Below are positions 1 through 64,000 of a stretch of 64,000 nt of DNA, one piece after another. The translations under genes were made by a program, and so were the position numbers. This DNA comes from Cylindrobasidium torrendii FP15055 ss-10 (taxonomy: Eukaryota; Basidiomycota; Agaricomycetes; Agaricales; Physalacriaceae), in NCBI GenBank assembly GCA_000934385.1, contig KN880549.1, forward strand, positions 1 to 64,000. Direction: 5' to 3'. The notes beneath the pieces were generated by a model, which saw only the letters and a program-made list of their open reading frames with translations, had not been told where the DNA came from and did no database searches. Numbering within the stretch: position 1 is the first letter of the stretch; every line of letters begins with the position of its first letter.

Positions 1-573
1 CATTACCATCATACATTTTGGTGGAGAGCTGGAGGTAATGAGGATTCTTGTGTGTAGTCGCGACATTATGTACATGATTGTGTGGGCACCTTCGAATCCT
101 GATACTCACGATGGGCACGGTGACTCACCGCATGCACGACATACTGTAAATTATCTTCCCTATAATTCTGTTCCACCTTACTTAGAATAATTCCTTTACT
201 TTATAGTTAACAACGACTTTAACATCCTAAGGACGCAAAGCTCGGCAAACGTGGCCGGAGGCTATCGGCCGCTCGGCAAGATTAGATACAATCATTATTT
301 CGCAAGCCATCACCTGTGCGTTATCGGCCGATCACGCCCCTCTTGGTATTACAACCGGAAAACGCGATCGACACGGCTATCAACGGCATCGCGGTCACGC
401 AGCGAAAACGCGCTGGTCTGAATGTTCATTCAGCCACACAGAAGTAGGTACGGTGTTGATGTAAGGGAAGCAAGAGCTAATAGTTCATGGTTCACAGTCT
501 CATAGACGGCGGCATGGATGCAGAGCTTCACACGGTGGACACTAGACACTAGTAGACAGATAGCAAGGTTATG
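1..573. other. intergenic, nothing recognised
   Basis: No reading frame with coding character, no RNA gene and no repeat was recognised here. The right part is downstream of the minus-strand U1 remnant and may hold its 3' end signals. Confidence 0.5.
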
Positions 574-1540
574 TTAATATTGTTTATGCCGCTTAGCGTC
601 CTGCTCTAGAGTATCCTCTTCCCTACCTCGTTTCTGTACAGACGGACCGCCTTCCATTCCCACATTTGGTGCATCCGTAATGGTCAAAGGGGAGAGATGG
701 TCAATACAATATTTGAGGGGATCACTGCTCGAATAGTCCGCCGCCTAATGGTTCTTTAGATCCAAGACTTGGTACGCAAACAAAAGGGAGCTTACCGTGA
801 GAGCAAAACACCTGTCCTGATTCGCAACACGCTTCGCACTCAGAAACATCCCCTTCCATGGATGTGCCTTCACACAAATCAACTTCACCGGTGCGTTCTT
901 CGTACTCGCAGCAGCGACGAGGAACGGGAGGTTTCCTATGCACGAAAGGCGCGTGACGGGAGATCGAGCGCATACAACGAGCGTGATGGGGTTGTCGACG
1001 GCTCCCTTTGCCTGCCTGAACAGTTGCGTGCAGACCTGCTCTAGCCCACGATACGATATCCCTGGACAGTCATTGATTGCCATACGCTCTTGGCCTCCCT
1101 TTCGTATGACTGGCAAGAGGGCATCGATGCGTGGTTTCTGGCCCTTAGTTGAACGCCTAAAACCAGCTGCAGTTAGCACTAAGTACATTGCCCAGAAGGA
1201 AGAAATCGCGTACCAGTGTACTCGGACATTGGGGAAGTTGGGAATGAGTTCAGCGCAGAGGTCTGCATAGAGATGTAAATCTGGTTCTTGTTCAGGATTC
1301 ATTGTTTTCCCTGTCGCTTCTATCGAATTGACTGGTATGCACGTTCGGAGGTCTTTGAACGCTGCTGTTTCCTTCGCAAGGCGTCCTACCATGTATGTCA
1401 ATCCCATTGGTACCCTATCAAATGATTACTGCGTACTCTGCCTCTCCGGTCTAGTCTCCGGCCTTCCATTTGCTTGGGGACTGGAATGGGCGTTGGTGCG
1501 CGAGCGGGGACCCTGTTGCTCCTCCTGCACAACTATGGAT
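574..1540 (-). pseudogene. U1: 5'-truncated copy of unknown U family
   Basis: This minus-strand remnant matches the second half of the U family (full copy at 30977-32712). Shared segments are the YADLC...NFPNVRVHW block, an intron just after HW with donor GTACGC, the block CIGNLPFLVAAASTK followed by APVKL, the CFALTV end of the penultimate exon, and a basic final exon. The final exon opens at GCGGCGGACTATTC after a CATTAG acceptor and ends KRHKQY plus TAA at 574-576. The first half of the family (start motif, WIRV..AAQEHGW helices) is not found upstream, where similarity fades near 1540. It is therefore read as a 5'-truncated copy. A rescued shorter gene starting near 1407 (MGLTYMV) is possible. 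Function is unknown. Confidence 0.6.
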
Positions 1541-1928
1541 GAGCGATATCGAGGAACGTTGTACACTTGAACACACGTTAAATTGTGTGCGCGCCTGGAT
1601 GGAGCCGCTAAAGCTCTGGGATACGTTCCTATACCGAATATGACACTGCTTCTTTGAGGAAGTACGCCTACGCACCTGGTAGCAGCTCTGCCATAGTACC
1701 TCGCCTGTCTATCCGATATTCATAATGTGTATAAGTCCCTTTGGTCTGACGCGTTAAAATTTGGCGAACGTGTCGGGCTGGTAGTCAAGACAAAAGAAAT
1801 GTGACCGCGGTCCGACTGCAGTGTCCGAATATTATTGAGCACCGTGCCGCCGGAGATCGGCCCATTTACCCCGGCGGTGCCAAGATGGGCTTTGAGTCTT
1901 GACCAGTGACCATCACCTACTCTTATCT
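1541..1928. promoter_or_regulatory. upstream region of zinc-finger gene A
   Basis: No gene is seen. The last part (TTTGAGTCTTGACC...TGACCATC before the start codon) resembles the stretch directly before the start of paralogue E at 15890-15912, so it is probably retained promoter or 5' UTR. Confidence 0.35.
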
Positions 1929-3293
1929 ATGAGCGCCAAACGCTACAAGGGCGCAACACCGGATTGCAAATACATGGCTAAGTCCCCCAGCGATCTGAGG
2001 ACTCATATGAACACCCACGCTCTCTCGTTCGCGTGCACTTGGCCCGGCTGCGTTCGCACCTATCCCACTGCGGGCAACCGAACCAGGCATTTTCGCATTC
2101 ATACAAAGAGCAAACAATTCCCGTGTGATTGGGAGGGATGTGAATATGTAAGTCCATTCAAAGAACACCTAAAGAGCCATGCAAAAAGGCATCAGAGAGC
2201 ACGACCGCACGTCTGTGTTGCTTCACTGGCCTGCCAACGTATGTCCTATGCGACACTTGAGGAGCTGGATCAGCACAGAAAAGCGGCTCATCCGCAGGAG
2301 GAAGAGGATGGTGGTGCGGAAATCAAGTGCGGGTTTCTCCTAGCTCATGAATGGATTGTTGACTGACGATATTCAGCGCTGGCGAGCAGACTTTACCGGT
2401 CCCTGCTCCACCTGTCGCATCCACATCCCAAATCGAGAGCTCCCTTCGCGCTACAGACGCACCTGCACCCATCGAGTCCACTATAACCTCCCAGGAAGCT
2501 TCTTCATCTACTATTACCGTCCCAACACCTGCGGAAACTACCTCGGCAAATGAAGCAGTCTCCTCCATCGCTGCACCTACCCTCGAAAAGCCAGGTCCGC
2601 GATTGTGCACATACATATGTCAGTTCTGTATCTTGACCCCATCTTCCAGACACTCCTACAAAACCACGACGTCAACGATGCTCGCAACTGCACTGCCCAT
2701 ACACCACCCACAATCCTGCGCGACTCGCAAAGCACTCTACACGCCATACTGCGGTCCTCCCGTTCTTGTGTCTGGAGAAGGGGTGTCTGGCTGCTTTTGC
2801 AACAGCGAAGGAAGAGGAACGGCATGGGCGCAGTGTGCACAAGAGACCTGCCGAGCCGAAGATGGTATCCAAGAAGAGAAAACGCAAGCGAGACGACGAT
2901 GCTGAAGATAGGTGCGTGTCTGCTTATTTGCAAAGACACTATTCTGATTGTTATAGGGGGCTCGCGATGACCAACGGGGCGGACGAGTCCGAGATGTATG
3001 TGCTTTCCATCTTGCCTTCGCGTCCCAGACATACCATTCCATATGAGCTCATCCCACGTCCGTTGATCCTCATGTACTAATGCTGTTCTGTTCAGCATCA
3101 CAGTCACGCCTGCGCCGGCACGAAAGAGACGCGCAATCGATGGTCTTCTGACGCCTCCAGCAATGGAAATGCCTCGAGCGTGGAAGGGAAAGGAACGAGA
3201 GGAGGCCTCGACGAAGGGGATGGGGAAGGAACGCGCAGTGTCGGTGAGTGACCCCAGTTTCACCAGAGCGTTTCTCAGACTGCACAGGTATAA
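1929..3293 (+). CDS. A: C2H2 zinc-finger protein, truncated paralogue of E
   Basis: The six-exon model is 1929-2326, 2377-2594, 2650-2911, 2957-2995, 3096-3243 and 3288-3293; exon sums keep frame and give about 356 aa. The start at 1929 matches the start of paralogue E (MSAKR versus MSASAKR). The N-terminal third carries C2H2-type fingers, for example CTWPGC...H and CDWEGC...H, then a Ser/Thr/Ala-rich linker. A further finger pair follows (C-SQLH-C...H, C-LEKG-C...H), then a KKRKRKR basic stretch and a KGKER tail. In E the next exon continues for another 1.6 kb; here it reads GTA TAA after the acceptor, so A stops at once and lacks the E repeats and C-terminal helix. A nuclear DNA-binding role is expected from the family. 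It may be a functional short version or a decaying copy. Confidence 0.7.
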
Positions 3294-3429
3294 TCGGTGA
3301 TATATCTCGCCCGCAAGCTGGTTGTATTTTGTAGTAGTGACCCGAAATATGAAGAAACACCTCCACACAACGCCAGTATGTTCTCCACCTATTTTTACAC
3401 GAATTGAAAGATGGGAGATACATCATGGA

Positions 3430-4714
3430 TTATCTGCAATGGATCTTAGTGAAGGGCAAAACAGGTTCGCAGATGTAACCAACCATATCCTTCAATAATT
3501 CGACAACCAGATCCGAATTCTTGTCCGTCTTGAACGTTGCAGTCCCAAAAACCTTCAGTTCGCCTTCCACGATGCGTGCGACAAAGAATCGCCGAAAGCC
3601 CCGTTTGTGAGTGCTCTGGTAAACGAAGAGCGTCCACTGTGTCGTTTCCGTGAGTTCTACAAGAAGAAACAAAAGAAGACAAGGATTTTTGCGTACGAAA
3701 GTTGAAAGAGCGATAGAATCTGTGCGATGATTTGCGGGTCTCCGAATTGCATCTCCGCTTTGGTCTTTGCTTCGAGGATGCAACACAGGACACTTGACGG
3801 GTCAACGCCCAATACGCCTTCAGTGAGCATTTCTGAAGCGTTGAGCTGTATGGGATTGGAGAGTATGGATTCCCATTTACCTTTGTCTCGAGATTTGATG
3901 AAGCACAGACCGTAATCCAGAAGACCATGGAAGGCATAGGTGACGCCGGTTTGTGCGTGCGTGATTCGAGTAGAAGGTATCGAGAGGTTGGAAAATACGG
4001 CGACATGGGGATGCTTGAAGTTGTAACGTGCGGCCAAGAGCTGACGAACCGCGTCATCGGTGTCGATAATGTTTTGTGCATAAAGCATCGCGTAGAAGAT
4101 ATACTGGTCAATGAGACTTCGACATCCGGACTCCTTCTGCAATTCCGTTACGTTATGAATGAGAGCGAATGAAGAGAAATACATGCAGTGACGTTGAAGT
4201 GGTATCGAGAACGATCAAGGTAGCCCCTCTGGATGTTCTTGTTCGCCGCTGACTCGGGATTGCTGGCTGCAGCGATGGCCGCCTCGTCCAGTGCTGCAGC
4301 TATGGCTGCCTCATCCAGTTCCAAATCATATTGTTCAATGCCGAGATTCTTGAGATGACGCCTGGTCACGCTCGAGAAAGAGACGACCTACAGAAACAAA
4401 GATAAGTTAACCCCTGTTAGCAGTTACAGTGATGTTAATGAGATGCGCACTTTGGAATCTATGACAGACTTCTTGAGAGACTGCAGGAGCGTTTCACGAG
4501 TCAGCGAGTTGTCCTCGATGAATCGCAGAAACGCTTCCGTATCAAAGCACTCTGCAAAGACATCGTGGGCATTGTCTGGAGTAAGAGTCGCGTTTGGTCT
4601 CTTTTGCTCTGAAGCTGCAGACAATTCGGAGTGTTCGATATCACCGTGAAGTATGAACGTCTTGTCCCCCGATGTGACACGACGCGGGGGCGGGGAGCTG
4701 ATGTTGGGATCCAT
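3430..4714 (-). CDS. PD-(D/E)XK nuclease-fold-like protein
   Basis: The gene is on the minus strand with the start at 4714 (MDPNISSPPPRRV) and TAA at 3430-3432. Exon 1 ends at SVIDSK before donor GTGCGC. Exon 2 (VVSFSSVTRRHLK...) ends at YHFN. Exon 3 starts KESGCRSLIDQYIFYA, and the final exon carries ELTETTQWTLFVYQS and ends TKIHCR. The exon 3-to-4 splice is not resolved to the base. Exon 3 shows the order expected of a PD-(D/E)XK fold: an Asp in HGLLDYGLCFIK, then the strand CCILEAKTK (E-x-K), then a helix DPQIIAQILSLF with a conserved-looking Gln. Such domains occur as orphan nucleases in basidiomycetes. The fold call is inference from this motif order. A 27-bp tandem duplication near 4258-4311 gives two LDEAAIAAA repeats. 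Confidence 0.55.
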
Positions 4715-4817
4715 AAGTCAAGAAAGCAAAGCACGTGTCTCACGTTCTCACCGCCGCGTGACGGCGTTGTGATCCGCGCGGATCAGTGATCACTCTCGGA
4801 CTCTTACCACCATCATC

Positions 4818-5337
4818 ATGTCGAAGGCCGATGCGATAATGAAAGCGCTATGTCCGGATAGACGACTCAAGACTCATACAGCCAAGAAGCCAAAAGCGCG
4901 CGCACAAAAGACTATATTACCTCAATCGCTAGCAGCCCAAGTTTTGGCTGCCAGCCCCGCGAGAAAGCGTAAACGGACCGCGGATGGCTCGTACGCTGTC
5001 ATCGAGAAGCCTGTCGTCGATCCTCTCGCGTATTCCATCCTGAGCAAGCATTATCCCGACCAGCGTCGGGGACCGAGACGCGCAAGGGCAAGAGAGGCGG
5101 AACCTATGTCGAAGAAACGCAGAATGAGCTCTGATGACAGCGCGGAGGATAGAGCATCCGACGGCGTTGATGAACCCAGAGCATTGAATGAACGAGGAAA
5201 GGACCTTGAGGTGCGTTTGTAACGGCCTTCCCGTTTGTCCAGCTGAGCTGACCACATAGGCCAGTATCCTAGTATACAAGCCACTACCAGCGCAAATTCA
5301 TAACCGTGTGCCGGCCTTTACAGCCCTCATTCTTTGA
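4818..5337 (+). CDS. small basic nuclear-type protein, function unknown
   Basis: The two-exon gene spans 4818-5210 and 5260-5337. The 49-nt intron has donor GTGCGT, branch-like CTGAC and acceptor CATAG, and the frame continues to TGA. The roughly 156-aa product is rich in Lys, Arg, Ser and Asp, with clusters such as ARKRKR and SKKRRM that look like nuclear localisation signals, then an acidic DDSAEDRASD patch. The end reads KPLPAQIHNRVPAFTALIL. No domain is recognised. It starts 104 bp from the divergent start of the PD-(D/E)XK-like gene at 4714, so the two may share a promoter. Confidence 0.6.
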
Positions 5338-5367
5338 ACTCGATAGCATGAGGCTACGGTTATGAAT
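5296..5367. repeat. 12-bp perfect inverted repeat, 48-nt loop
   Basis: ATTCATAACCGT at 5296-5307 is the exact reverse complement of ACGGTTATGAAT at 5356-5367. The left arm lies inside the last codons of the small basic gene and the right arm just after its stop at 5337. It could form a hairpin at the mRNA 3' end; chance is not excluded. Confidence 0.5.
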
Positions 5368-5676
5368 CTCGATTTCAATCTCACACCTCCCAAATTACCA
5401 TGTCGCAATATACCCACCAATTTGAACAAAAATGAAAAAATGACAGACAACTTCGAGAGCTGGGTGCACCAGTCTGACAGGACCATTCATGCACATTTGT
5501 GCTATGTTCCCTTGATTCCAGAAACTACACTGCATTCCCCAATCGTGCATTTGAACAAGCGAGTACATATGCACTCCGAGGGCCGTAGCACAAACAAAAG
5601 CTAGTCCTTTCCACACACATACACACATAATGTACAGAACGAAATGATAGCATGTACATACGTCCCTATACTCTCG
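5338..5676. other. convergent intergenic region
   Basis: This lies between the 3' ends of the small basic gene (plus) and zinc-finger gene B (minus). No gene is seen. The part nearest B, with ATGATAGCATGTACATACG, resembles the 3' flank of paralogue D near 14020, so it is probably shared 3' UTR. Confidence 0.4.
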
Positions 5677-7457
5677 TTAACAGGGCCGTCGAACCAAAAG
5701 TTGGATCATCTCCGCCAGGCTGTTGATCTCCTCAGCCAAAGGTCGTACGCCTTCCTGGATCATCACTACAATGCAAGTCAGCGTGTATTCTCGTAGACTA
5801 ACCCATAGACACGCTGCCAAAAGTCCCAATTCGAAACAAAACGCACCTTTCACTTCAGCTTTTGTCGGAGGTCGGTCGGCTTCCTCACCCTCACTCCGCT
5901 TGCGTTTCTTGCTTTTAGGCTTGGACGATGTTGGTCTATCGTCCTCGTCCAGCGGTTGAGGCGCGACGGAATGTGGTTGTCGTTTAGGCAGCTCTGCGGG
6001 CTGACGGCGACGAGTAGGTGCGGAACGTGACGAAGCAGATGCCTGCGAAGGACGAGGTGCACTCGACAGCGGAGTAGTCGTAGGTCGAGGAGCGACGGAT
6101 TGGGACCGAAACCGACGGATGTACTCTGGCGCAGGCGGGATACAGACTTCGACTCGGCGGAAGGTTTGCGAGGAGGAGGGTGTGGTGAGTCGGGGGATTT
6201 CACTATGAGAAGGTCAGATGGATTGAGGGAGGAAGGTTGGAAGGAAACACTCGACTTACGTCTCTGGTAGTCGCGTCGATCTGCAAAAGGTAAGTGGGAA
6301 ATCCAAGATATAGAAAGCACTGAACGCACATCGAATTGCCGGCACTTTGACGCAGCCGCCGCCGTTTCGGTCTGACAAAACGTGAGAAAATGTACATCAT
6401 TGACCTTGAATAGAGGACTCAACGGTTCGCTGTCCTCAACCTCAGACGCATCCTCATCCACATAGGATGCATCATCTTCCACTCCGGAGATGTCTTCGTC
6501 CACGGAATCTGCATCGTCGTCCGCGTCGCTTGACGGCTCGTATGCAGATGAAGAGGGTCTGTGATTCTGTGCTCGCGTCCTGGCGCTGACTCGCTTTCGC
6601 TTGTCCTCAAGACCAGAGCGCTCATATTCCGGTGTAGCATCGACCTGGGCGTCCAAGTCTTCTGCAGAGAGTTCTGTCGGGATCACATCGTCCTCGGGGT
6701 CATGTTTTCGGGTTGAAGGTGTCTTGCCGGGCGCGGATTCTGCTTCGTCTTGGGTGGGACCGTTCTCCGTATGCGCAGACTTGACATGTCGCTTCAGGTG
6801 TTTGATTTTGCTGCAAGCGAAGCGGCATTTGTGGTGGGAGCAAACGAATGGCGTTTCTGGTGTATGTCGGGCTTCATGGAGCTCGAGTTTGCGTTTCTTG
6901 CGTGTTGTGTAGTCGCAGGATGCGTGCGTGCAAGAGAGAGTTTCTGGGATCACGTCGCGGGATATAGTGTTTCCTGTAGCGCTGGGGGTATCCTGAGTGC
7001 TGGAGGGGCGGCAAGGTGAGTGAACGATATTTTGTGGGTGGATTACGCACGAGGGCACCGGTTTCCGAGCCAAGACACCACTGTTCCAATGCAACGCCCT
7101 TCTGTGCGACAAAAGCTCCTCAAGGGTTGCAAAGGCAACTTTACCGCATCCTTGTTGTGCGCATGGATATGGACGAGGGCCAGTATGGCGGACTTCGTGC
7201 TTGCGTAGTGCCTGGGGGCTCTGGGCAACCAGGCCACATTCCTGCCATGTACATGGATAAGTCTTGAGATTGGTCTTGATTCCTTCGTGCGCTCTGAGGT
7301 GTCGCTGGAGAACCGACTGCCATCCAGAAGCAAATGAACAATCGGGGTAGGTACACGCAAAGGGCCGTGCACGAATGTGAATGGCACTCTCGTGCCGTCT
7401 GAGGTCAGTTGGAGTGCTTGCACACCATCCACAATCTTCGCAACTGTGAAGCCCCAT
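5677..7457 (-). CDS. B: C2H2 zinc-finger protein with conserved C-terminal helix
   Basis: The six-exon model is 7051-7457, 6424-6999, 6330-6371, a 21-nt microexon 6260-6280, 5847-6202 and 5677-5765. The sum keeps frame and gives about 496 aa. The start at 7457 (MGLHSCEDCG) matches paralogue D. Exon 1 holds about four C2H2-like units (CEDCGW, CTYPDC, CTWQEC, CAQQGC, each followed by paired His). Exon 2 adds CTHASC and CSHHKC fingers and an Asp/Glu-rich repeat ending EDSEP. The later exons give PKRRRL, a Pro/Ser region, KPKSKKRKR and PPTKAEVK. The final exon encodes the family signature VRPLAEEINSLAEMIQLLV. A nuclear transcription-factor-like role is expected. The donor after EP (GTTGAG) is unusual, because the position used in D and C reads GA here. 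It shares a 141-bp promoter with C. Confidence 0.75.
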
Positions 7458-7598
7458 CAAGCAGAGAAGTGAATGGTGGTGGAGGCCAAAACGTCTGATT
7501 GAACCTGCGTCAGTCGATCGTGTTTTGCTCTTTCCGCCACCACCACCAGGCGGCCTTTCATTTACGTCTCTTATACTGGCCAAACATTTCATATCGGC
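7458..7598. promoter_or_regulatory. divergent promoter between B and C
   Basis: These 141 bp separate the start codons of B (minus) and C (plus). The block 7512-7536 (AGTCGATCGTGTTT, then T, then GCTCTTTCCG) recurs with one change at 15834-15858 in the D/E divergent promoter, while surrounding sequence differs more. A bidirectional regulatory element is inferred. Confidence 0.5.
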
Positions 7599-9292
7599 AT
7601 GATACTTCACAGCTGTAGCGACTGTGACTATAGCACAAGGCATAAGGGGCACTTTGAAGCCCACCGCAACACACATACTGGTGCACGGCCCTTTGCATGT
7701 ACATGGCCTAATTGCACATATGCTGCCGCTGGTTCTGGCAGTCTCAGTGTGCATATGAGTGCTCACAAGGGTATACGGAGGCATCGATGTGACTGGGAGG
7801 GCTGCGACTATGCTGGTCCAGCTAAGGAGAGACTCAACAAACACAAAGCACGACATACCGGACCTCGACCATTTCTGTGTCTTCGTCAAGGATGCCGTTA
7901 TTCAACTTTCGAATGTCTTGAGAGGTTGTTGGAGCACAGGAAAACCCGGCACCCAGAGGTCCAGCCGGCACTTATACAACCCGCGTACGTGCATTCCATC
8001 AGAAGTGTTCTTGGGACTTGCGCTCTTAGCATCCATCTCTATCCCCAGACCTCCCCGCGACATCCAGGAAGACGCAGAACCGGTGACACTTTGCTGCCAG
8101 CACAAGTCTTGCGACTATACGACGCGTCAACAACACAAACTGGATCGTCATCAAGGACGGCATACGCCCGCGACGCCGTACGTTTGTTCACGCCACGGCT
8201 GTCGCTTCGTATGCGCAAAACGGAAAGAGCTGAAGACTCACATCGCGTCTGCACACGAGGAGAAAGGTCCTGCGACCGCGGAAAACTCGACAACTCGTAA
8301 GGATGGTCCTGGTATAGCTGGGAGGGTCAACAACAAAGATGCACTCGACGACGCACCGGAGGAGCAGCCGGTTGAGGATAGAGATGTTGAAGATGAAGAT
8401 CCTGGCGGACAATCCGACTCAGAAGGCAACAACGAGCACCTCAGACGCGTTACACGATCCCAAAAAAGGCGGAGGTCATCTCATCCTCCAAGCCACCAAC
8501 ACAATTCGTCCATAACTGGAGTGGACAATGCGCACGACGATGGCGACTATGTAGCTTTTGAAAACGAGGAGAACACCGAGCCACCGTACGTTTATGTTGT
8601 TGCGCGCAGGCTCTGTTTCTCACTTTCAGCGCAGACCGAAACGCAGACGGCAAAGCAACCTGGCGGACGTATCCAACGATGATAGGTGAGTTCCGTTCCC
8701 TTTTTATGCATGTGCATTTCTGACCGCGCCCTTCGTAGCTCGTCTACGTCCCACAGTTCCCCACCAAAAGCGCAAGTCTTCAAATGTTCTCTCTTTACTG
8801 CGCGCGCCTGACTATTGCCCACGAATAGTACTCCCGCTCGTCTGCCAACACCTTCCTTGTTGCGTGCTGTCCGTAAGGTGCATTCCGCCATCCCATACGC
8901 CGATTTCGCTCTCAGTCCATTGCTTCCCTACGCCCTGCAGCTACTCAATCCACCGCTCCGGCTGCTTCTTCTCATTCCACAGCGCCTCTTCGCCGTGGTC
9001 GATCTCCATCCCACGAACGTGAATCACTTGCACCCGATCCTACAACAAACGAGGAGGAACCTCTCTCGCAGAAAGCCAAGGGAAAGCAACGCGAACCTGA
9101 AAATGAAAATGAGGATGATGACCGTCCTCCTACCAAGGCAGAAGTCGAAGGTGTGTTTCTTCAGTGTGCAGGTAGATCAGTTTGAACTGACGTCTATATG
9201 CAGCGCTCATCAAAGATGGTATACAGCCATTAGAGAAGGAGATCGAGGGATTAGCAGAGATGGTGCAGCTGTTAGTTCAAAAGTATCACTAA
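7599..9292 (+). CDS. C: C2H2 zinc-finger protein with conserved C-terminal helix
   Basis: The model is 7599-7984, 8049-8585, 8635-8685, 8739-8775, 8916-9150 and 9204-9292, in frame throughout (about 444 aa). The start MILHSCSDCD aligns with MGLHSCEDCG of B and D. Fingers are visible as CSDCDY, CTWPNC, CDWEGC and CLRQGC in exon 1, and CQHKSC and CSRHGC in exon 2, followed by an acidic tail and PPKRRRQ. The C-terminus reads DDDRPPTKAEVE, then IQPLEKEIEGLAEMVQLLV, the family signature. In B and D a conserved segment (RRVEV.IPPAPEYIRRFR) precedes the Pro/Ser region. Here its counterpart near 8850-8915 contains a stop in the needed frame and must be spliced out with a 140-nt intron, or C is frameshifted. 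The exon 4/5 junction is the weak point. Confidence 0.65.
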
Positions 9293-10745
9293 TAGTCGTC
9301 ATCGCTAGCATACTGCAATTCATTATGAAATTGGATATTGACTTAGTACGATTGCACAAGGACATGTGTGTAGTCGTAAGTCAGTACTACCATTTCGACA
9401 CATCTTTTCCATTTTTGTGCGAGGGCCATTCAAGTAAGGTCGACTTCGTCGCGTATTTCGGCGAAGTTTGTTGAACGAATGTTCTACGATGTACAAAGGA
9501 TGGCGAGCTCAGGTCTCCGCGCCGCTAATCCTCTCACCAACGCAGCATGCGACTCCTTCTTGTCTAGCACGATTGCTTGAAGGTTCGGCATTTTGGCCTT
9601 TCCATCCTCCCCAGCGTCGCCCAACCTCCTGCCCCAAAGTTCCATAAGTGCATCCCAGCTTTGGCCCGACCAGCGCATATGGCTAACATTGGAAAACACA
9701 GAAAACATGAGTTCCAAGCCGCGGGAATGCTGCATCACTGTATCTTCCTCTTGACCACATGCAGACAGTATATGAATAGCCAACACTTGGAGCTTGGTCG
9801 GAGGCCTCAGAGCCCAGCTGATGGGAAGGAACGAGAGAAACATCGTAAAACTCCTTTTCCTGCTAGCAGTTATCATGAGGAACTTGAGGTGGGGCATGTC
9901 AAAAGCCAACAGCACAGGCGGCTTGAGGTGCGCCATAACACACAGACCCTCCAGGACTGGTAAGACAAGCGGGTTGTCCAGACGAAAATCCGTTACAGTA
10001 ATATTGTTGAGAAGCGACAGAGTGGTGAGAGTCGAAGAGGACGGGTGGAGAAATGTGTGTACGGCAAATCGTACATCCGCCAGCACAATAGATTCGGCCT
10101 TGAAGATGAGGTTCGAGGATGTAACGTCCGCGCCATAAAGGGCAAGTGCTTTCAGGGACTTGAATTTCTTTGCGGGAAGTTGTGATTCTGCGGGGAGTTT
10201 GATCATGGAGGACTCGGGTGACCTGATGTGCAGGGAACGCAGATGCGGAGCGTCGTGCGTGAAGATGGTAGTGAGCATACTCGCAGTGCAGTCATCAACC
10301 GAAATCTGTTCTGCGTTCCAAAGATGCCCAGCGATGGAGTCGTGCACAAGTATTTGAGTGGCTACGTCCGCAGGGCACAGAATGTAGAAAAGCATCGGGC
10401 GTCCTCTACAGCGTTCGATTTGCGCGGAAAGTAGAGGCAGTCGGTGAGCCTTGTGAGTTCCCCAGGCTATATATGCCCAGAGTTTCGGGAGTCCAAGTGC
10501 CACTGCTCTCCATTGGTGGCACACCTGCGAAACAGCAATGGCTGCGTGCGTGTTTTCTTCGGCTGTGGCCCTGTCTGATAGGACAAGATGGTTGGATTGA
10601 GTACTGGCAAATATCTCGGCGAGGATTTCGACTGCAAGAGAAGCAATGGTTGTAGCCATCATGGACGGATGAAAGAACTGGAAATAGCTGATCGACAGTT
10701 AGACCGGTAAACGGCCCGTAGTCCCGGCCTTCCTGCCCGAGATTC
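9284..10745. repeat. segmental duplication, copy 1
   Basis: This segment pairs with 12045-13515 in the same orientation. It starts inside the last codons of gene C (AAGTATCACTAA), runs through a shared spacer (GCTAGCATACTGCAATTCAT, then a TGCGAGGGCCATT block), and covers a whole F-box gene and part of its upstream region. Divergence is moderate by eye, with small indels. Confidence 0.75.
9484..10662 (-). CDS. F-box protein, single exon (copy 1)
   Basis: The 392-aa uninterrupted frame starts MMATTIASLAVEILAEIFAS, an F-box-like N-terminus (L..EIL.EIF). The F-box is completed by VSQVCHQWRAVALGLPKLWA, typical of agaric F-box proteins. The remainder has repeated Leu-rich strands (HLRSLHI, LKALALYGADV, LTTLSLLNNI) suggesting degenerate leucine-rich repeats. 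Such proteins usually act as substrate adaptors of SCF ubiquitin ligases; the substrate is unknown. It is the duplicate of the gene at 12265-13485. Absence of introns is unusual beside its neighbours but common in this F-box class. Confidence 0.8.
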   Translation of the reverse strand: MMATTIASLAVEILAEIFASTQSNHLVLSDRATAEENTHAAIAVSQVCHQWRAVALGLPKLWAYIAWGTHKAHRLPLLSAQIERCRGRPMLFYILCPADVATQILVHDSIAGHLWNAEQISVDDCTASMLTTIFTHDAPHLRSLHIRSPESSMIKLPAESQLPAKKFKSLKALALYGADVTSSNLIFKAESIVLADVRFAVHTFLHPSSSTLTTLSLLNNITVTDFRLDNPLVLPVLEGLCVMAHLKPPVLLAFDMPHLKFLMITASRKRSFTMFLSFLPISWALRPPTKLQVLAIHILSACGQEEDTVMQHSRGLELMFSVFSNVSHMRWSGQSWDALMELWGRRLGDAGEDGKAKMPNLQAIVLDKKESHAALVRGLAARRPELAILCTS

Positions 10746-10997
10746 CACAGCCCTTTGGTCTTTCCCTGTTGAACTCTTCCCGGAGATAGTTAAACAATCG
10801 CAGATTCATGATTGACCCTTCGTGACGCGGAAATTAGTTGAAAAGGCGGCTTTGTATGTCTTTCGTGCGTAGCAGTCCTGATGGATCGATGATGGACGGG
10901 AGTTGATCCCCCGGATCACGGATGTTTTACTCGGACATTTCCTGTTCATAACCACCACTCCGATTTCACCACAAATTTACTGGAATTGGCGGCCCAG

Positions 10998-11034
10998 GAC
11001 GCGTCAGTCACGAGCCCAACAATTTCAGACGCGT
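10998..11034 (+). promoter_or_regulatory. paired ACGCGT boxes before U2
   Basis: GACGCGT occurs at 10998-11004 and again at 11028-11034, only four bases before the start codon at 11039. The same pair with near-identical 23-24-nt spacing precedes U3 and U4. ACGCGT is the core of the MluI cell-cycle box bound by MBF-type factors in fungi. Confidence 0.55.
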
Positions 11035-11038
11035 TGTA

Positions 11039-11745
11039 ATGGCCACGACGAACATATACTTGTCGGCAAGCACGGCCGCGGACGCATGGGCACTGTATTT
11101 TGGCAAAGGCGACGCCAGGTGCGTACAGTGCTATCCACTAGCATTGTCTTGCTAATAAGAATTCTATGTACAGGAACATATCCCAGAAGTGCATAGGCAG
11201 AGGTCGAGGGCTTCGCTGAGCTCAAGGTGCGTTACTGAAAGGTTGCGTATCCTCAACACTTACCTCACGCCGTTGTAGGGTCTATGCTATCTCTACCGCC
11301 GCTGGCTCGAGGATTCCAGTGCCCCAGGAGGCGTTGTTATCGTTCACACGCGCTCGCTCGCGCTTATTACATGGATTCGCGTCTGCATACCCCGTAGCGC
11401 AGGAGCATGGTTGAAAGGCAGCGGCAAAACATTTCCCTGCCGACATAGAACCGGCTCTGCGCTACCTCAGCGCACTCTTTGACAACGTCAAGATGAGTTG
11501 CCTTAAAACTACCGTCGAATTCTCGGCCGTGCAGGAGGACTTCGACCACGCATGGTTGCGCCGAGCTCAACGCCTTGCGAATAGCGCAGACGACCCCGAG
11601 GCGGAGTTAGATTGGGGCGGTCTCACACTGCATGTACCCTTACGCTGTCATATGCGCTGGCCAGCGTAGGAAATAGACTAGTCTGGGCAAGCGCAATCGC
11701 TCTGCCCAGAAGACTGCTGCCAAGAAGAAAGCGCGTTCCGATTAG
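11039..11745 (+). pseudogene. U2: broken copy of unknown U family
   Basis: It opens as ATGGCCACGACGAACATATA, encoding MATTNIYLSASTAADAWALY as in U4, with an intron at the same place (donor GTGCGTACAG). The next exon has an indel: the family reading EVEGFAELK is reached only after a TAG, so the frame is broken. The third exon follows (GSMLSLPPLARGF region, QEHGW-like, YLSALFDNVKM) and runs to SLTLHV. The sequence then jumps directly to the family C-terminal exon (LGKRNRSAQKTAAKKKARS, stop at 11743-11745). About a kilobase of the family gene is missing at that point. The paired ACGCGT boxes are still present upstream. Confidence 0.7.
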
Positions 11746-12044
11746 AGCATATGCAAAGCGATATGTGTGGATCTTTTTCAAATTTACAGCAACGTACATA
11801 ATTCTGCGTCGTGTTCTCTTGGTTAAACAGTGTGCTATCGAAGTTTAACATACGTCTTTGCTATTTGAACTGTCTGATACCATCACTCCTTTTGTGGTGT
11901 TCGAAAATCCCCATACCAGGCAACAAAGCCGCCCATTGTGATTTGTCATCATGCGATCGGAGCCTGTGAGTTCCCTCAGGAGCTAGTAGCACCTTGCTAC
12001 TTGCATGATTGAAATGAGTCCAAAATGCCTTGTAATGCGCGCCG
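11746..12044. other. intergenic, nothing recognised
   Basis: Short AT-richer spacer between the U2 pseudogene and the second segmental duplication. No gene or repeat is recognised. Confidence 0.5.
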
Positions 12045-13515
12045 AAGTATCACTAAAATAGTTGGCATTATGCGCTAGCATACTGCAATTCATCATGAAA
12101 TCGGATCGACTTGTTACGATGCACAAAGGCAAGAACAAGGATATGTGTAGTATGTGTCAATATCTACTTTCTTCGTAAGTGGCATCTCCACACATCGCTT
12201 CCGTTTTGGTGCGAGGGCCATTTCATGAAGAAGAGCGCATTTCGAGAATTGTGGAAGGAATGTGCTATGGTTTATAGACGATGGAGAGCTCGGGTCTTTG
12301 CCCCGCCAATACATCCACCAACGTAGCGTGCGACTCCTTCTTGTCTAGCTCGATTCCTCGAAGATTCGGCATATTGAATTTCCCGTCCTCCCCGCGTTCA
12401 CCCAGCCTCTTGCCCCAGAATTCCATAAGCGCATCCCAGGTGTGGCCCGACCAGTTCATATAGCTGATGTTGGAAAACACAGAGAGCATGAGTTCCAAGC
12501 TGCTGGAATGCTGCATTACCGTGTGTTCCTCTTGAGGACACGCGATAATTATATCCAAAATCCTGAGCTTGGTTGGAGGCTTCAAGGCCCAACTGGTGGG
12601 AAGAGACGCGAGGAAGGCCGTAAAACTGTTTTTAGAGTAGGCCCTTATCCTGAGTTGCTCGAGGCGGGGCATGTTGATTGCTAAGAGCACAGACATCTCG
12701 AGTGGCACTATGAAGCTCAGGAACTTCAGGACTGGTAAGACGAGTGGGCTGTTCGGGGAAGGATCCGTGGCAGTAACATTGATGAAGAGCACCAGAGAGG
12801 TGAGAGTCGGGGCGAACGGGTGGAGAAAGACGTGTACAGGAAATTGTAGTTCCCCCAGCCCCATAATTTCGGCCTTGCAAATGAGGTTCAAGAATGCAAT
12901 ATCTACATTAACAAGCATCAGTTTTGTCAGAGACTCAAATTTCTTCGCAGGAAGTCTTGACTCTGCGGGGAGTCTGATCATGGAGGATGCTTCGATGTGG
13001 AGGGAGCGCAGGTGCGGAGCGTCGTGCGTTAGGATAGTAGTGAGGATGCGTGTAGTACAGTTTTTGACGAATATATGTTTCGCGTTCCGAAGATGCCCAG
13101 CGATGGAATCGTGCACAAGTCCTTGGGTGGATTTGTCTTTAGGGCAGACGATGTTGAAAAGCATCGGGAGTCCTCTGCAGCGTTCAATTTGCGCGGAAAC
13201 GAGACCCAGTCGGTGGGCCTTGTGAGTCCCCCAGGCTATATTCGCCCAGAGTTTTGGGAGTCCAAGTGCCACTGCTCTCCATTGGTGGCACACCTGCGAA
13301 ACAGCAATGGCTGCGCGCGTGTTTTCTTCGGCTCTGGCCCTGTCTGATAGGACAAGACGGTTGAATTGAGTACTAGCAAATATTTCGGCGAGGATTTCAA
13401 CTGGAAGAGATGCTATGGTCGTAGCCATCATGGACAGATGAAAGAACTGGAACAGATCGAAGATGACGAAGGGTTCGCCCGGCAAACGGCCCGCAGTCCC
13501 GGCAGTCTTTGTCGA
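12045..13515. repeat. segmental duplication, copy 2
   Basis: Same-orientation partner of 9284-10745. The left edge still carries AAGTATCACTAAAATAG, a relic of the last codons of zinc-finger gene C, with no zinc-finger gene next to it. That shows the C/F-box end was copied as one block. Confidence 0.75.
12265..13485 (-). CDS. F-box protein, single exon (copy 2)
   Basis: The 406-aa frame reads MPGEPFVIFDLFQFFHLSMM before the shared MATTIASLPVEILAEIFAS F-box start. The second methionine pair at about 13430 matches copy 1, so the true start may be there (about 388 aa). The F-box continues with VSQVCHQWRAVALGLPKLWA. The rest is Leu-rich and aligns along its whole length with the copy at 9484-10662, ending RPELSIVYKP. 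The expected role is an SCF ubiquitin-ligase adaptor. The duplicate pair is intact in both copies, which suggests both may be expressed. Confidence 0.8.
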   Translation of the reverse strand: MPGEPFVIFDLFQFFHLSMMATTIASLPVEILAEIFASTQFNRLVLSDRARAEENTRAAIAVSQVCHQWRAVALGLPKLWANIAWGTHKAHRLGLVSAQIERCRGLPMLFNIVCPKDKSTQGLVHDSIAGHLRNAKHIFVKNCTTRILTTILTHDAPHLRSLHIEASSMIRLPAESRLPAKKFESLTKLMLVNVDIAFLNLICKAEIMGLGELQFPVHVFLHPFAPTLTSLVLFINVTATDPSPNSPLVLPVLKFLSFIVPLEMSVLLAINMPRLEQLRIRAYSKNSFTAFLASLPTSWALKPPTKLRILDIIIACPQEEHTVMQHSSSLELMLSVFSNISYMNWSGHTWDALMEFWGKRLGERGEDGKFNMPNLRGIELDKKESHATLVDVLAGQRPELSIVYKP

Positions 13516-14050
13516 GCTTCTAAGCTACTCATATCATTATAGCTAACTGCATTCAATGCAGGCCTCTGCTTATCATGGTACTGGGATGACTTTCATCCTA
13601 TGCTCGAGAAAGCAGACTATGCAGCTTCCCACGCATTCTCTTGCTATCCTCCTCATCAGCCTCAAGCTTTGCGTCGACGTGCCCAGAAATTTCAAATATT
13701 ATATTGCTAATTGCTTACATGGGCTACCGAGCCGCTGACTGAAATCGCGCACCTGTGCCCAGCTTGCGCCAAGGACGTAACAGATGTCCATCGCTTGGTC
13801 GACTGTTTTACGCATGCCCCCATTGCACGCCATGAGCAGTGGACGGCAAATGGGCATTGGACGTGCTGCGTGCAGAGATACACCAGGAATGCATGGACGG
13901 GATGTTCGTCAGAGAGTGTTGATCAAGCGGCCGAATCCCTGGTCTGTCAACTTGAAAAAGACAAATAAATACATCCAATTGCTTTGCACACAACATACAA
14001 ATAGCCTCAAAAAACAAGATGATAGCATATGGACATCCCTCCTTATGCAC
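13516..14050. other. intergenic, only weak frames
   Basis: No supported gene. A short plus-strand frame near 13711-13968 contains LCPACAKDVTDVHRLVDC, which could be a relic of a Cys-containing domain, but it lacks start and splice support. The right end is the 3' flank of zinc-finger gene D. Confidence 0.4.
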
Positions 14051-15777
14051 TCACTGACGAGGCCTGACCAAAAGCTGGATCATCTCTGCCAGACTGTTGA
14101 TCTCATCGGCCAAAGGGCGTACGCCTTCCTGGATCATTGCTGCAAAGAAAGTCAGTGTGCGTTCTTGTAGACTCGCGCATATACAGGTCCCAATTCGAGA
14201 CGGAACACACCTTTGACTTCTGCTTTGGTTGGAGGACGTTCAGCGTCCTCATTCTCGTGTCGCTTGCGCTTCTTGGGCTTGGGTTCGGGCGATGGTGGTT
14301 TCTCCTCTTCAGGCAAGAATAGAGGCGTGAGGGATTGTGATCTTCGTTCGGGCGACTGCGTGTGCTGACGAGGGATAGGTGTAGACTGTGACGGAGAGCG
14401 AGCGCGTGAAGGACGGGGTGTAGTAGACTGCGAGGTAGTGGTAGGCCGAGGAGCAGCGGATTGAGATCGAAATCGACGAATGTATTCTGGTGCAGGGGGG
14501 ATGGAGACTTCGACTCGGCGGAAAGTCTGTGATGAGGAGGGTGTTGGGAGACGAGATGCCCCTTTGTGAGATTTCTGGAGCGATGAAGTTGAGCTGGAAA
14601 GAAAGGGAGATGAGGAATGTAAGATACGGAAAGCGTTGGACTTACACGGAGCTACCTGTGCTTCGAGGCAGTCGCCTCCTTTTTGGTCTGAAGAATATTT
14701 AAGAAAGGTTGTAACGCTTCAGTCCGAAGAACCTACAGCGGCTCGCTGTCCTCCACTCCAGATGTGTTTTCATCCACATAGGACGCATCATCGTCGACCT
14801 GGGATGTAGACTCGTCCACGAAGTCCGCATCATCGTCCGGGTCGCTTGAAGGCTCGTGAACAGGTGAAGAGAGTATGCGATGTCGTCTTTGGACTCGTGT
14901 TCTAGTGCTGACTCGTCTTCTGTCTTCCTCAGACTCCTCCGGTGCAGCGTCACCCGCGTCTTCCAAGCCCTCTCTAGCGGCATCTGTCGGCAGCTCATCG
15001 TCGTTGGGTTCGACCTGCTTGACTTGAGCAGAGGAGAGCTTCCGGGGAGCATTGAGACCGTCTCTGCCAGCCTCTTCTTGAGTGGGAACATTCTCCCCAT
15101 GCGCAGACTTGACATGTCGCTTCAGGTGTTTGATTTTGCTGCAAGAAAAGCGGCATTTGTGGTGTGAGCACACGAACGGCGTCTCCGGTGAATGTCGGGC
15201 TTCGTGGAGCTCTAGCTTGCGCTGCCTGCGCGTCGTGTAGTCGCAGGAAGCGTGCTTGCAGGTAAAAGTTTCTTCGATTGCGTGTTTGGATTCGCCCGTA
15301 GTGTCGGGGGCATCCTGAGATGCGCTGGCATGAGAATGGTAAGTACAAGAAGTTTGGTGGGCGGGTTACGCACGAGGATGCCGAATTTCGAGCCTGGACG
15401 CCATTCCGATGGAACAACCCTTTGTGAGATAAGAGCTCCTCCATAGTTGCAAAGGCAACTGTAGCACATCCTTGTTGGACGCATGGATATGGGCGAGGGC
15501 CGGTATGACGGGCTTCGTGCCTGCGCAGTGCTGGACGATCTGTAGCAGCAAGGCCACATCCCTCCCAAGTACATGGGTAGCGCTTTCGCTTCTTTTTGAC
15601 TCCGTTATGGCTCTGGAGATGCCTCTGGAGAGCCGACCGCCACCCAGAAGTATACGGACAGCCGGAGTAGGTACACGTAAAGGGCCGTGCACCAGTATGG
15701 ACAGCACTCTGATGTTCTCTAAGACCACTTGCAGATGGCGCTCGATAGCCGCAGTCTTCGCAATCATGAAGCCCCAT
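14051..15777 (-). CDS. D: C2H2 zinc-finger protein with conserved C-terminal helix
   Basis: The five-exon model is 15374-15777, 14737-15324, 14646-14687, 14211-14593 and 14051-14139; the sum is in frame and gives 501 aa. The start MGLHDCEDCG equals that of B. Finger cores are CEDCGY, CTYSGC, CTWEGC and CVQQGC in exon 1 and CKHASC and CSHHKC in exon 2. An acidic repeat region with EDSEPL follows, then PKRRRLPRSTGS, the segment RRVEVSIPPAPEYIRRFRSQ, a Ser/Pro-rich stretch, KPKKRKRHE and PPTKAEVK. The last exon encodes VRPLADEINSLAEMIQLLV. Known C2H2 function suggests sequence-specific DNA binding; the helix may be a dimer or partner interface (inference). It is the best-preserved B-type member and is divergent from E. 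Confidence 0.8.
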
Positions 15778-15912
15778 CCTGGAGAGAAGTGTTTGAAATA
15801 GAGGAACGTTGGTGGTCTGACCTAAAGCGCCCGAGTCGATCGTGTTTCGCTCTTTCCGGCTGTGGATGCCGACGCGCACGCTGTGCTTTTGACCTGGCTT
15901 TGACCATCGTAC
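15778..15912. promoter_or_regulatory. divergent promoter between D and E
   Basis: These 135 bp separate the start codons of D and E. Block 15834-15858 (AGTCGATCGTGTTT, then C, then GCTCTTTCCG) matches the B/C promoter block at 7512-7536 at 24 of 25 positions. Confidence 0.5.
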
Positions 15913-18900
15913 ATGAGCGCTAGCGCCAAACGCCTTCACTGCACAAACCCGGGCTGCGACTACACAGCTAAACGCCCCAGCATTCTTGCAGCACATGTAA
16001 ACTCCCACGCACTTACGTTTGCATGTCACTGGCCCAGTTGCACTAGCTCGTTCACCAGCTCGTCAGAGCGTAGCACTCATTTCGGAATCCATACCAAGGA
16101 CAAGAAATCCCTATGCAAATGGGAAGGATGTGGATATAAAACCGCACACAGATACAACTTAAAAAGGCATGTAATGAGACACGATGGAGCGCGACCGCAC
16201 ATTTGCACTGCTGCAAAAACCTGTGATCTGTTATCCTTTGCGACGCTGGAGGGTCTGGAACAGCACAGGAAGGACTCACATCCTCAGGATCAGGAGGAGG
16301 AGGAAGATGTGGATTTCAAGTGCGATTATTCCCTGGCTCAGCATAGTTCGCTCACTTTGATGTTCAGTGCCGGCGAGCAAGATTTACTGGTCACTTCTCA
16401 GCCTGTCGCGTCCACGTCCAGAAATCAAGACTCCACGCACGCTACGGACGCATCTGTATCGAGGAAACCTACCCTGACGTCCTTTTCAACATCTGCAATG
16501 GATACCTCCACTGCTGCCTCCACATCCAACAATCCAGGTTCAAAATCTTGTACGCTTGCAAATTCTGTATCTTTACCCATCCTCCAGATGCTCCTCCGAA
16601 ACCACGGCGTCAACGCTGCTCTCAATTGCACTGCCCGTTCACTACTCGCGACGCCGCGCGTCTCGCGAAACATTCTACACGACATACTGCAGTCCTTCCG
16701 TTTTTGTGTCTGGAGAAGAAATGTCTCGCTGCTTTTGCAACGGCGACGGAAGAGGAACAGCATGGGCGCACTGTACACAAGAGAACGGCCGAACCTAAGG
16801 CGGTGTCGAAGAAGAGGAAACGCAAGCAGGACGATGATGATAAAGAAAGGTGCGTGTCTGCTTATTTGCAAAGACACTATTCTGATTTGTTATAGGGAAT
16901 TCATCGACCTAACGCAGGGCAATGAAGTCGACGATTCCGATATGTACGTGGTTTCTATCTCAGCGCGTTCGCGTCCCAAACCCATAAAACTTCGAACCAA
17001 ATCTTCAACACTTCACGTCTATCCATCCGTTTGATTCGCATGCTCATGTCGTTCTCTTCAGCACTCCGGTCACGCCTGCACCCAAGCGACGCAAAATCGA
17101 AGGGCTCATGACACCTCCAGCAACGGAAGTTCCCCGAAAACGGAAGGGAAAGGAACGCGAGGTGGTTTTGACAGCAAAGGACAAGGGAAAAGGAAAGGAA
17201 CGAGCAGTTTCGCCTTCGGTTTCGGTGAGTGACCCCACGTTCAGCAGAGCATCACTCAATCCGCATAGGTGTCTTCATTCCACGCCGAAGAATCATCCTC
17301 GATGAGGGCTACAACGTTTCATGTAGGGACAGCCTCCTCAAGCACATATGCAATGCCCGCCAGTTCCAACATAGCCTCCGCTAGCACGAACGCGATAGCG
17401 TCAAGCTCGAAGCTACCGACTCGCAAGGCTGGACCGTTTGAGCTGCTAAGAGAACGGGAGTCGGCCGTTGGCATTGGGAAGAAACGCAAACTCGGTGAGT
17501 AATTCGGCTTGCATCGTGTATTGTTCTTGAGTACATGTCTTCGCTGGTGTACACGCTTTCTTTCCCTCGACACTCCTTCTCGCCTATCGCTCCCGGTCAT
17601 CATCTTGCCGGGCATCCTTTCTGACATTCCGCCCGCAGCATCTCAAGATGAAGAAGAGCCTGCGCCAGTTCTCGATATCATAGAGCTCGACGAGGACACG
17701 GACGGGCCCGCGCAAGACGACCCTATCGAGCCAAGCCGCAAGAAAGCTCACACTGAACACTCTCCGACGAAAGCAAAAGGGGATGCGCCAGTGGATGTGG
17801 AGGAGGATGTACCGGCCAAGGCATCATCCTCAAGGACACCTTCAAACTCAAGGGTAGCACCTTCGAAGGTTGAACAATCCAAGTCGTCTGCTGCGCAAGT
17901 AAAGGGACGGGATTCTTGTGTTACGGTGAAGAAACACAGAGAAGGTGAGTATCTCTGCCTGCGCTGCATCGTCTCCGGAAATGTGTTTTTCGCCAGTATC
18001 CCCGCAGCTGATGGACCTTCTTTATCCTTCCCTTGTTCTTGTCTTCGTTCCGAGAATCTGTTCTGACGTTCTGTGTGCAGCCAAACGGGATCCTGCGCCC
18101 GAGCCCATGAATTCTGACGAAAACACCAAAGAATCTGTACAAGACGATGTCAAGCCAAAGCGCTTGAGGGTCTATGTCTCGCAGTCCCGGATAAAACGCG
18201 AGGCAGAAGATGCGCAACTTATCGATGTAGAGGAGGGTATGCGAATCGATGCGGCATCTTCGGGGACCAACCCAGCGTCGTCGAGTACCAAGGCAGCGAC
18301 CTCGAGCTCACGGGCAACGCCTACTGTCAAACCGACCGCTTCTGGGAAAGGGAAGGAGCGGGAGTCCAACGTTGTTGGGAAGACGAAACGAGGTGAGCAA
18401 TCTCGATTTTACTGCGCGTATGACAATGTGTTCTGTGCGCCCCCGGGGGGGGGGGGGGGGGCATGATCTCCTCCGATATCCTCGTTGTCCTTTGTGTTCT
18501 ATATGTCCCACCGTTTCCCAAATATGGTCTAACGTTATCATTCAGCTGCGCGCGAGCATGTCGACCTGGACGAAGACGAGCGTGACGTCGTGCATGATAC
18601 CAAGCCAAAGTTCAAGAAGGTTTCTACCGCACAGTCCCGAAAAAAAGCAGAGGCGGATGCCCAGATTATCGACATAGACGAGGACGCGGAGGTTCTGGCC
18701 TTGGTCACGGAGGAAGAGGTGGGCAACTCTGACTCGGAAGATGAGGAGGACAAGAAGCTGTTCACAAAGGAAGAAGTCCAAGGTTCGTGCTTAGTTCTCG
18801 TTCTCGTTTATCTCGAAGCGCTGACGCTTGTTCAGCTAAAATCGACGCCAGCTTGCGCCCGTTGCTTGAGCGAGTGGGCGCCCTCAAGAATCTTGTGCGC

Positions 18901-18924
18901 GAAGCAGTTGAAGCGCGGAGATGA
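15913..18924 (+). CDS. E: long C2H2 zinc-finger protein with duplicated acidic exons
   Basis: The ten-exon model is 15913-16319, 16368-16537, 16588-16849, 16896-16943, 17062-17224, 17269-17494, 17639-17944, 18081-18392, 18546-18782 and 18836-18924. The sum of 2220 nt is in frame and gives 739 aa. The N-terminus has C2H2 units (CTNPGC, CHWPSC, CKWEGC, CTAAKTC). Exon 3 adds C-SQLH-C and C-LEKK-C fingers and KKRKRKQ. Exons 7, 8 and 9 look like repeats of one another: each is bounded by phase-1 introns, begins with Ala and carries a core like AQLIDVEEG or AQIIDIDED beside Lys/Arg motifs. The last exon gives LRPLLERVGALKNLVREAVE, the counterpart of the helix in B, C and D. Gene A is a 3'-truncated paralogue. 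A nuclear regulator is likely. Confidence 0.75.
18445..18461 (+). repeat. 17-G homopolymer in an intron of E
   Basis: Seventeen consecutive G directly follow five C within the 153-nt intron 18393-18545. The intron is the longest in E. The run can form G-quadruplex or hairpin structure and is a place where assembly errors are common. Confidence 0.8.
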
Positions 18925-19487
18925 GGTTGTGGTCTTTGCGGGACGCGTAGGAATACTCAAGTACCCTATTGTTACGCGTGAATCCAAGGTGTACTTTTCT
19001 CGTTCAAAGCTCCAGTGAGAATATGCCCTGCACGCACCCCATTGCGTGGATGACTGGTTCACAGTCAAGGTTAGCCTCATGTATGCGCTCGACATCGTGT
19101 GCAATGCGCTCCTTGAACTGCGTTTTCGCGTACAGTGATGGGGAGTGTTTTGTCGTTGACCCATTCCGAGTCGCGCATATCCTGCAGTCGCTGCTTATGC
19201 GCGGCCTCGATATCTTGGTCAAGTTGGAAGGTCGCAATGACCGAGGCGGTCATGGCGTTGAGAAGCAGCGCGTTGGATCGAATATACTGCGAGTCCTACT
19301 TTGTGTGATGAGTTCAGCTCAGAACATTCCTCCGACGGTAGGTTGAAGCATTAAAAAGTCACGATTTGAGTAAGGTATTGTAGGTAAACTGAGTAAAGAA
19401 ATTGAGCTGTTGGCCACTAATACTCATCGTCCAGAAGTGCAACGAGTACAGTATATACGTATCGGCAGGGAATTCGAAGTCACCAAA
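18925..19487. other. intergenic with unassigned minus-strand frames
   Basis: A minus-strand stretch at 19004-19345 has coding-like pieces (ATFQLDQDIEAAHKQRLQDM region and FKERIAHDVERIHEANLDCE), but the only splice that would join them is too short. It may be a gene remnant. No function is recognised. Confidence 0.35.
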
Positions 19488-20710
19488 TCAGGCATCGTCC
19501 TCGAGCACATGCATCTTCACCGCAGCGAGGAGCATCCTCCACATTCTCTCCCTCACATTCCTCCACACCGTAGGAGGAACACATCTGTCCACACACGATT
19601 GTCTTGCTATGGCAGCGTGGAAGGGATTTTTCGACTTGTTATGCCCACCTGAGCGTTTCTGCTCCTTCTTCCACCACTTCGTGCACAACTCGCAGTTCCT
19701 CACGGTGTGCTTCATCAGCTTTCCGGCTGGCTTGATATAGGCTGCCGTGATATTCGCGTACACGTTCTCGGGAATGTGTAGCTCTATGCGGTCCGAAAGT
19801 GCGAGGATGGTGGGCACTCGCAACTTAGCGAGCACATCATGGTCCATAGCCATTTTGAAGAGGGCGGCAGTCGTTTTGGGCGGCTGCATGAACGCGTTCT
19901 TCCTGGTGTCAATGAAAAGGGACTCAAAGACGTCGAAAGACGGAGGGTAGACCTCTGCGATCTTTTCGAGGCAGAGTTGGGTGAAGGATTCTATCTCCAA
20001 ATGAATCGACAAACCAAGGAGAGCGATAGCGCCACTGACATCCGTCGGGCCTTTGTCTTTGGGCCGATCTGATGCGAGCATACAAATGAACTGGTCAAGC
20101 GAGGGGCGGGCGACGAATGGAACCTTCGATAGGTCTATTTCACCGTTGCTCTGAGAGCTCTCGGCGGCTGAAATCAGGGAGTCTAGACGCGGCGACAAGT
20201 TCTTGAGGCTCTGGATGAAGACCGAGACCCTATCGCCTTTATGCACAAGAAACAAGGCTTGCCAGAAGTCAGACTGAGTGAAATATTGGGCGTATGCATC
20301 ACGTACTTGTGCGGGGCGCTGGAGGCGGCACCGTTTGAGGTGCTTCTTGAGGCAGCGAATTATTCTGGGAACGGTGATGAACGCATTAGTTCACGATCCC
20401 CAAGAATAGAGCCCTAGAGAAACGCACTTTGCGGTGCTTCTTCTTGGGTGGGGGAGCCTCCTCCTCCTCGTCGTCGTCTTCAGTCTCGTTTTGTGACGCG
20501 GCCAGTCGTGTGTTGTAATGTTTGCGTGCCTGCATAATCTGCTTGAGTGTGAAAAATGCAACGACAAAAACAAAGACGAACCGCAACCGACGTTACAGAT
20601 TTCTTGCCCTTAGACTTAGATGAGGCAGCTGTGGGAGCCTTACGCTGAAGGGAAGCTCAGATTCTGTGACGCCTGAAAGAATTATCCATGCGCACCTTTG
20701 ACGACGCCAT
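19488..20710 (-). CDS. BTB/POZ-like domain protein
   Basis: The start is taken at 20710 (MASSK, donor GTGCGC). It is followed by a basic exon RKAPTAASSKSKGKKS, an exon QIMQARKHYNTRLAASQNE with an acidic run and PPPKKKHRK, and a short NNSLPQEAPQT exon. The long 3' exon begins SDFWQALFLVHKGDRVSVF and ends VKMHVLEDDA at 19488. The order of the long exon is that of agaric BTB-type proteins: FVARPSLDQFICML, then IALLGLSIHLEIESFTQLCL and a helical tail. A Cys-containing NCELCTKWWKKE motif and VWRNVRERMWRMLL follow. BTB domains mediate dimerisation and cullin-3 binding; that role is inferred. The short PQ exon and its donor GTGCCG are the least certain part. Confidence 0.6.
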
Positions 20711-21158
20711 GGCTGCACGCAAGGATGAGCTCCCGCTGTGGCGCGAAGTAGAGAGATCGTCTGGGGAGTGTGACGGTGGAGCTCAGAGTCTCAATGAGTT
20801 GGCTGATTTTATATTCGGCATGGAAATCACAGCCGTCATTAGCCCCTGCACTTGGAGATTTAGGCGTTGACAAGCGTCACCTTAGCTTTCGGTTTCGCCG
20901 CACTGCCAATGATTTGAATAGCGCTGTGGTGTATTTAAAACGCTTTGGGAAGTTGTATCTGTACTTATGGGGAAGGCCTGGGAAAGACGGCCCGCCCGGT
21001 ACCAGCCGCCGCCATGAATGTATCAAAGCAAATGTTGAGGCGCTAGCAAGGTTTAAGTTGACACCAGGTTCGATCGCGTGTGCGCGCCGCATGCCGCATT
21101 TGTGCCGCATCTCCGTTCCGGCCTCCGCATCTACCTTCTCGTTCACCACGATCTGGAT

Positions 21159-23327
21159 ATGGTTGGCGTCGCCGACCCCAAGAACGGCTTTTTCACTCTA
21201 AGTGACAAAGAGCTTGCGGAGGCCGCGGCCGCGTTGCGCGTCGCCGATCCAGACAAAGACAATGGCGCGTTCGAGTCTATCACACGCGACGAGGCCCTCA
21301 AGTATCTGGCCATCATCGGTGCCAAACGCATCTCACTCGCAGGCGCATCCGACAACGACATTCTCAACAGATTGAAGCTTGCGTTCTGGGACTCTCAGCG
21401 CTTGGACAACTACTTCCCATCCAAGTCGTTTGGTCCCCAGCCAAAGCTGCGCCCAGGCGATCTCCCTACATGGCCGAACTGGCTTGCTAAACACCCTGAA
21501 CTCAACAATAGCTCCCTCGGCGCAATGAGGATGGATGGGATGCGGGATGCAGCGCGACTCGATACCTACGTCTTCCGCCATTTCTCGATGTCCGCCTTTA
21601 CGCAGCAGGAGAACATGACCGGCTCTCATCTGAATGCGCCCAAAGATATTCGAGGAGCATGGGACGGCGCAAGGATGGCTATGCAGAATGTCGCGACGGA
21701 CATTACGCGTGATGGTGCGCGGCAATTTCACACTCTAAGATACATGCTAATGATCACATACAGGTGCCAATACACCAATGAGTGTGCTCTTCGTCGATGA
21801 CCCCGCCTCCTCCTGCATACTCGTCATGGAGATCTTGGACGTCAAGCAGGTGCCTTGGCCTGAGCCCGGCAAGAAGGTGCGCGGTCCTACTACGCATGTA
21901 CCATCGCTAAGATCCCTTGCCATGCAGTTCTTGGAGCTTCTCAAGCAAGCCCAACAAGTTAAGTTTGGCACTGGCCCAAATGGTTCGTATTGTCCGCCGC
22001 TGTTGGCCTACATTCATTCGTCTCAGCTCCTCTCGTACCCATGATCCAGACACCCAAGATGCCGCTGATTTGGATTCGCTACTCGTACATGGAAGGCCGT
22101 CCCAAGGTTCGCTTCATGGCCTTCCAATACATCTCATTCGCTGATGCTGCTCATAGGATGGATCCCAGTTCACCCTGTTCCTCGAAGAGAAGCTCGGCAA
22201 GAAGTTCCCAAATCTCAACAAGACAAAACTTCGTGCGAAATTGCAGTGGTATATGCAATCTGGAAACACCGTGCAGGATGCACATCTACGTTTCCTTGTG
22301 CGCATGCTGGCATACAACTCATCGTTAATTGATCCGGACGTTGTTGACGAGTTGCAAAGCCACTGGAACGGCGTCCCTCGTGATGTCAAGGCGGAAACGC
22401 GCCTCAGTTTCTTCGTACCTGCGCTTCGACTTAGATGGCGCGCGCTCGAAGAAATAGAGACGGGTATTCCACCTTCCATTGCCCCCACAAACTGTGGGCA
22501 ATGTGGAAAGAAGGCCTCCAAGATGATGTGCGCATCGTAAGTAAATTCGATTTGATCTATCGTTATGTCCAACTCACTGTCATACAGATGTAAAGCAATT
22601 GTACGACATCTTATTCAAGACCCTTCGAGCGGCGAGCGCTAATTGACGTGACAGGCGTACTGCGGCGCCGACTGCAACAAGGCCCACTGGCCGACACATA
22701 AAGTTGGTCCCTTCTCCGTTTTTCCTAGCTTCACTCCGCGGGTCTAATTTATCATTACTCAATTGAAAGGAGGCATGCAAAGTTTCCAAGCGGCTGCTCT
22801 CCGACCCAGCTTCATTTCCGTCGAACAAGCTCTACGTTGCCGCGAGGTCCTACACTGTCCTTTCCCTGGAGAGTGGATTTGCCATCGCACAAGAAGACGT
22901 CAAATACAGCGGGACGACCAACGTCGGTGAGGCTGTGCGAGATGAGTACGCCGGCGGGCGGTTCCAAGTCGTGTGCGTGAAACCGCCAGCGTACAGCTAC
23001 GGCGACCATCGCTACAAAGGTACGGTCGTCTTCATATGGGATAGGCGCAGGAGCCTCCTTTTGAGGACGGGACCCGGCGAAGCAGAGATGGCTCGTGTCG
23101 CCGGGAGTCAGTACTCGATTCCCTTCCATCCAGAGGGATACAAGACGTGGACGAAGGTAGCGATGGAGAAGGGTTATCGAGGACAGAAAATTTATTTGTG
23201 GGCGAGACGTGTGGGGGATTGTTTGGAGCTGGAGTAAGTGTCCGCTCGTGTTGTGCGGTACAATGCTCATGCATCTTGTAGCTTGGAGGATATCCCGAAC
23301 CAGTCGTCGCTCACTTGGGCAGACTGA
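21159..23327 (+). CDS. MYND-type zinc-finger protein
   Basis: The start MVGVADPKNGFFTLSDKELA at 21159 is the first methionine in the long 5' exon. Further exons begin PMSVLFVDDPASS and APLVPMIQTPKMP; the next carries KLGKKFPNLNKTKL and TNCGQCGKKASKMMCAS. Two small exons (CKAI, then AYCGADCNKAHWPTHK) and EACK complete the MYND pattern C-x2-C...C-x2-C...YC...C...H...C. Splitting of the finger over three exons is seen directly from the splice sites. The region after the finger (VSKRLLSDPASF to LTWAD, TGA at 23325-23327) has no recognised domain. MYND fingers are protein-protein interaction modules, often in chromatin or quality-control factors. It is divergent from the BTB-like gene. Confidence 0.7.
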
Positions 23328-23510
23328 ACTGGACTTTGTTATTGATCTGCAACGTTGGAAATCTGAAGGAATTGCTTGAATTTACACTTGTTTGATAGCC
23401 ATGTAAAATATATATGTAACCGATGTACGATGTATATGCCAGAATAGGATCTTGCCAGATATTCTAAGTACAGTCATGAGTCGTGAGTCGTGACCAATCA
23501 CAGTGTAGCT

Positions 23511-26500
23511 CTAGGATGGTAATGCCTTCTCTGTGTCCGGCAACACACCCTGTCTTCGCCTGAAACTACTCAACGTAGTCGCCAACCACCCTTTCCCTGA
23601 ACGTTCAATCTGCATTTCGGTGAGAAACTGTTTGGTCTGTTCAATCTCGAGACGCGTACCTTCTCTCCACAATGCGACTGGGCAGGGACCTCCATCTTCT
23701 CCATAATTTCATCTGCTGGTTCCTCGACATCGTTCTCAACAAAGTCGAGGATCCTATCAGCGAAATGCAACACTTCCTCCTTCTCCGCCTCTTTCCAATC
23801 ATCATAGCCCGGTATGGCGCGTTTCAACCCAGCGAGCATCCGCTTCCAAGCAGCCTTATGGTCCCGACAGCGTCTAGCAAGATCAAACGCGCGCTTGTAC
23901 TCGCGCCGCCGCAGGAGCGACTGGCATACACGGAGCAGGACAGTACGTTTCGAAGTATACGCCAACGCCTGTTCATACATCGCCTTGTCCGCCAGTTCCA
24001 ACCTAGCCAATCCATCGACGTAGGAAAGAACGAACGTGAAAGGGATCCGTGGGAGTTTACTTTGGAGGTAGTCCGTCAATATGATGTGGTCATATAATGG
24101 GACGAGGAGGTCTTTGCGGTGTGTTGCTGCATCGAGGAATACGACAAGGGGTGCGTAGGCTAGATACACTGGCTCGCCCTTGCATTCGATCATTCTGTAA
24201 GCCTCCTTGGAAGGAATGATGGCTGTTCGGGTTAAGTCGATAATGGCTCTCATCGTCTGAGGAGTAGCCCATTCCCGGAACATCGCGCGTTCGCGGTTGG
24301 ATATCAGGAGTATCGCGAGCAGGAAGCGTCCATGCCCAGAGAGCGTCTTCTTCGTTGTTGATGTTGACATGGCTGGATCGACTAGGAAGTCGGCGTCGAC
24401 CAGAAGCTCTGAGGCTGTGTGTAGGATTGCTTTGGCTTCAGCGGAACAATCCATGTCTGGCGTGGCGAAGCTGGCGCTGCGTGCATAATCTTCAACGGTG
24501 TTCATGGCTTCGACGGCCATTTCTGACCAGCGAGAGCGCGCCTGGGGTGACCGGACCAGACGAAGTAAAAGGCAAAGATGGTTCGGTACTCGCTCCTCGA
24601 TATCTGCTGGCTCTGGTGTCCGACTGATGCCTGGCAAAGATGCGGCCATATAGTCGCAGAACGACGGGAATGCGTGATGCCGGAGCGTATGCGGTAGGGT
24701 GTGTCCCGAAGTATGCGATGTATGCATGTCGCCCTTGGTCTTCTTGTCTCCAGGAAAAGGCGGCCGTACAGCACAAAAAGAAATAGCAAGAAGCGGCACC
24801 TCACTACTCTGCTTCTTCCCCATAGGAGCTTCGCGCGCATACCCAACGAGCTCGGGATTGAAGCCCTGCATAGCGACGGGCCGCTTGACGGGTCTGTGCT
24901 CGACGATGAGCTTGAGGAATTGGCTCTGCACGTCACGGTTGAGGAATGGAGAATCTGCCCATCGCGCGGCCATGTTGAAGAAGGTGATCCACACGAGAGG
25001 TTCACAGCGAGGAGCTTCGTATCCCTCGCGCATGGCATCTTGGATGAGCGGTATCGTGCACCGAATGGGTGGGAAGCGGGAGGAATTCATCCAGTGGTAA
25101 TGGTGTAGGTCGATGTAGAGGTACTTGATGACGGTGTTCACAGCAGTATGCTCTGTTAACTCAGACCGCGCGAGTCGCGTAACCTGTCCTGGGCGCAAAA
25201 GCTTGCCAGCATCGGCACTGGGGCTGAACCGGAGGTGCGCACGCATGGCTCGTTCTGCCTGAGCGCCGTCTGAGCCATTCCATGTCGAAGAGGCGCTTTC
25301 GTGGATCATGGAGGGAAGGTGGGATGGGACAAGTTTGCGGAATGCGGAGACCTGGCCAAGTGGCATGTTGCTGATGGCTTGGAGGACGACCGTCTGTACA
25401 GAAACGTCGGAGGAGACTGAAAGCAGCCATGCAGTAGCGTGGACGTCTGTTGTTGTCCCATGGGCCTTGACTATCGCACGCTCTGCATCTCGGAGGGACA
25501 GACTCTGGTTGGAATGTCGGTGGTGGATGCCTGCTTTGGCGAGGAGGCACTGCATCGCGCGGAAACAGTAGACTGATACGGGTGTCTTGTAGGGACAGTC
25601 CACAGATAGGACCGACATGAGGTTTGCGCCAAAGTATGCGACGAGGGTGACGAACACGGTTGCGTCGATAATTCCTGCGATAATGTGACTGAGGTCGTGG
25701 AGAAAGACGACGAGGCCAGCAAAGAAGACGCCGAGGGAGACGTGCATAACGGTGGGTAGTAGTCCAATAATGGCGGGCACATGCCACTTGCCCAAAGCTT
25801 GCAGACGAGCCTGGCGAATCCTGGCACGGTCGCGAGGGGATCCTGAGGGAATCATGGTGTACTGGTGAATCCATTGCTTCGCCACGATGGCTATTAATGC
25901 TGTCGATAGGCTTAGACTCAGGCTGGTGAACCAAAACGCGTTGACTGCGATGTCCACCGGGCGCGGTGCAAAGTCGGACAAGGGAGTTAACAATGCTGCT
26001 GGCACGCTGTCTACGCCAGCGCCAGAGGCTGATGCGCGAGTGACAGCGATGAGCTCGACCATCAAAGATGCGGTGACCTCTGCATAATCGGGGGAAAGAG
26101 CTTGGGACGTTTCGACCACGAAAGTGGTGAGGACGGCTGAGAAGAGGGCGGCCTAGTATTTGAGCGTTAAGCTAGGAGGATAGTGAAATGTGACTGACGA
26201 ATACAAGTAGCATGTCCAAGCCGTCCTTCCAGTCATCGACCATGTCTGAATCAAATTTGGATGCCTCGTCGTTATACACCTTCCACAGACGCGCAGCTGG
26301 ACCCATCTCCTTGTGCGGTGGGTCCTCGGCATATTTGTGGGTATAATCCCATGGATCTTGAGCTAGTTTCTGTCAGCTGGCGAGACCATTGGATTCAAGC
26401 CCTCGCACCTTGGGGACTGGTATAATAGCTCTTCAACCCCAGCTTCTTTGACCGAGCTTTGGGTCTCTGCGGAGGTTCCTCAGGAATATGAGCCACCTCG

Positions 26501-26658
26501 TCGTCCTTGTCATCCGATTCGTTCGATTCATCGTCTCTTTCCGGGTCTTCTGTGCGCAGAGGAGAGATGTGCGCGACCTCGGATTCGGAAATGGTGTCCA
26601 AAGTCGACGCGCCGACGGTGGGCGTTCGTTCACTCCGACGCGAGCTTTGGCCTGGCAT
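23511..26658 (-). CDS. DUF6535-type membrane protein
   Basis: The start at 26658 (MPGQSSRRSERTP) opens an acidic, Ser-rich cytosolic N-terminus ending SYYTSPQ at a GTGCGA donor. The next exon has DPWDYTHKYAEDPPHKEMG and LWKVYNDEASKFD, then a hydrophobic AALFSAVLTTFVVETSQA. The large 3' exon has further membrane segments around VNAFWFTSLSLSLSTALIAI, PAIIGLLPTVMHVSLGVFFA and IDATVFVTLVAYFG. This order (W.VY..EA..FD, TM, TM with AKQW.HQY, two TM) is that of agaric DUF6535 proteins. The long C-terminal half is soluble and helical. A final intron with donor GTACGC leads to ERSGKGWLATTLSSFRRR and TAG at 23511-23513. Cellular role is unknown. Confidence 0.75.
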
Positions 26659-27372
26659 GACGCGTCCTTGTGTTGGAGTTACAAAAGAAAGGGAGAAAGC
26701 ATGAAGATCCGCAGAGTTTGCGCAGAGAACGACGTGAGGGCAGGAGGCAGAGATGATCGGTAACCTGATTAGTTAGCTAATTTCCTACCATGTTACCTCG
26801 CATTTGGCGCGCCTTGGAGTCGTCTGAGCGTCGAGCTTGAGAGTAAGGAGAAAAATTCGATATTATTTCTCATCTAGGGCCATTGTTGGTGTAAAGTCCA
26901 AAGTTCAAATTCACAGGTCTGAACGATCTGATCATCTTCGGCACTTCGGGCAATAATCCACGCTTCTTACTCTCATCATCCATGATATCGTCTTTTCCAT
27001 GCGTTTGCCTATCTCTCCCAGCTCTAGAAATTGGATCAACATACAGCTCGACTCGGCTTGCTTTCCGTTATACCCACACCCAGAGCTAGGCATCCCCGCC
27101 AATTCCACCATCGCCTGCGCCGACACCCATGCAACGGCGCGCAATGGCGGAGGCTACCAGCACCAGTGGAAATGTGTCGCTCAACCGTTGGCCACACTTC
27201 AATAGGTCTTTGACCAAACCGTCTTGCCGCAATGACCTCTACTCATCCGTTTGGCCAAATATTGCCCTGCACTGATTAGCGCGCGGCGCGCGCGCTCGAT
27301 ACCGTCTACTTCCAGAAAATAACACAAGGACTTCGAGGACTCGCACCATCATCTATTCTTCTATCCGTCGAG
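26659..27372. other. intergenic
   Basis: No supported gene. A CpG-dense alternating stretch, GCGCGCGGCGCGCGCGC near 27280-27296, is the only visible feature. Confidence 0.45.
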
Positions 27373-27826
27373 TTGCACAGCCCGCGCAAGATTCTAAAGT
27401 CCTCTCTGGACATCTTCATGGAAGACAATATGTATCCTCTTGTCCTTGGCACTCCTGCCGGACCACCCGGCAATGCACCCATTGTCGATAACAATGGCTC
27501 AACCTCTCTTGTGCCTACTTCGGATAGAGGAGAGTTGAGAGGAGAGTTGAGAGCGGGCGAAGAGAGCAAAGATACCGCGTAATACTGGTGCGTAAATCCT
27601 GTTTCTGGGTACCAGTTATCCGCTAACTATCAATGTGCAGCACACCAGCGCTATTGAAAAGGCCAACGACTCGCAATCATTCACCCACAATCTCGACGCA
27701 TCCCCTGGAGAACTCGTATGGCCTCTGCGATATCAACGCTTTCACGCGGGAACTTTGAGGAGCAGGATTGAACGAGACTACCTATATCGTCTAGGTGCAT
27801 CGCCTTTTCGTCTTTACTATGACTGA
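27373..27826 (+). other. possible small spliced gene or relic
   Basis: A frame from 27373 contains an internal MEDNMYPLVLGTPAGPPGN and stops at 27582. A clear intron signature follows (GTGCGTAAATCC ... CAATGTGCAG), then a frame HTSAIEKANDSQSFTHNLDA to about 27826. The two frames do not join cleanly. A 12-bp tandem duplication (GGAGAGTTGAGA twice, near 27528-27551) sits in the first part. No function is recognised. Confidence 0.3.
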
Positions 27827-28111
27827 AAACTAAAGAAATATAGCATCGTTGATAATGCCTGCCAGTAATAGCTAGATTGGCAAGAGCTCGACACGCTTTT
27901 GGGCCCGACTGTCGACACCGTGTTGACCCGCCAATTCTATGAATATTGAGTCCAACCTCGATGCATGCAAGCGACTGACTACGCAAGGGAAAGTCTTGAT
28001 TGATACTTACGGGAAGCGCAAGAAGAAAAGATGCGCGCATTTGAGCAAGAACAAACATAGAGCGGGATAATGTACCAAGTATGTAGTCTAGTACAAATGA
28101 TCATTAAGCTT

Positions 28112-28954
28112 CTAGTTCCAGTCATCCTCCGAGTCATAATCATAGTAATCTCCTCCTAGAGCCTCCTCGTCAGAACTCTCATCCTCATCTGAGTCACCCA
28201 CAGCATCCAGACCATCTGTCCAGTGGTCCTCGTAATCCTTGATCACTTCCACCCGCTTCGTCGCAAGCTTGAACTCGAAACCTTCAGCCCTCTCCTGCAA
28301 TGCCTCTAGCTGACGTCTGAACAAACGATCTTGTAGGTAGCCTGCTGGAAGGAGGGTATATGAGTCGTATAGATATGTGAACCGCAGACATCTTAGACTG
28401 CCCCCGACGCGCGATTCGACCAACTTCAGGACCGCGCGCTCTACCCTCTCGACACGGTCCCCGTACTTCTGCTCTGGAAAGGTGATATCGACCGTCTCCA
28501 GGTCAGGCATGACACCAGAATCCTTGCCGACTCTCAATGCATAGAGCCAAGCCGGAACACCCGAGTTAAAGTTCTTGAGTGAGATGCGCATTGCACGAAC
28601 CCCCACAAACGGGAGCAATTTTTCTGGCGAAAGAGTGCTAGGAATATGGGTTCTGGGCCTGGCTCCGCGTCTGCTCCTTGTCTCTTCGGTTTCTGTTTCG
28701 TAGTCGAACTCCGAGGGGTTCACTTTAGTGATAACCAGCGTGTGAATGGGACCTTGAAGGTGCTTTTCCCAGCCAATGTCGCGTTTCATGCAAAAGTCGA
28801 AAATATCGCCGTGTGGCTCGAATTCCTCCAGGTTTGGAGCATAGATGATCAGCCAACGCAGGAGGTCTGTCGTGGTTTTGAGTTTTTTCAAATGGACAAG
28901 ATGGGCGGTCTTCAACTTGTAAGTGTGGGGGAGTACCAAGCTACTTTCAAACAC
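28112..28954 (-). pseudogene. LRR-like protein with acidic tail, probably 5'-truncated F-box relative
   Basis: The open frame has no good ATG near its 5' end; the first in-frame methionine is about 55 codons in (FDFCMKRDIG). The sequence resembles the C-terminal half of agaric F-box/LRR proteins (LLRWLIIYAPNLEEFEPHG, MPDLETVDITFPE, SLRCLRFTYLYDS). It ends with a strongly acidic tail (DSDEDESSDEEALGGDYYDY). No F-box is found upstream before about 29005. It is either a remnant or a gene whose first exon is not recognised. Confidence 0.4.
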
Positions 28955-29124
28955 AAAAAAGGGAAGGTTAGCCCCAGACGAGATTCACTCTGGCCTCAGA
29001 CATCTTGAGAATTTAATAGCACAAGATACGTAGTATGTATGCTAAGCCCCAATGGCATAATGGACACGCAACTTCGTCCGCGTAAACATGAGATAGATGA
29101 GATAGAAAGTATCATTATACGGTC

Positions 29125-30149
29125 TCATTCATGACGGGCCCTCTTTTTGATAGCAACATTCTCGGAAGAACGTGCGCGCTTGCCTAGAATAGGGCACCTA
29201 TAATCTGGTGCATCGGTCTGAATTGCTCGGATGCGCTTGTGACGATCGGCCCTTTCTTTGCTTACTTCAGAGGCCTAAACACATATGCTAAGTAAGTGTG
29301 GCTGGAGAAAACCTCGAGCATACCTTCGCCTTAGGTCTCCATAATGCTACATATGACAACCACAGTGATTGAATCTAATGGAAAGAGCTGAGTGCAGCGA
29401 TTATGGGAGACGCCAACACAGAAAACACACCTGTCTGTCTCGTGTATCTTCCTCCTTTGCGTCCTCGAGCAAACGCTGCGCTTTTTCCAGCTCCTTCTGA
29501 CTGGCCCAGATTTGTGCCAATTGGATGGTATCTCGTAGCTTGCGCCGTACGTGTAATGTAAGACGGCACCAGTCCATCTCCTCTTCCGGATCGTCTGCGC
29601 TATCCGCAAGACGTTCAGCTCGGCGCAACCATGAATGGTCAACGCCTTCCGGCACAACCACAAATTCGACTGTAGTTTTGGGGCAACTGATCTTGGCGTT
29701 ATCGAAGAGTGCGCTAAGGTAACGCAAAACAGGTTCGACGTTGGCAGGGAGCTGCTTCGCAGCGGCCTTCCAACCATGCTCCTGCGCTACAGGCATGTAG
29801 ACGCGAATCCAGGCAATGAGAGAAATTGAGCGCGTGTGAACGGAAACAACGCCCTCTGGAGCAGTAGAGTCTTCAAGCCAGCGGCGGTAGAGGTGACATA
29901 GACCCTTTAGCGCGTGAGGTGAGTCTTGAGAATGAGCAACCCGTCAAGAACGCACCTTGAGCTCAGTGAGCCCTTCGGTTTTGCTTCTATTCATGCTTTT
30001 CTGGGACACATTCCTGTACATAGAATGCCTATTAGCAGGGCAATACCGGTGTATAGTGCTGAAACGCGCCTGACGTCGTCTTGGCCAAAATAAAGTGCCC
30101 ATGCGTCCGCGCTCGCGCTCGCCGACAAGTAGACGTTCGTCTTAGCCAT
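29125..30149 (-). CDS. U3: short member of unknown U family
   Basis: The start at 30149 gives MAKTNVYLSASASADAWALY. The first intron has a GC donor (CAG then GCGCGT) and a TACAG acceptor. Exon 2 is NVSQKSMNRSKTEGLTELK, and exon 3 GLCHLYRRWLED carries the family core VLRYLSALFDNAK, VEFVVVPEGVDH and LTLHVRRKLRD. After DTRDRQ come two short exons, IQSLWLSYVALWRPKAK and then ASEVSKERADRHKRI, ending in a basic tail (LGKRARSSENVAIKKRARHE, TGA at 29125-29127). All junctions are phase 0, so the frame is whole. It lacks the C-terminal CIGNLPFLVAAA block of U4 and U5. About 265 aa; function unknown; the basic tail suggests a nuclear location. Confidence 0.65.
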
Positions 30150-30153
30150 TGCG

Positions 30154-30190
30154 ACGCGTCTGGAGATGTTGTAATCGTAGTTGACGCGTC
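30154..30190 (-). promoter_or_regulatory. paired ACGCGT boxes before U3
   Basis: ACGCGTC lies at 30154-30160 and 30184-30190 on the plus strand, read as GACGCGT twice on the coding strand, with the nearer copy four bases upstream of the start codon. Confidence 0.55.
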
Positions 30191-30976
30191 CTGGGTCGCC
30201 AAAATGGTGGTTGTAAGCAAGGAGGTTGTAATGAAATGCCCGACTAAAGCGCCCGTGATCCGTCGTCCGGGGCGATCAAGTTGAATCAGCTCCCGTCCGT
30301 CAATTGTCGAGTACACACAGAACTTAGAAGCACCCAGGAAGCACCTTTTCGGCCTACTCCTGCATCGCGAAGGGTGGATCATGAGTCTCAAATTGATTAA
30401 ATATCGTTGGGAGGAACGACAAAGCGAGGGAACCCCGGCCGTGGACCGGTCTGACGATGTAGGCGGCACTTGGATTCCCGACACTCTGAGCGGACAGCCT
30501 AGGGCACCTCCATCGCCGGCACAAAATTACCTGTCATTTTCGCAAAGATTGAACGTTATAGAGGACGCGCAATGGTTTTTGACATTCTGTGCCCTGGAGG
30601 CGTATCCACTCAAATGCACATTGCCATTGAGCTTGAAAAATGTAGCTAGCTAATCATCATATGGAAATGAAAGACTGAATTTCGCATGTAAAATAGCAAC
30701 GCACGCAAAGCGTCAGTAAATAGCAAACTCCCAGGGCCTCCCCAACCCGATCACATGGATGACAAATCACAATGAGTGACATCTTGGTTTACCATAAATG
30801 TGCTACTCTCGGACAGCACCACGCGGAGACAAGGAAGGGTCAGACAATTTATTGAGATAGCACAAGTACGTATGCTATACTAACAGCGCTCTCACAACAC
30901 GATGTTTAGCTATGAAAACACGACACAAGATTCTGTACGTTGCTATGAGATAGAACCGTATCACTTCGCGTATGCC
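30191..30976. other. spacer between U3 and U4
   Basis: The left part (to about 30310) is the 5' flank of U3 and resembles the 5' flanks of U2 and U4. The rest has no recognised gene. Confidence 0.5.
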
Positions 30977-32712
30977 TCATCCAGAACGCGCCTTTTTCTT
31001 GGCAGCAGTTTTTTTGGCAGAGCGTTTGCGTTTGCCTAGAATAGTGTTCTTCTCAACGGTTTTCGGTGTATTCGACAGCGTCAGACGTGGCAGGGCATTG
31101 ATTGCCTGAACCACAAAAGAGTCTTTTTCGTAGCTCGACGCCTGGGGGAGCGCTCAGAATACACTATCACACATAGGAAGGTGACTGACCGTTAACGCAA
31201 AACAACTTTCTTCGGAAACAGGGGGATCGCATTTGAATAGACAGCCCCACGAGCCCACTGGTAAGCAAATGAATTTGACGGGCGAGCGCCGCGCGGCGGC
31301 AGCAGCGAGGATGGGCAGGTTTCCAATGCATGAGATACTGTGCTCTCTGAGCTGCCGGAATACAACAACGAGGCTCAACGGATCAGCGATAGGTCCTAGT
31401 GTTTGCTGAAGGAGAGAGCGCGCGATGCAGTCGGAACCAAAGCGTGCAGTGGCGCGCACGTTAGACATGTCGACTGAATCTCCTCCAAAAAGAGATACCA
31501 GTGCACTCAAGATCATAGTGGGATGCCCGGCGGTTTCCTTCCTGTAGAACCGTCAACCTCGAAACTCGATGAACGGTGTCGAACGATTACCATTCGGCGC
31601 GAACATTGGGAAAATCTGGGACTGAAATATTGCACAAGTCGGCATACAGTCTGAACCATTCCTTTTTCTTCAGTGGCTTGATTTTGAGCTCGGGAGATGT
31701 GACGGGAACGCAAACTTGCACCGCTCCTGCCTTGGGCCATGACATACGATTCATCCACGGAAGGCTGGCCTCAATTGTACGGAGCCTTTGTTCTCCGATT
31801 TCGGGATTCCCAGAGCTTCCCGTGCTTGGACCGGAATCCTGTGCATGCCCGCTAAGAAATTGCGCTAGGAAATAAACGTAGGGCTCACTTTCGCTGTAGG
31901 TGATTCTTCGGGCGACGACGCAAGTAGTGGCTGAACCTGCTGATAGAAAGTTGGTTGTTATGCGCGGTAGTACACACGGGAGGCGCACCTCTTTCCTTGA
32001 CTCGTTATCCATGTATTCCTCTGCATCCCTAAGCAAACTCTCCGCCTGTTCCAACTCTTCCGCACTGGGCCAGAACTGGGCCATGGAGACCAAACCACGC
32101 AGCTTGCGCCGTACATGTAGCGTAAGACCGCGCCAATCCACGTCCTCCTCGACATCGATTGCTCTGTCCGCTGAGCTTCGGGCGCGTCCCAGCCGTTTGT
32201 GTTCGATTCCCTGCGGTACAAGCCAGAATTCAACCGTAGTCTTGGGGCAACTGATCTTGGTGTTGTCAAAGAGCGCGCTGAGGTAGCGCAGAACTGGCTC
32301 GATGTCGGCGGGTAAATTCTTCGCAGCGGCCTTCCAACCATGCTCCTGCGCTGCTGGCATGCAGACGCGAATCCAGGTAATGAGCGCGAGTGAGCGTGTG
32401 TGGATGAAGACGGCGCCCTCTGGAGCACTGGGGTCCTCCAGCCAGACGCGGTAGAGATGGCACAGGCCCTGGAACGCGTGGGGTGAGCTTCGGGAATGCG
32501 CAACCTTTCAGTAACGCACCTTGAGCTCAGCGAGCCCCTCAACTTTGCTTCCACTTATGCTTTTCCGCGACATATTCCTGTACGAAGAATGCATATTAGC
32601 AAGATACTGTCGGTGTACAGTACTGCACGCGCCTGGCGTCGCCTTTGCCAAAATAGAGTGCCCATGCGTCCGCGGCTGCGCTCGCCGACAAGTAGATGTT
32701 CGTCGTAGCCAT
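30977..32712 (-). CDS. U4: full-length member of unknown U family
   Basis: The start at 32712 gives MATTNIYLSASAAADAWALY. Exons 1-3 are 32633-32712, 32520-32577 and 31990-32468 within one base, with intron 1 a GC-AG intron. Exon 3 holds WIRVCMPAAQEHGW, VLRYLSALFDN, VEFWLVPQGIEH and LTLHVRRKLRG. Two short linker exons (QVQPLLASSPEESPTAK, then DSGPSTGSSG...) lead to LYADLCNISVPDFPNVRAEW. An intron after the Trp precedes the C-terminal block ISCIGNLPILAAAAA...SPVKFICL...CFALTV. The final phase-0 exon ends in LGKRKRSAKKTAAKKKARSG, a clear nuclear-type basic tail. About 490 aa in a whole frame. No known domain is recognised. It is the reference copy for U1, U2, U3 and U5. Confidence 0.7.
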
Positions 32713-32716
32713 TGTA

Positions 32717-32754
32717 ACGCGTCCAGATATATCCAGGAGTGCAATTGACGCGTC
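32717..32754 (-). promoter_or_regulatory. paired ACGCGT boxes before U4
   Basis: ACGCGTC at 32717-32723 and 32748-32754 (plus strand). The nearer copy is four bases from the start codon at 32712, as in U2 and U3. Confidence 0.55.
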
Positions 32755-33394
32755 CTCGGCCGTAAAGTGCGGTGAATGTGGGGAAATTGAAATGGTGGTT
32801 TGAAATAGGTTGCGAAGGAATGTCCGAGTAAAACACCCGTGATCCGTTGTCCGGGGCGATCAGCCTTTGGCGTCCGCCCATTATTTATTCATGCTCATCC
32901 TTCGACGTTAGACACAACCCAGACGCGACGGTGATATCGCTCAATATTTTAAGCTCGCCATTTGATAAATATATTGCCTCCAGGTTTACTAAGGCAAACA
33001 ATGTTATATCTCTGAGAGCACCTCGGCTGGTTTTTCCCTGGTCCATCGGTCTGCTTCCATGTATAGAAGCAGCGAATAAACGATTATCTGTCTATACATA
33101 ACCATGAAGCTCTTTCATCTATGTTTCAACTTCCAAAGAGATGCCGATGTTTTTGGCCGCACTGCTCAAACCGAATCCGACCTTTAGATGTTGTTCAAGT
33201 TGTCCCAAAGCAAGGGCACAATCCTCTGAATCACGTAGGAGTATCTGAGCGCTCCTTGAGCCCACATAGAACTCTAGATCCATAGGCCAAGAAGCATGTC
33301 TTAGGGGCGGATCGTGGCATTGTGATTAGTCAGCGATCGAGAACGTGTATTTTTATGCAACTACGCTGTTCGAGGGCAAGATGTTATAGATCTC
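32755..33394. other. spacer between U4 and U5
   Basis: The first 130 bases are conserved 5' flank of U4 (CGGATCACGGGTGTTTTA-like, shared with U2 and U3). No gene is recognised in the remainder. Confidence 0.5.
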
Positions 33395-35096
33395 TTAGCG
33401 CTGCCTAGATCTTTTAGTCTCGGGCCCTGGCATTGCGTTTTCCCTGTCCCGCTTCCGTCCAGACTGACTGTCCTTCAATCCCACCGTATCCGGCACATCC
33501 GTGATAACCAAAGGCGATAGACTGTCAATAAACGTTGTGAAGAGGTCGCTTTCCGTGTATTCCGACGCCTAGGAGTATAGATCAGATTCAAGAATGGTAT
33601 CGGGACCAAAAAGACCGTACCGTGAGAGCAAAACACCTCTCCCAAGGTTGGACATGCTTCGCGCCCAGAAACATCGAATCCCACAACTTTGCCCTCAGAG
33701 AAAGAAGCTTGACAGGCGCGCTCTTCGTACTCGCGGCAGCAACGAGAAACGGAAGGTTTCCGATGCACGAAGAGGGTAAGGACTGGGAGCAAGTGACAAC
33801 GAGTATGATGGGCTTGGAGTCTACGGCGCCTTTCGCTTGCTTGAACAACTGGTTGCAGACTTGCTCCATGTTCCTATACCGGATCCCTGGACACTTTTTG
33901 ATTCCGGTACGCTCTTCACGCCCACGACGAATGGCCGGCAGCATGGCATCGATGTGGGATTTTTCACCCCTTGTCGCATACCTAAAGCGGCTTCAATGAG
34001 CGTCTCTCTTCGCCAGGAAATATAGTTTAGCGTACCAGTGTACGCGGACGTTAGGGTAATTGAGAATGAGTCGGGCGCAGAGGTCTGCAAAGCGAAGCAA
34101 TTCTGGCCTTCGTTTGTCCGTGGCTAGTTTCTCATTCGCCTCCACCGAGGTGATGGGTATGCACGTTCGAAGTTCGCCGGCGCGCGCACTGGAGTCCTCT
34201 TCCTGTTCATCCTGTACGACCGTCAGCCAGTGGAGCCCATGTAAGGACGTCAAAGATGTATACCTCACTGGGTGAGGAAAGCTCCCCCTCATCGACCTCT
34301 CCAGCCGGTGGCGGGTCCATCGGTAGATGCTGTTGAATCTGTCGATGCTAAATCAGTACGAGCAAACCGTGTGAATCGAATGCAGCAACGCACACCCTCA
34401 GCTGGCTGTCTTTTCATCTGACCCTCCGCCTCTTCCCGCAGCCTTTGCGCCATCGATAGCTCATCCTCGCGGGCCTTTTGAGCAATTTCTACCATCCTCT
34501 GTCGTACGCTGAGGGTTAACGCCTCATACTCCGGCTCCTCCTCGTTCTCCGTGCTTCTAGCCAAGATCTGTGCGCCTTTCATGTTTTCGCTGTCCACACC
34601 ATCCGGGACGAGTGCAAACTCCACGACTATGCTGGGGTGAACGGTCTTCATCAGGTCGAACAGCGCGCTCAGGTATCGCAATGCTGGCTCGGCGTTCGAT
34701 GGGATCTGTCGTTCGACTGCTGTCCATCCATGCCTCCGTGCCGCAGGAATCCAGACTCAGGCCCAATCGATGAGAGTGGCACAGTACGAGTGGAAAGTAA
34801 TGGTGCGTTCAAGCGGGCGTGTATCGTCGACCCAGCATTGGTACAAGTAGCACACTGCCTGTTGGACAAACGTGAATTCGGGGTACGGGAAATACTGGAC
34901 GGTTCGACGCACCTTCACCTGAGCAAGCGCTTCGGTGGAGCTTTTGCAGCTCTGGGATAAGTTTCTACGCGGACTTGTGTCATACTGAGTTCTCGGGAGG
35001 AAAGCATTGGACGCACCTGGAATCGTCTTGTCCGTAGTATGCTGCCCACCTATCCGCGTTCACGCTTGAAGCGACGTAAATATCCGTATGAGCCAT
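33395..35096 (-). pseudogene. U5: diverged full-length U family member with one in-frame stop
   Basis: The start at 35096 gives MAHTDIYVASSVNADRWAAY, and intron 1 has a normal GTGCGT donor. Exon 2 is RNLSQSCKSSTEALAQVK. Exon 3 reads AVCYLYQCWVDDTRPLE to ATLIDWA, then TGA at 34757-34759, then VWIPAARRHGW and the full family core (LRYLSALFDLMKT, VEFALVPDGVD, LTLSVRQRM). Later exons (IQQHLPMDPPPAGE, DEQEEDSSARAGELRTCIP, LNYPNVRVHW, the CIGNLPFLVAAASTK block, CFALTV, and ASEYTESDLFTTF to RSRQR) are all open, ending with TAA at 33395-33397. U4 has Arg (CGC) at the stop position, so one or two substitutions would explain the break. It could be a recent pseudogene, a sequencing error or a readthrough case. 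Confidence 0.6.
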
Positions 35097-35553
35097 GTAT
35101 TCCTGAGAATTTTCGTGGCTAAAAGGCCCTACTGAACGTGTCGGGATGGTGGTGAAAGTCAAGCAATGTTCCGACTAAAATGGCCGAAAAGCTAGTGAGC
35201 TTTGCTGTGCCTTGTAGGATGAAATACGTGACTCAGTAGTCGCAATTGGCGCTGAGTCGTTTCAAACATATTTGTCGGTGATCAACCCATTACGCCTCGG
35301 GTTGCCTTGAGGCTTGCACAATGCTCAGAGCATCCAGCTAGCGCGTAGCCTCGTGAGATCGCCAAATAATACCACCGTGACACACACCGGAGATCGGGCA
35401 AATCATCCCGGAAGTGCTGCTGTCCCTTTCCGAGTTACCACCACCATCGGCCACTACCCAATTCTGGAACCCATTCTTTCGGCCAGAATACTGTGTATAC
35501 TGCTATGAACGTCGCACATACGGAGGATTGCATCTCCTACGACGCGGATTTCG

Positions 35554-36621
35554 ATGACACAACCAGTTATGAGCTCTTTGCGAAGCCTCGAATGGTGCGT
35601 CACTCTGAAGCATCTGCTTCGCGTACAAGCCCTCAAATCCATCAAGGTAGCGGACCTCGAGAGTCTCTGTGGCTTCAAGAAAGGAGAGGTAGAAGAGATG
35701 CTCAGCGGAGAGGATAACAAACTGTCAAGTACGTCTACAAAGGCATCGACTGCTATGTGGGGTTGACCTCAACCAGTGCAAATGAGCGCTGCCCAGATGT
35801 ACGGCCGCAGAGCTTTCCTGTTTCGTCCTCCGGATGACGCTCTGGGGTCTTTGCTCAAGCTCTACAAGCGCAACTCCGAGGCACCAAGAAGCAGTGGCCA
35901 CCCACAAACATTGCGACTTGACGAAGAGGTAGCCTCCCCGTGTCACCATCATCCTTGTGGCTGACAGATCGACCTATAGGAACTCTCTAGGCGCATATCA
36001 AGCTTTTCTCTCGAGATGAATCCGGGCGTGCAATCACCACTATTCACCAAACATCCTGTAACTGGTGAAGTCACTATACACGAGTACCCTTACCCTCACC
36101 TCCCCACATTCGAGATGCGTTCAGCACATCCTGTCCTCGTATCACTAAAGTCGTATCGACAACTTCTCTTTTGGAACATAGAAGATTTATCGTCGGACAT
36201 GTTATACAAAGTGGGACGCGTGGTATACCGATGGGTGCCTCCGAACGTGCCACAATCGCCCTCACTTAGAAGACCGCTTGGATCGTCCCGGCCCCGAAGA
36301 GCACCACCATCCTCTTACATCCCACCACCACCCGTGCTGTCCGGGAAACGCAAACGCGAGGCAGCCAACGATCATTCGATGCTTGCCCCATCCAAACGTG
36401 CCAGGCTTGGTACACCCGTATCCCGGCGGCATGTACCTTCAGAGTACGACGCACCAGTCACTCGGTCGAAGACGATGACACAGTCCTCCCCGACGCGCGA
36501 CGAGCCCTCCAGCGCACTGTTCAATTCGTCGCCAGTGGCTGGCCGCACGCGGTATGGGCGTGCAGCGAAAGACAAGGCCGTCGAGGCCATGGAATCGGTC
36601 ATACGCAAGTCTCGCGTGTAA
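35554..36621 (+). CDS. basic nuclear-type protein, function unknown
   Basis: The three-exon model is 35554-35728, 35777-35928 and 35980-36621; the sum of 969 nt is in frame and gives 322 aa. The first methionine follows an in-frame stop at 35506. The N-terminus is helical (MTQPVMSSLRSLEWCVTLKH, DLESLCGFKKGEVEEML), followed by GRRAFLFRPPDDALGSLLKL. The central part (HPVLVSLKSYRQLLFWNIED, VGRVVYRWVPPNV) is compact. The C-terminus is Pro/Ser-rich with basic clusters (GKRKREAAND, PSKRARLG). No domain is recognised. It is divergent from U5. Confidence 0.6.
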
Positions 36622-37319
36622 GCGGCGTGGTGCGCCTCCCCACTCTGCTCTGAGGCGCAGGCACTTTGAACGGACTCATGGGTTATTTATCACTTGATCT
36701 CTACTAACGCTTTGCAATGACCTCTCTCGTATAAGTACGATATTTTATACGGTATGATATTGGATGCTCTCGCTTTGGACTTACATACGTGCATAGTCAC
36801 ACTCATCGGGCATACAGTCAATAGGACGGTATAGCTCGCAGCCGCTTTGCGGACATACATTCGATGGAATCGTTGCTCAATATATCGGTCAAAGGACCGG
36901 CTTTTGGAAAACTGGACACAACGACGGACTCGCGGGTCCCTTTCGAACAATTGGGTACATAATCCCATTCGCAAATGATCCCTTTTAAGTTTCGGTCGTT
37001 GTTGGCTAACGCGCTTAGGCTACAGACTCTCAAGATTCAAATCTAATCTAATATCCTCAGTCCTAGCGCTTGGGAAGTCCGTCACGTGGTGCGCTTTGCT
37101 TCGGCTTCGATGAGTCTAACCAGTCGCCACTGTCCCACACAGAGCAGACTGGGAAGGCATATGAACAATTTTTCTGGATAGATGGAATGATAAGCCAGAC
37201 GGTGTATTAATTATAACCTTGTCCTCTTTCTGGAGCTAAACATGCGAGCAGGTTTGTTTACGACATCGTGATCGGAGTCTTTTCCCACGTCCTATCTTCC
37301 CACCATCATCTAGCGCAAC
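36622..37319. other. intergenic, nothing recognised
   Basis: Only short antisense frames are present. The right part is the promoter side of zinc-finger gene F. Confidence 0.5.
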
Positions 37320-38907
37320 ATGCCACCCTCAGGCCATCATAACAAGGCGTCGCAGCCTCGGAAAACAACATCGTCCGCACCGTGCAAATGCTATCCAGAA
37401 ACTCCCAAGAAACCCAGCGGAAAACCCGCGACGCCATCTGGTCCATGCAGCGCGTCGAAACTCCAAAAGTGCACTGTCCGCGGCTGTGGCTTCTCGTCGA
37501 TGCACGGAGGGCTACGACGACATATGCTGACCCACACCGGTGAGAAGAAACATCGATGCAAGTTCATTGGATGCGGGTTTCGCTCTGCGTATCCGGAGGC
37601 ACTCAAACGGTGTGTTTTCTACTCACTCATTCTCACTCTCAATGATCATGTTAAGCTTTGTCTGCGTCCCTTCCCTACCTACACATCTCCTTCCCACGCT
37701 CACAATCTAGCTCCGCACTCACAATTTTCCCAGCCATATCGTGCGACACAACACGTCCGAACCGCACATCTGCGTGGAACGTTACTGCAAATTCAAGTCG
37801 GCTAGCCTGAGGGACCTTTCTGTTCATCGTCATGAGGTTCACCGGATAGTCAAGAAGGAGGTGGGAAGCCCGAGCCGAATCCTAGCGGCGCATGGACCAG
37901 AACAGTCTACTGCACGGCCTCAGAGCGATGAGACAAGACGTCGACGCGGGAAGGAGGGAGAGCACCGCGGCAGAGAGAAGGACAACACGAACAACGAGCA
38001 TGGTCCCAAACCCAACGGTGTACGGCCTCAAGCAGCAGCGCGGAGCGCAAAGTACGTCTCTCCAACATGTACTGTCTTATTCCCAAAATCTGACGCGTCC
38101 GGTTTCGCGCAGACAGTCAGCAGACACGACTAGACCACTCAAACGGAAGTTTCTTTGTCGGCAGGATGCCAGTGGCCGGACGACGGGCTGTGACCACTGG
38201 GACTGCGCCTTCCGCGCGGGCAAGGAGCAAGAAGTCGCGCAGGGAGCTCGTCTAGGGCGTGCTGAAGAGAGTCCTACTCCTGATCCCACTCAGATAACTA
38301 CTCAGAGCGATGGTAGGCTGAAGAAACGCAAACGAGACGACGCAACTACCGACTCCGACGCCTTTCTGCCCTCCGAGTCGTCTACATCCGATTCTGACGG
38401 CGAGAGCGACGAGCCGAGGCGGAATCGAAAGCGTTTGGAGGCTCCTCCCGCCGGGGAGGACGAGCAAGAGGATATTGAAGAGGACGAGATGGACATGTTG
38501 CGGAATACTCGATACTCCCAGGCTCTCGACACCCTTCCCGAAGTGCGCCTTCCCAGTCCGGTCAAGAGGCTTGCCCCAAGAGAACGGTCTGTCAAGGAAG
38601 AGGAGCTTGAAGATCCTGATGAGCTCGATACGCTGAGTCAAGCGGGTAGCTCGACGAGGAGTGTGGAGGGGTTGCATGAGGCCATGGCGAGGCAAGAAAG
38701 TGCGTTTTCCTTTTCATCTTTTCATTCGTATAGGCTGACAGGTTTGAAGAAATGATGTGCAGGATACATCATGGTGTCAAAAAGCTTCGCACGCAAGGTG
38801 TTAGAGTCGAGGTGGCTTGGGGAGACGCGCAGCCTTTCGTTCGGGAGGAGATGCGCGCGCTTGCCAAGAAATTCCAAGACGCGATTTCAAAGGCTTTCGA
38901 GGAGTAG
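37320..38907 (+). CDS. F: C2H2 zinc-finger protein, three fingers
   Basis: The four-exon model is 37320-37609, 37734-38051, 38113-38691 and 38742-38907; the sum of 1353 nt is in frame and gives 450 aa. Fingers are CTVRGCGFSSMHGGLRRHML, then THTGEKK and CKFIGCGFRSAYPEALKRH across intron 1, then CVERYCKFKSASLRDLSVHR. The THTGEKKH linker is the classical Krueppel-type one. A low-complexity charged middle follows (LKKRKRDD, Asp/Ser-rich, EDIEEDEMDML). The last intron needs a GC donor (AG then GCAAGA) to reach the frame FEEMMCRIHHGVKKL, which ends KKFQDAISKAFEE. With a GT donor the product would stop early. A DNA-binding regulator is likely. It is not closely related to A-E. Confidence 0.75.
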
Positions 38908-39052
38908 AGGGATAGTTGTAAGATAATTGTGAGAGGACAATATACTGGCTAGTATTCTAACTGTTTGTACTACTAGATATCATAATGTAATCAAGCCATA
39001 TGCAACATCAAAATACGACATTGTATATGTACCTAAAATGGATATACCAGAT

Positions 39053-40812
39053 CTACTTCGTCACTGACTGCACCATTGCCAGTGCCGAGCGCAACCTCCC
39101 TGGAACAGTCGGTGTATCCTACATTTGATCAGTCAAACGCTCGTCGACATCCTCAGCCAATTACAAACTCACCAAGATGGCAAAGACCGCATCCTCATGC
39201 ACCTTCCACGCCGAAAGAACATCATCGGGAAACAACACCTTTATCCCTTTCGACAGCCTTACGACTTTGACATTCCCACCACAGCTCATTGACGCCAGAC
39301 GTGGGATAAAATCCAGAAAGCCGCGGTGAAGCTCAGGCGCCTTGTCCCATACAACACATACAGCCAAGACCGCCGGCGCCTGTGCATCGACGTCTACGCT
39401 CAAGCCGGACACCAAACGAGCGGTGACCGCCGTGAGACCTGGGAGGATGTACTTCTGGCGAACGCGACTCGGCTTTGTCTTGCCAGCGACGGTGTCGATG
39501 TCGAAGATTGCCTCGCCGATAGCTTTTTGTACGTCCACTGTAACTGCAGGCCTGTGTGAATCTTAGTTTAGCAGCGCGCAGACGTAACTTGACGGGGTCA
39601 CACATACCATGATACTTTGGGCCCATCCATTATCTGCGGATGCGCACCCTCTAGTTCACGCACAATGGCTTTATACTTGTCGAAGAACGGAGTCATTTTT
39701 GCCCGGTTGTTTGGATTGTCGAACCACACAGAGTTCTGATACTTCGTGTGTGTCTTCCGTATAGCTGAATATGAAGGGTCACTCTTTTGCAGAGTCGTCA
39801 GAAGGGGTCTGGTAGAAACAATGGCAGACTTACGGTGAATTTTGCTGGACGAGATTTCGACGGAGACTGATATGGATGATGCCTCTGTGATTGTACTACT
39901 CGGCGAGGCATGGATCGTGACGAGGAAGGCGAAGGCCCAGTTACAATAGTACTAGCTGCGGGGACTGTTTGTAGCATCGTAGTATTGGTGTCGTACGAAC
40001 TTGTCGATTCCATAGTGCGGCGGAGTAATGCCGGTATTTCTGGCAGAGAAATAGAGACCTTCAAGGATGGAGACAAACTTTCAACTTCGATAGGCATAGG
40101 CGAGTACGGGGGCTGTCGCAAACGATCCTGGCACTCCGCAAGAAGTTTGGTCCCACGCATTGTCTCGTCAGAAGTACTAGCAGAAAAGCCGCGACCAATC
40201 AAGCCCTGCAGGATGTCGGCGCGGACCGAACACTCCCTTTCAGCCCAGACGGTCTGCCAGTAAGATATATCCCCAAAGTTGTGTGTGAGAGCATGAGTGG
40301 CAAGTCTGAGAGCGTCACGAGTTATGGTCGAAGGTAAAAGGTCGAACGTGATTTGTGTGTAAAAAGAAGTGCGTTCTATCATGGCCTCAGCGTAGCGAAG
40401 CCTCATCTCGTAAGCATCGTTGCCAGGCTTGCTGCGTTGTTGATAGGGTAGCATCTTGTCTCGAATAACTACAGAGGGGTGAGAATAGACTGTCTCAATT
40501 ACGTTGCTTGTACTCACGAATAAGGAAATTCAAGCATGACTTGGATGAGGATTTAACGATGACTGCAGGCGCTGGATTCAAGGTCCACAGGTCCTCCATA
40601 ATAGCGATGAATGCCTCGAAAATGAGTCAGCTCATGATCCGCCGTGCCAAAGTCTCGTATACCTCTAGTTCTGCCTCTTCAGCAGTGCTTGCTATCCCGG
40701 AGCAACAGCAAGATACCCCAATGTCGATATAGCTTTCGTCGCCGACATATTTAACTCCGAAACAAAACCGCCCGGTTGCACTTGGGAATGAAGCAATACA
40801 GGCTTGAAGCAT
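39053..40812 (-). CDS. V1: diverged relative of the U family
   Basis: Exon 1 (40663-40812) encodes MLQACIASFPSATGRFCFGV and ends EAELE. Exon 2 (40518-40614) starts AFIAIMEDLW. Exon 3 starts LIRDKMLPYQQRS and has LRYAEAMIERTSFY, FDLLPSTITRDALRLA and VWAERECSVRADILQGL. This tracks the U4 order LRYLSALFDN, VEFWLVPQGI, LTLHVRRKL. A Ser-rich linker follows. The C-terminal part has APAVLAVCVVWDK, FLDFIPRLASM, NVKVVRLSKGIKVLF and VFAILV, then a phase-0 intron and DTPTVPGRLRSALAMVQSV (TAG at 39053-39055). The intron after FAILV is at the place of the U-family intron after CFALTV. Function is unknown. Confidence 0.65.
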
Positions 40813-41227
40813 TGTTGTGGTAGTCAGAGAATAAAGGACACTTGCTGTCGGCGGGGATTTTGGAAACTACTTAAGGACATTCTCACGTGACTTGGTCTTT
40901 GCCTTGATAGCCACTGGCCATGGCGTCGATCATTGATCAAGGCCAACAATAGTCTACAAATAGCATTCGAGACATGCGTCCCACAATAGAGTCAAAACCA
41001 TTCATCACGAGTGTTTGTGCCGCAGACAACTATCGTACACGATGAGTTCAAGTGCGCGCACACCGAATGAGATACCAGATGTATAAAACAGAACACTTTT
41101 TAGCTCGAGTAACGCTATGGTACCAGACAAGAGAACGCTGACAACTACCGAGATCATACACAAGATTGCGGGGAAGCATAACAATAGCAAAGGGAAATGA
41201 TACAAACAAGGGCCTCTAACTGCCTTT
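40813..41227. other. intergenic between V1 and V2
   Basis: No gene, RNA or repeat is recognised; it contains the V1 promoter and the V2 3' flank. Confidence 0.5.
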
Positions 41228-43220
41228 TTATCCCTGCAACTTCGGGATCAAGTCGAGTGCTCGACGGAGACATTCCGGAACTTCGTCCGTATCCTGAAAG
41301 CTAGTGAGCATCAACTATCAGCAAAGTAAATTACCGACTCACCAAAATCGCAAAAACTGAGTCCTCTAAACTATCCCATACATAGCCTGGGGGAACTTTC
41401 CGCACAAGAGCCTTCGCATGCTTCGGGAGGCGCACCACCTTGATCTCACCAACCTCTGCCGCCAGGAGAGGAAGATAGTCCAATAGTGGAAGATTGTATG
41501 TTGTGGTACTCTCCCAGAGCACGTATACCGCCAGTATCGAAGATGGGGTGCCTGAGGAGATATCCTGGAGGAGGGTGCTTGTAACGCCCTCGCGGCCGCG
41601 CAGAATGTATGGTTGATCCCACAACGAGAAGTCCGGTATTCTTCTAGGTTTTTTGTACGATGCTTCTTGGGTGGGTAAGGGGCGACGCTTCTCGCCTACG
41701 ACAGGGCCCGGGCCTCCGTATTCTGCATCGTCAAGAGTCTGGCTAGTAGGCTGAGGCTCCATAGCCGCTTCCTTGAAAGACATGCAGAGTTCGTGTTGTA
41801 CATCAGTCGAGACTTCTGGCCTGCAGGGTAATCTATCAGTATAGACCCACCCTTCCATGGTGAGTGAATGAATATACCAACTAGTCTGGCGAGAGCTCGA
41901 TACTATCCCTGGCCATCCAGTCTCCACTTCGTGGGCAATGGATATCCGAGGGCCCCTTTTGATCTTTCGCTCCTTCAGATATGCGCGCGAGTGAAAACCG
42001 GCTGCCCTTTCCGGAAATAACACCCCTTTTGTTGATTTCCTCGTCATCTAGGGAGGCAGTCAACACCCAAGTACGACGCGCTCCTGATCAATGAGTTCAC
42101 CTTGGTACCCACAGATACTTCATCTGCTTCCTGTGAGCTCAGCGACGGATACACCCGCTCTATCCTGGATGGATGGATGGCGAATGCTTCTCTCGGGACC
42201 GGCACAACGGGAGAGGCTGGTCGTCCCATACACACGGCGTCCTCAGCAGCAAGCGGGATCGATCCCGACTCCTGCGCGGTTTGGACAAGCTCCATCCGCG
42301 ACGGGTGAATGTGTGGGGGCACGCCGTTCGAAGCAGCGGATTCCGACACTGATGGAAGAGTAGATGCAGGGCTACCGTATCCTATGGGCGTGTTCTGCGA
42401 ACCGAGCTCGGTATTATCAAGACCCTCTCCGCCGTGGTCTCGGGCAGCATCAGTCCGTTCTGCGGGCATAGACTGAACGTCTATATCAGCAGGATGCCCA
42501 AGTGCATCGGCGGTTGACGCTCGAAGCTTAGCCAATCGCTCCTGGGATTCTGAGAGCGCCTTGGATGCGCGAATCATTTCGTTCGAAGCCGCAAAAAGGT
42601 GACTGTCCATCAAACCGCGCAAGATGTCCATACGCAGTGTACATTCGGCCTCTGCCCACCGCGCTAATGCTTCCTCAACACTATGTGAGGGCACAATGAG
42701 GGAGACTCGCTCCGCGAGACTCAGTGCGTTGTGGGTAATGCGTGTGGGGACCAACTCGAAAGCGAGGTTGATAGACATGCTCTCCAGCAAGGCATCGGCA
42801 TAACGGAGCATCGTTTCTTCAATTTTTGGGAGCACAGGCCAGCCGTACTTTCTGTAGGAAGGGATCTGGTGGCAGATCACTGTTGACTATCAGCACCTAG
42901 GCTAACGCTAAGCATGCATACATACGGCTGAGCAATTCTGTCGATGAGGTTTGCAGAGTAACCTCTTTACTTCCCCTTGAGGAAACACATTTCATGGACT
43001 CAATAAAGGCCTTGAACATTGTTCTGAGACAGAACAAAAGCTGATAAAATCAAAGTGGTACCTCTAACTCCGCAACTTTCTGGTCCTGCGCCGCGCCTGA
43101 GCAAATCCCACTGCCGCTGGTGTCGTTGAAACAAGGAAGAGAATCAGAGAAAGTAAATCCATAAGTATAGCGCCCATTTCCCCTCCTGCTCGTGCCCAGG
43201 CAGACTTCTAGCGTGGACAT
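41228..43220 (-). CDS. V2: diverged relative of the U family
   Basis: The start is taken at 43220 (MSTLEVCLGTSRRGNGRYTY) because V1 begins at the matching place; an in-frame ATG at 43376 would add 52 residues. Exon 1 ends QKVAELE and exon 2 starts AFIESMKCVSS, as in V1. Exon 3 starts LICHQIPSYRKYGWP and has LRYADALLESMS, FELVPTRITHNALSLA and WAEAECTLRMDILRGL. A Ser/Pro linker exon and a second part follow (RKSTKGVLFPE, IPDFSLWDQPYILRGREG). The C-terminal block SILAVYVLWES, LPLLDYLPLLAAEV, EIKVVRLPKHAKALV, VFAILV leads to a last exon DTDEVPECLRRALDLIPKLQ (TAA at 41228-41230). It is a paralogue of V1 and a distant one of U3-U5. Function is unknown. Confidence 0.65.
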
Positions 43221-44187
43221 GATCGCAGTCAGAAGCAAAGCGCCATTGAAGCCAGCGGCGCAGAGTTGATCACGATGCCGACGGCAAACACGATATCGTG
43301 ACCTTCGTCTCGCGCGTCGCGGTCGCGTCTCGCACAAAGAACAAAGCGCCTTGGGCACTTTTGGGAGGAATGGCATTTCACTAGCTATCGGAGTAATGCC
43401 TGGTGTTCCAACTCAGCCAAGCAGTTCCTCGGTCCGCTTCTCTTCCGTCTTCCATTGTCTTCCCAAAAAGGCAGACAATGAGAGGGTCCACCTTGCTAGA
43501 AAAGGGTAAATCTAATTTTTAATGTACATGGACAATGAGGATGTTGCTCTGCTGGTGGATATCGAATGTAAGTCGAACGTACGTCCGGTTATAAGTACAC
43601 ACAAGCCCTTTTTACCGGAATCAAGATTTCTAGAAGCACCCAACTTTGAAGCACCTTGCCTCTGATTCGTGCATTCACAGTGACATTGCCCCGCCCTGCA
43701 GCGCCGCCGTGCGGACGGATTGTTCCGGTATCAGCCTTGGATGCCCGGCGTCCGCGCGGAGTGGGTTCGCAGTCATCGATCGTTCCATTCCAAGCTCTCA
43801 AAGAAGCTTGGCCTGTGATTCACAGTTCTCAAGTGCGAGGAATGCGACCTGGCTGAGATTGCGGTTGTGGACAAAAGAGAGATAGTTAATTAACGAATAT
43901 CATGATTGTAGCCATTCATTTTGTCGTCGCAATACCGGTTACTTGGGCCCAGGGACGTGGAAACAGAACTTTAAACGGAGCGGTAATGCAATATCCGATC
44001 AAAGGATACGAGCTTCCGGAGCCCAAGCAGCGCCTGCAATTCGAACAAAGCAATAATACCTCGGCGACTAAACGAGCCACGCGGGGATCCTTGACCTAGG
44101 CTTTGCGTCGATTTGCACCCTCTTCCTTCTTTCATCTTACCACCGACGACACGCCCAACACACCGTCATTCGTCGTCGTGTGCCGTC
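43221..44187. other. intergenic
   Basis: No supported gene is seen between V2 (minus) and the bZIP gene (plus). The 43377-44100 part has only short, mutually overlapping frames. Confidence 0.5.
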
Positions 44188-45377
44188 ATGAACCCATATC
44201 CGACACCAGAGCGTCCCGCAGAGCGTACGAGGAATGCAAAAGCGCAGGCGCGATTCCGTGCAAAGAGAAAGGCGTATATTGAGCAGGTAGGTGTGCACAC
44301 CACTGCCTTCTAGACCCTTTCTCACTGTCGTCTAGCTCGAGAATACTGTCGCCAAGCTTCAAATCGCGTATAACATCGGTCATGAAGAAATAGCAATACT
44401 TCCGCCTCCTAGCAGGAGATTCCAACAACTCTCAGAGGAGAACGCGCGCCTTATAAGAGAGAACAGCGAACTACGAGCCGCCCTAGCCGACTACGAACAG
44501 GGTCGCACACCCAGCGTTGTCCCTGCACAACAGACATCAACGGCGAATGCGAGTACCAGCATTATGGGCGGTGGGCCAGAGCGCAAGAAGCGTAGGCTGG
44601 AGGATACAGGGTTGTGCTTATTTACGGTGCGTCTCTGTTGCCAACGTCCATTTCCATTTGACCAACCCCAGCCCGTCGACAGCCAGAGTCTGCCGCTGGT
44701 CGAGCGTCGATAGCTCCGGACTCGGAGCCGTCGCCCGCGTCGCGGTTAATGGGAAATCACTCATATCCATCTGGGTCGTCTGAAAGCCCCAGCTCCTATG
44801 GAACAAGCGGATTCTCCTCATACCAGTACCCCCATACGCCCTCGTCGAGTTCTGGTTCCAACTCGACACCTCCATACTCAGTGAGTACTTCGCGCTATGC
44901 ACACCGTGCGCTGCATTCTGACACGCCGCAGCCCTTTGAGTATACGTTGCCTCCCCATCCGCCGCGCGTCGCGCAGCATGAATATAATCTCGATCCTAAT
45001 CCGGCGTCTGTGCATTGTTCGACGTCACATCCTTTCGGAAGTAATTTCGGGCGTCCTGGTAGCAGCGGTACCGGTATGGGACATCCACCTACGAGCCGCG
45101 CGTCCGCCGTGAAGGTCGAAGAGGACGCGTTGGATTTCCTCCCTGTACGTCTCAATCTCCGTGTGTCCTTAGAAGTGTATGCTGACATCCCTCTCTGAAC
45201 AACCAGCCCATGCAACCGCTGTCTATGATGGGACGTTCCAATCCTCGAAACAGTGCGTTCATGCAGCAGCCATTCATCAGTTCGTCAGGCTACTTGGAAC
45301 CTTCTAATACCAGTCATACATTGTCGGACTGGCATGCCGGATATCCATCCCCCAATCCTCTAAACACGTCGCGTTAG
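44188..45377 (+). CDS. bZIP transcription factor
   Basis: The five-exon model is 44188-44286, 44336-44626, 44683-44880, 44932-45144 and 45207-45377; all introns are phase 0 and the product is 323 aa. The basic region is at the N-terminus (ERTRNAKAQARFRAKRKAYI, residues about 12-31; the NxxAQxRFR pattern). A zipper follows (LENTVAKLQIAYNIG...). A second Leu/Glu-rich helix has LSEENARLIRENSELRAAL. A basic ERKKRRLED stretch precedes long Ser/Pro/Tyr-rich exons typical of activation regions. This fits fungal bZIP factors with an early intron inside the zipper. It should bind DNA as a dimer in the nucleus. The target is unknown. Confidence 0.85.
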
Positions 45378-45712
45378 TCGTTCCCATAATCATGTCGCAG
45401 TCATTCGCTTTTACTCTCCCCATCGAGCTAATTATGTGTACGCCTGCTATCGTCTTTTGCATCCCTTAATCCCTTTGCCATCCTATGAGAAAGCTCACTA
45501 ATTCTCCTCTCGCGCATAGCATTACTTTACCTACAACGGTCATACTATTCCTTCTCTATGAGATTTCACTCGCTTGGACATGGACACATTTATAGCTCAG
45601 CTTTGTACATACATATTATCGTTTATGGTTTTGCTTTTGCTTCTGTACGACTCAACACGAATAATATGTCACTTCATTATTGGTATCTCTCGCAAGGAAG
45701 GTGTCTACCCCC
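45378..45712. other. convergent intergenic region
   Basis: 3' flanks of the bZIP gene (plus) and the first long F-box gene (minus). No other feature is recognised. Confidence 0.5.
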
Positions 45713-47473
45713 TCATTTCGTCACCGTCAAAACTCGGAAACCCTTCAGAACGCCATTCGTCCTGAGGCGGTACGCTAACCTCCGAACCTTTTGCTCAATA
45801 TCGCCCTCTGGACAAAACTGACCCTCCAGCTCGAGAGTATGGAGCTTTGGGAAAATAACATCCAACTCGGTCAGCTCTAAAAGTGGTTCTACGAAGGGCG
45901 CAAGACTGAGCGGCTTGCCTACCGGGCGAAGACTGTCAATATCTTTGAGGATCATACTTTCGAGTCGCTGAAGTGGATTGAACAGATCGAACAGGATTTC
46001 GAGGGTGGCCAACCTCAGACCCGTGATATGACACGACCTAAGCGTCGAAGGGATGCAACGAAAAAGCGCACGAAGAGCAGAACTGTTGATATCTGCACCA
46101 GTCACCTGTCCGTTCGCGAATCTTCCCTGCACCAGCAATGTTTCGAGCGAGGGCAAGCTGACATTACGAAATAACTGTTCGACGGCGAAGTTGCTGCCAT
46201 CGCATCCGGGGCGTATGCAGAGGTCCAAATTTATGAGACGAGCACAGACTATGGCTGCAGGGACAACTACCAGTGGTAGTTGATGACAAACTTCGAGGTC
46301 GAGGTATACATCCTCCAGATCTTTTGCCATATCGAGCAGATGTCGGTACTGTCCTGGCCGCGGGCTGGGAGATTGAACAGGGCCGAAGATGGGAATGAAA
46401 TTGTGTGTAGCTGTGACTGTTCGCAGGGATCGCCAGTGCAAATCGAGTGACATCAACTTGTTCATGCTGTCGGCCAACACCAGACTTTGCAGTCGGGTGC
46501 ACTGCGCAAATGATGTTACTTGCGAAGGTATGGGTCTCTGGATGGCATCAGCCAAACGGGTACATGCGTTGATGAGATACAGAGATTCAACGCCGCGAAG
46601 TCTAGGGGCCATGCACGAGAAATCTTGCAGTAAGCGAAAAGGCAGCACCAGCTGGAATTTGCGAATGCGCGATGCGTATGGGAGCAAGAAAGCTAAGAAC
46701 GGTGCCGGAATATGATCCTCGTGGAAATCTGGCGCAAGAGATATGGTCATAGATAGGTCGGACTGGCCGCTGCGGTCAAGGTGCATTAAAACCTGGGAGT
46801 ATGTGCGTGAAGAGAAGTAAGGATCGAAATTGGTTGGCGAAACTTGGATGTGGACAATAGACCAGATCTCTGTGTCACCCATCAGCGCCTCCCTCCACCC
46901 CTTGCAAACCAGCTCAAGCGCCCACAATGGTGATTCATTGCCGTTGGGTGTGAGCCACGGTGTAGGATAGACGCTCTCTTGCTCGCACGATACGTGACCC
47001 TCCAGCGAGACAAGATCTCGAAAGATTTTCTGGAGGAGCTCATTTGGGAGGCGGCGTACGGGGTTCAGTGGCAACTTGCGCGCCGCAATGACTTCCACCA
47101 TCTTCACACTCTCTACTTCCAGATCTCTGAGGGTGGCATCGACGTGCTCAATCTGAGCCGATAGAAGCTGACGTAGCTCTCGAAGCTCTTGCACCGTGTT
47201 GGAGACGTTGGTCGCCTTCGCCTGGATCGTGGATATGGCGGACCTCACAGCTGCGATCTCGGTAGTGCCTGGCTCATCGTTGTTGAGGGATAGTGAGCGA
47301 CATATTTTTTCATCGTTGCTCTCTACGAGCGCGGACTGATGAAGCAATTGCGGAATTTTATGGTTAGGGCATGCACATTCGGCTTGGCGACAGAACCGCC
47401 ACTGAATGTCAAAATCTGCAGAAATTTCAGTCTGGATCCATGCCGCGCGACTTTCGCGCGCACCGACATTCAT
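45713..47473 (-). CDS. F-box protein with N-terminal coiled coil (copy 1)
   Basis: Single-exon 586-aa frame. The N-terminus contains RQAECACPNHKIPQLLHQSA (a possible Cys/His cluster). A heptad-like coiled coil follows (VQELRELRQLLSAQIEHVDA, residues about 88-125), then an F-box, LPLNPVRRLPNELLQKIFRD, completed by WALELVCKGWREALMGD. The rest is Leu-rich (LRGVESLYLINACTR, LEDVYLDLEVCHQLP, FPKLHTLELEGQF) as in LRR-type F-box proteins. Coiled coil plus F-box plus LRR-like tail is a common agaric layout; SCF adaptor function is inferred. It is paralogous over its whole length with 47884-49737 and with the partial gene at the right edge. Confidence 0.8.
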   Translation of the reverse strand: MNVGARESRAAWIQTEISADFDIQWRFCRQAECACPNHKIPQLLHQSALVESNDEKICRSLSLNNDEPGTTEIAAVRSAISTIQAKATNVSNTVQELRELRQLLSAQIEHVDATLRDLEVESVKMVEVIAARKLPLNPVRRLPNELLQKIFRDLVSLEGHVSCEQESVYPTPWLTPNGNESPLWALELVCKGWREALMGDTEIWSIVHIQVSPTNFDPYFSSRTYSQVLMHLDRSGQSDLSMTISLAPDFHEDHIPAPFLAFLLPYASRIRKFQLVLPFRLLQDFSCMAPRLRGVESLYLINACTRLADAIQRPIPSQVTSFAQCTRLQSLVLADSMNKLMSLDLHWRSLRTVTATHNFIPIFGPVQSPSPRPGQYRHLLDMAKDLEDVYLDLEVCHQLPLVVVPAAIVCARLINLDLCIRPGCDGSNFAVEQLFRNVSLPSLETLLVQGRFANGQVTGADINSSALRALFRCIPSTLRSCHITGLRLATLEILFDLFNPLQRLESMILKDIDSLRPVGKPLSLAPFVEPLLELTELDVIFPKLHTLELEGQFCPEGDIEQKVRRLAYRLRTNGVLKGFRVLTVTK

Positions 47474-47883
47474 ATCTTGCTAATGATGGTGGCAAGAACA
47501 GAGGAAATCGAATTGAGCCACCTCGTGATCGACGCTATGATCGACGCTGCCGAAATCCCGATGAATCGCTCACACCCAACTAGGAGTCTACGGAAATGAC
47601 CATGATACGCCCTTTTTGCAATAGCACCATCGAAAGCACCAGAATAAGTATCTACCGTATCAGGAAGCGCTGCAGGCCAATACATCATTTGCAGGACCCA
47701 GTCGGTTTCCCGGCCGCAGCCACTGTACATTGTTGTATATCGCAGTTGTGCTCAGGTCGTGCTCTTGGACGGGGGCACCAAAATATACCTTTCCAATAAG
47801 ATTTACTGGTTCGGGCGAACTTCAGTATGCATGCCATGAAGAAGACCCGCTGATAATTTAAAACTATTCACTGCTGCATACTA
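47474..47883. promoter_or_regulatory. upstream region of first long F-box gene
   Basis: Parts near 47480-47570 resemble the flank of the second copy at 49740-49830 (GCAAGAAC.GAGG, GATCGACNCTG, CCGAA.TCCCG). Both flanks also have a TATA-like AAATATACCTT read as AAGGTATATTT on the coding strand, at about 47782 and 49921. Confidence 0.4.
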
Positions 47884-49737
47884 CTACGAGTCCGAGTCTA
47901 AATAAGTATAGCTGAAATTAGGTGTATCTTCCATCAGCTGTAGCAGAATATACTCCTCGGCCGACGAAGGCCTCATGTGTAGAGTCAAAGCAAAGTGCTG
48001 AAGGTCGCAATGGTCCGACAAGTGACCCACTGCCTTTGCGATGCCTAACGCAAGCCCGTCTTCAAGGTCAAATAGACCCCGCAACTCGAGAACACGGAGC
48101 TCCGGGAAAAGAACGCCCGCATCAGTCGGTGCCAAAAGTGGTAAGAAGGGCTCAATGCTAAGCGCATGGACCCACTCATCCTCTGGGTGATTACAGCCTA
48201 CTACATCTTCGAGGATCAGAGTTTCGAGTCTGTGGCGCGAATGGAAGACATCGAAGAGGCACTGGAGACTATTCAACCTCAAGCCTGTGATATGGCATGA
48301 TCTGAGCGCAGTAGTAACGCAGCCAAAAATTGCCCGAAGGGCAGAAGCGTCAATGGCTGCACTGGCCACCGCTCCATCCGCGGCTCTGCTATGAACGAGC
48401 AGAGTATCGAGTAATGGTAGGCGAACATTGGCAAACAGTTGTTCGATTGCACGGTTTCCGCCTTCAGATTTAGATCGTGTCACGAGCTCTAATTTCGTGA
48501 GGCGAGCGCAGACTATGGCGGCAGGGGCACCTGCGAGTGGTTGTGGATGGAATGCTTCAAGATCGAGAGAGACATCTTCCAGACCTTTTGCCATGTCGAT
48601 CACATGCCGGAACTGTCCCGGACGTGGGCTAGGAGATTTGACAGAGTCGAAAAGAGGGACAAAGTTGTGTGTAGCTCTGAATGTCCGCAGAGATTGCCAG
48701 GGTAAATCCAGTGACATCAACCTGTTCATGCTGTCGACTACAACCAAGCTACGTAGCTCAGTGCACTGCGCGAACAAGGTGATTGGTGCAGGTGTAGCTC
48801 TTTGGGTGGCATCACGGGGACGGACGCATGCATTGGTAAGTTGTAGACACTGGACACCGCGAAGTCTGGACGCCATGTACGCAAAGTCTCGAAGTAAACG
48901 GAATGGGAGCACAAGCTGGAGCTCGCGGATCCGCACTGCATATGGGAACAAGAAAGCCAAAAACGGCACCGGGAGATGGTCCTCGTTGAAATCCGGCGAA
49001 AGAGATATGGTCACAGAGAGATTCGACTGCTTGCTGCGGTCAAGATGCGTCGCTATCTGTGAAGTTGTGCGCGAACAGGAGTATGGGTTGAAGTTATTCG
49101 ATGAGACTTTGATGTGAACGATCGACCAAATTTGCGGGTCACCCAACAACGCCTCCCTCCATCCCTTGCTGACCAATTCGAGTGCCCACAATGGCGATTC
49201 GCTGCGATCGGGCGTACACCACTGCGCAGGGTTGGTGGTATCCTCATTGTAGGATACGTAGCAGGGAAAAGAGACGAGGTGCTGAAAGATGTTCCGGAGA
49301 AGCTCATTTGGGAGGCGCCGTACGGGGTCCAATGGCAACTTGCGCGCCGCAATGGCGTCTACCATCTTCACACTTTCGGCCTCCAGGCCTTCAAGAGTGA
49401 CATCGATGTGGTCGACCTGCGCTGACAAAAGCTGGCGCAACTCCCGGAGTTCCCGCGCTGTGGTGGTGACGCTCTCTGTCCTTGCCTGTAGAGTAGCTAT
49501 AGCAGATTTGAGTGCAGTAATTTCGGTGGATGTAGGCTTGTTGTTGCTCAGTGAGAGTGCACGATACGCTTGCTCATCACTACTGTCCAAGAGTGCGTTC
49601 TGGTGGAGCAGTTGAGGAATTCTGTGATTAGGACATGGACATTCTATTTGGCGACAGAATCGCCACTGCGTGTCGAAATCTGTAGATATGTCAGTCAAAA
49701 TCCACGCCGAGCAACTTGCGAGCGCACCAACGTTCAT
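47884..49737 (-). CDS. F-box protein with N-terminal coiled coil (copy 2)
   Basis: Single-exon 617-aa frame, aligned with the copy at 45713-47473. The N-terminal RQIECPCPNHRIPQLLHQNA cluster is present, followed by the coiled coil around LRELRQLLSAQVDHIDVTLE. The F-box is LPLDPVRRLPNELLRNIFQH with WALELVSKGWREALLGD. The tail has LRR-like strands and ends with VGHLSDHCDLQHFALTL and a variable C-terminus. This copy is closer to the partial gene at the right edge (FPELRVLELRGLFDLEDGLA) than to the first copy. An SCF adaptor role is inferred; the substrate is unknown. Confidence 0.8.
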   Translation of the reverse strand: MNVGALASCSAWILTDISTDFDTQWRFCRQIECPCPNHRIPQLLHQNALLDSSDEQAYRALSLSNNKPTSTEITALKSAIATLQARTESVTTTARELRELRQLLSAQVDHIDVTLEGLEAESVKMVDAIAARKLPLDPVRRLPNELLRNIFQHLVSFPCYVSYNEDTTNPAQWCTPDRSESPLWALELVSKGWREALLGDPQIWSIVHIKVSSNNFNPYSCSRTTSQIATHLDRSKQSNLSVTISLSPDFNEDHLPVPFLAFLFPYAVRIRELQLVLPFRLLRDFAYMASRLRGVQCLQLTNACVRPRDATQRATPAPITLFAQCTELRSLVVVDSMNRLMSLDLPWQSLRTFRATHNFVPLFDSVKSPSPRPGQFRHVIDMAKGLEDVSLDLEAFHPQPLAGAPAAIVCARLTKLELVTRSKSEGGNRAIEQLFANVRLPLLDTLLVHSRAADGAVASAAIDASALRAIFGCVTTALRSCHITGLRLNSLQCLFDVFHSRHRLETLILEDVVGCNHPEDEWVHALSIEPFLPLLAPTDAGVLFPELRVLELRGLFDLEDGLALGIAKAVGHLSDHCDLQHFALTLHMRPSSAEEYILLQLMEDTPNFSYTYLDSDS

Positions 49738-50743
49738 ATCTAAGTGATGATGGCAAGAACGGAGGTGATTAAATTGACCCCGCGATCGACACTGACTGCC
49801 GAAGTCCCGACACTTTGGACTCCCTGAATCAGCCCTGAAACACCGGGGGCAAGCTCCGGGGATGTTAAATTTAACAGCGACACGGGATGTTCATTGCGCT
49901 GTAAGTAGCGCCCTTGGAATAAATATACCTTCAAAGGTCCTTTGTTTGCGTGAAAGAGTTGCTGCAGGTTATGTAGACACAGATTTTTGAAGGGCTATGG
50001 CACAACCCTTGAATTGCGGAATCATTTCATGCTTATGTCCATGTTCTTTGTGAACGGTTTCATTGTGTCGGGAAACAAAGGACTTGGATATAGTGTGTAC
50101 AATTTTTGGTTCTTGCGGCTACCATGTATAGTCTCTATTATGGGGAAAAGAAAAAAATTCAATTTATCATTGGTACAACGACTTTAGGCTATGTATACGC
50201 CGTATGTGATTCTGGTGTAGTTGTTCAGTGGGTCACCTCAGCGGCCAGCCTAGCGCTGCTGGCTGCTGGTTGGGCAATGGGTTATATAATTTCAGAAGTA
50301 CTCCATCAGCCAGAAAATATTTTAAAGACCTCAAAACATGCACCGCCGAAAGCTGGCTGACAGAGCATCTCCTTGAGGGTGCAAGTTTTGATGTGATCGG
50401 GTGGCACAGGCCGCCACAAAGTGTCCATCTTAAGTAATTGCTAAGTTTTCTAAGGGAAACAGGTCCCTATCAGAAACGAAATATTACGGCAGTATACTAG
50501 TCCTCTGACCTACCAAAATGTCTACAACTTGGGCACTGACTGATACCTCTGAGCTCAAAGCATAAATTTCGGATGGCCCGCTTATTTATCACATTGTATA
50601 TAGATATAACAGTTTAGGCTCTCTTCTTCATACCCACTGCGGCTCACACAGTCATGCACATGTGTAATCACTTACTACATTTTGGCTGCATTTAATCTGG
50701 CAAGCCGCTCCCGTGGCGCATCACGATCGCACTCGGCATTGCG
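49738..50743. other. intergenic up to transposon left end
   Basis: Promoter side of the second long F-box gene, then AT-rich sequence without a supported gene. Its last five bases, TTGCG (50739-50743), are the left copy of the transposon target duplication. Confidence 0.55.
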
Positions 50744-50768
50744 TATGGAATGCCGGAGAGCTATGCTT
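50744..50768 (+). repeat. left terminal inverted repeat
   Basis: Twenty-five bases, identical in inverse to 61593-61617. Confidence 0.85.
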
Positions 50769-51047
50769 TGAAACCGGACGGGCTGAAACAAAATATTTTT
50801 GAAATAATTTACAAATCCTTTTAAAATTCCAGAATTGGGAATGCTATACGTTATGCTCGGTCTCCGCACGGGTCGGCGAGGTCCCAACTTCTTGCAGTGT
50901 GCAGTAGTGTGGCGCTCGCGTGCGCAGAGGCCAGTTGGTCGGTCCGAGTGAGCTAAGCTCAGTGTATAGAGCGCGATTGAGGTGCTACTACGCAGCACCA
51001 TTCCAAAGCTCTAGCTCTAACCACAGAAGCAAATTACTAACTAGTAA

Positions 51048-53099
51048 CTACCAGCCATCATCCGCCTCGCCGCCACTGGCTTCTTCATCGTCGGATATGA
51101 TGTCTTCCCCTGCAACATCCACTCCTTCGTCCTCAAATTCCGGGTTTGCTGGAGGGTTACGAAGCTGGTTTAGCTCTCCTTGGAGGGCCTCAATTTCGTC
51201 TCCCACAGGGACCGGAACTGGCTCAGTAAATCCTTCCAGAGACTCGGCAGCCGCATTCGGGATTTGCTCTAGTCTTGCAAGAATGTCTTCGTAGATGTTC
51301 CATATGTTGTTGCGCGTCACTTCTGGGCTGCCTAAGTTTTGATAGACCTTTGAGATGGTTTCGTGAAAGTCCGGAGGCACCATCTCAAAAGTAGCATGGT
51401 CAGTTGGCGCATACAGCTCTTCAGCAGCTTGAAGATACTCTGCATCTCTGTCGACCAGTACCTAGTAAGAAATAATTAGCACAAAATTTTGCTGATCAGG
51501 ATTAAAGAGGACTTTAAAGTTCTTGCAGTTATGATACTGTGGAAACTCTTCGATGTCATTTGGGCTTTTCCCCTGAGGCAGAACTTTGTGCTTTTGCCGG
51601 CGCTTTACGGTAGAGTTGACCCTTGCAGCGTAGGAATCAAGCTCCATCTGAACCCAGGGAATAAATAGCCATTTGTAGACGTTGCTAGAGGCACAAAGTC
51701 AGCAATTTGACAAGGACAAGTTGCCACGGCCTGGAAACTCACTATTGCAATGGGTCATAGCGATCGAACCGAATGCGAAGCTCGGGATGTTTCCCTGGCA
51801 TGCTCAGTATGTCCTCCACTCCCGGGGCCAATCGGCGTCGCAAACCAGACCAAGCTATTTCAGGAGGCAAATTCTTCTTCTCTGGACGCCAAAGGTGTTG
51901 CAGGGTTCCCTCTAGGCTGGGGTCCAGGCTGTGCCGTATAAAAGTGTGCCCTCTTGCTATGAAGTAAGCCTCTGAACCCAGGTCGCTCTGAGTAACTAGG
52001 CAAGTGTCTATCCAAGCGTTAACTCTGCAACTCAAAGGCAACAAAGGTCACTCACGTCCAAGCCTCTTCACAGCGTCTAAGTAATATCGAAAAATCAAGC
52101 GAGGATTCCGGTTGCCCCACCAGACACGAAGCCATATGATTCTGCCAGTGAACGGGTCAAGGCATATGTGTAAACCAAGGCCATAAATCAACCACTTGTC
52201 GTGCTGATCCAAGCACCATAGGGCGTTGCAGCCCGCAGAGTAGAACCTTCGCCGTTTGAGCTGGGATCGAACCCTCTCCTTCACTTTCTCTGGCTCAAAT
52301 TGTCGGCACCAATCCTGGATGACTCGCCTGGTGTTTTAATGAGTCCGTTTAAAGTGAAAAAAAATATAAGAAAAGGCACTCACCGACAAACATACTTTCC
52401 CTTCTCGTGCCGAAGAACACTGATAATCTCCCTATACCCGGCCTTTGGGTAATGTTGACGGAGTTCAATCATATCCTCATGGATTTCCTGAACGGCAAGG
52501 CCTAGTGCGGCAAAGAATCAGAAGCTGGTCACTGCAGCATAAACGGGCAAGACCCACCCATGCGGCGGACGGTAGGTAGCTTTAAATTGTCTGTAATCTT
52601 CCGAAATAAGCCAAATCTACAAGAAACGTTATCAGTCATAAACACCAAGGGATGGATTAAAAGTGCTCACGAAAATGCGTATTGACCAGTGTCAACTGAG
52701 GTTTCACGAACGCGCATCCAAACATCTTTCCGCGTGAGCCCATTGGTCCCCCAAAGCTCAAGCAACTTTGGCAAATATGAGTCGAGCGGAGCTAATGGCT
52801 AGGAATTAGGTTGAGAGGCAAAAGTGTGGGGAGAGACGAACGAGCACGCTTGTACTGATTGCCACCCATGGGCCCCAACGTAGCCAGACCTGCTCTCTGA
52901 GGTAGAAAAAGCTTACTGCTTTTATAGTCTCTTCACAACGCGGAATGAAGGACCGTCTCAGTGCGATCTCCGAAGCTTCAAACTTCCTTGAGAAGGGGGT
53001 GCCTTGAAGAGGCGCCCTGAAGAGCGCAGCTGCCTGACGTTCTCCAACCCTCAGGCTCCAACACCCAGCCCTTTGCAACTCATAGTCAATGCGTATTCA
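51048..53099 (-). CDS. integrase-fold (DDE) transposase
   Basis: About nine exons are read on the minus strand, ending EASGGEADDGW and TAG at 51048-51050. The 5' start is not resolved: the first exon near 53078 reads LQRAGCWSLRVGERQ without a clear ATG, so an upstream exon is likely. The exon order gives GLATLGPMGGNQYKRA, PLAPLDSYLPKLLELWG and LRQHYPKAGYREIISVLRH (helix-turn-helix-like). The catalytic region has ALWCLDQHDKWLIYGLGLHI (first Asp), ICLDPFTGRIIWLRVWW, VTQSDLGSEAYFIA (second Asp) and LPPEIAWSGLRRR (candidate Glu). This is the integrase core found in many agaric genomes. It should cut and join the transposon ends in the nucleus. Being next to the left TIR supports ownership by the element. 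Confidence 0.75.
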
Positions 53100-53533
53100 A
53101 TGAGCCACTCATTCACATCTTCCTACATTAGTGCGGGAATTGATCGCGCCCTGATCATTTCGGAGTGAAAATCACGGGACCCTGGCAAATCTTGTTTTCA
53201 TTTGCAGCAAACGCAAGGAAATTGCCAGTTAGGCTGCAGCTTTTACGACTCAGCCTTCAGATTTCTTGACAAGGGATGAAAGGGGCTGGCGTGGAATCTC
53301 CAAACCTCGAGGTCCTCTGCTGCGGACCGCTGTTTTGCACCGTTTGAGGGCATCGCCCGCCTTCACTTTTCTTCATGGCTGATGCGGAACGCGCGGAGTG
53401 AAAAGGTTTAAAACTGTCGCAATTGTTGCTTTCAGATTCGCCGACCCCTCTCTGCTCTTTGCACGTCGTCTGCTCTCTCCGCCTCTCTATTCTCATTCCT
53501 ACCTTCTCGTCCCCATCTGTGCTCCTCTCTGCC

Positions 53534-56500
53534 ATGTCGTTTCAAATTGCGTCTTCTTCAATCACTCCAACCATGATGGCCTGCCAATCCACTGGTTGTG
53601 GGAATATCATCGCTGCGAACGGAAACTACTTTTGCGTCAGGGATTTGTCCAAAGGGAGAGAAAAGATGGTCTGCGAGGATTGTGTGGAGAATAAGTATAG
53701 GGCAAGGGTTCGACAGCATGCTAGTGAGTGTTCACAGCTTTCCCCAGTATTTGTCGCCTTACCTTTGTTTCTAGCCCTTACTAAAACCGCCCAACTTATG
53801 ACTGCACGAAGAGGACTTCCTCAGTTATCCCAGCAGCAGTCTGAGGCTCCGTCTTCTGGGCACTCGCTTCAAGCTCAGTCTCGATTTGGGAGCCAGATTT
53901 CCCTTCCAGCGCCGCCACTACCTCTCCAGCATCGGCAAGTTAGCCAGCCGGTCAGAAATCTCTTACCGGATGCTCAGTCCATTGCGGTTATGTCGAACAG
54001 AGCTCATCGATTTGGTGAGGGATTGATTGTTCATCGACTTGGATTAGAATTAAGTATTGACTCCTTGTAAGGTTCTTCCAATCCCGCTGGTGCCAGGGTG
54101 GTATCAATGCCAACGCCTAACTCTCAGATGCCCACTGGCCCCAGTGTGAATATATTTTCGCCTTCTTTGAGGCCGGCGTCGTCTTCACTCATGGCAGCGC
54201 CCCCGGTGCCCTCAATTCCCGGCTATACTCGCAACCACATCCACTACGAGCAGGAAGCCCGTCGATATCAGGCAATGGCCTACGCTCCAAGCGGTCCCCA
54301 GGTGGCCATCACCTTCTCTGTGGCCTATCCCGGCGATGAGGACGGTCCCGCAGTGGAGACTTGGCATGTGAGCCTCCTTTCTTTGTCCTTTCGTCATCTC
54401 CTCTTGCCGTTTTACTCATTCCATCTCCAGGAGCTCACTTCAAGGCTGCCTGTATACTCTGCCAGTAAATCGGCCGCTGAAATTATCAAGGATGCGCACT
54501 CCATGCTTCAGAGCATGACGTCGGAGCGCCTTGTCGACCAGCACGGCTCTGGAGCTTTGTCTTTCGTCTGGGATGTCAGTCGAGTTGGAGTGTTCGATGT
54601 CACCGCCCTTACAACCACGAAGTTGAAGAGTGCAAATGCCGGTATTGACTTATCTGCCCTGATTCGAGGAAATTGGGCGACGCAAGAGATGAAGGACTGC
54701 TACCTGGTTTCGGCTTACCCAGGAAAGCCTGCCAGTGGAAAGAGGAAAGCGCAGGTCTCCGTCGGCGAGGGAGTCGTTAAACTCCTGCATAAGGCCTTTG
54801 ACATACGCATGTTTGTCAAAGCTGACGAATTTGACCGCTTCACTGAGCACTGCAAATTGGAGCGGATGGCGGAGAGGAGGAAGAAGAAGGAGGAAGCGGC
54901 TCTGAGAAAAAAGGCGGACGATGAGCTTTTGGAAGCTCAACTTCATGGACCGGTTGACTTTGTGAGTTTCTTTTGAACGCTCCTTTTGCATCTTTCTTCT
55001 ATCGAGGCCTAACTATGAATTTAGATCCACAACTATGAGGACTTGTTTGTGAGTTGCCCAGTCTTTGTGCTATCCAAATTTTGTAACTAATTTAACGGTC
55101 AGCCTGTTGCGAATGAAGTCTTTGAGGAAGACGGGGATTTTCCGGATCTTCCAGACGCCACTGCACTCAGCAAGCGCCCTCTCAGCGTGAGTTGCTTCTT
55201 CTGATCTTTTGAATGGCAGGCCCTAATTGGCATGCCCACTTGCAGCCTTCTGCTCAGTCCCCGCCTCGTCCTCGTAAGCGGCAGGTTGCGTCTTTCGCTG
55301 CTATGGCTTCCGCTCCCTCCTTGCCCGCCGCCCCTACTCCTTCGCTCATTCAAGCTCAGGCTCCACGAGGACCTGCTGACTTAGATTCCATGAAAATCGC
55401 TCCATCCTCTTCGCTGAACTCCCGCTCTGGGGTGGCTTCCAGCTCGAGGTCAGTTGTCACTCCGACATTGATGAGAGAGACTGTCAGGGCGGCGGGACAA
55501 GGTTCCGTAGCATCTAAGCTCAGTGAGTCCTTACGGTTTTACTGAAGCGCAATGTTCCAAGTTCCTAACTCGTGCGCTTTCTTTTTAACAGATACTCTTA
55601 AGCAGTTTCGAGGCCACTTAGTGCCAATCACTCCTGGTTTATTCGAGAAGGAGATGATAGAGGGTCGCGGAGCCACCTTCGATGCACTTGGAGCCCTAAA
55701 CCTTCGAAGCCAGGCCACCCTCATTACCGACTCAGACTCTGACTCCGAGCTGGGTTCAGGCCAGTTCAAGTCTGCGCACCCGGGAACGCTGCACTTGGAC
55801 GCACAGAACCCCCCAGCTGCTCTAGCTCATTTTCAGGGCAAAGAGATATGCGTTAAGAAGTTCTGGGGCTCTCGCACTGGGCCGGCCGGCAGCAGGTGAG
55901 GGAATGCGCTCATTTCTCTATTCTCGTGGCGGACTGACTTAGCGCATAGAACCCGCGTGCGTCTTCCAGGCGAGAAGGAAATGGACTTGGCTCGAGTAGA
56001 GGGAAAGGTGAACTGGTGGGCCACAATGCTAGTGCGTCTGATGGCGGACACCGCTGCCTCCCTGCAGTCCAACCCTAGTGAGTGTTTCGGCGACTCCTCA
56101 TTTTGGAGGCTAAGAGCTCCGAATTAGACCACCCACCGGCGCCTGCGCCCATCCCAGAGCTTGAGCACGTTCGAACGGCCATTTTTCTCACTCTGAAGGA
56201 GCCCAATCCATTGCGCCCTCACGACATTGTCTACGATCGCGCCTTCATGATTGAGGACATCATTCCCATGGATTCTCCCTCTTCGTTTGTGAAGCTCGTT
56301 CACAACGGAGCCGCCGTCCCTTTACTTGCCAAGAATCACCCGGATTATCCTAAGGCGGTCTATCTCTGTGCGGGACAGCACCTTATTTTTGAGAAGTCTT
56401 GTGGAACGCTTTTCCTATCCGACTTCCAAGGCTGTGGAAAGTATCTGACCGACTGCCAAGTGATGAGCGACCCGTAAGAGCCCTTAACTTTCCCATTTCC

Positions 56501-56696
56501 TTCTTCTCATTTAGCTCTTAGGTCTCTGTCGCCATCGCAAGACAACCAAGGCATGTTCGGAGATGGTAATGTGGCCCAAGCCTTTGCGGCTTTTCGAAGT
56601 CAGCATGTGTGTGGCTCATGGTGCACTTGGTTTGGGTTAAATCGCCTTGTTAACCCTAGCACAACACTCGAGGAGGGAGAACTGCGAGACTACTAG
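53534..56696 (+). CDS. alpha-kinase (atypical protein kinase) with N-terminal Cys-rich motif
   Basis: A multi-exon plus-strand gene starting MSFQIASSSITPTMM at 53534. Exon 1 has a Cys cluster (CQSTGCGNII...YFC...MVCEDC). A Ser/Pro/Gln-rich linker follows, then ARRYQAMAYAPSGPQVAI and TSRLPVYSASKSAAEIIKD, and several short exons. The catalytic part shows alpha-kinase hallmarks: a Lys strand (GKEICVKKFWGS), TRVRLPGEKEMDLARVEGK, EKSCGTLFLSDFQGCGKYLT followed by DCQV (like the DLQG...LTDPQ of the family), the GDGN loop, and a zinc-binding HVCGSWC near the end. TAG is at 56694-56696. Alpha-kinases (eEF2K/MHCK family) phosphorylate Ser/Thr; the substrate here is unknown. DCQV in place of DPQ is notable. 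Internal splice sites were not all checked for frame. Confidence 0.7.
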
Positions 56697-58194
56697 GGCT
56701 CTGAGCTACAAACCGGCTCTGTTGCTTCGCTCTTCCATTCTAATTCTTTAAGTCCTCTTCCCTTGTTATTATAAATTAGTCAACTGCTTCTTTATTTTAG
56801 AAATCTTTGGTAGTAGCAGATGCTTATTTTTGAAGTTCAATTGCAGCCTCTTTCTGAGCTTAATTAATCAGAGTGGCGCTGCGGCGCAGTGCGCCTGGCG
56901 CAACAAACACGTGACCTGACGCGTATGATGCGACATCCACGTGTCATCAACAATCGGGATGATCGGCACAGCCACACGTCGGGATATAAGGGGGCCCGCC
57001 TTTCTCCTTTGTCCCTTTGCGACCAGCCTCAGATTCCGTCACACGGGTTCCCACACCTGACCGACGGGTTTTTCTGAGGCCAGTCGCCCGGGTCGCGCTT
57101 TGATGCTCTGAGGCTAGCAGCCGGTCGCATGGGTTCCCCACCTAACAGACCGCGCCTAGTTGTCAGTGTCTGCAGGCGCAGACCGTGGCCTCTCTCTCCC
57201 TCCCCGCTCCACCTCTGCTTTGCAGCTCTAGTGCATAGGTTGATTTCTTTTCGACGCGCGCATTAAGCTGCGTCCCCCTCTCTCGTGACCGTCTGCTAAC
57301 CTACTGCAAACCTGGGCCGGCAAAGGGATCACGATCGGGCTCGGCTTTGTCTCCTGCCTCCATCACCGGCATAGCTCTGCACCCCTGCAGCTGGCGTCGA
57401 CTACTCCAGGCCCGACTGCTGCGCGCGACTTTGCAACAGCTCTGCGACTTGACTGCTTGGATGGCGGCTAGTCAACTAGTACGGCAGCTAGACTAGCGAC
57501 TAGGAAGCTATCCGCCAACGCGGCGCATAGCACCAGGCCATGCTCCAAGCATTGCGCTTCTTCATCGAAGAGCACCGTCGTCTCCTTTTCTGACCCGAGG
57601 ACCGCCGAATATTGGGAGGGAGTGCTATGGTTTGCGACCTGTAGAGTCGCACTGACAAGTGAGTTTGTACCTCTCTGCGCATTGATGCACTGCTAGCATC
57701 GTAGCAGGAATGACCATCGCTTGCTCGAACAGCCGGTTCAAGAAGATGTGCCGCCGCCTCGAGTCTGCTTTGCTCCGGACTTAGCCGCTGCAGAGCCAAA
57801 CCCCACCCACCTATTGGCTTCAGAACTTCCGTCTCGGCATTTCCTCACTCCCCATTGCCTCCCCATTAGCTTTACTTTCACCCGCATGCGCAGCTCACAT
57901 TACGAATCTACTATCTTCACTCACCGCTGCCTATCTACTTAGCTATTCTCGTCGTTTACTTCTTTCGCAATTGAAGCGCCTTTCTCCTCCCCGATTGGCC
58001 CAGTCAGTCAGCAGACGAGTGCAGCCGGGGGCCCGGCCTAGCGCTGAGAATGAGAAAGAAGCCCGGCCCGGCTCTCATGTGGAAATTGGGCACCCTGGCT
58101 CGCTTCTGATAGCAAGTGACTTCCATCTTTTGCTTTCCTCCTCCATCTTTCCCCACTGTCATTACTCTCCACTTTCCTCAACCCCTCAGACTTA
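56697..58194. other. 1.5-kb non-coding stretch inside the transposon
   Basis: No supported gene. It holds a promoter-like cluster at 56908-56990 and an intron-like signature near 57658-57706 (GTGAGTTTG ... ATCGTAG), so it may be a long spliced 5' leader of the oxygenase gene at 58195. Pyrimidine-rich sequence dominates 57800-58190. Confidence 0.45.
56908..56990 (+). promoter_or_regulatory. promoter-like cluster: two CACGTG, one ACGCGT, TATA-like box
   Basis: CACGTG occurs at 56908-56913 and 56938-56943, with ACGCGT at 56919-56924 between them and TATAAG at 56985-56990. The spacing is that of a compact upstream element plus core promoter for transcription to the right. Confidence 0.4.
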
Positions 58195-61100
58195 ATGGCT
58201 TTCAACACCTCTGGTAGAAGGTTGCTTCGCTCCGTTGTACAGAAGTTAGGCCTGGAGTGAGTGCGCTCAAAAGCAATTTTCACTCCCACTGGCACCTCAT
58301 CTGATAAAATCTAGAATGCCAGCCTGGCAGGAACACAATGGCGAGAACAGGACCATAGAAGAAGTCAACATCGACAAGCTGGATTACGCCGATGTGGTCC
58401 TGACGCGGGCTCAACGCATTAGCAAGCAAGCTGCCAGCATTTCCGGAGCTCGAGGGCGGAATGTTGACCCTGATCTCGAGTCTGATGTCGAAGACACGCC
58501 CGCGCTGAACAAGGACTACACCGGAGATCGCCTGTCGTATGGAGAGGCCCGAGCTCCTAAGAAGCTTTGCGAAGAGTAAGCTGGGAGCGCCAGTCTCTTC
58601 TTTGGCCGCTAATCTAACTAATCATCAGATTTTTTTTGGGCGCGAGATAGTAAGTCTTGTGGCTTGAAGAGCGTTGCGTGACAGGCTCTGACTTTGCAGC
58701 CCTCCATTTGACGAATCCGATGAGTCGCCTCCCAGCGACTACTTAAGGATGAAGGCCCCCGCTCCCTGCACTGATCAAGGGCACCTCAAGCATCAGGGAT
58801 TTGGCTCTCTGAAGCCCGACGATGTCTTTTGGCGGCAGCGACTTCATGAGCGAGGCAAGAAGCTCAATCCCGGCGACTGGAGCAATGAACCTTGCGACCT
58901 CACTCCAGTTGAGCTCGCTGAGCAGTTCATTGAGAGGGACAACGCTGATGCTAGACGGCGAGACTCAGCGAAGCGAGTGCCGGAGGACGATGGATCTGAC
59001 GGCGGCGCCTCTGCCCTCGACAGCAACACTCATCGCCACAAGCGCAGGCGCCTAATGCCTCGCGCAGAGGGAGCTCCACATCTCAGCAACCGTCAGCGTC
59101 AGAGGTTGGACCGGGACCTTGAGCAAAAAGCCCGGCGCAAGGTGCATAATCAGAGAAATCGTGCGCGCAATCAGGCCAAGAACATGCGTGAGGCACCTCA
59201 GGAAGTCATCTTCGCAAAGCACATAGTGAGTTGATTCTTTGAAGTTTGTGCGCTCAAGTTGAGCTGCTGCAGGTGGCTCCAGGACCCGCTCTCAAGCCTA
59301 TCGCATCAACTCCCTCCTCCCCTCCTTCCTCCCCAACCTTTTTGCCTCGGTTGAGCCCCTCAAGCTCTCTCCAAGAATCCTCTCCGCCCGCTGATGCGCC
59401 CTCTCCGCCTGCCGACACATCCTCTCCACCCGCCGACACATCCTCTCCGCCCGCCGACACATCCTCTCCGCCTACCCGCGCATCCTCTCCGCCTACCCGC
59501 GCATCCTCTCCGCCTACCCGCACATCCTCTCCCCCTCCTTCCTCCCGCGCATCCTCTCCGCCCGCCGACTCTGCTCTCTCTCCGCCTGCCGAGGCATCCT
59601 CCCCGCATGAAAGATCTAATGCTCCATCGCCGGTTCCCTCATCCTCTGGCTGGAACAGCATCCTTGATGAGGAAGAGAGCGACGACAAAGGCGAAGAGGA
59701 CTTTGCGGAAATAGGGCTAGATCAAGCCAAAGACGACGAGCAGGTTGACTGGGAAGCGATTGAGGCACTCGGCCTTGACGCTGCCTCAGTTTACGGCGGC
59801 GGAATGCCCAATCCCGACTCCCTTCCCACTCCGGCCTCAGCTCAAAACAACAGCCCGCGTGCAGAGTTCAAACTGCGCACTACGTCAACGGGATGGACGG
59901 GGGGGCGAGCAGCTTCATCTGAGGTGGTTGCTCTTTTATGGGCATGGACGCACTGGGCGTTGGGCCCCATTCTGAGGCTTTTCACCAAAGTCCAGTTCCG
60001 CGAGGGGTGAGAGCGCCGTCTTTCCAGGTCATTGTTCTGATACTTTGCTAGAAATTCAACAACTTGGACGGTGATCAAGGACCGCTGGGGTAGAAACATT
60101 GCAGTTCGCAGTCACCTCATGCACTTCATCTCCGGCTTCACTACTGACGAGGATGGAGAAGAATTGACTAAGAATCCTGCACGACCGTCGCCCTTCATGC
60201 AACAGACCATCAACGAGGTCATAGAATTTGTTCGTATAACTTCAAAGATAGAGTCCGGGTTTAACGTTCGAGGATTTCACTGGTTCCATATCAGCGGGTG
60301 GGACCGCCAGATCAAAGGAGTGCGAGGCCGCCGCCTTCCTGCTAGTTGAATGGCTTCTAACGAGCAGCGTTTTAGATTCCGGACCTTCGGGCTTGGTGCA
60401 AGCTCAACACTGGACCTCTGAAGTGGCTCTTTCGAGAAGAATCACCCTGGCGTCGCCTCAAGTAAGCTGCTCATCCCATTCCTCGTTTGCCGTTGACCTT
60501 GGTTTCTAGTGGAGTTGCAACTTTGATGGTGCAGGCTTTCTTCCCGGGCGTCTTTCGGCGCTACATGAGGTGCATTGATTACATGGCTCGCAAGCACGGC
60601 ATTGCTCCCTTCTACGGCGTCTTCTGGCAATTCTGCATCAACTGGAGCGAGTCGAGACTGTTGGTAGACTGCTGGCCACATGTCGACGCCGCAAACTTGG
60701 CCATCGGTGTCTGCGTCATTTACATATTTGGTGAGCCAATTCTTCCTTACGCTTGCTTTTCATCTGACCTTCCTTTACAGGGCATTTCAACAGCAACGAA
60801 GTGTGCTGGCTTGTAATCTGGGAGGCCAACATAATCATTGAGCTTCCCGCTGGCATTTTCCTAGCATACCCCTCTTCCTTGTTCTACCACTTCAACGTCA
60901 ACAAGCAGGGTTTGAAGCATCTAACTCTTACTTTCTTGTTTTCTCACAAACCAACAGATGTTCGCGCAGATGTTAAGCCAACGCCTTACGTCCCTCGTTT
61001 GGTCGTGGGGCGCAAAGGCCAAAAGCCTACTCCCTCAAACACTGTTCCGCTCACGAAGCGCAACGCAGAGCCGGATGCGTGGGAGAAAGGAAATGTCCGT

Positions 61101-61241
61101 GGGTCTGCCGTGTGGTTCTGTCAGGGATCTATGTACCAGCCGTCTGAACTCGGAGTTCCAACGATGAGAGCAGCGCGCGCTCAAGGGATGAACGTCAATG
61201 TTGATTTGGACGATTTAATGGAAAGAGGAGAGTTATTTTAA
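58195..61241 (+). CDS. Tet/JBP-like 2-oxoglutarate/Fe(II) oxygenase-domain protein
   Basis: The start at 58195 gives MAFNTSGRRLLRSVVQKLGL, then an intron and EMPAWQEHNGENRTIEE. The N-terminal half is charged and basic (KRRRLMPRAEG, RQRLDRDLEQKARRKVHNQR), followed by a Ser/Pro minisatellite region and an acidic patch. The C-terminal part has FFPGVFRRYMRCIDYMARKH, LLVDCWPHVDAANLAIGVCV (HxD motif) and IYIFGHFNSNEVCWLVIWEA. IIIELPAGIFLAYPSSLFYH (distal His) and RGSAVWFCQGSMYQ follow. This is the pattern of the agaric Tet-like oxygenase family, whose TET/JBP relatives oxidise 5-methylcytosine. Activity here is inference and the call rests on motif order only. TAA is at 61239-61241. It shares the transposon with the alpha-kinase. 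Confidence 0.55.
59390..59600 (+). repeat. 21-bp coding minisatellite (SPPADTS/SPPTRAS)
   Basis: About nine tandem units of 21 bp encode SPPADTS-like repeats, drifting to SPPTRAS, SPPTRTS and back. Frame is kept. It lies in the linker of the oxygenase gene and gives long false antisense frames. Confidence 0.8.
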
Positions 61242-61353
61242 ACATAGAACTCGCTGGTTTATGTATTTTGTATCTGTACTTAGTCTGAATCATGCCCGTT
61301 ACCATCCTGGAATTATCACCAGCCCAGCTGCCCGCCGTGAGCGCGTCTGAGAA

Positions 61354-61408
61354 TGCTTACCAAGAAGTGTCGCGATTCGAGTCGAATCGCGACACTTCTT
61401 GGTAAGCA
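61354..61408. repeat. perfect palindrome, 27-bp arms, 1-nt centre
   Basis: 61354-61380 and 61382-61408 are exact reverse complements around a single G at 61381; the arm begins TGCTTACCAAGAAGTGTCGC. It lies 113 bp after the oxygenase stop and 185 bp inside the right TIR. It could be a cruciform, an RNA hairpin at the mRNA 3' end or a transposase site. Confidence 0.9.
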
Positions 61409-61436
61409 AGATGCCTGCCGCTTCTGCTTTAGGTAG

Positions 61437-61543
61437 ATGTGGCGCACGAGGGACTTGCTGCGCCACACGGCTTCGATGTTTGCAAGGCTTAGGTCCATTG
61501 CTTAAGTCCATTGCTTATGTCCATGTGGCTACCTTAAGTCCAC
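61437..61543. repeat. subterminal hairpin and TTANGTCCA direct repeats
   Basis: TGTGGCGCA and TGCGCCACA form a 9-bp inverted repeat at about 61437-61468. Then TTAGGTCCATTGC (61489-61501), TTAAGTCCATTGC (61502-61514) and TTATGTCCATGTG (61515-61527) are direct 13-bp units, with a fourth TTAAGTCCA at 61534. Such subterminal arrays often bind transposase. Confidence 0.6.
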
Positions 61544-61592
61544 GTTTCCTCTCCCCAAAAGGAAGTCCGTCGGACCTGTTCCCGCAGTTTCG

Positions 61593-61617
61593 AAGCATAG
61601 CTCTCCGGCATTCCATA
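61593..61617 (-). repeat. right terminal inverted repeat
   Basis: Twenty-five bases, exact inverse of 50744-50768, followed by the TTGCG target duplication at 61618-61622. Confidence 0.85.
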
Positions 61618-61622
61618 TTGCG

Positions 61623-62668
61623 CGGCACCCGCCCAGTGGCCACACTCGCGCACAGTTTATTCGGAATAGGTATACTATTGACCTCATATTTCTGCACCAA
61701 GAAAATCGTTATTAGATGCTTTTGATTTTTCCCCGGTACTCGGCATATGTTCTGAACCTGGCAAGACCCTCTGAGTGGCAATATTCACATTTTTTGCATA
61801 TCACAAACAAAACAAAAGTCTATGTCTATTTTGAGAAGAACAGCCCAGTCGACATCCTCCTGAACATCCTGTGTCGCTGTTGAGATTCAACAGCCCTGGA
61901 CTTTGCCCCCGGTGAAATGCCACTCGCATCTGGCTCACGCGACATAACAGGACATAACTTACAAGCAGCTTATAAGTACATTTATTTCAGAAGATTTAGA
62001 TGACAAACTAAAGCATCCTTGAATTAGTGCCTTGTCCGACGCTAGGGAAATTAAGGCGGGCGGCACCCGTTGGGTCGGGACTCGATCGGGGACGCGATGA
62101 GCAACCAAGATAGCGGCCCAACCCACTCTAAGATCTGAAGACTGGAAATTGAATATTGAAGCCTCAAGTAATACTCAGGCATACGGACACGTTAATTAGT
62201 GTGTGCCGAATCGGTGATCTTTAGTCTTTGTGGAAGTTCCAAGTGTGCCACTCGACGAGCAGAGAGTTTGTGGCTCCAGTTTTCGGGTCTTTCAGTTTTT
62301 AGGTATGCATTTGTGATGCTTCTATGTACTTGCAGGCATTGTACGCTATACTGCGAGAAATTGACAGTAATACAAGAGCTAATGCCATCCGGGATTTATT
62401 CTGAGGCGCCTCTTCATGCAAACATTGACGTGATACGTCTTTCGTCTTCGACTCAAGAATAGGAAACGCTGAGGCTAATATGATAATTTTTTGGAGCCAG
62501 AGGCTTTCCCGGCCGCGGCCATCATGCAAGCTCTCCGTCGGGCCCTCGAGCAGTGGGAGAGAATCCACTTTTCCAACAGGGTTTGCTGGTTTGGAAAATT
62601 GTATTATTTGAAACACGTGTGATTAAGAGGTCTCAGCAATGAAAATGAAGTTCGTCGCTGCTTGTTTA
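61623..62668. other. intergenic right of the transposon
   Basis: No supported gene between the transposon and the 3' end of the third long F-box gene. Only short antisense frames are present. Confidence 0.5.
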
Positions 62669-64000
62669 CTATGTAATAATAGCCTGCATGTATTCAAATT
62701 CGGGTATATCCTCTGCCAACTGAAACAGAACATCCTCCTCGACCGGAGAAGGCCTCTCGTATACAGAGAAACCAAAGTGTTGAAGGTCACAATGTTTCGA
62801 CAAGTGATCCACTGCCTTTGCGAGGCCTAGCGCAAGCCCGTCTTCTAGGTCAAATTGACCCTCCAACTCGAGAACACGGAGACCCGGAAAAAGAACGCCC
62901 GCATCAGTCGGTGTCAAAAGTGGTAGTAACGGTGCAATGCTCAGCGTGCCGCCCCCTGGTTTGGTGAGGCCGCCTACTATATCTTCGAGGATCAAAGTTT
63001 CAAGTCCGTGACGGGAATGGAAGAGTTCGAACAAGTCCTGGAGGGTGCCCAACCTCAAGCCTGTTATGCGGCATGATCTAAGCGCATCAGTGATACACCC
63101 AAAAAGCACCTGAAGGGCAGAAGTGCTAATGGCTGCACTGGCTATTCCTCCATCTGCATCTCTGCCCAGCACAAGCAGGGTGTCAAGTGAAGGCAGATGA
63201 ACGTCGGCGAACAACTGTCTAACCGCGGAATTGCTCCTATTATGTTCGGAGCGTAGAATGAGCTCAAGTTTCGTTAGGCGAGCACAAACTATGGCGGCAG
63301 GGATGTCTGCAAGTGGTAGTGGATGGAAAGCTTCGATATCGAGAGATACGTCCTCCAGACCTTTTGCCATGGCAAGCACATGTCGGAACTGTCCCGGACG
63401 GGGGCTAGGGGATTGAACAGTTTCGGAGACGGGAACGAAGTTGTGCGTGGCTTTGAATGTCTGCAAGGATCGCCAGGGTAAGTTGAGTGACATCAACCTG
63501 TTCATGCTGTCGACTACAACCAAGCTACGTAGCTCGGTGCACTGAGCGAACGAGGTGACTGGTGCAGGTGCGGCTCTCTGAACGGAATCGCTTTGATGAG
63601 TGCATACATTATAGAGTTGTAGACACTGGACGCCGCGAAGCCTGGACGCCATGTTCTTGAAGTCTTGAAGTAAACGAAACGGGATCACAAGCTGAAGCTT
63701 GAGAATTCTCGGTGCGTAGGGGAACAAGAAAGCCAAGAATGGTGCGGGGAGATGGTCTCCGAAACCTGGTTCGAGAGATATGGTGACTGAGAGCTTTGAC
63801 TGCTTGCTACGGTCCAAATGCGTCGCCATCTGGGACGTTATGTGCGAAGAGGAGTATGGATCGAAATTGTGAACGGATACCCTAATGTGGACAATTGACC
63901 AAATATGGGGGTCGCCGAGCAGCGCCTCCCTCCACCGTTTGCTGACCAACTCGAGTGCCCACAATGGGGATCCGCTGCGATCGGGCGTACACCACTTTGT
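62669..64000 (-). CDS. F-box/LRR-like protein (copy 3), partial at window edge
   Basis: The open frame runs off the right edge; the first visible codons are TKWCTPDRSGSPLWALELVS, equal to the position just after the F-box of the copy at 47884-49737. The remaining 440 or so residues align along their length with that copy (WREALLGDPHIWSIVHIRVS, LVVVDSMNRLMSLNLPWRSL, FPGLRVLELEGQFDLEDGLA). The product ends FEYMQAIIT. The N-terminal coiled coil and most of the F-box lie outside the window. Confidence 0.8.
   Translation of the reverse strand, partial: TKWCTPDRSGSPLWALELVSKRWREALLGDPHIWSIVHIRVSVHNFDPYSSSHITSQMATHLDRSKQSKLSVTISLEPGFGDHLPAPFLAFLFPYAPRILKLQLVIPFRLLQDFKNMASRLRGVQCLQLYNVCTHQSDSVQRAAPAPVTSFAQCTELRSLVVVDSMNRLMSLNLPWRSLQTFKATHNFVPVSETVQSPSPRPGQFRHVLAMAKGLEDVSLDIEAFHPLPLADIPAAIVCARLTKLELILRSEHNRSNSAVRQLFADVHLPSLDTLLVLGRDADGGIASAAISTSALQVLFGCITDALRSCRITGLRLGTLQDLFELFHSRHGLETLILEDIVGGLTKPGGGTLSIAPLLPLLTPTDAGVLFPGLRVLELEGQFDLEDGLALGLAKAVDHLSKHCDLQHFGFSVYERPSPVEEDVLFQLAEDIPEFEYMQAIIT

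What the first reader, a model, noticed from the sequence alone, without database searches (positions are those of the whole stretch)
50744..61617. A TIR-bounded transposon carrying an alpha-kinase and a Tet-like oxygenase beside its integrase
Perfect 25-bp TIRs and a perfect TTGCG duplication bracket 10.87 kb that contains an integrase-fold transposase, an alpha-kinase and a protein with the HxD...H pattern of Tet-like oxygenases. KDZ transposons with TET/JBP genes are known in basidiomycetes (established knowledge), but the transposase here is integrase-like and an alpha-kinase is an added passenger. All three protein classes are expanded in agarics; a shared mobile carrier would explain that. 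A kinase plus a DNA-base oxygenase could let the element control its own chromatin or methylation state (inference).
Basis: partly seen in the sequence, partly recalled or inferred. Interest (0 to 1): 0.88.

Follow-up and report, generated by a model that had tools for sequence, protein, structure and literature searches.

The report
Mushroom transposon with kinase and TET
A 10.9 kb jumping gene in a wood-rotting mushroom carries its own cut-and-paste enzyme, a protein kinase and an enzyme shaped like those that oxidise DNA methylation marks; a second, long-diverged copy keeps the same three genes, so they probably work together, perhaps against silencing.

Summary
Window 50744-61617 is a TIR element (25 bp perfect, 30 of 31) flanked by TTGCG, with three open spliced genes: an integrase-type DDE transposase, an alpha-kinase and a 2OG oxygenase-like protein. 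The host is Cylindrobasidium torrendii. A second element, on contig C301, has the same three genes in the same order and orientation, with similar TIRs, at about 66% DNA identity where alignable; substitutions concentrate at third codon positions in all three genes. The oxygenase-like protein passes no Pfam cut-off, but models of it and of a relative both match solved TET dioxygenases (CcTet, NgTET1, TET2) best. HxDxxN, with Asn where TET2 contacts 5mC, is kept in 10 of 12 sequences. The element resembles the published IS3EU superfamily, whose TET+ rust members also carry an alpha-kinase, so the kind is known. What differs: agaric host, gene order, and a TET-like type lacking the AG and PE hallmarks, with relatives beside KDZ and possibly tnp2 transposases in the same genome. 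Most likely function: relief of methylation silencing (inferred). The kinase's role is unknown. New variant of a known kind.

The parts
50739..50743 (.). left target-site duplication TTGCG
50744..50774 (+). left terminal inverted repeat (25 bp perfect, 30 of 31 bp), TATGG end
51048..52869 (-). integrase-type DDE transposase, 8 exons, 482 aa; D149, D208, E249 (triad assigned by inference) conserved in 98-100% of 121-122 sequences; NCBI model CYLTODRAFT_411728 is 478 aa
53534..56696 (+). alpha-kinase, 11 exons, 864 aa; N-terminal Cys-rich stretch; SDFQG, LTD, FGDGN and HxCx3C motifs
   Evidence: the C301 copy aligns with eEF2 kinase
56926..56989 (+). 64 bp matching C301 at 83%, with a TATA-like stretch at its end (by eye), about 1.2 kb before the TET-like start codon; putative promoter (inference)
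58195..61241 (+). TET-like 2OG-Fe(II) dioxygenase, 10 exons, 863 aa (identical to CYLTODRAFT_444578); C-terminal core from about residue 487; H710, D712, N715, H763, R817, F823
61356..61406 (.). 51-bp palindrome (perfect but for the central base); a 61-bp stretch holding it is 97% identical to one near the same end of C301
61587..61617 (-). right terminal inverted repeat, CCATA end
61618..61622 (.). right target-site duplication TTGCG

Best explanation
An apparently complete, autonomous-looking cut-and-paste DNA transposon resembling the IS3EU superfamily. The divergently transcribed integrase-type DDE transposase recognises the TATGG..CCATA ends and inserts the element with a 5-7 bp duplication. 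The other two genes are resident element genes, not chance passengers. The third protein is a TET-like 2OG-Fe(II) dioxygenase that most likely oxidises 5-methylcytosine on the element and so lifts host methylation silencing. The alpha-kinase is a standing component of this lineage that probably phosphorylates the transposase or a host chromatin or translation factor. Shown: ends, duplication, gene set, its retention in a second diverged element, substitutions biased to third codon positions in all three genes, catalytic motifs, and predicted TET-type fold. Inferred: transposase binding, 5mC as substrate, anti-silencing role, any kinase target, present-day activity.
For: TIR and TSD. C301:449-10962 has the same three genes, same order and strands, and a 31-bp TIR (29 of 31); protein identity 57% (integrase), 34% (kinase), 68% (TET-like core). 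All six coding regions are open; position 1/2/3 differences are 0.31/0.23/0.64, 0.52/0.41/0.70 and 0.34/0.27/0.62. D149, D208 and E249 are 98-100% conserved in 121-122 sequences. Both kinases pass the Pfam cut-off; the C301 one aligns with eEF2 kinase at E 0.013. The best 16 PDB matches for the window protein are CcTet or NgTET1 (E 3.5e-7 to 2.2e-5; the next is 3.7e-3); NgTET1 and CcTet fill the best 6 for a relative. VIA Z for CcTet is 15.8 and 14.5; CcTet, NgTET1 and TET2 entries fill ranks 1-11 both times. HxDxxN is present in 9 of 11 database proteins and in C301, the distal H in all 12. DNA methyltransferase domains are present. TET+ IS3EU families with an alpha-kinase are published in rusts (PMC12730594).
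Against: TSDs are 5, 5, 6 and 7 bp, not uniformly 6, and C301 has none. In published TET+ IS3EU the TET gene lies between transposase and kinase; here it lies beyond the kinase. No IS3EU transposase sequence could be compared directly. Both structure models have low mean confidence (pLDDT 45.6 and 52.2), and the Foldseek TM-scores of the TET matches are low (0.17-0.29 by query, 0.35-0.51 by target). For the relative, AlkB-type structures also reach E about 1e-4. No sequence-level link to any TET was found. Q825 falls where known TETs have Arg or His. R817 is Q in P0003 and in the KDZ-linked C29 copy. P0009 and P0010, as annotated, lack the HxD stretch. The window integrase scores under its Pfam cut-off. 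Synonymous change is saturated, so no dN/dS ratio could be calculated. No expression, methylation or activity data.
Confidence: 0.72

Rival explanations
1. The oxygenase is a nucleic-acid or protein 2OG oxygenase of another kind (AlkB/FTO- or prolyl-hydroxylase-like) that acts on 6mA, RNA or a chromatin protein rather than on 5mC.
Confidence: 0.18
2. The TET-like gene belongs to a different transposon (KDZ or tnp2) that inserted into the integrase-kinase element.
For: Relatives lie 2.6-3.2 kb from KDZ transposases on C394, C29, C416 and C465 (the last two weak matches), and about 5 kb from a sub-cut-off tnp2 match on C369.
Against: The same gene occupies the same position and strand in C301, at 68% core identity. 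None of the KDZ, Plavaka or tnp2 family searches matched C119 or C301 (lower bounds). Self-comparison found no convincing second pair of ends around the gene in the window or in C301; elements without TIRs, such as Kyakuja, would escape this test.
Confidence: 0.05
3. Kinase and oxygenase are host genes caught by chance between two solo ends.
For: The kinase is the least conserved of the three proteins (34% identity).
Against: Same gene set, order and orientation in C301 and, as far as the contig goes, kinase plus integrase in C379. In this genome the alpha-kinase matches found lie only in these elements.
Confidence: 0.02

Closest known systems
TET+ IS3EU DNA transposons of Pucciniales (Kojima 2025, PMC12730594; abstract, sections 3.2 and 3.4, first part of 4, and passages of others seen)
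   Same: TAYGG..CCRTA ends, TIR of about 30 bp, alpha-kinase opposite the transposase, a TET/JBP-like gene inside
   Different: Gene order transposase-kinase-TET instead of transposase-TET-kinase; TSD 5-7 instead of 6 bp; agaric host; TET-like type without the AG or PE hallmarks. The paper's section on Agaricomycotina names Kyakuja, Zisupton, EnSpm, Plavaka and Helitron2 as TET+ lineages, not IS3EU.
IS3EU-1_TuIn, PE-type TET+ IS3EU of Tuber indicum (same paper)
   Same: IS3EU with a TET-like gene outside the rusts
   Different: PE type has HxE; here HxD in 9 of 9 aligned cores.
Kyakuja/KDZ elements with AG-type TET, and CcTet of Coprinopsis cinerea (PMC11040006, passages)
   Same: TET fold; relatives of our protein lie beside KDZ transposases in this genome
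   Different: No sequence match to CcTet; by spacing, the Gly331 position is Asn and the Asp337 position is Cys; the transposase here is integrase-type.
IS3EU/GingerRoot superfamily in general (PMC10045372, passages)
   Same: Integrase-like DDE transposase, TA..TA ends, TSD near 6 bp
   Different: No kinase is mentioned in that paper's main text (term count 0).

Membership tests
IS3EU DNA transposon superfamily | Ends TAYGG..CCRTA (TA..TA) | tested here: met
   TATGG..CCATA in the window element, C301, C107 and the C418/C227/C259 ends
IS3EU DNA transposon superfamily | TIR longer than 30 bp (TET+ rust families) | tested here: inconclusive
   30 of 31 bp in the window, 29 of 31 in C301; borderline
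IS3EU DNA transposon superfamily | 6-bp TSD (usually) | tested here: inconclusive
   5 (window), 5 (C107), 6 (C259/C227), 7 (C418/C418), none (C301)
IS3EU DNA transposon superfamily | Integrase-like DDE transposase | tested here: met
   rva_4 integrase core (C301 above the cut-off, window below it); D149, D208, E249 conserved, triad assigned by inference
IS3EU DNA transposon superfamily | Transposase groups with IS3EU/GingerRoot in a tree | not testable with these tools
   Repbase sequences not held
TET+ IS3EU of rusts (subgroup) | Alpha-kinase opposite in orientation to the transposase | tested here: met
   opposite strands in the window, C301 and the C379 relic
TET+ IS3EU of rusts (subgroup) | TET/JBP gene between transposase and kinase | tested here: not met
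   The TET-like gene lies beyond the kinase in both elements
TET/JBP dioxygenase | Double-stranded beta-helix closest to TET structures | tested here: met
   models of low mean confidence
TET/JBP dioxygenase | HxD...H iron triad | tested here: met
   H710, D712, H763 invariant in 9 of 9 aligned cores; of 11 database proteins, 9 have HxD and 11 the distal H
TET/JBP dioxygenase | 2OG-binding Arg (CcTet Arg385) | tested here: inconclusive
   R817 in 7 of 9 rows (one Q; one H in a row gapped next to it); Q in the KDZ-linked C29 copy
TET/JBP dioxygenase | Pfam Tet_JBP PF12851 match | tested here: not met
   Window protein, C301 protein and 6 relatives: no match. Whole genome none, but the control set was silent too
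TET/JBP dioxygenase | Oxidises 5mC | not testable with these tools
   needs an enzyme assay
AG-type TET (Kyakuja, CcTet-like) | Gly/Ser at the Gly331 position and Asp at the Asp337 position | tested here: not met
   Asn and Cys in 9 of 9 cores; positions assigned by spacing from HxD
PE-type TET | HxE instead of HxD | tested here: not met
   HxD in 9 of 9 cores
PU-type TET | PU-type conserved residues | not testable with these tools
   Residues are in a figure that is not held; no sequences available
Alpha-kinase family PF02816 | Score above the curated cut-off with catalytic and zinc motifs | tested here: met
   36.6 and 46.3 bits against 21.3; SDFQG, LTD, FGDGN, HxCx3C in both; motif roles recalled and seen in the eEF2 kinase alignment
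KDZ transposon | KDZ transposase PF18758 | tested here: not met
   No KDZ match on C119 or C301 among 36 matches on 21 contigs

The most novel reading that the evidence does not exclude
A fourth, Pfam-dark lineage of TET-like DNA dioxygenases, with a conventional 5mC-type pocket (HxDxxN), circulates among unrelated transposon superfamilies (IS3EU-like, KDZ, possibly tnp2) within one mushroom genome as a swappable anti-silencing gene. The alpha-kinase is a core gene of fungal IS3EU elements, which could explain the alpha-kinase expansion noted in rust genomes as transposon copies.
Probability: 0.45. Interest if true: 0.68.

Novelty: new variant of a known kind. Interest (0 to 1): 0.52.

Why it matters
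It extends TET-carrying IS3EU-like elements to an agaric, with a gene order that suggests a separate capture, and exposes a TET-like family that Pfam does not see, so such genes in mushroom genomes may be undercounted. Because relatives of the gene lie beside different kinds of transposase in one genome, it is a testable case of transposons sharing a defence against DNA methylation. It also offers a concrete reason for alpha-kinase gene expansions: one paper calls the family highly expanded in rusts (PMC4469406, passage). A kinase tied to a transposase would be an unusual way to regulate transposition.

Tried and rejected
Homologue search with the kinase's C-terminal region returned nothing at E<=0.001, not even itself, so the kinase's spread outside this genome is untested. 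Sequence profiles of the TET-like family against the PDB found no TET (one nucleolar protein at E 0.99; nothing up to E 10). PF12851 in the genome gave no match, but its control set was silent, so absence is not shown. C418 as rDNA or another known RNA locus: no Rfam match at the gathering threshold. The interior of the second TIR family (C418, C227, C259) was not found: no further contig matches the integrase N-terminus, so its cargo is unknown. TIRs around the C369 oxygenase gene: only weak chance-like inverted repeats (25 of 30 shown). Chance estimate for KDZ neighbours (5e-7) assumes even spacing and overstates the case, because transposons cluster; 4 of the 10 oxygenase contigs in it (C416, C465, C453, C210) are weak matches (E 4e-8 to 8e-5).

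Literature: alpha-kinase + transposon + integrase + basidiomycete, 0 papers; alpha-kinase + transposon + fungi, 3 papers, two opened (PMC12730594, PMC4469406); IS3EU, 35 papers, 30 listed, two opened (PMC12730594, PMC10045372), so an agaric TET+ IS3EU may be in print elsewhere; alpha kinase + expansion + Agaricomycetes, 3 papers; Cylindrobasidium torrendii + transposable elements, 6 papers, only listing seen; TET2 residues N1387 and H1904, 2 clinical papers, not opened. Of PMC11040006, PMC10045372 and PMC4469406 I saw listings and passages only.

Full report
OBSERVATION. The TIRs, the duplication and the three genes are present as described. TATGGAATGCCGGAGAGCTATGCTT lies at 50744-50768 (+) and 61593-61617 (-), 30 of 31 bp match on extension, and TTGCG flanks both ends. 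Splicing by hand with GT-AG introns gave an integrase-type protein of 482 aa on the minus strand (51048-52869) and, on the plus strand, a protein of 864 aa (53534-56696) and one of 863 aa (58195-61241), all without internal stops. The last equals an NCBI protein, CYLTODRAFT_444578 of Cylindrobasidium torrendii FP15055 ss-10, letter for letter. That record's contig length, 75,059, equals that of the window's contig C119.

OTHER COPIES. Allowing 3 mismatches, the TIR occurs at 8 sites in 29.3 Mb, with no match for the reversed control pattern. Contig C301 holds a complete relative at 449-10962: integrase (-), kinase (+), oxygenase (+), TIRs matching at 29 of 31, DNA identity about 66-67% over its longer aligned stretches, no duplication. 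Its models use two GC-AG introns besides GT-AG. Protein identities are 57%, 34%, and 68% (core) with 38% (N-terminus). Substitutions concentrate at third positions in all three genes; synonymous change is saturated, so no dN/dS ratio is given. This points to purifying selection on the kinase and the oxygenase as well as the transposase. C379 holds integrase and part of the kinase, 88% identical in DNA to C301, cut by a contig end and by sequence shared with C470. C107:68205-71623 has the same ends and GCTAG on both sides, but no element coding was found in it. Ends of a second TIR family lie on C418, C227 and C259; C259/C227 share a 6-bp and C418/C418 a 7-bp flank, while the two crossed pairings share none.

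TRANSPOSASE. The window copy scores 24.3 bits to the rva_4 integrase core (cut-off 26), the C301 copy 29.5. 345 relatives were found with the C301 protein; the 120 listed bear fungal names, mostly agaricomycete as far as I recall, apart from a few without a name. In these 120 and the two models, D149, D208 and E249 are conserved at 98-100%; they are a DDE triad by inference, since other acidic residues are as conserved.

KINASE. PF02816 is passed by both copies (36.6 and 46.3 bits, cut-off 21.3). The C301 copy aligns with eEF2 kinase at E 0.013, and both copies have SDFQG, LTD, FGDGN and HxCx3C. In this genome the family search matches only C119 and C301 (a lower bound), with C379 added by tblastn.

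NEIGHBOURS OF THE OXYGENASE FAMILY. Relatives match on 12 contigs. Of the 10 other than C119 and C301, four lie 2.6-3.2 kb from a KDZ transposase (C394, C29, C416, C465), C278 is 14 kb from one, C369 is about 5 kb from a sub-cut-off tnp2 match, C210 is 7 kb and C470 about 10 kb from a Plavaka match, and C345 and C453 have none listed. C416, C465, C453 and C210 are weak oxygenase matches. The C29 copy was read: the gene lies upstream of the KDZ gene on the same strand, with PHVD and YHFN motifs but Q for R817. So the gene is not bound to the integrase elements.

COMPARISON WITH WHAT IS KNOWN. Kojima 2025 (PMC12730594; abstract, sections 3.2 and 3.4 and the first part of 4 read, other passages by search) describes TET+ IS3EU families in rusts with TAYGG..CCRTA ends, 6-bp duplications, and a TET/JBP gene between an alpha-kinase and a transposase of opposite orientation. 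The kind is therefore published. Differences here: an agaric host, a TET-like gene outside the transposase-kinase pair, a duplication of 5-7 bp, and a TET-like type that lacks the PE hallmark (HxE) and the AG hallmarks (Gly/Ser and Asp). The PU type could not be compared. That paper's Agaricomycotina section names five TET+ lineages, without IS3EU. IS3EU membership is likely but rests on ends, gene set and a DDE core, not on a tree.

MECHANISM. Most likely the transposase moves the element, the TET-like enzyme removes or oxidises 5mC laid down by the host (methyltransferase domains match on 4 contigs), and the kinase adjusts the transposase or a host factor. Only the parts list, the predicted fold and the conservation are shown; function is inferred.

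Noticed in passing
window 61356-61406; C301:10661-10711; C296:11745-11795: A 51-bp palindrome (DNA fold z -11.4 for the window copy) in a stretch 97% identical between the two elements, about 260 and 300 bp from their right ends, although surrounding DNA is far more diverged. Three two-armed copies were found in the genome; a single arm with 2 mismatches on C43 is no better than the one control match. It may be a small hairpin insert or a functional subterminal site.
   Followed up: partly
L030 (C107:68205-71623): 3.4 kb element with the same TIR (one mismatch) and GCTAG duplication, ends 84-91% like the window element, no element coding found: a non-autonomous relative.
   Followed up: partly
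L031/L032 (C418): Both ends of this 15.5 kb contig carry an element end, and the two flanks share GCCACAC, as if one element sat in a circular or tandem 14 kb segment, or as a product of an alternative transposition or assembly error. No Rfam match.
   Followed up: partly
L060 (C29:80500-88500) and L036 (C369:9000-18000): Relatives of the TET-like gene beside a KDZ transposase and a sub-cut-off tnp2-like match.
   Followed up: partly
window 56926-58194: About 1.2 kb without a clear gene separates a conserved TATA-like stretch from the TET-like start codon; C301 has a similar arrangement.
   Followed up: no
C301:10563-10633 and 10745-10800 (L029 563-633, 745-800): C301 has two further long palindromes on either side of the shared one near its right end; self-comparison shows only the shared one as a strong palindrome in the window element.
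   Followed up: partly
window 9487-10698 and 12268-13524; 29404-29943 and 31590-32507: Two pairs of long minus-strand ORFs begin with similar sequences (first 60 residues seen), suggesting local gene duplications; the first pair resembles F-box proteins (from memory, untested).
   Followed up: no
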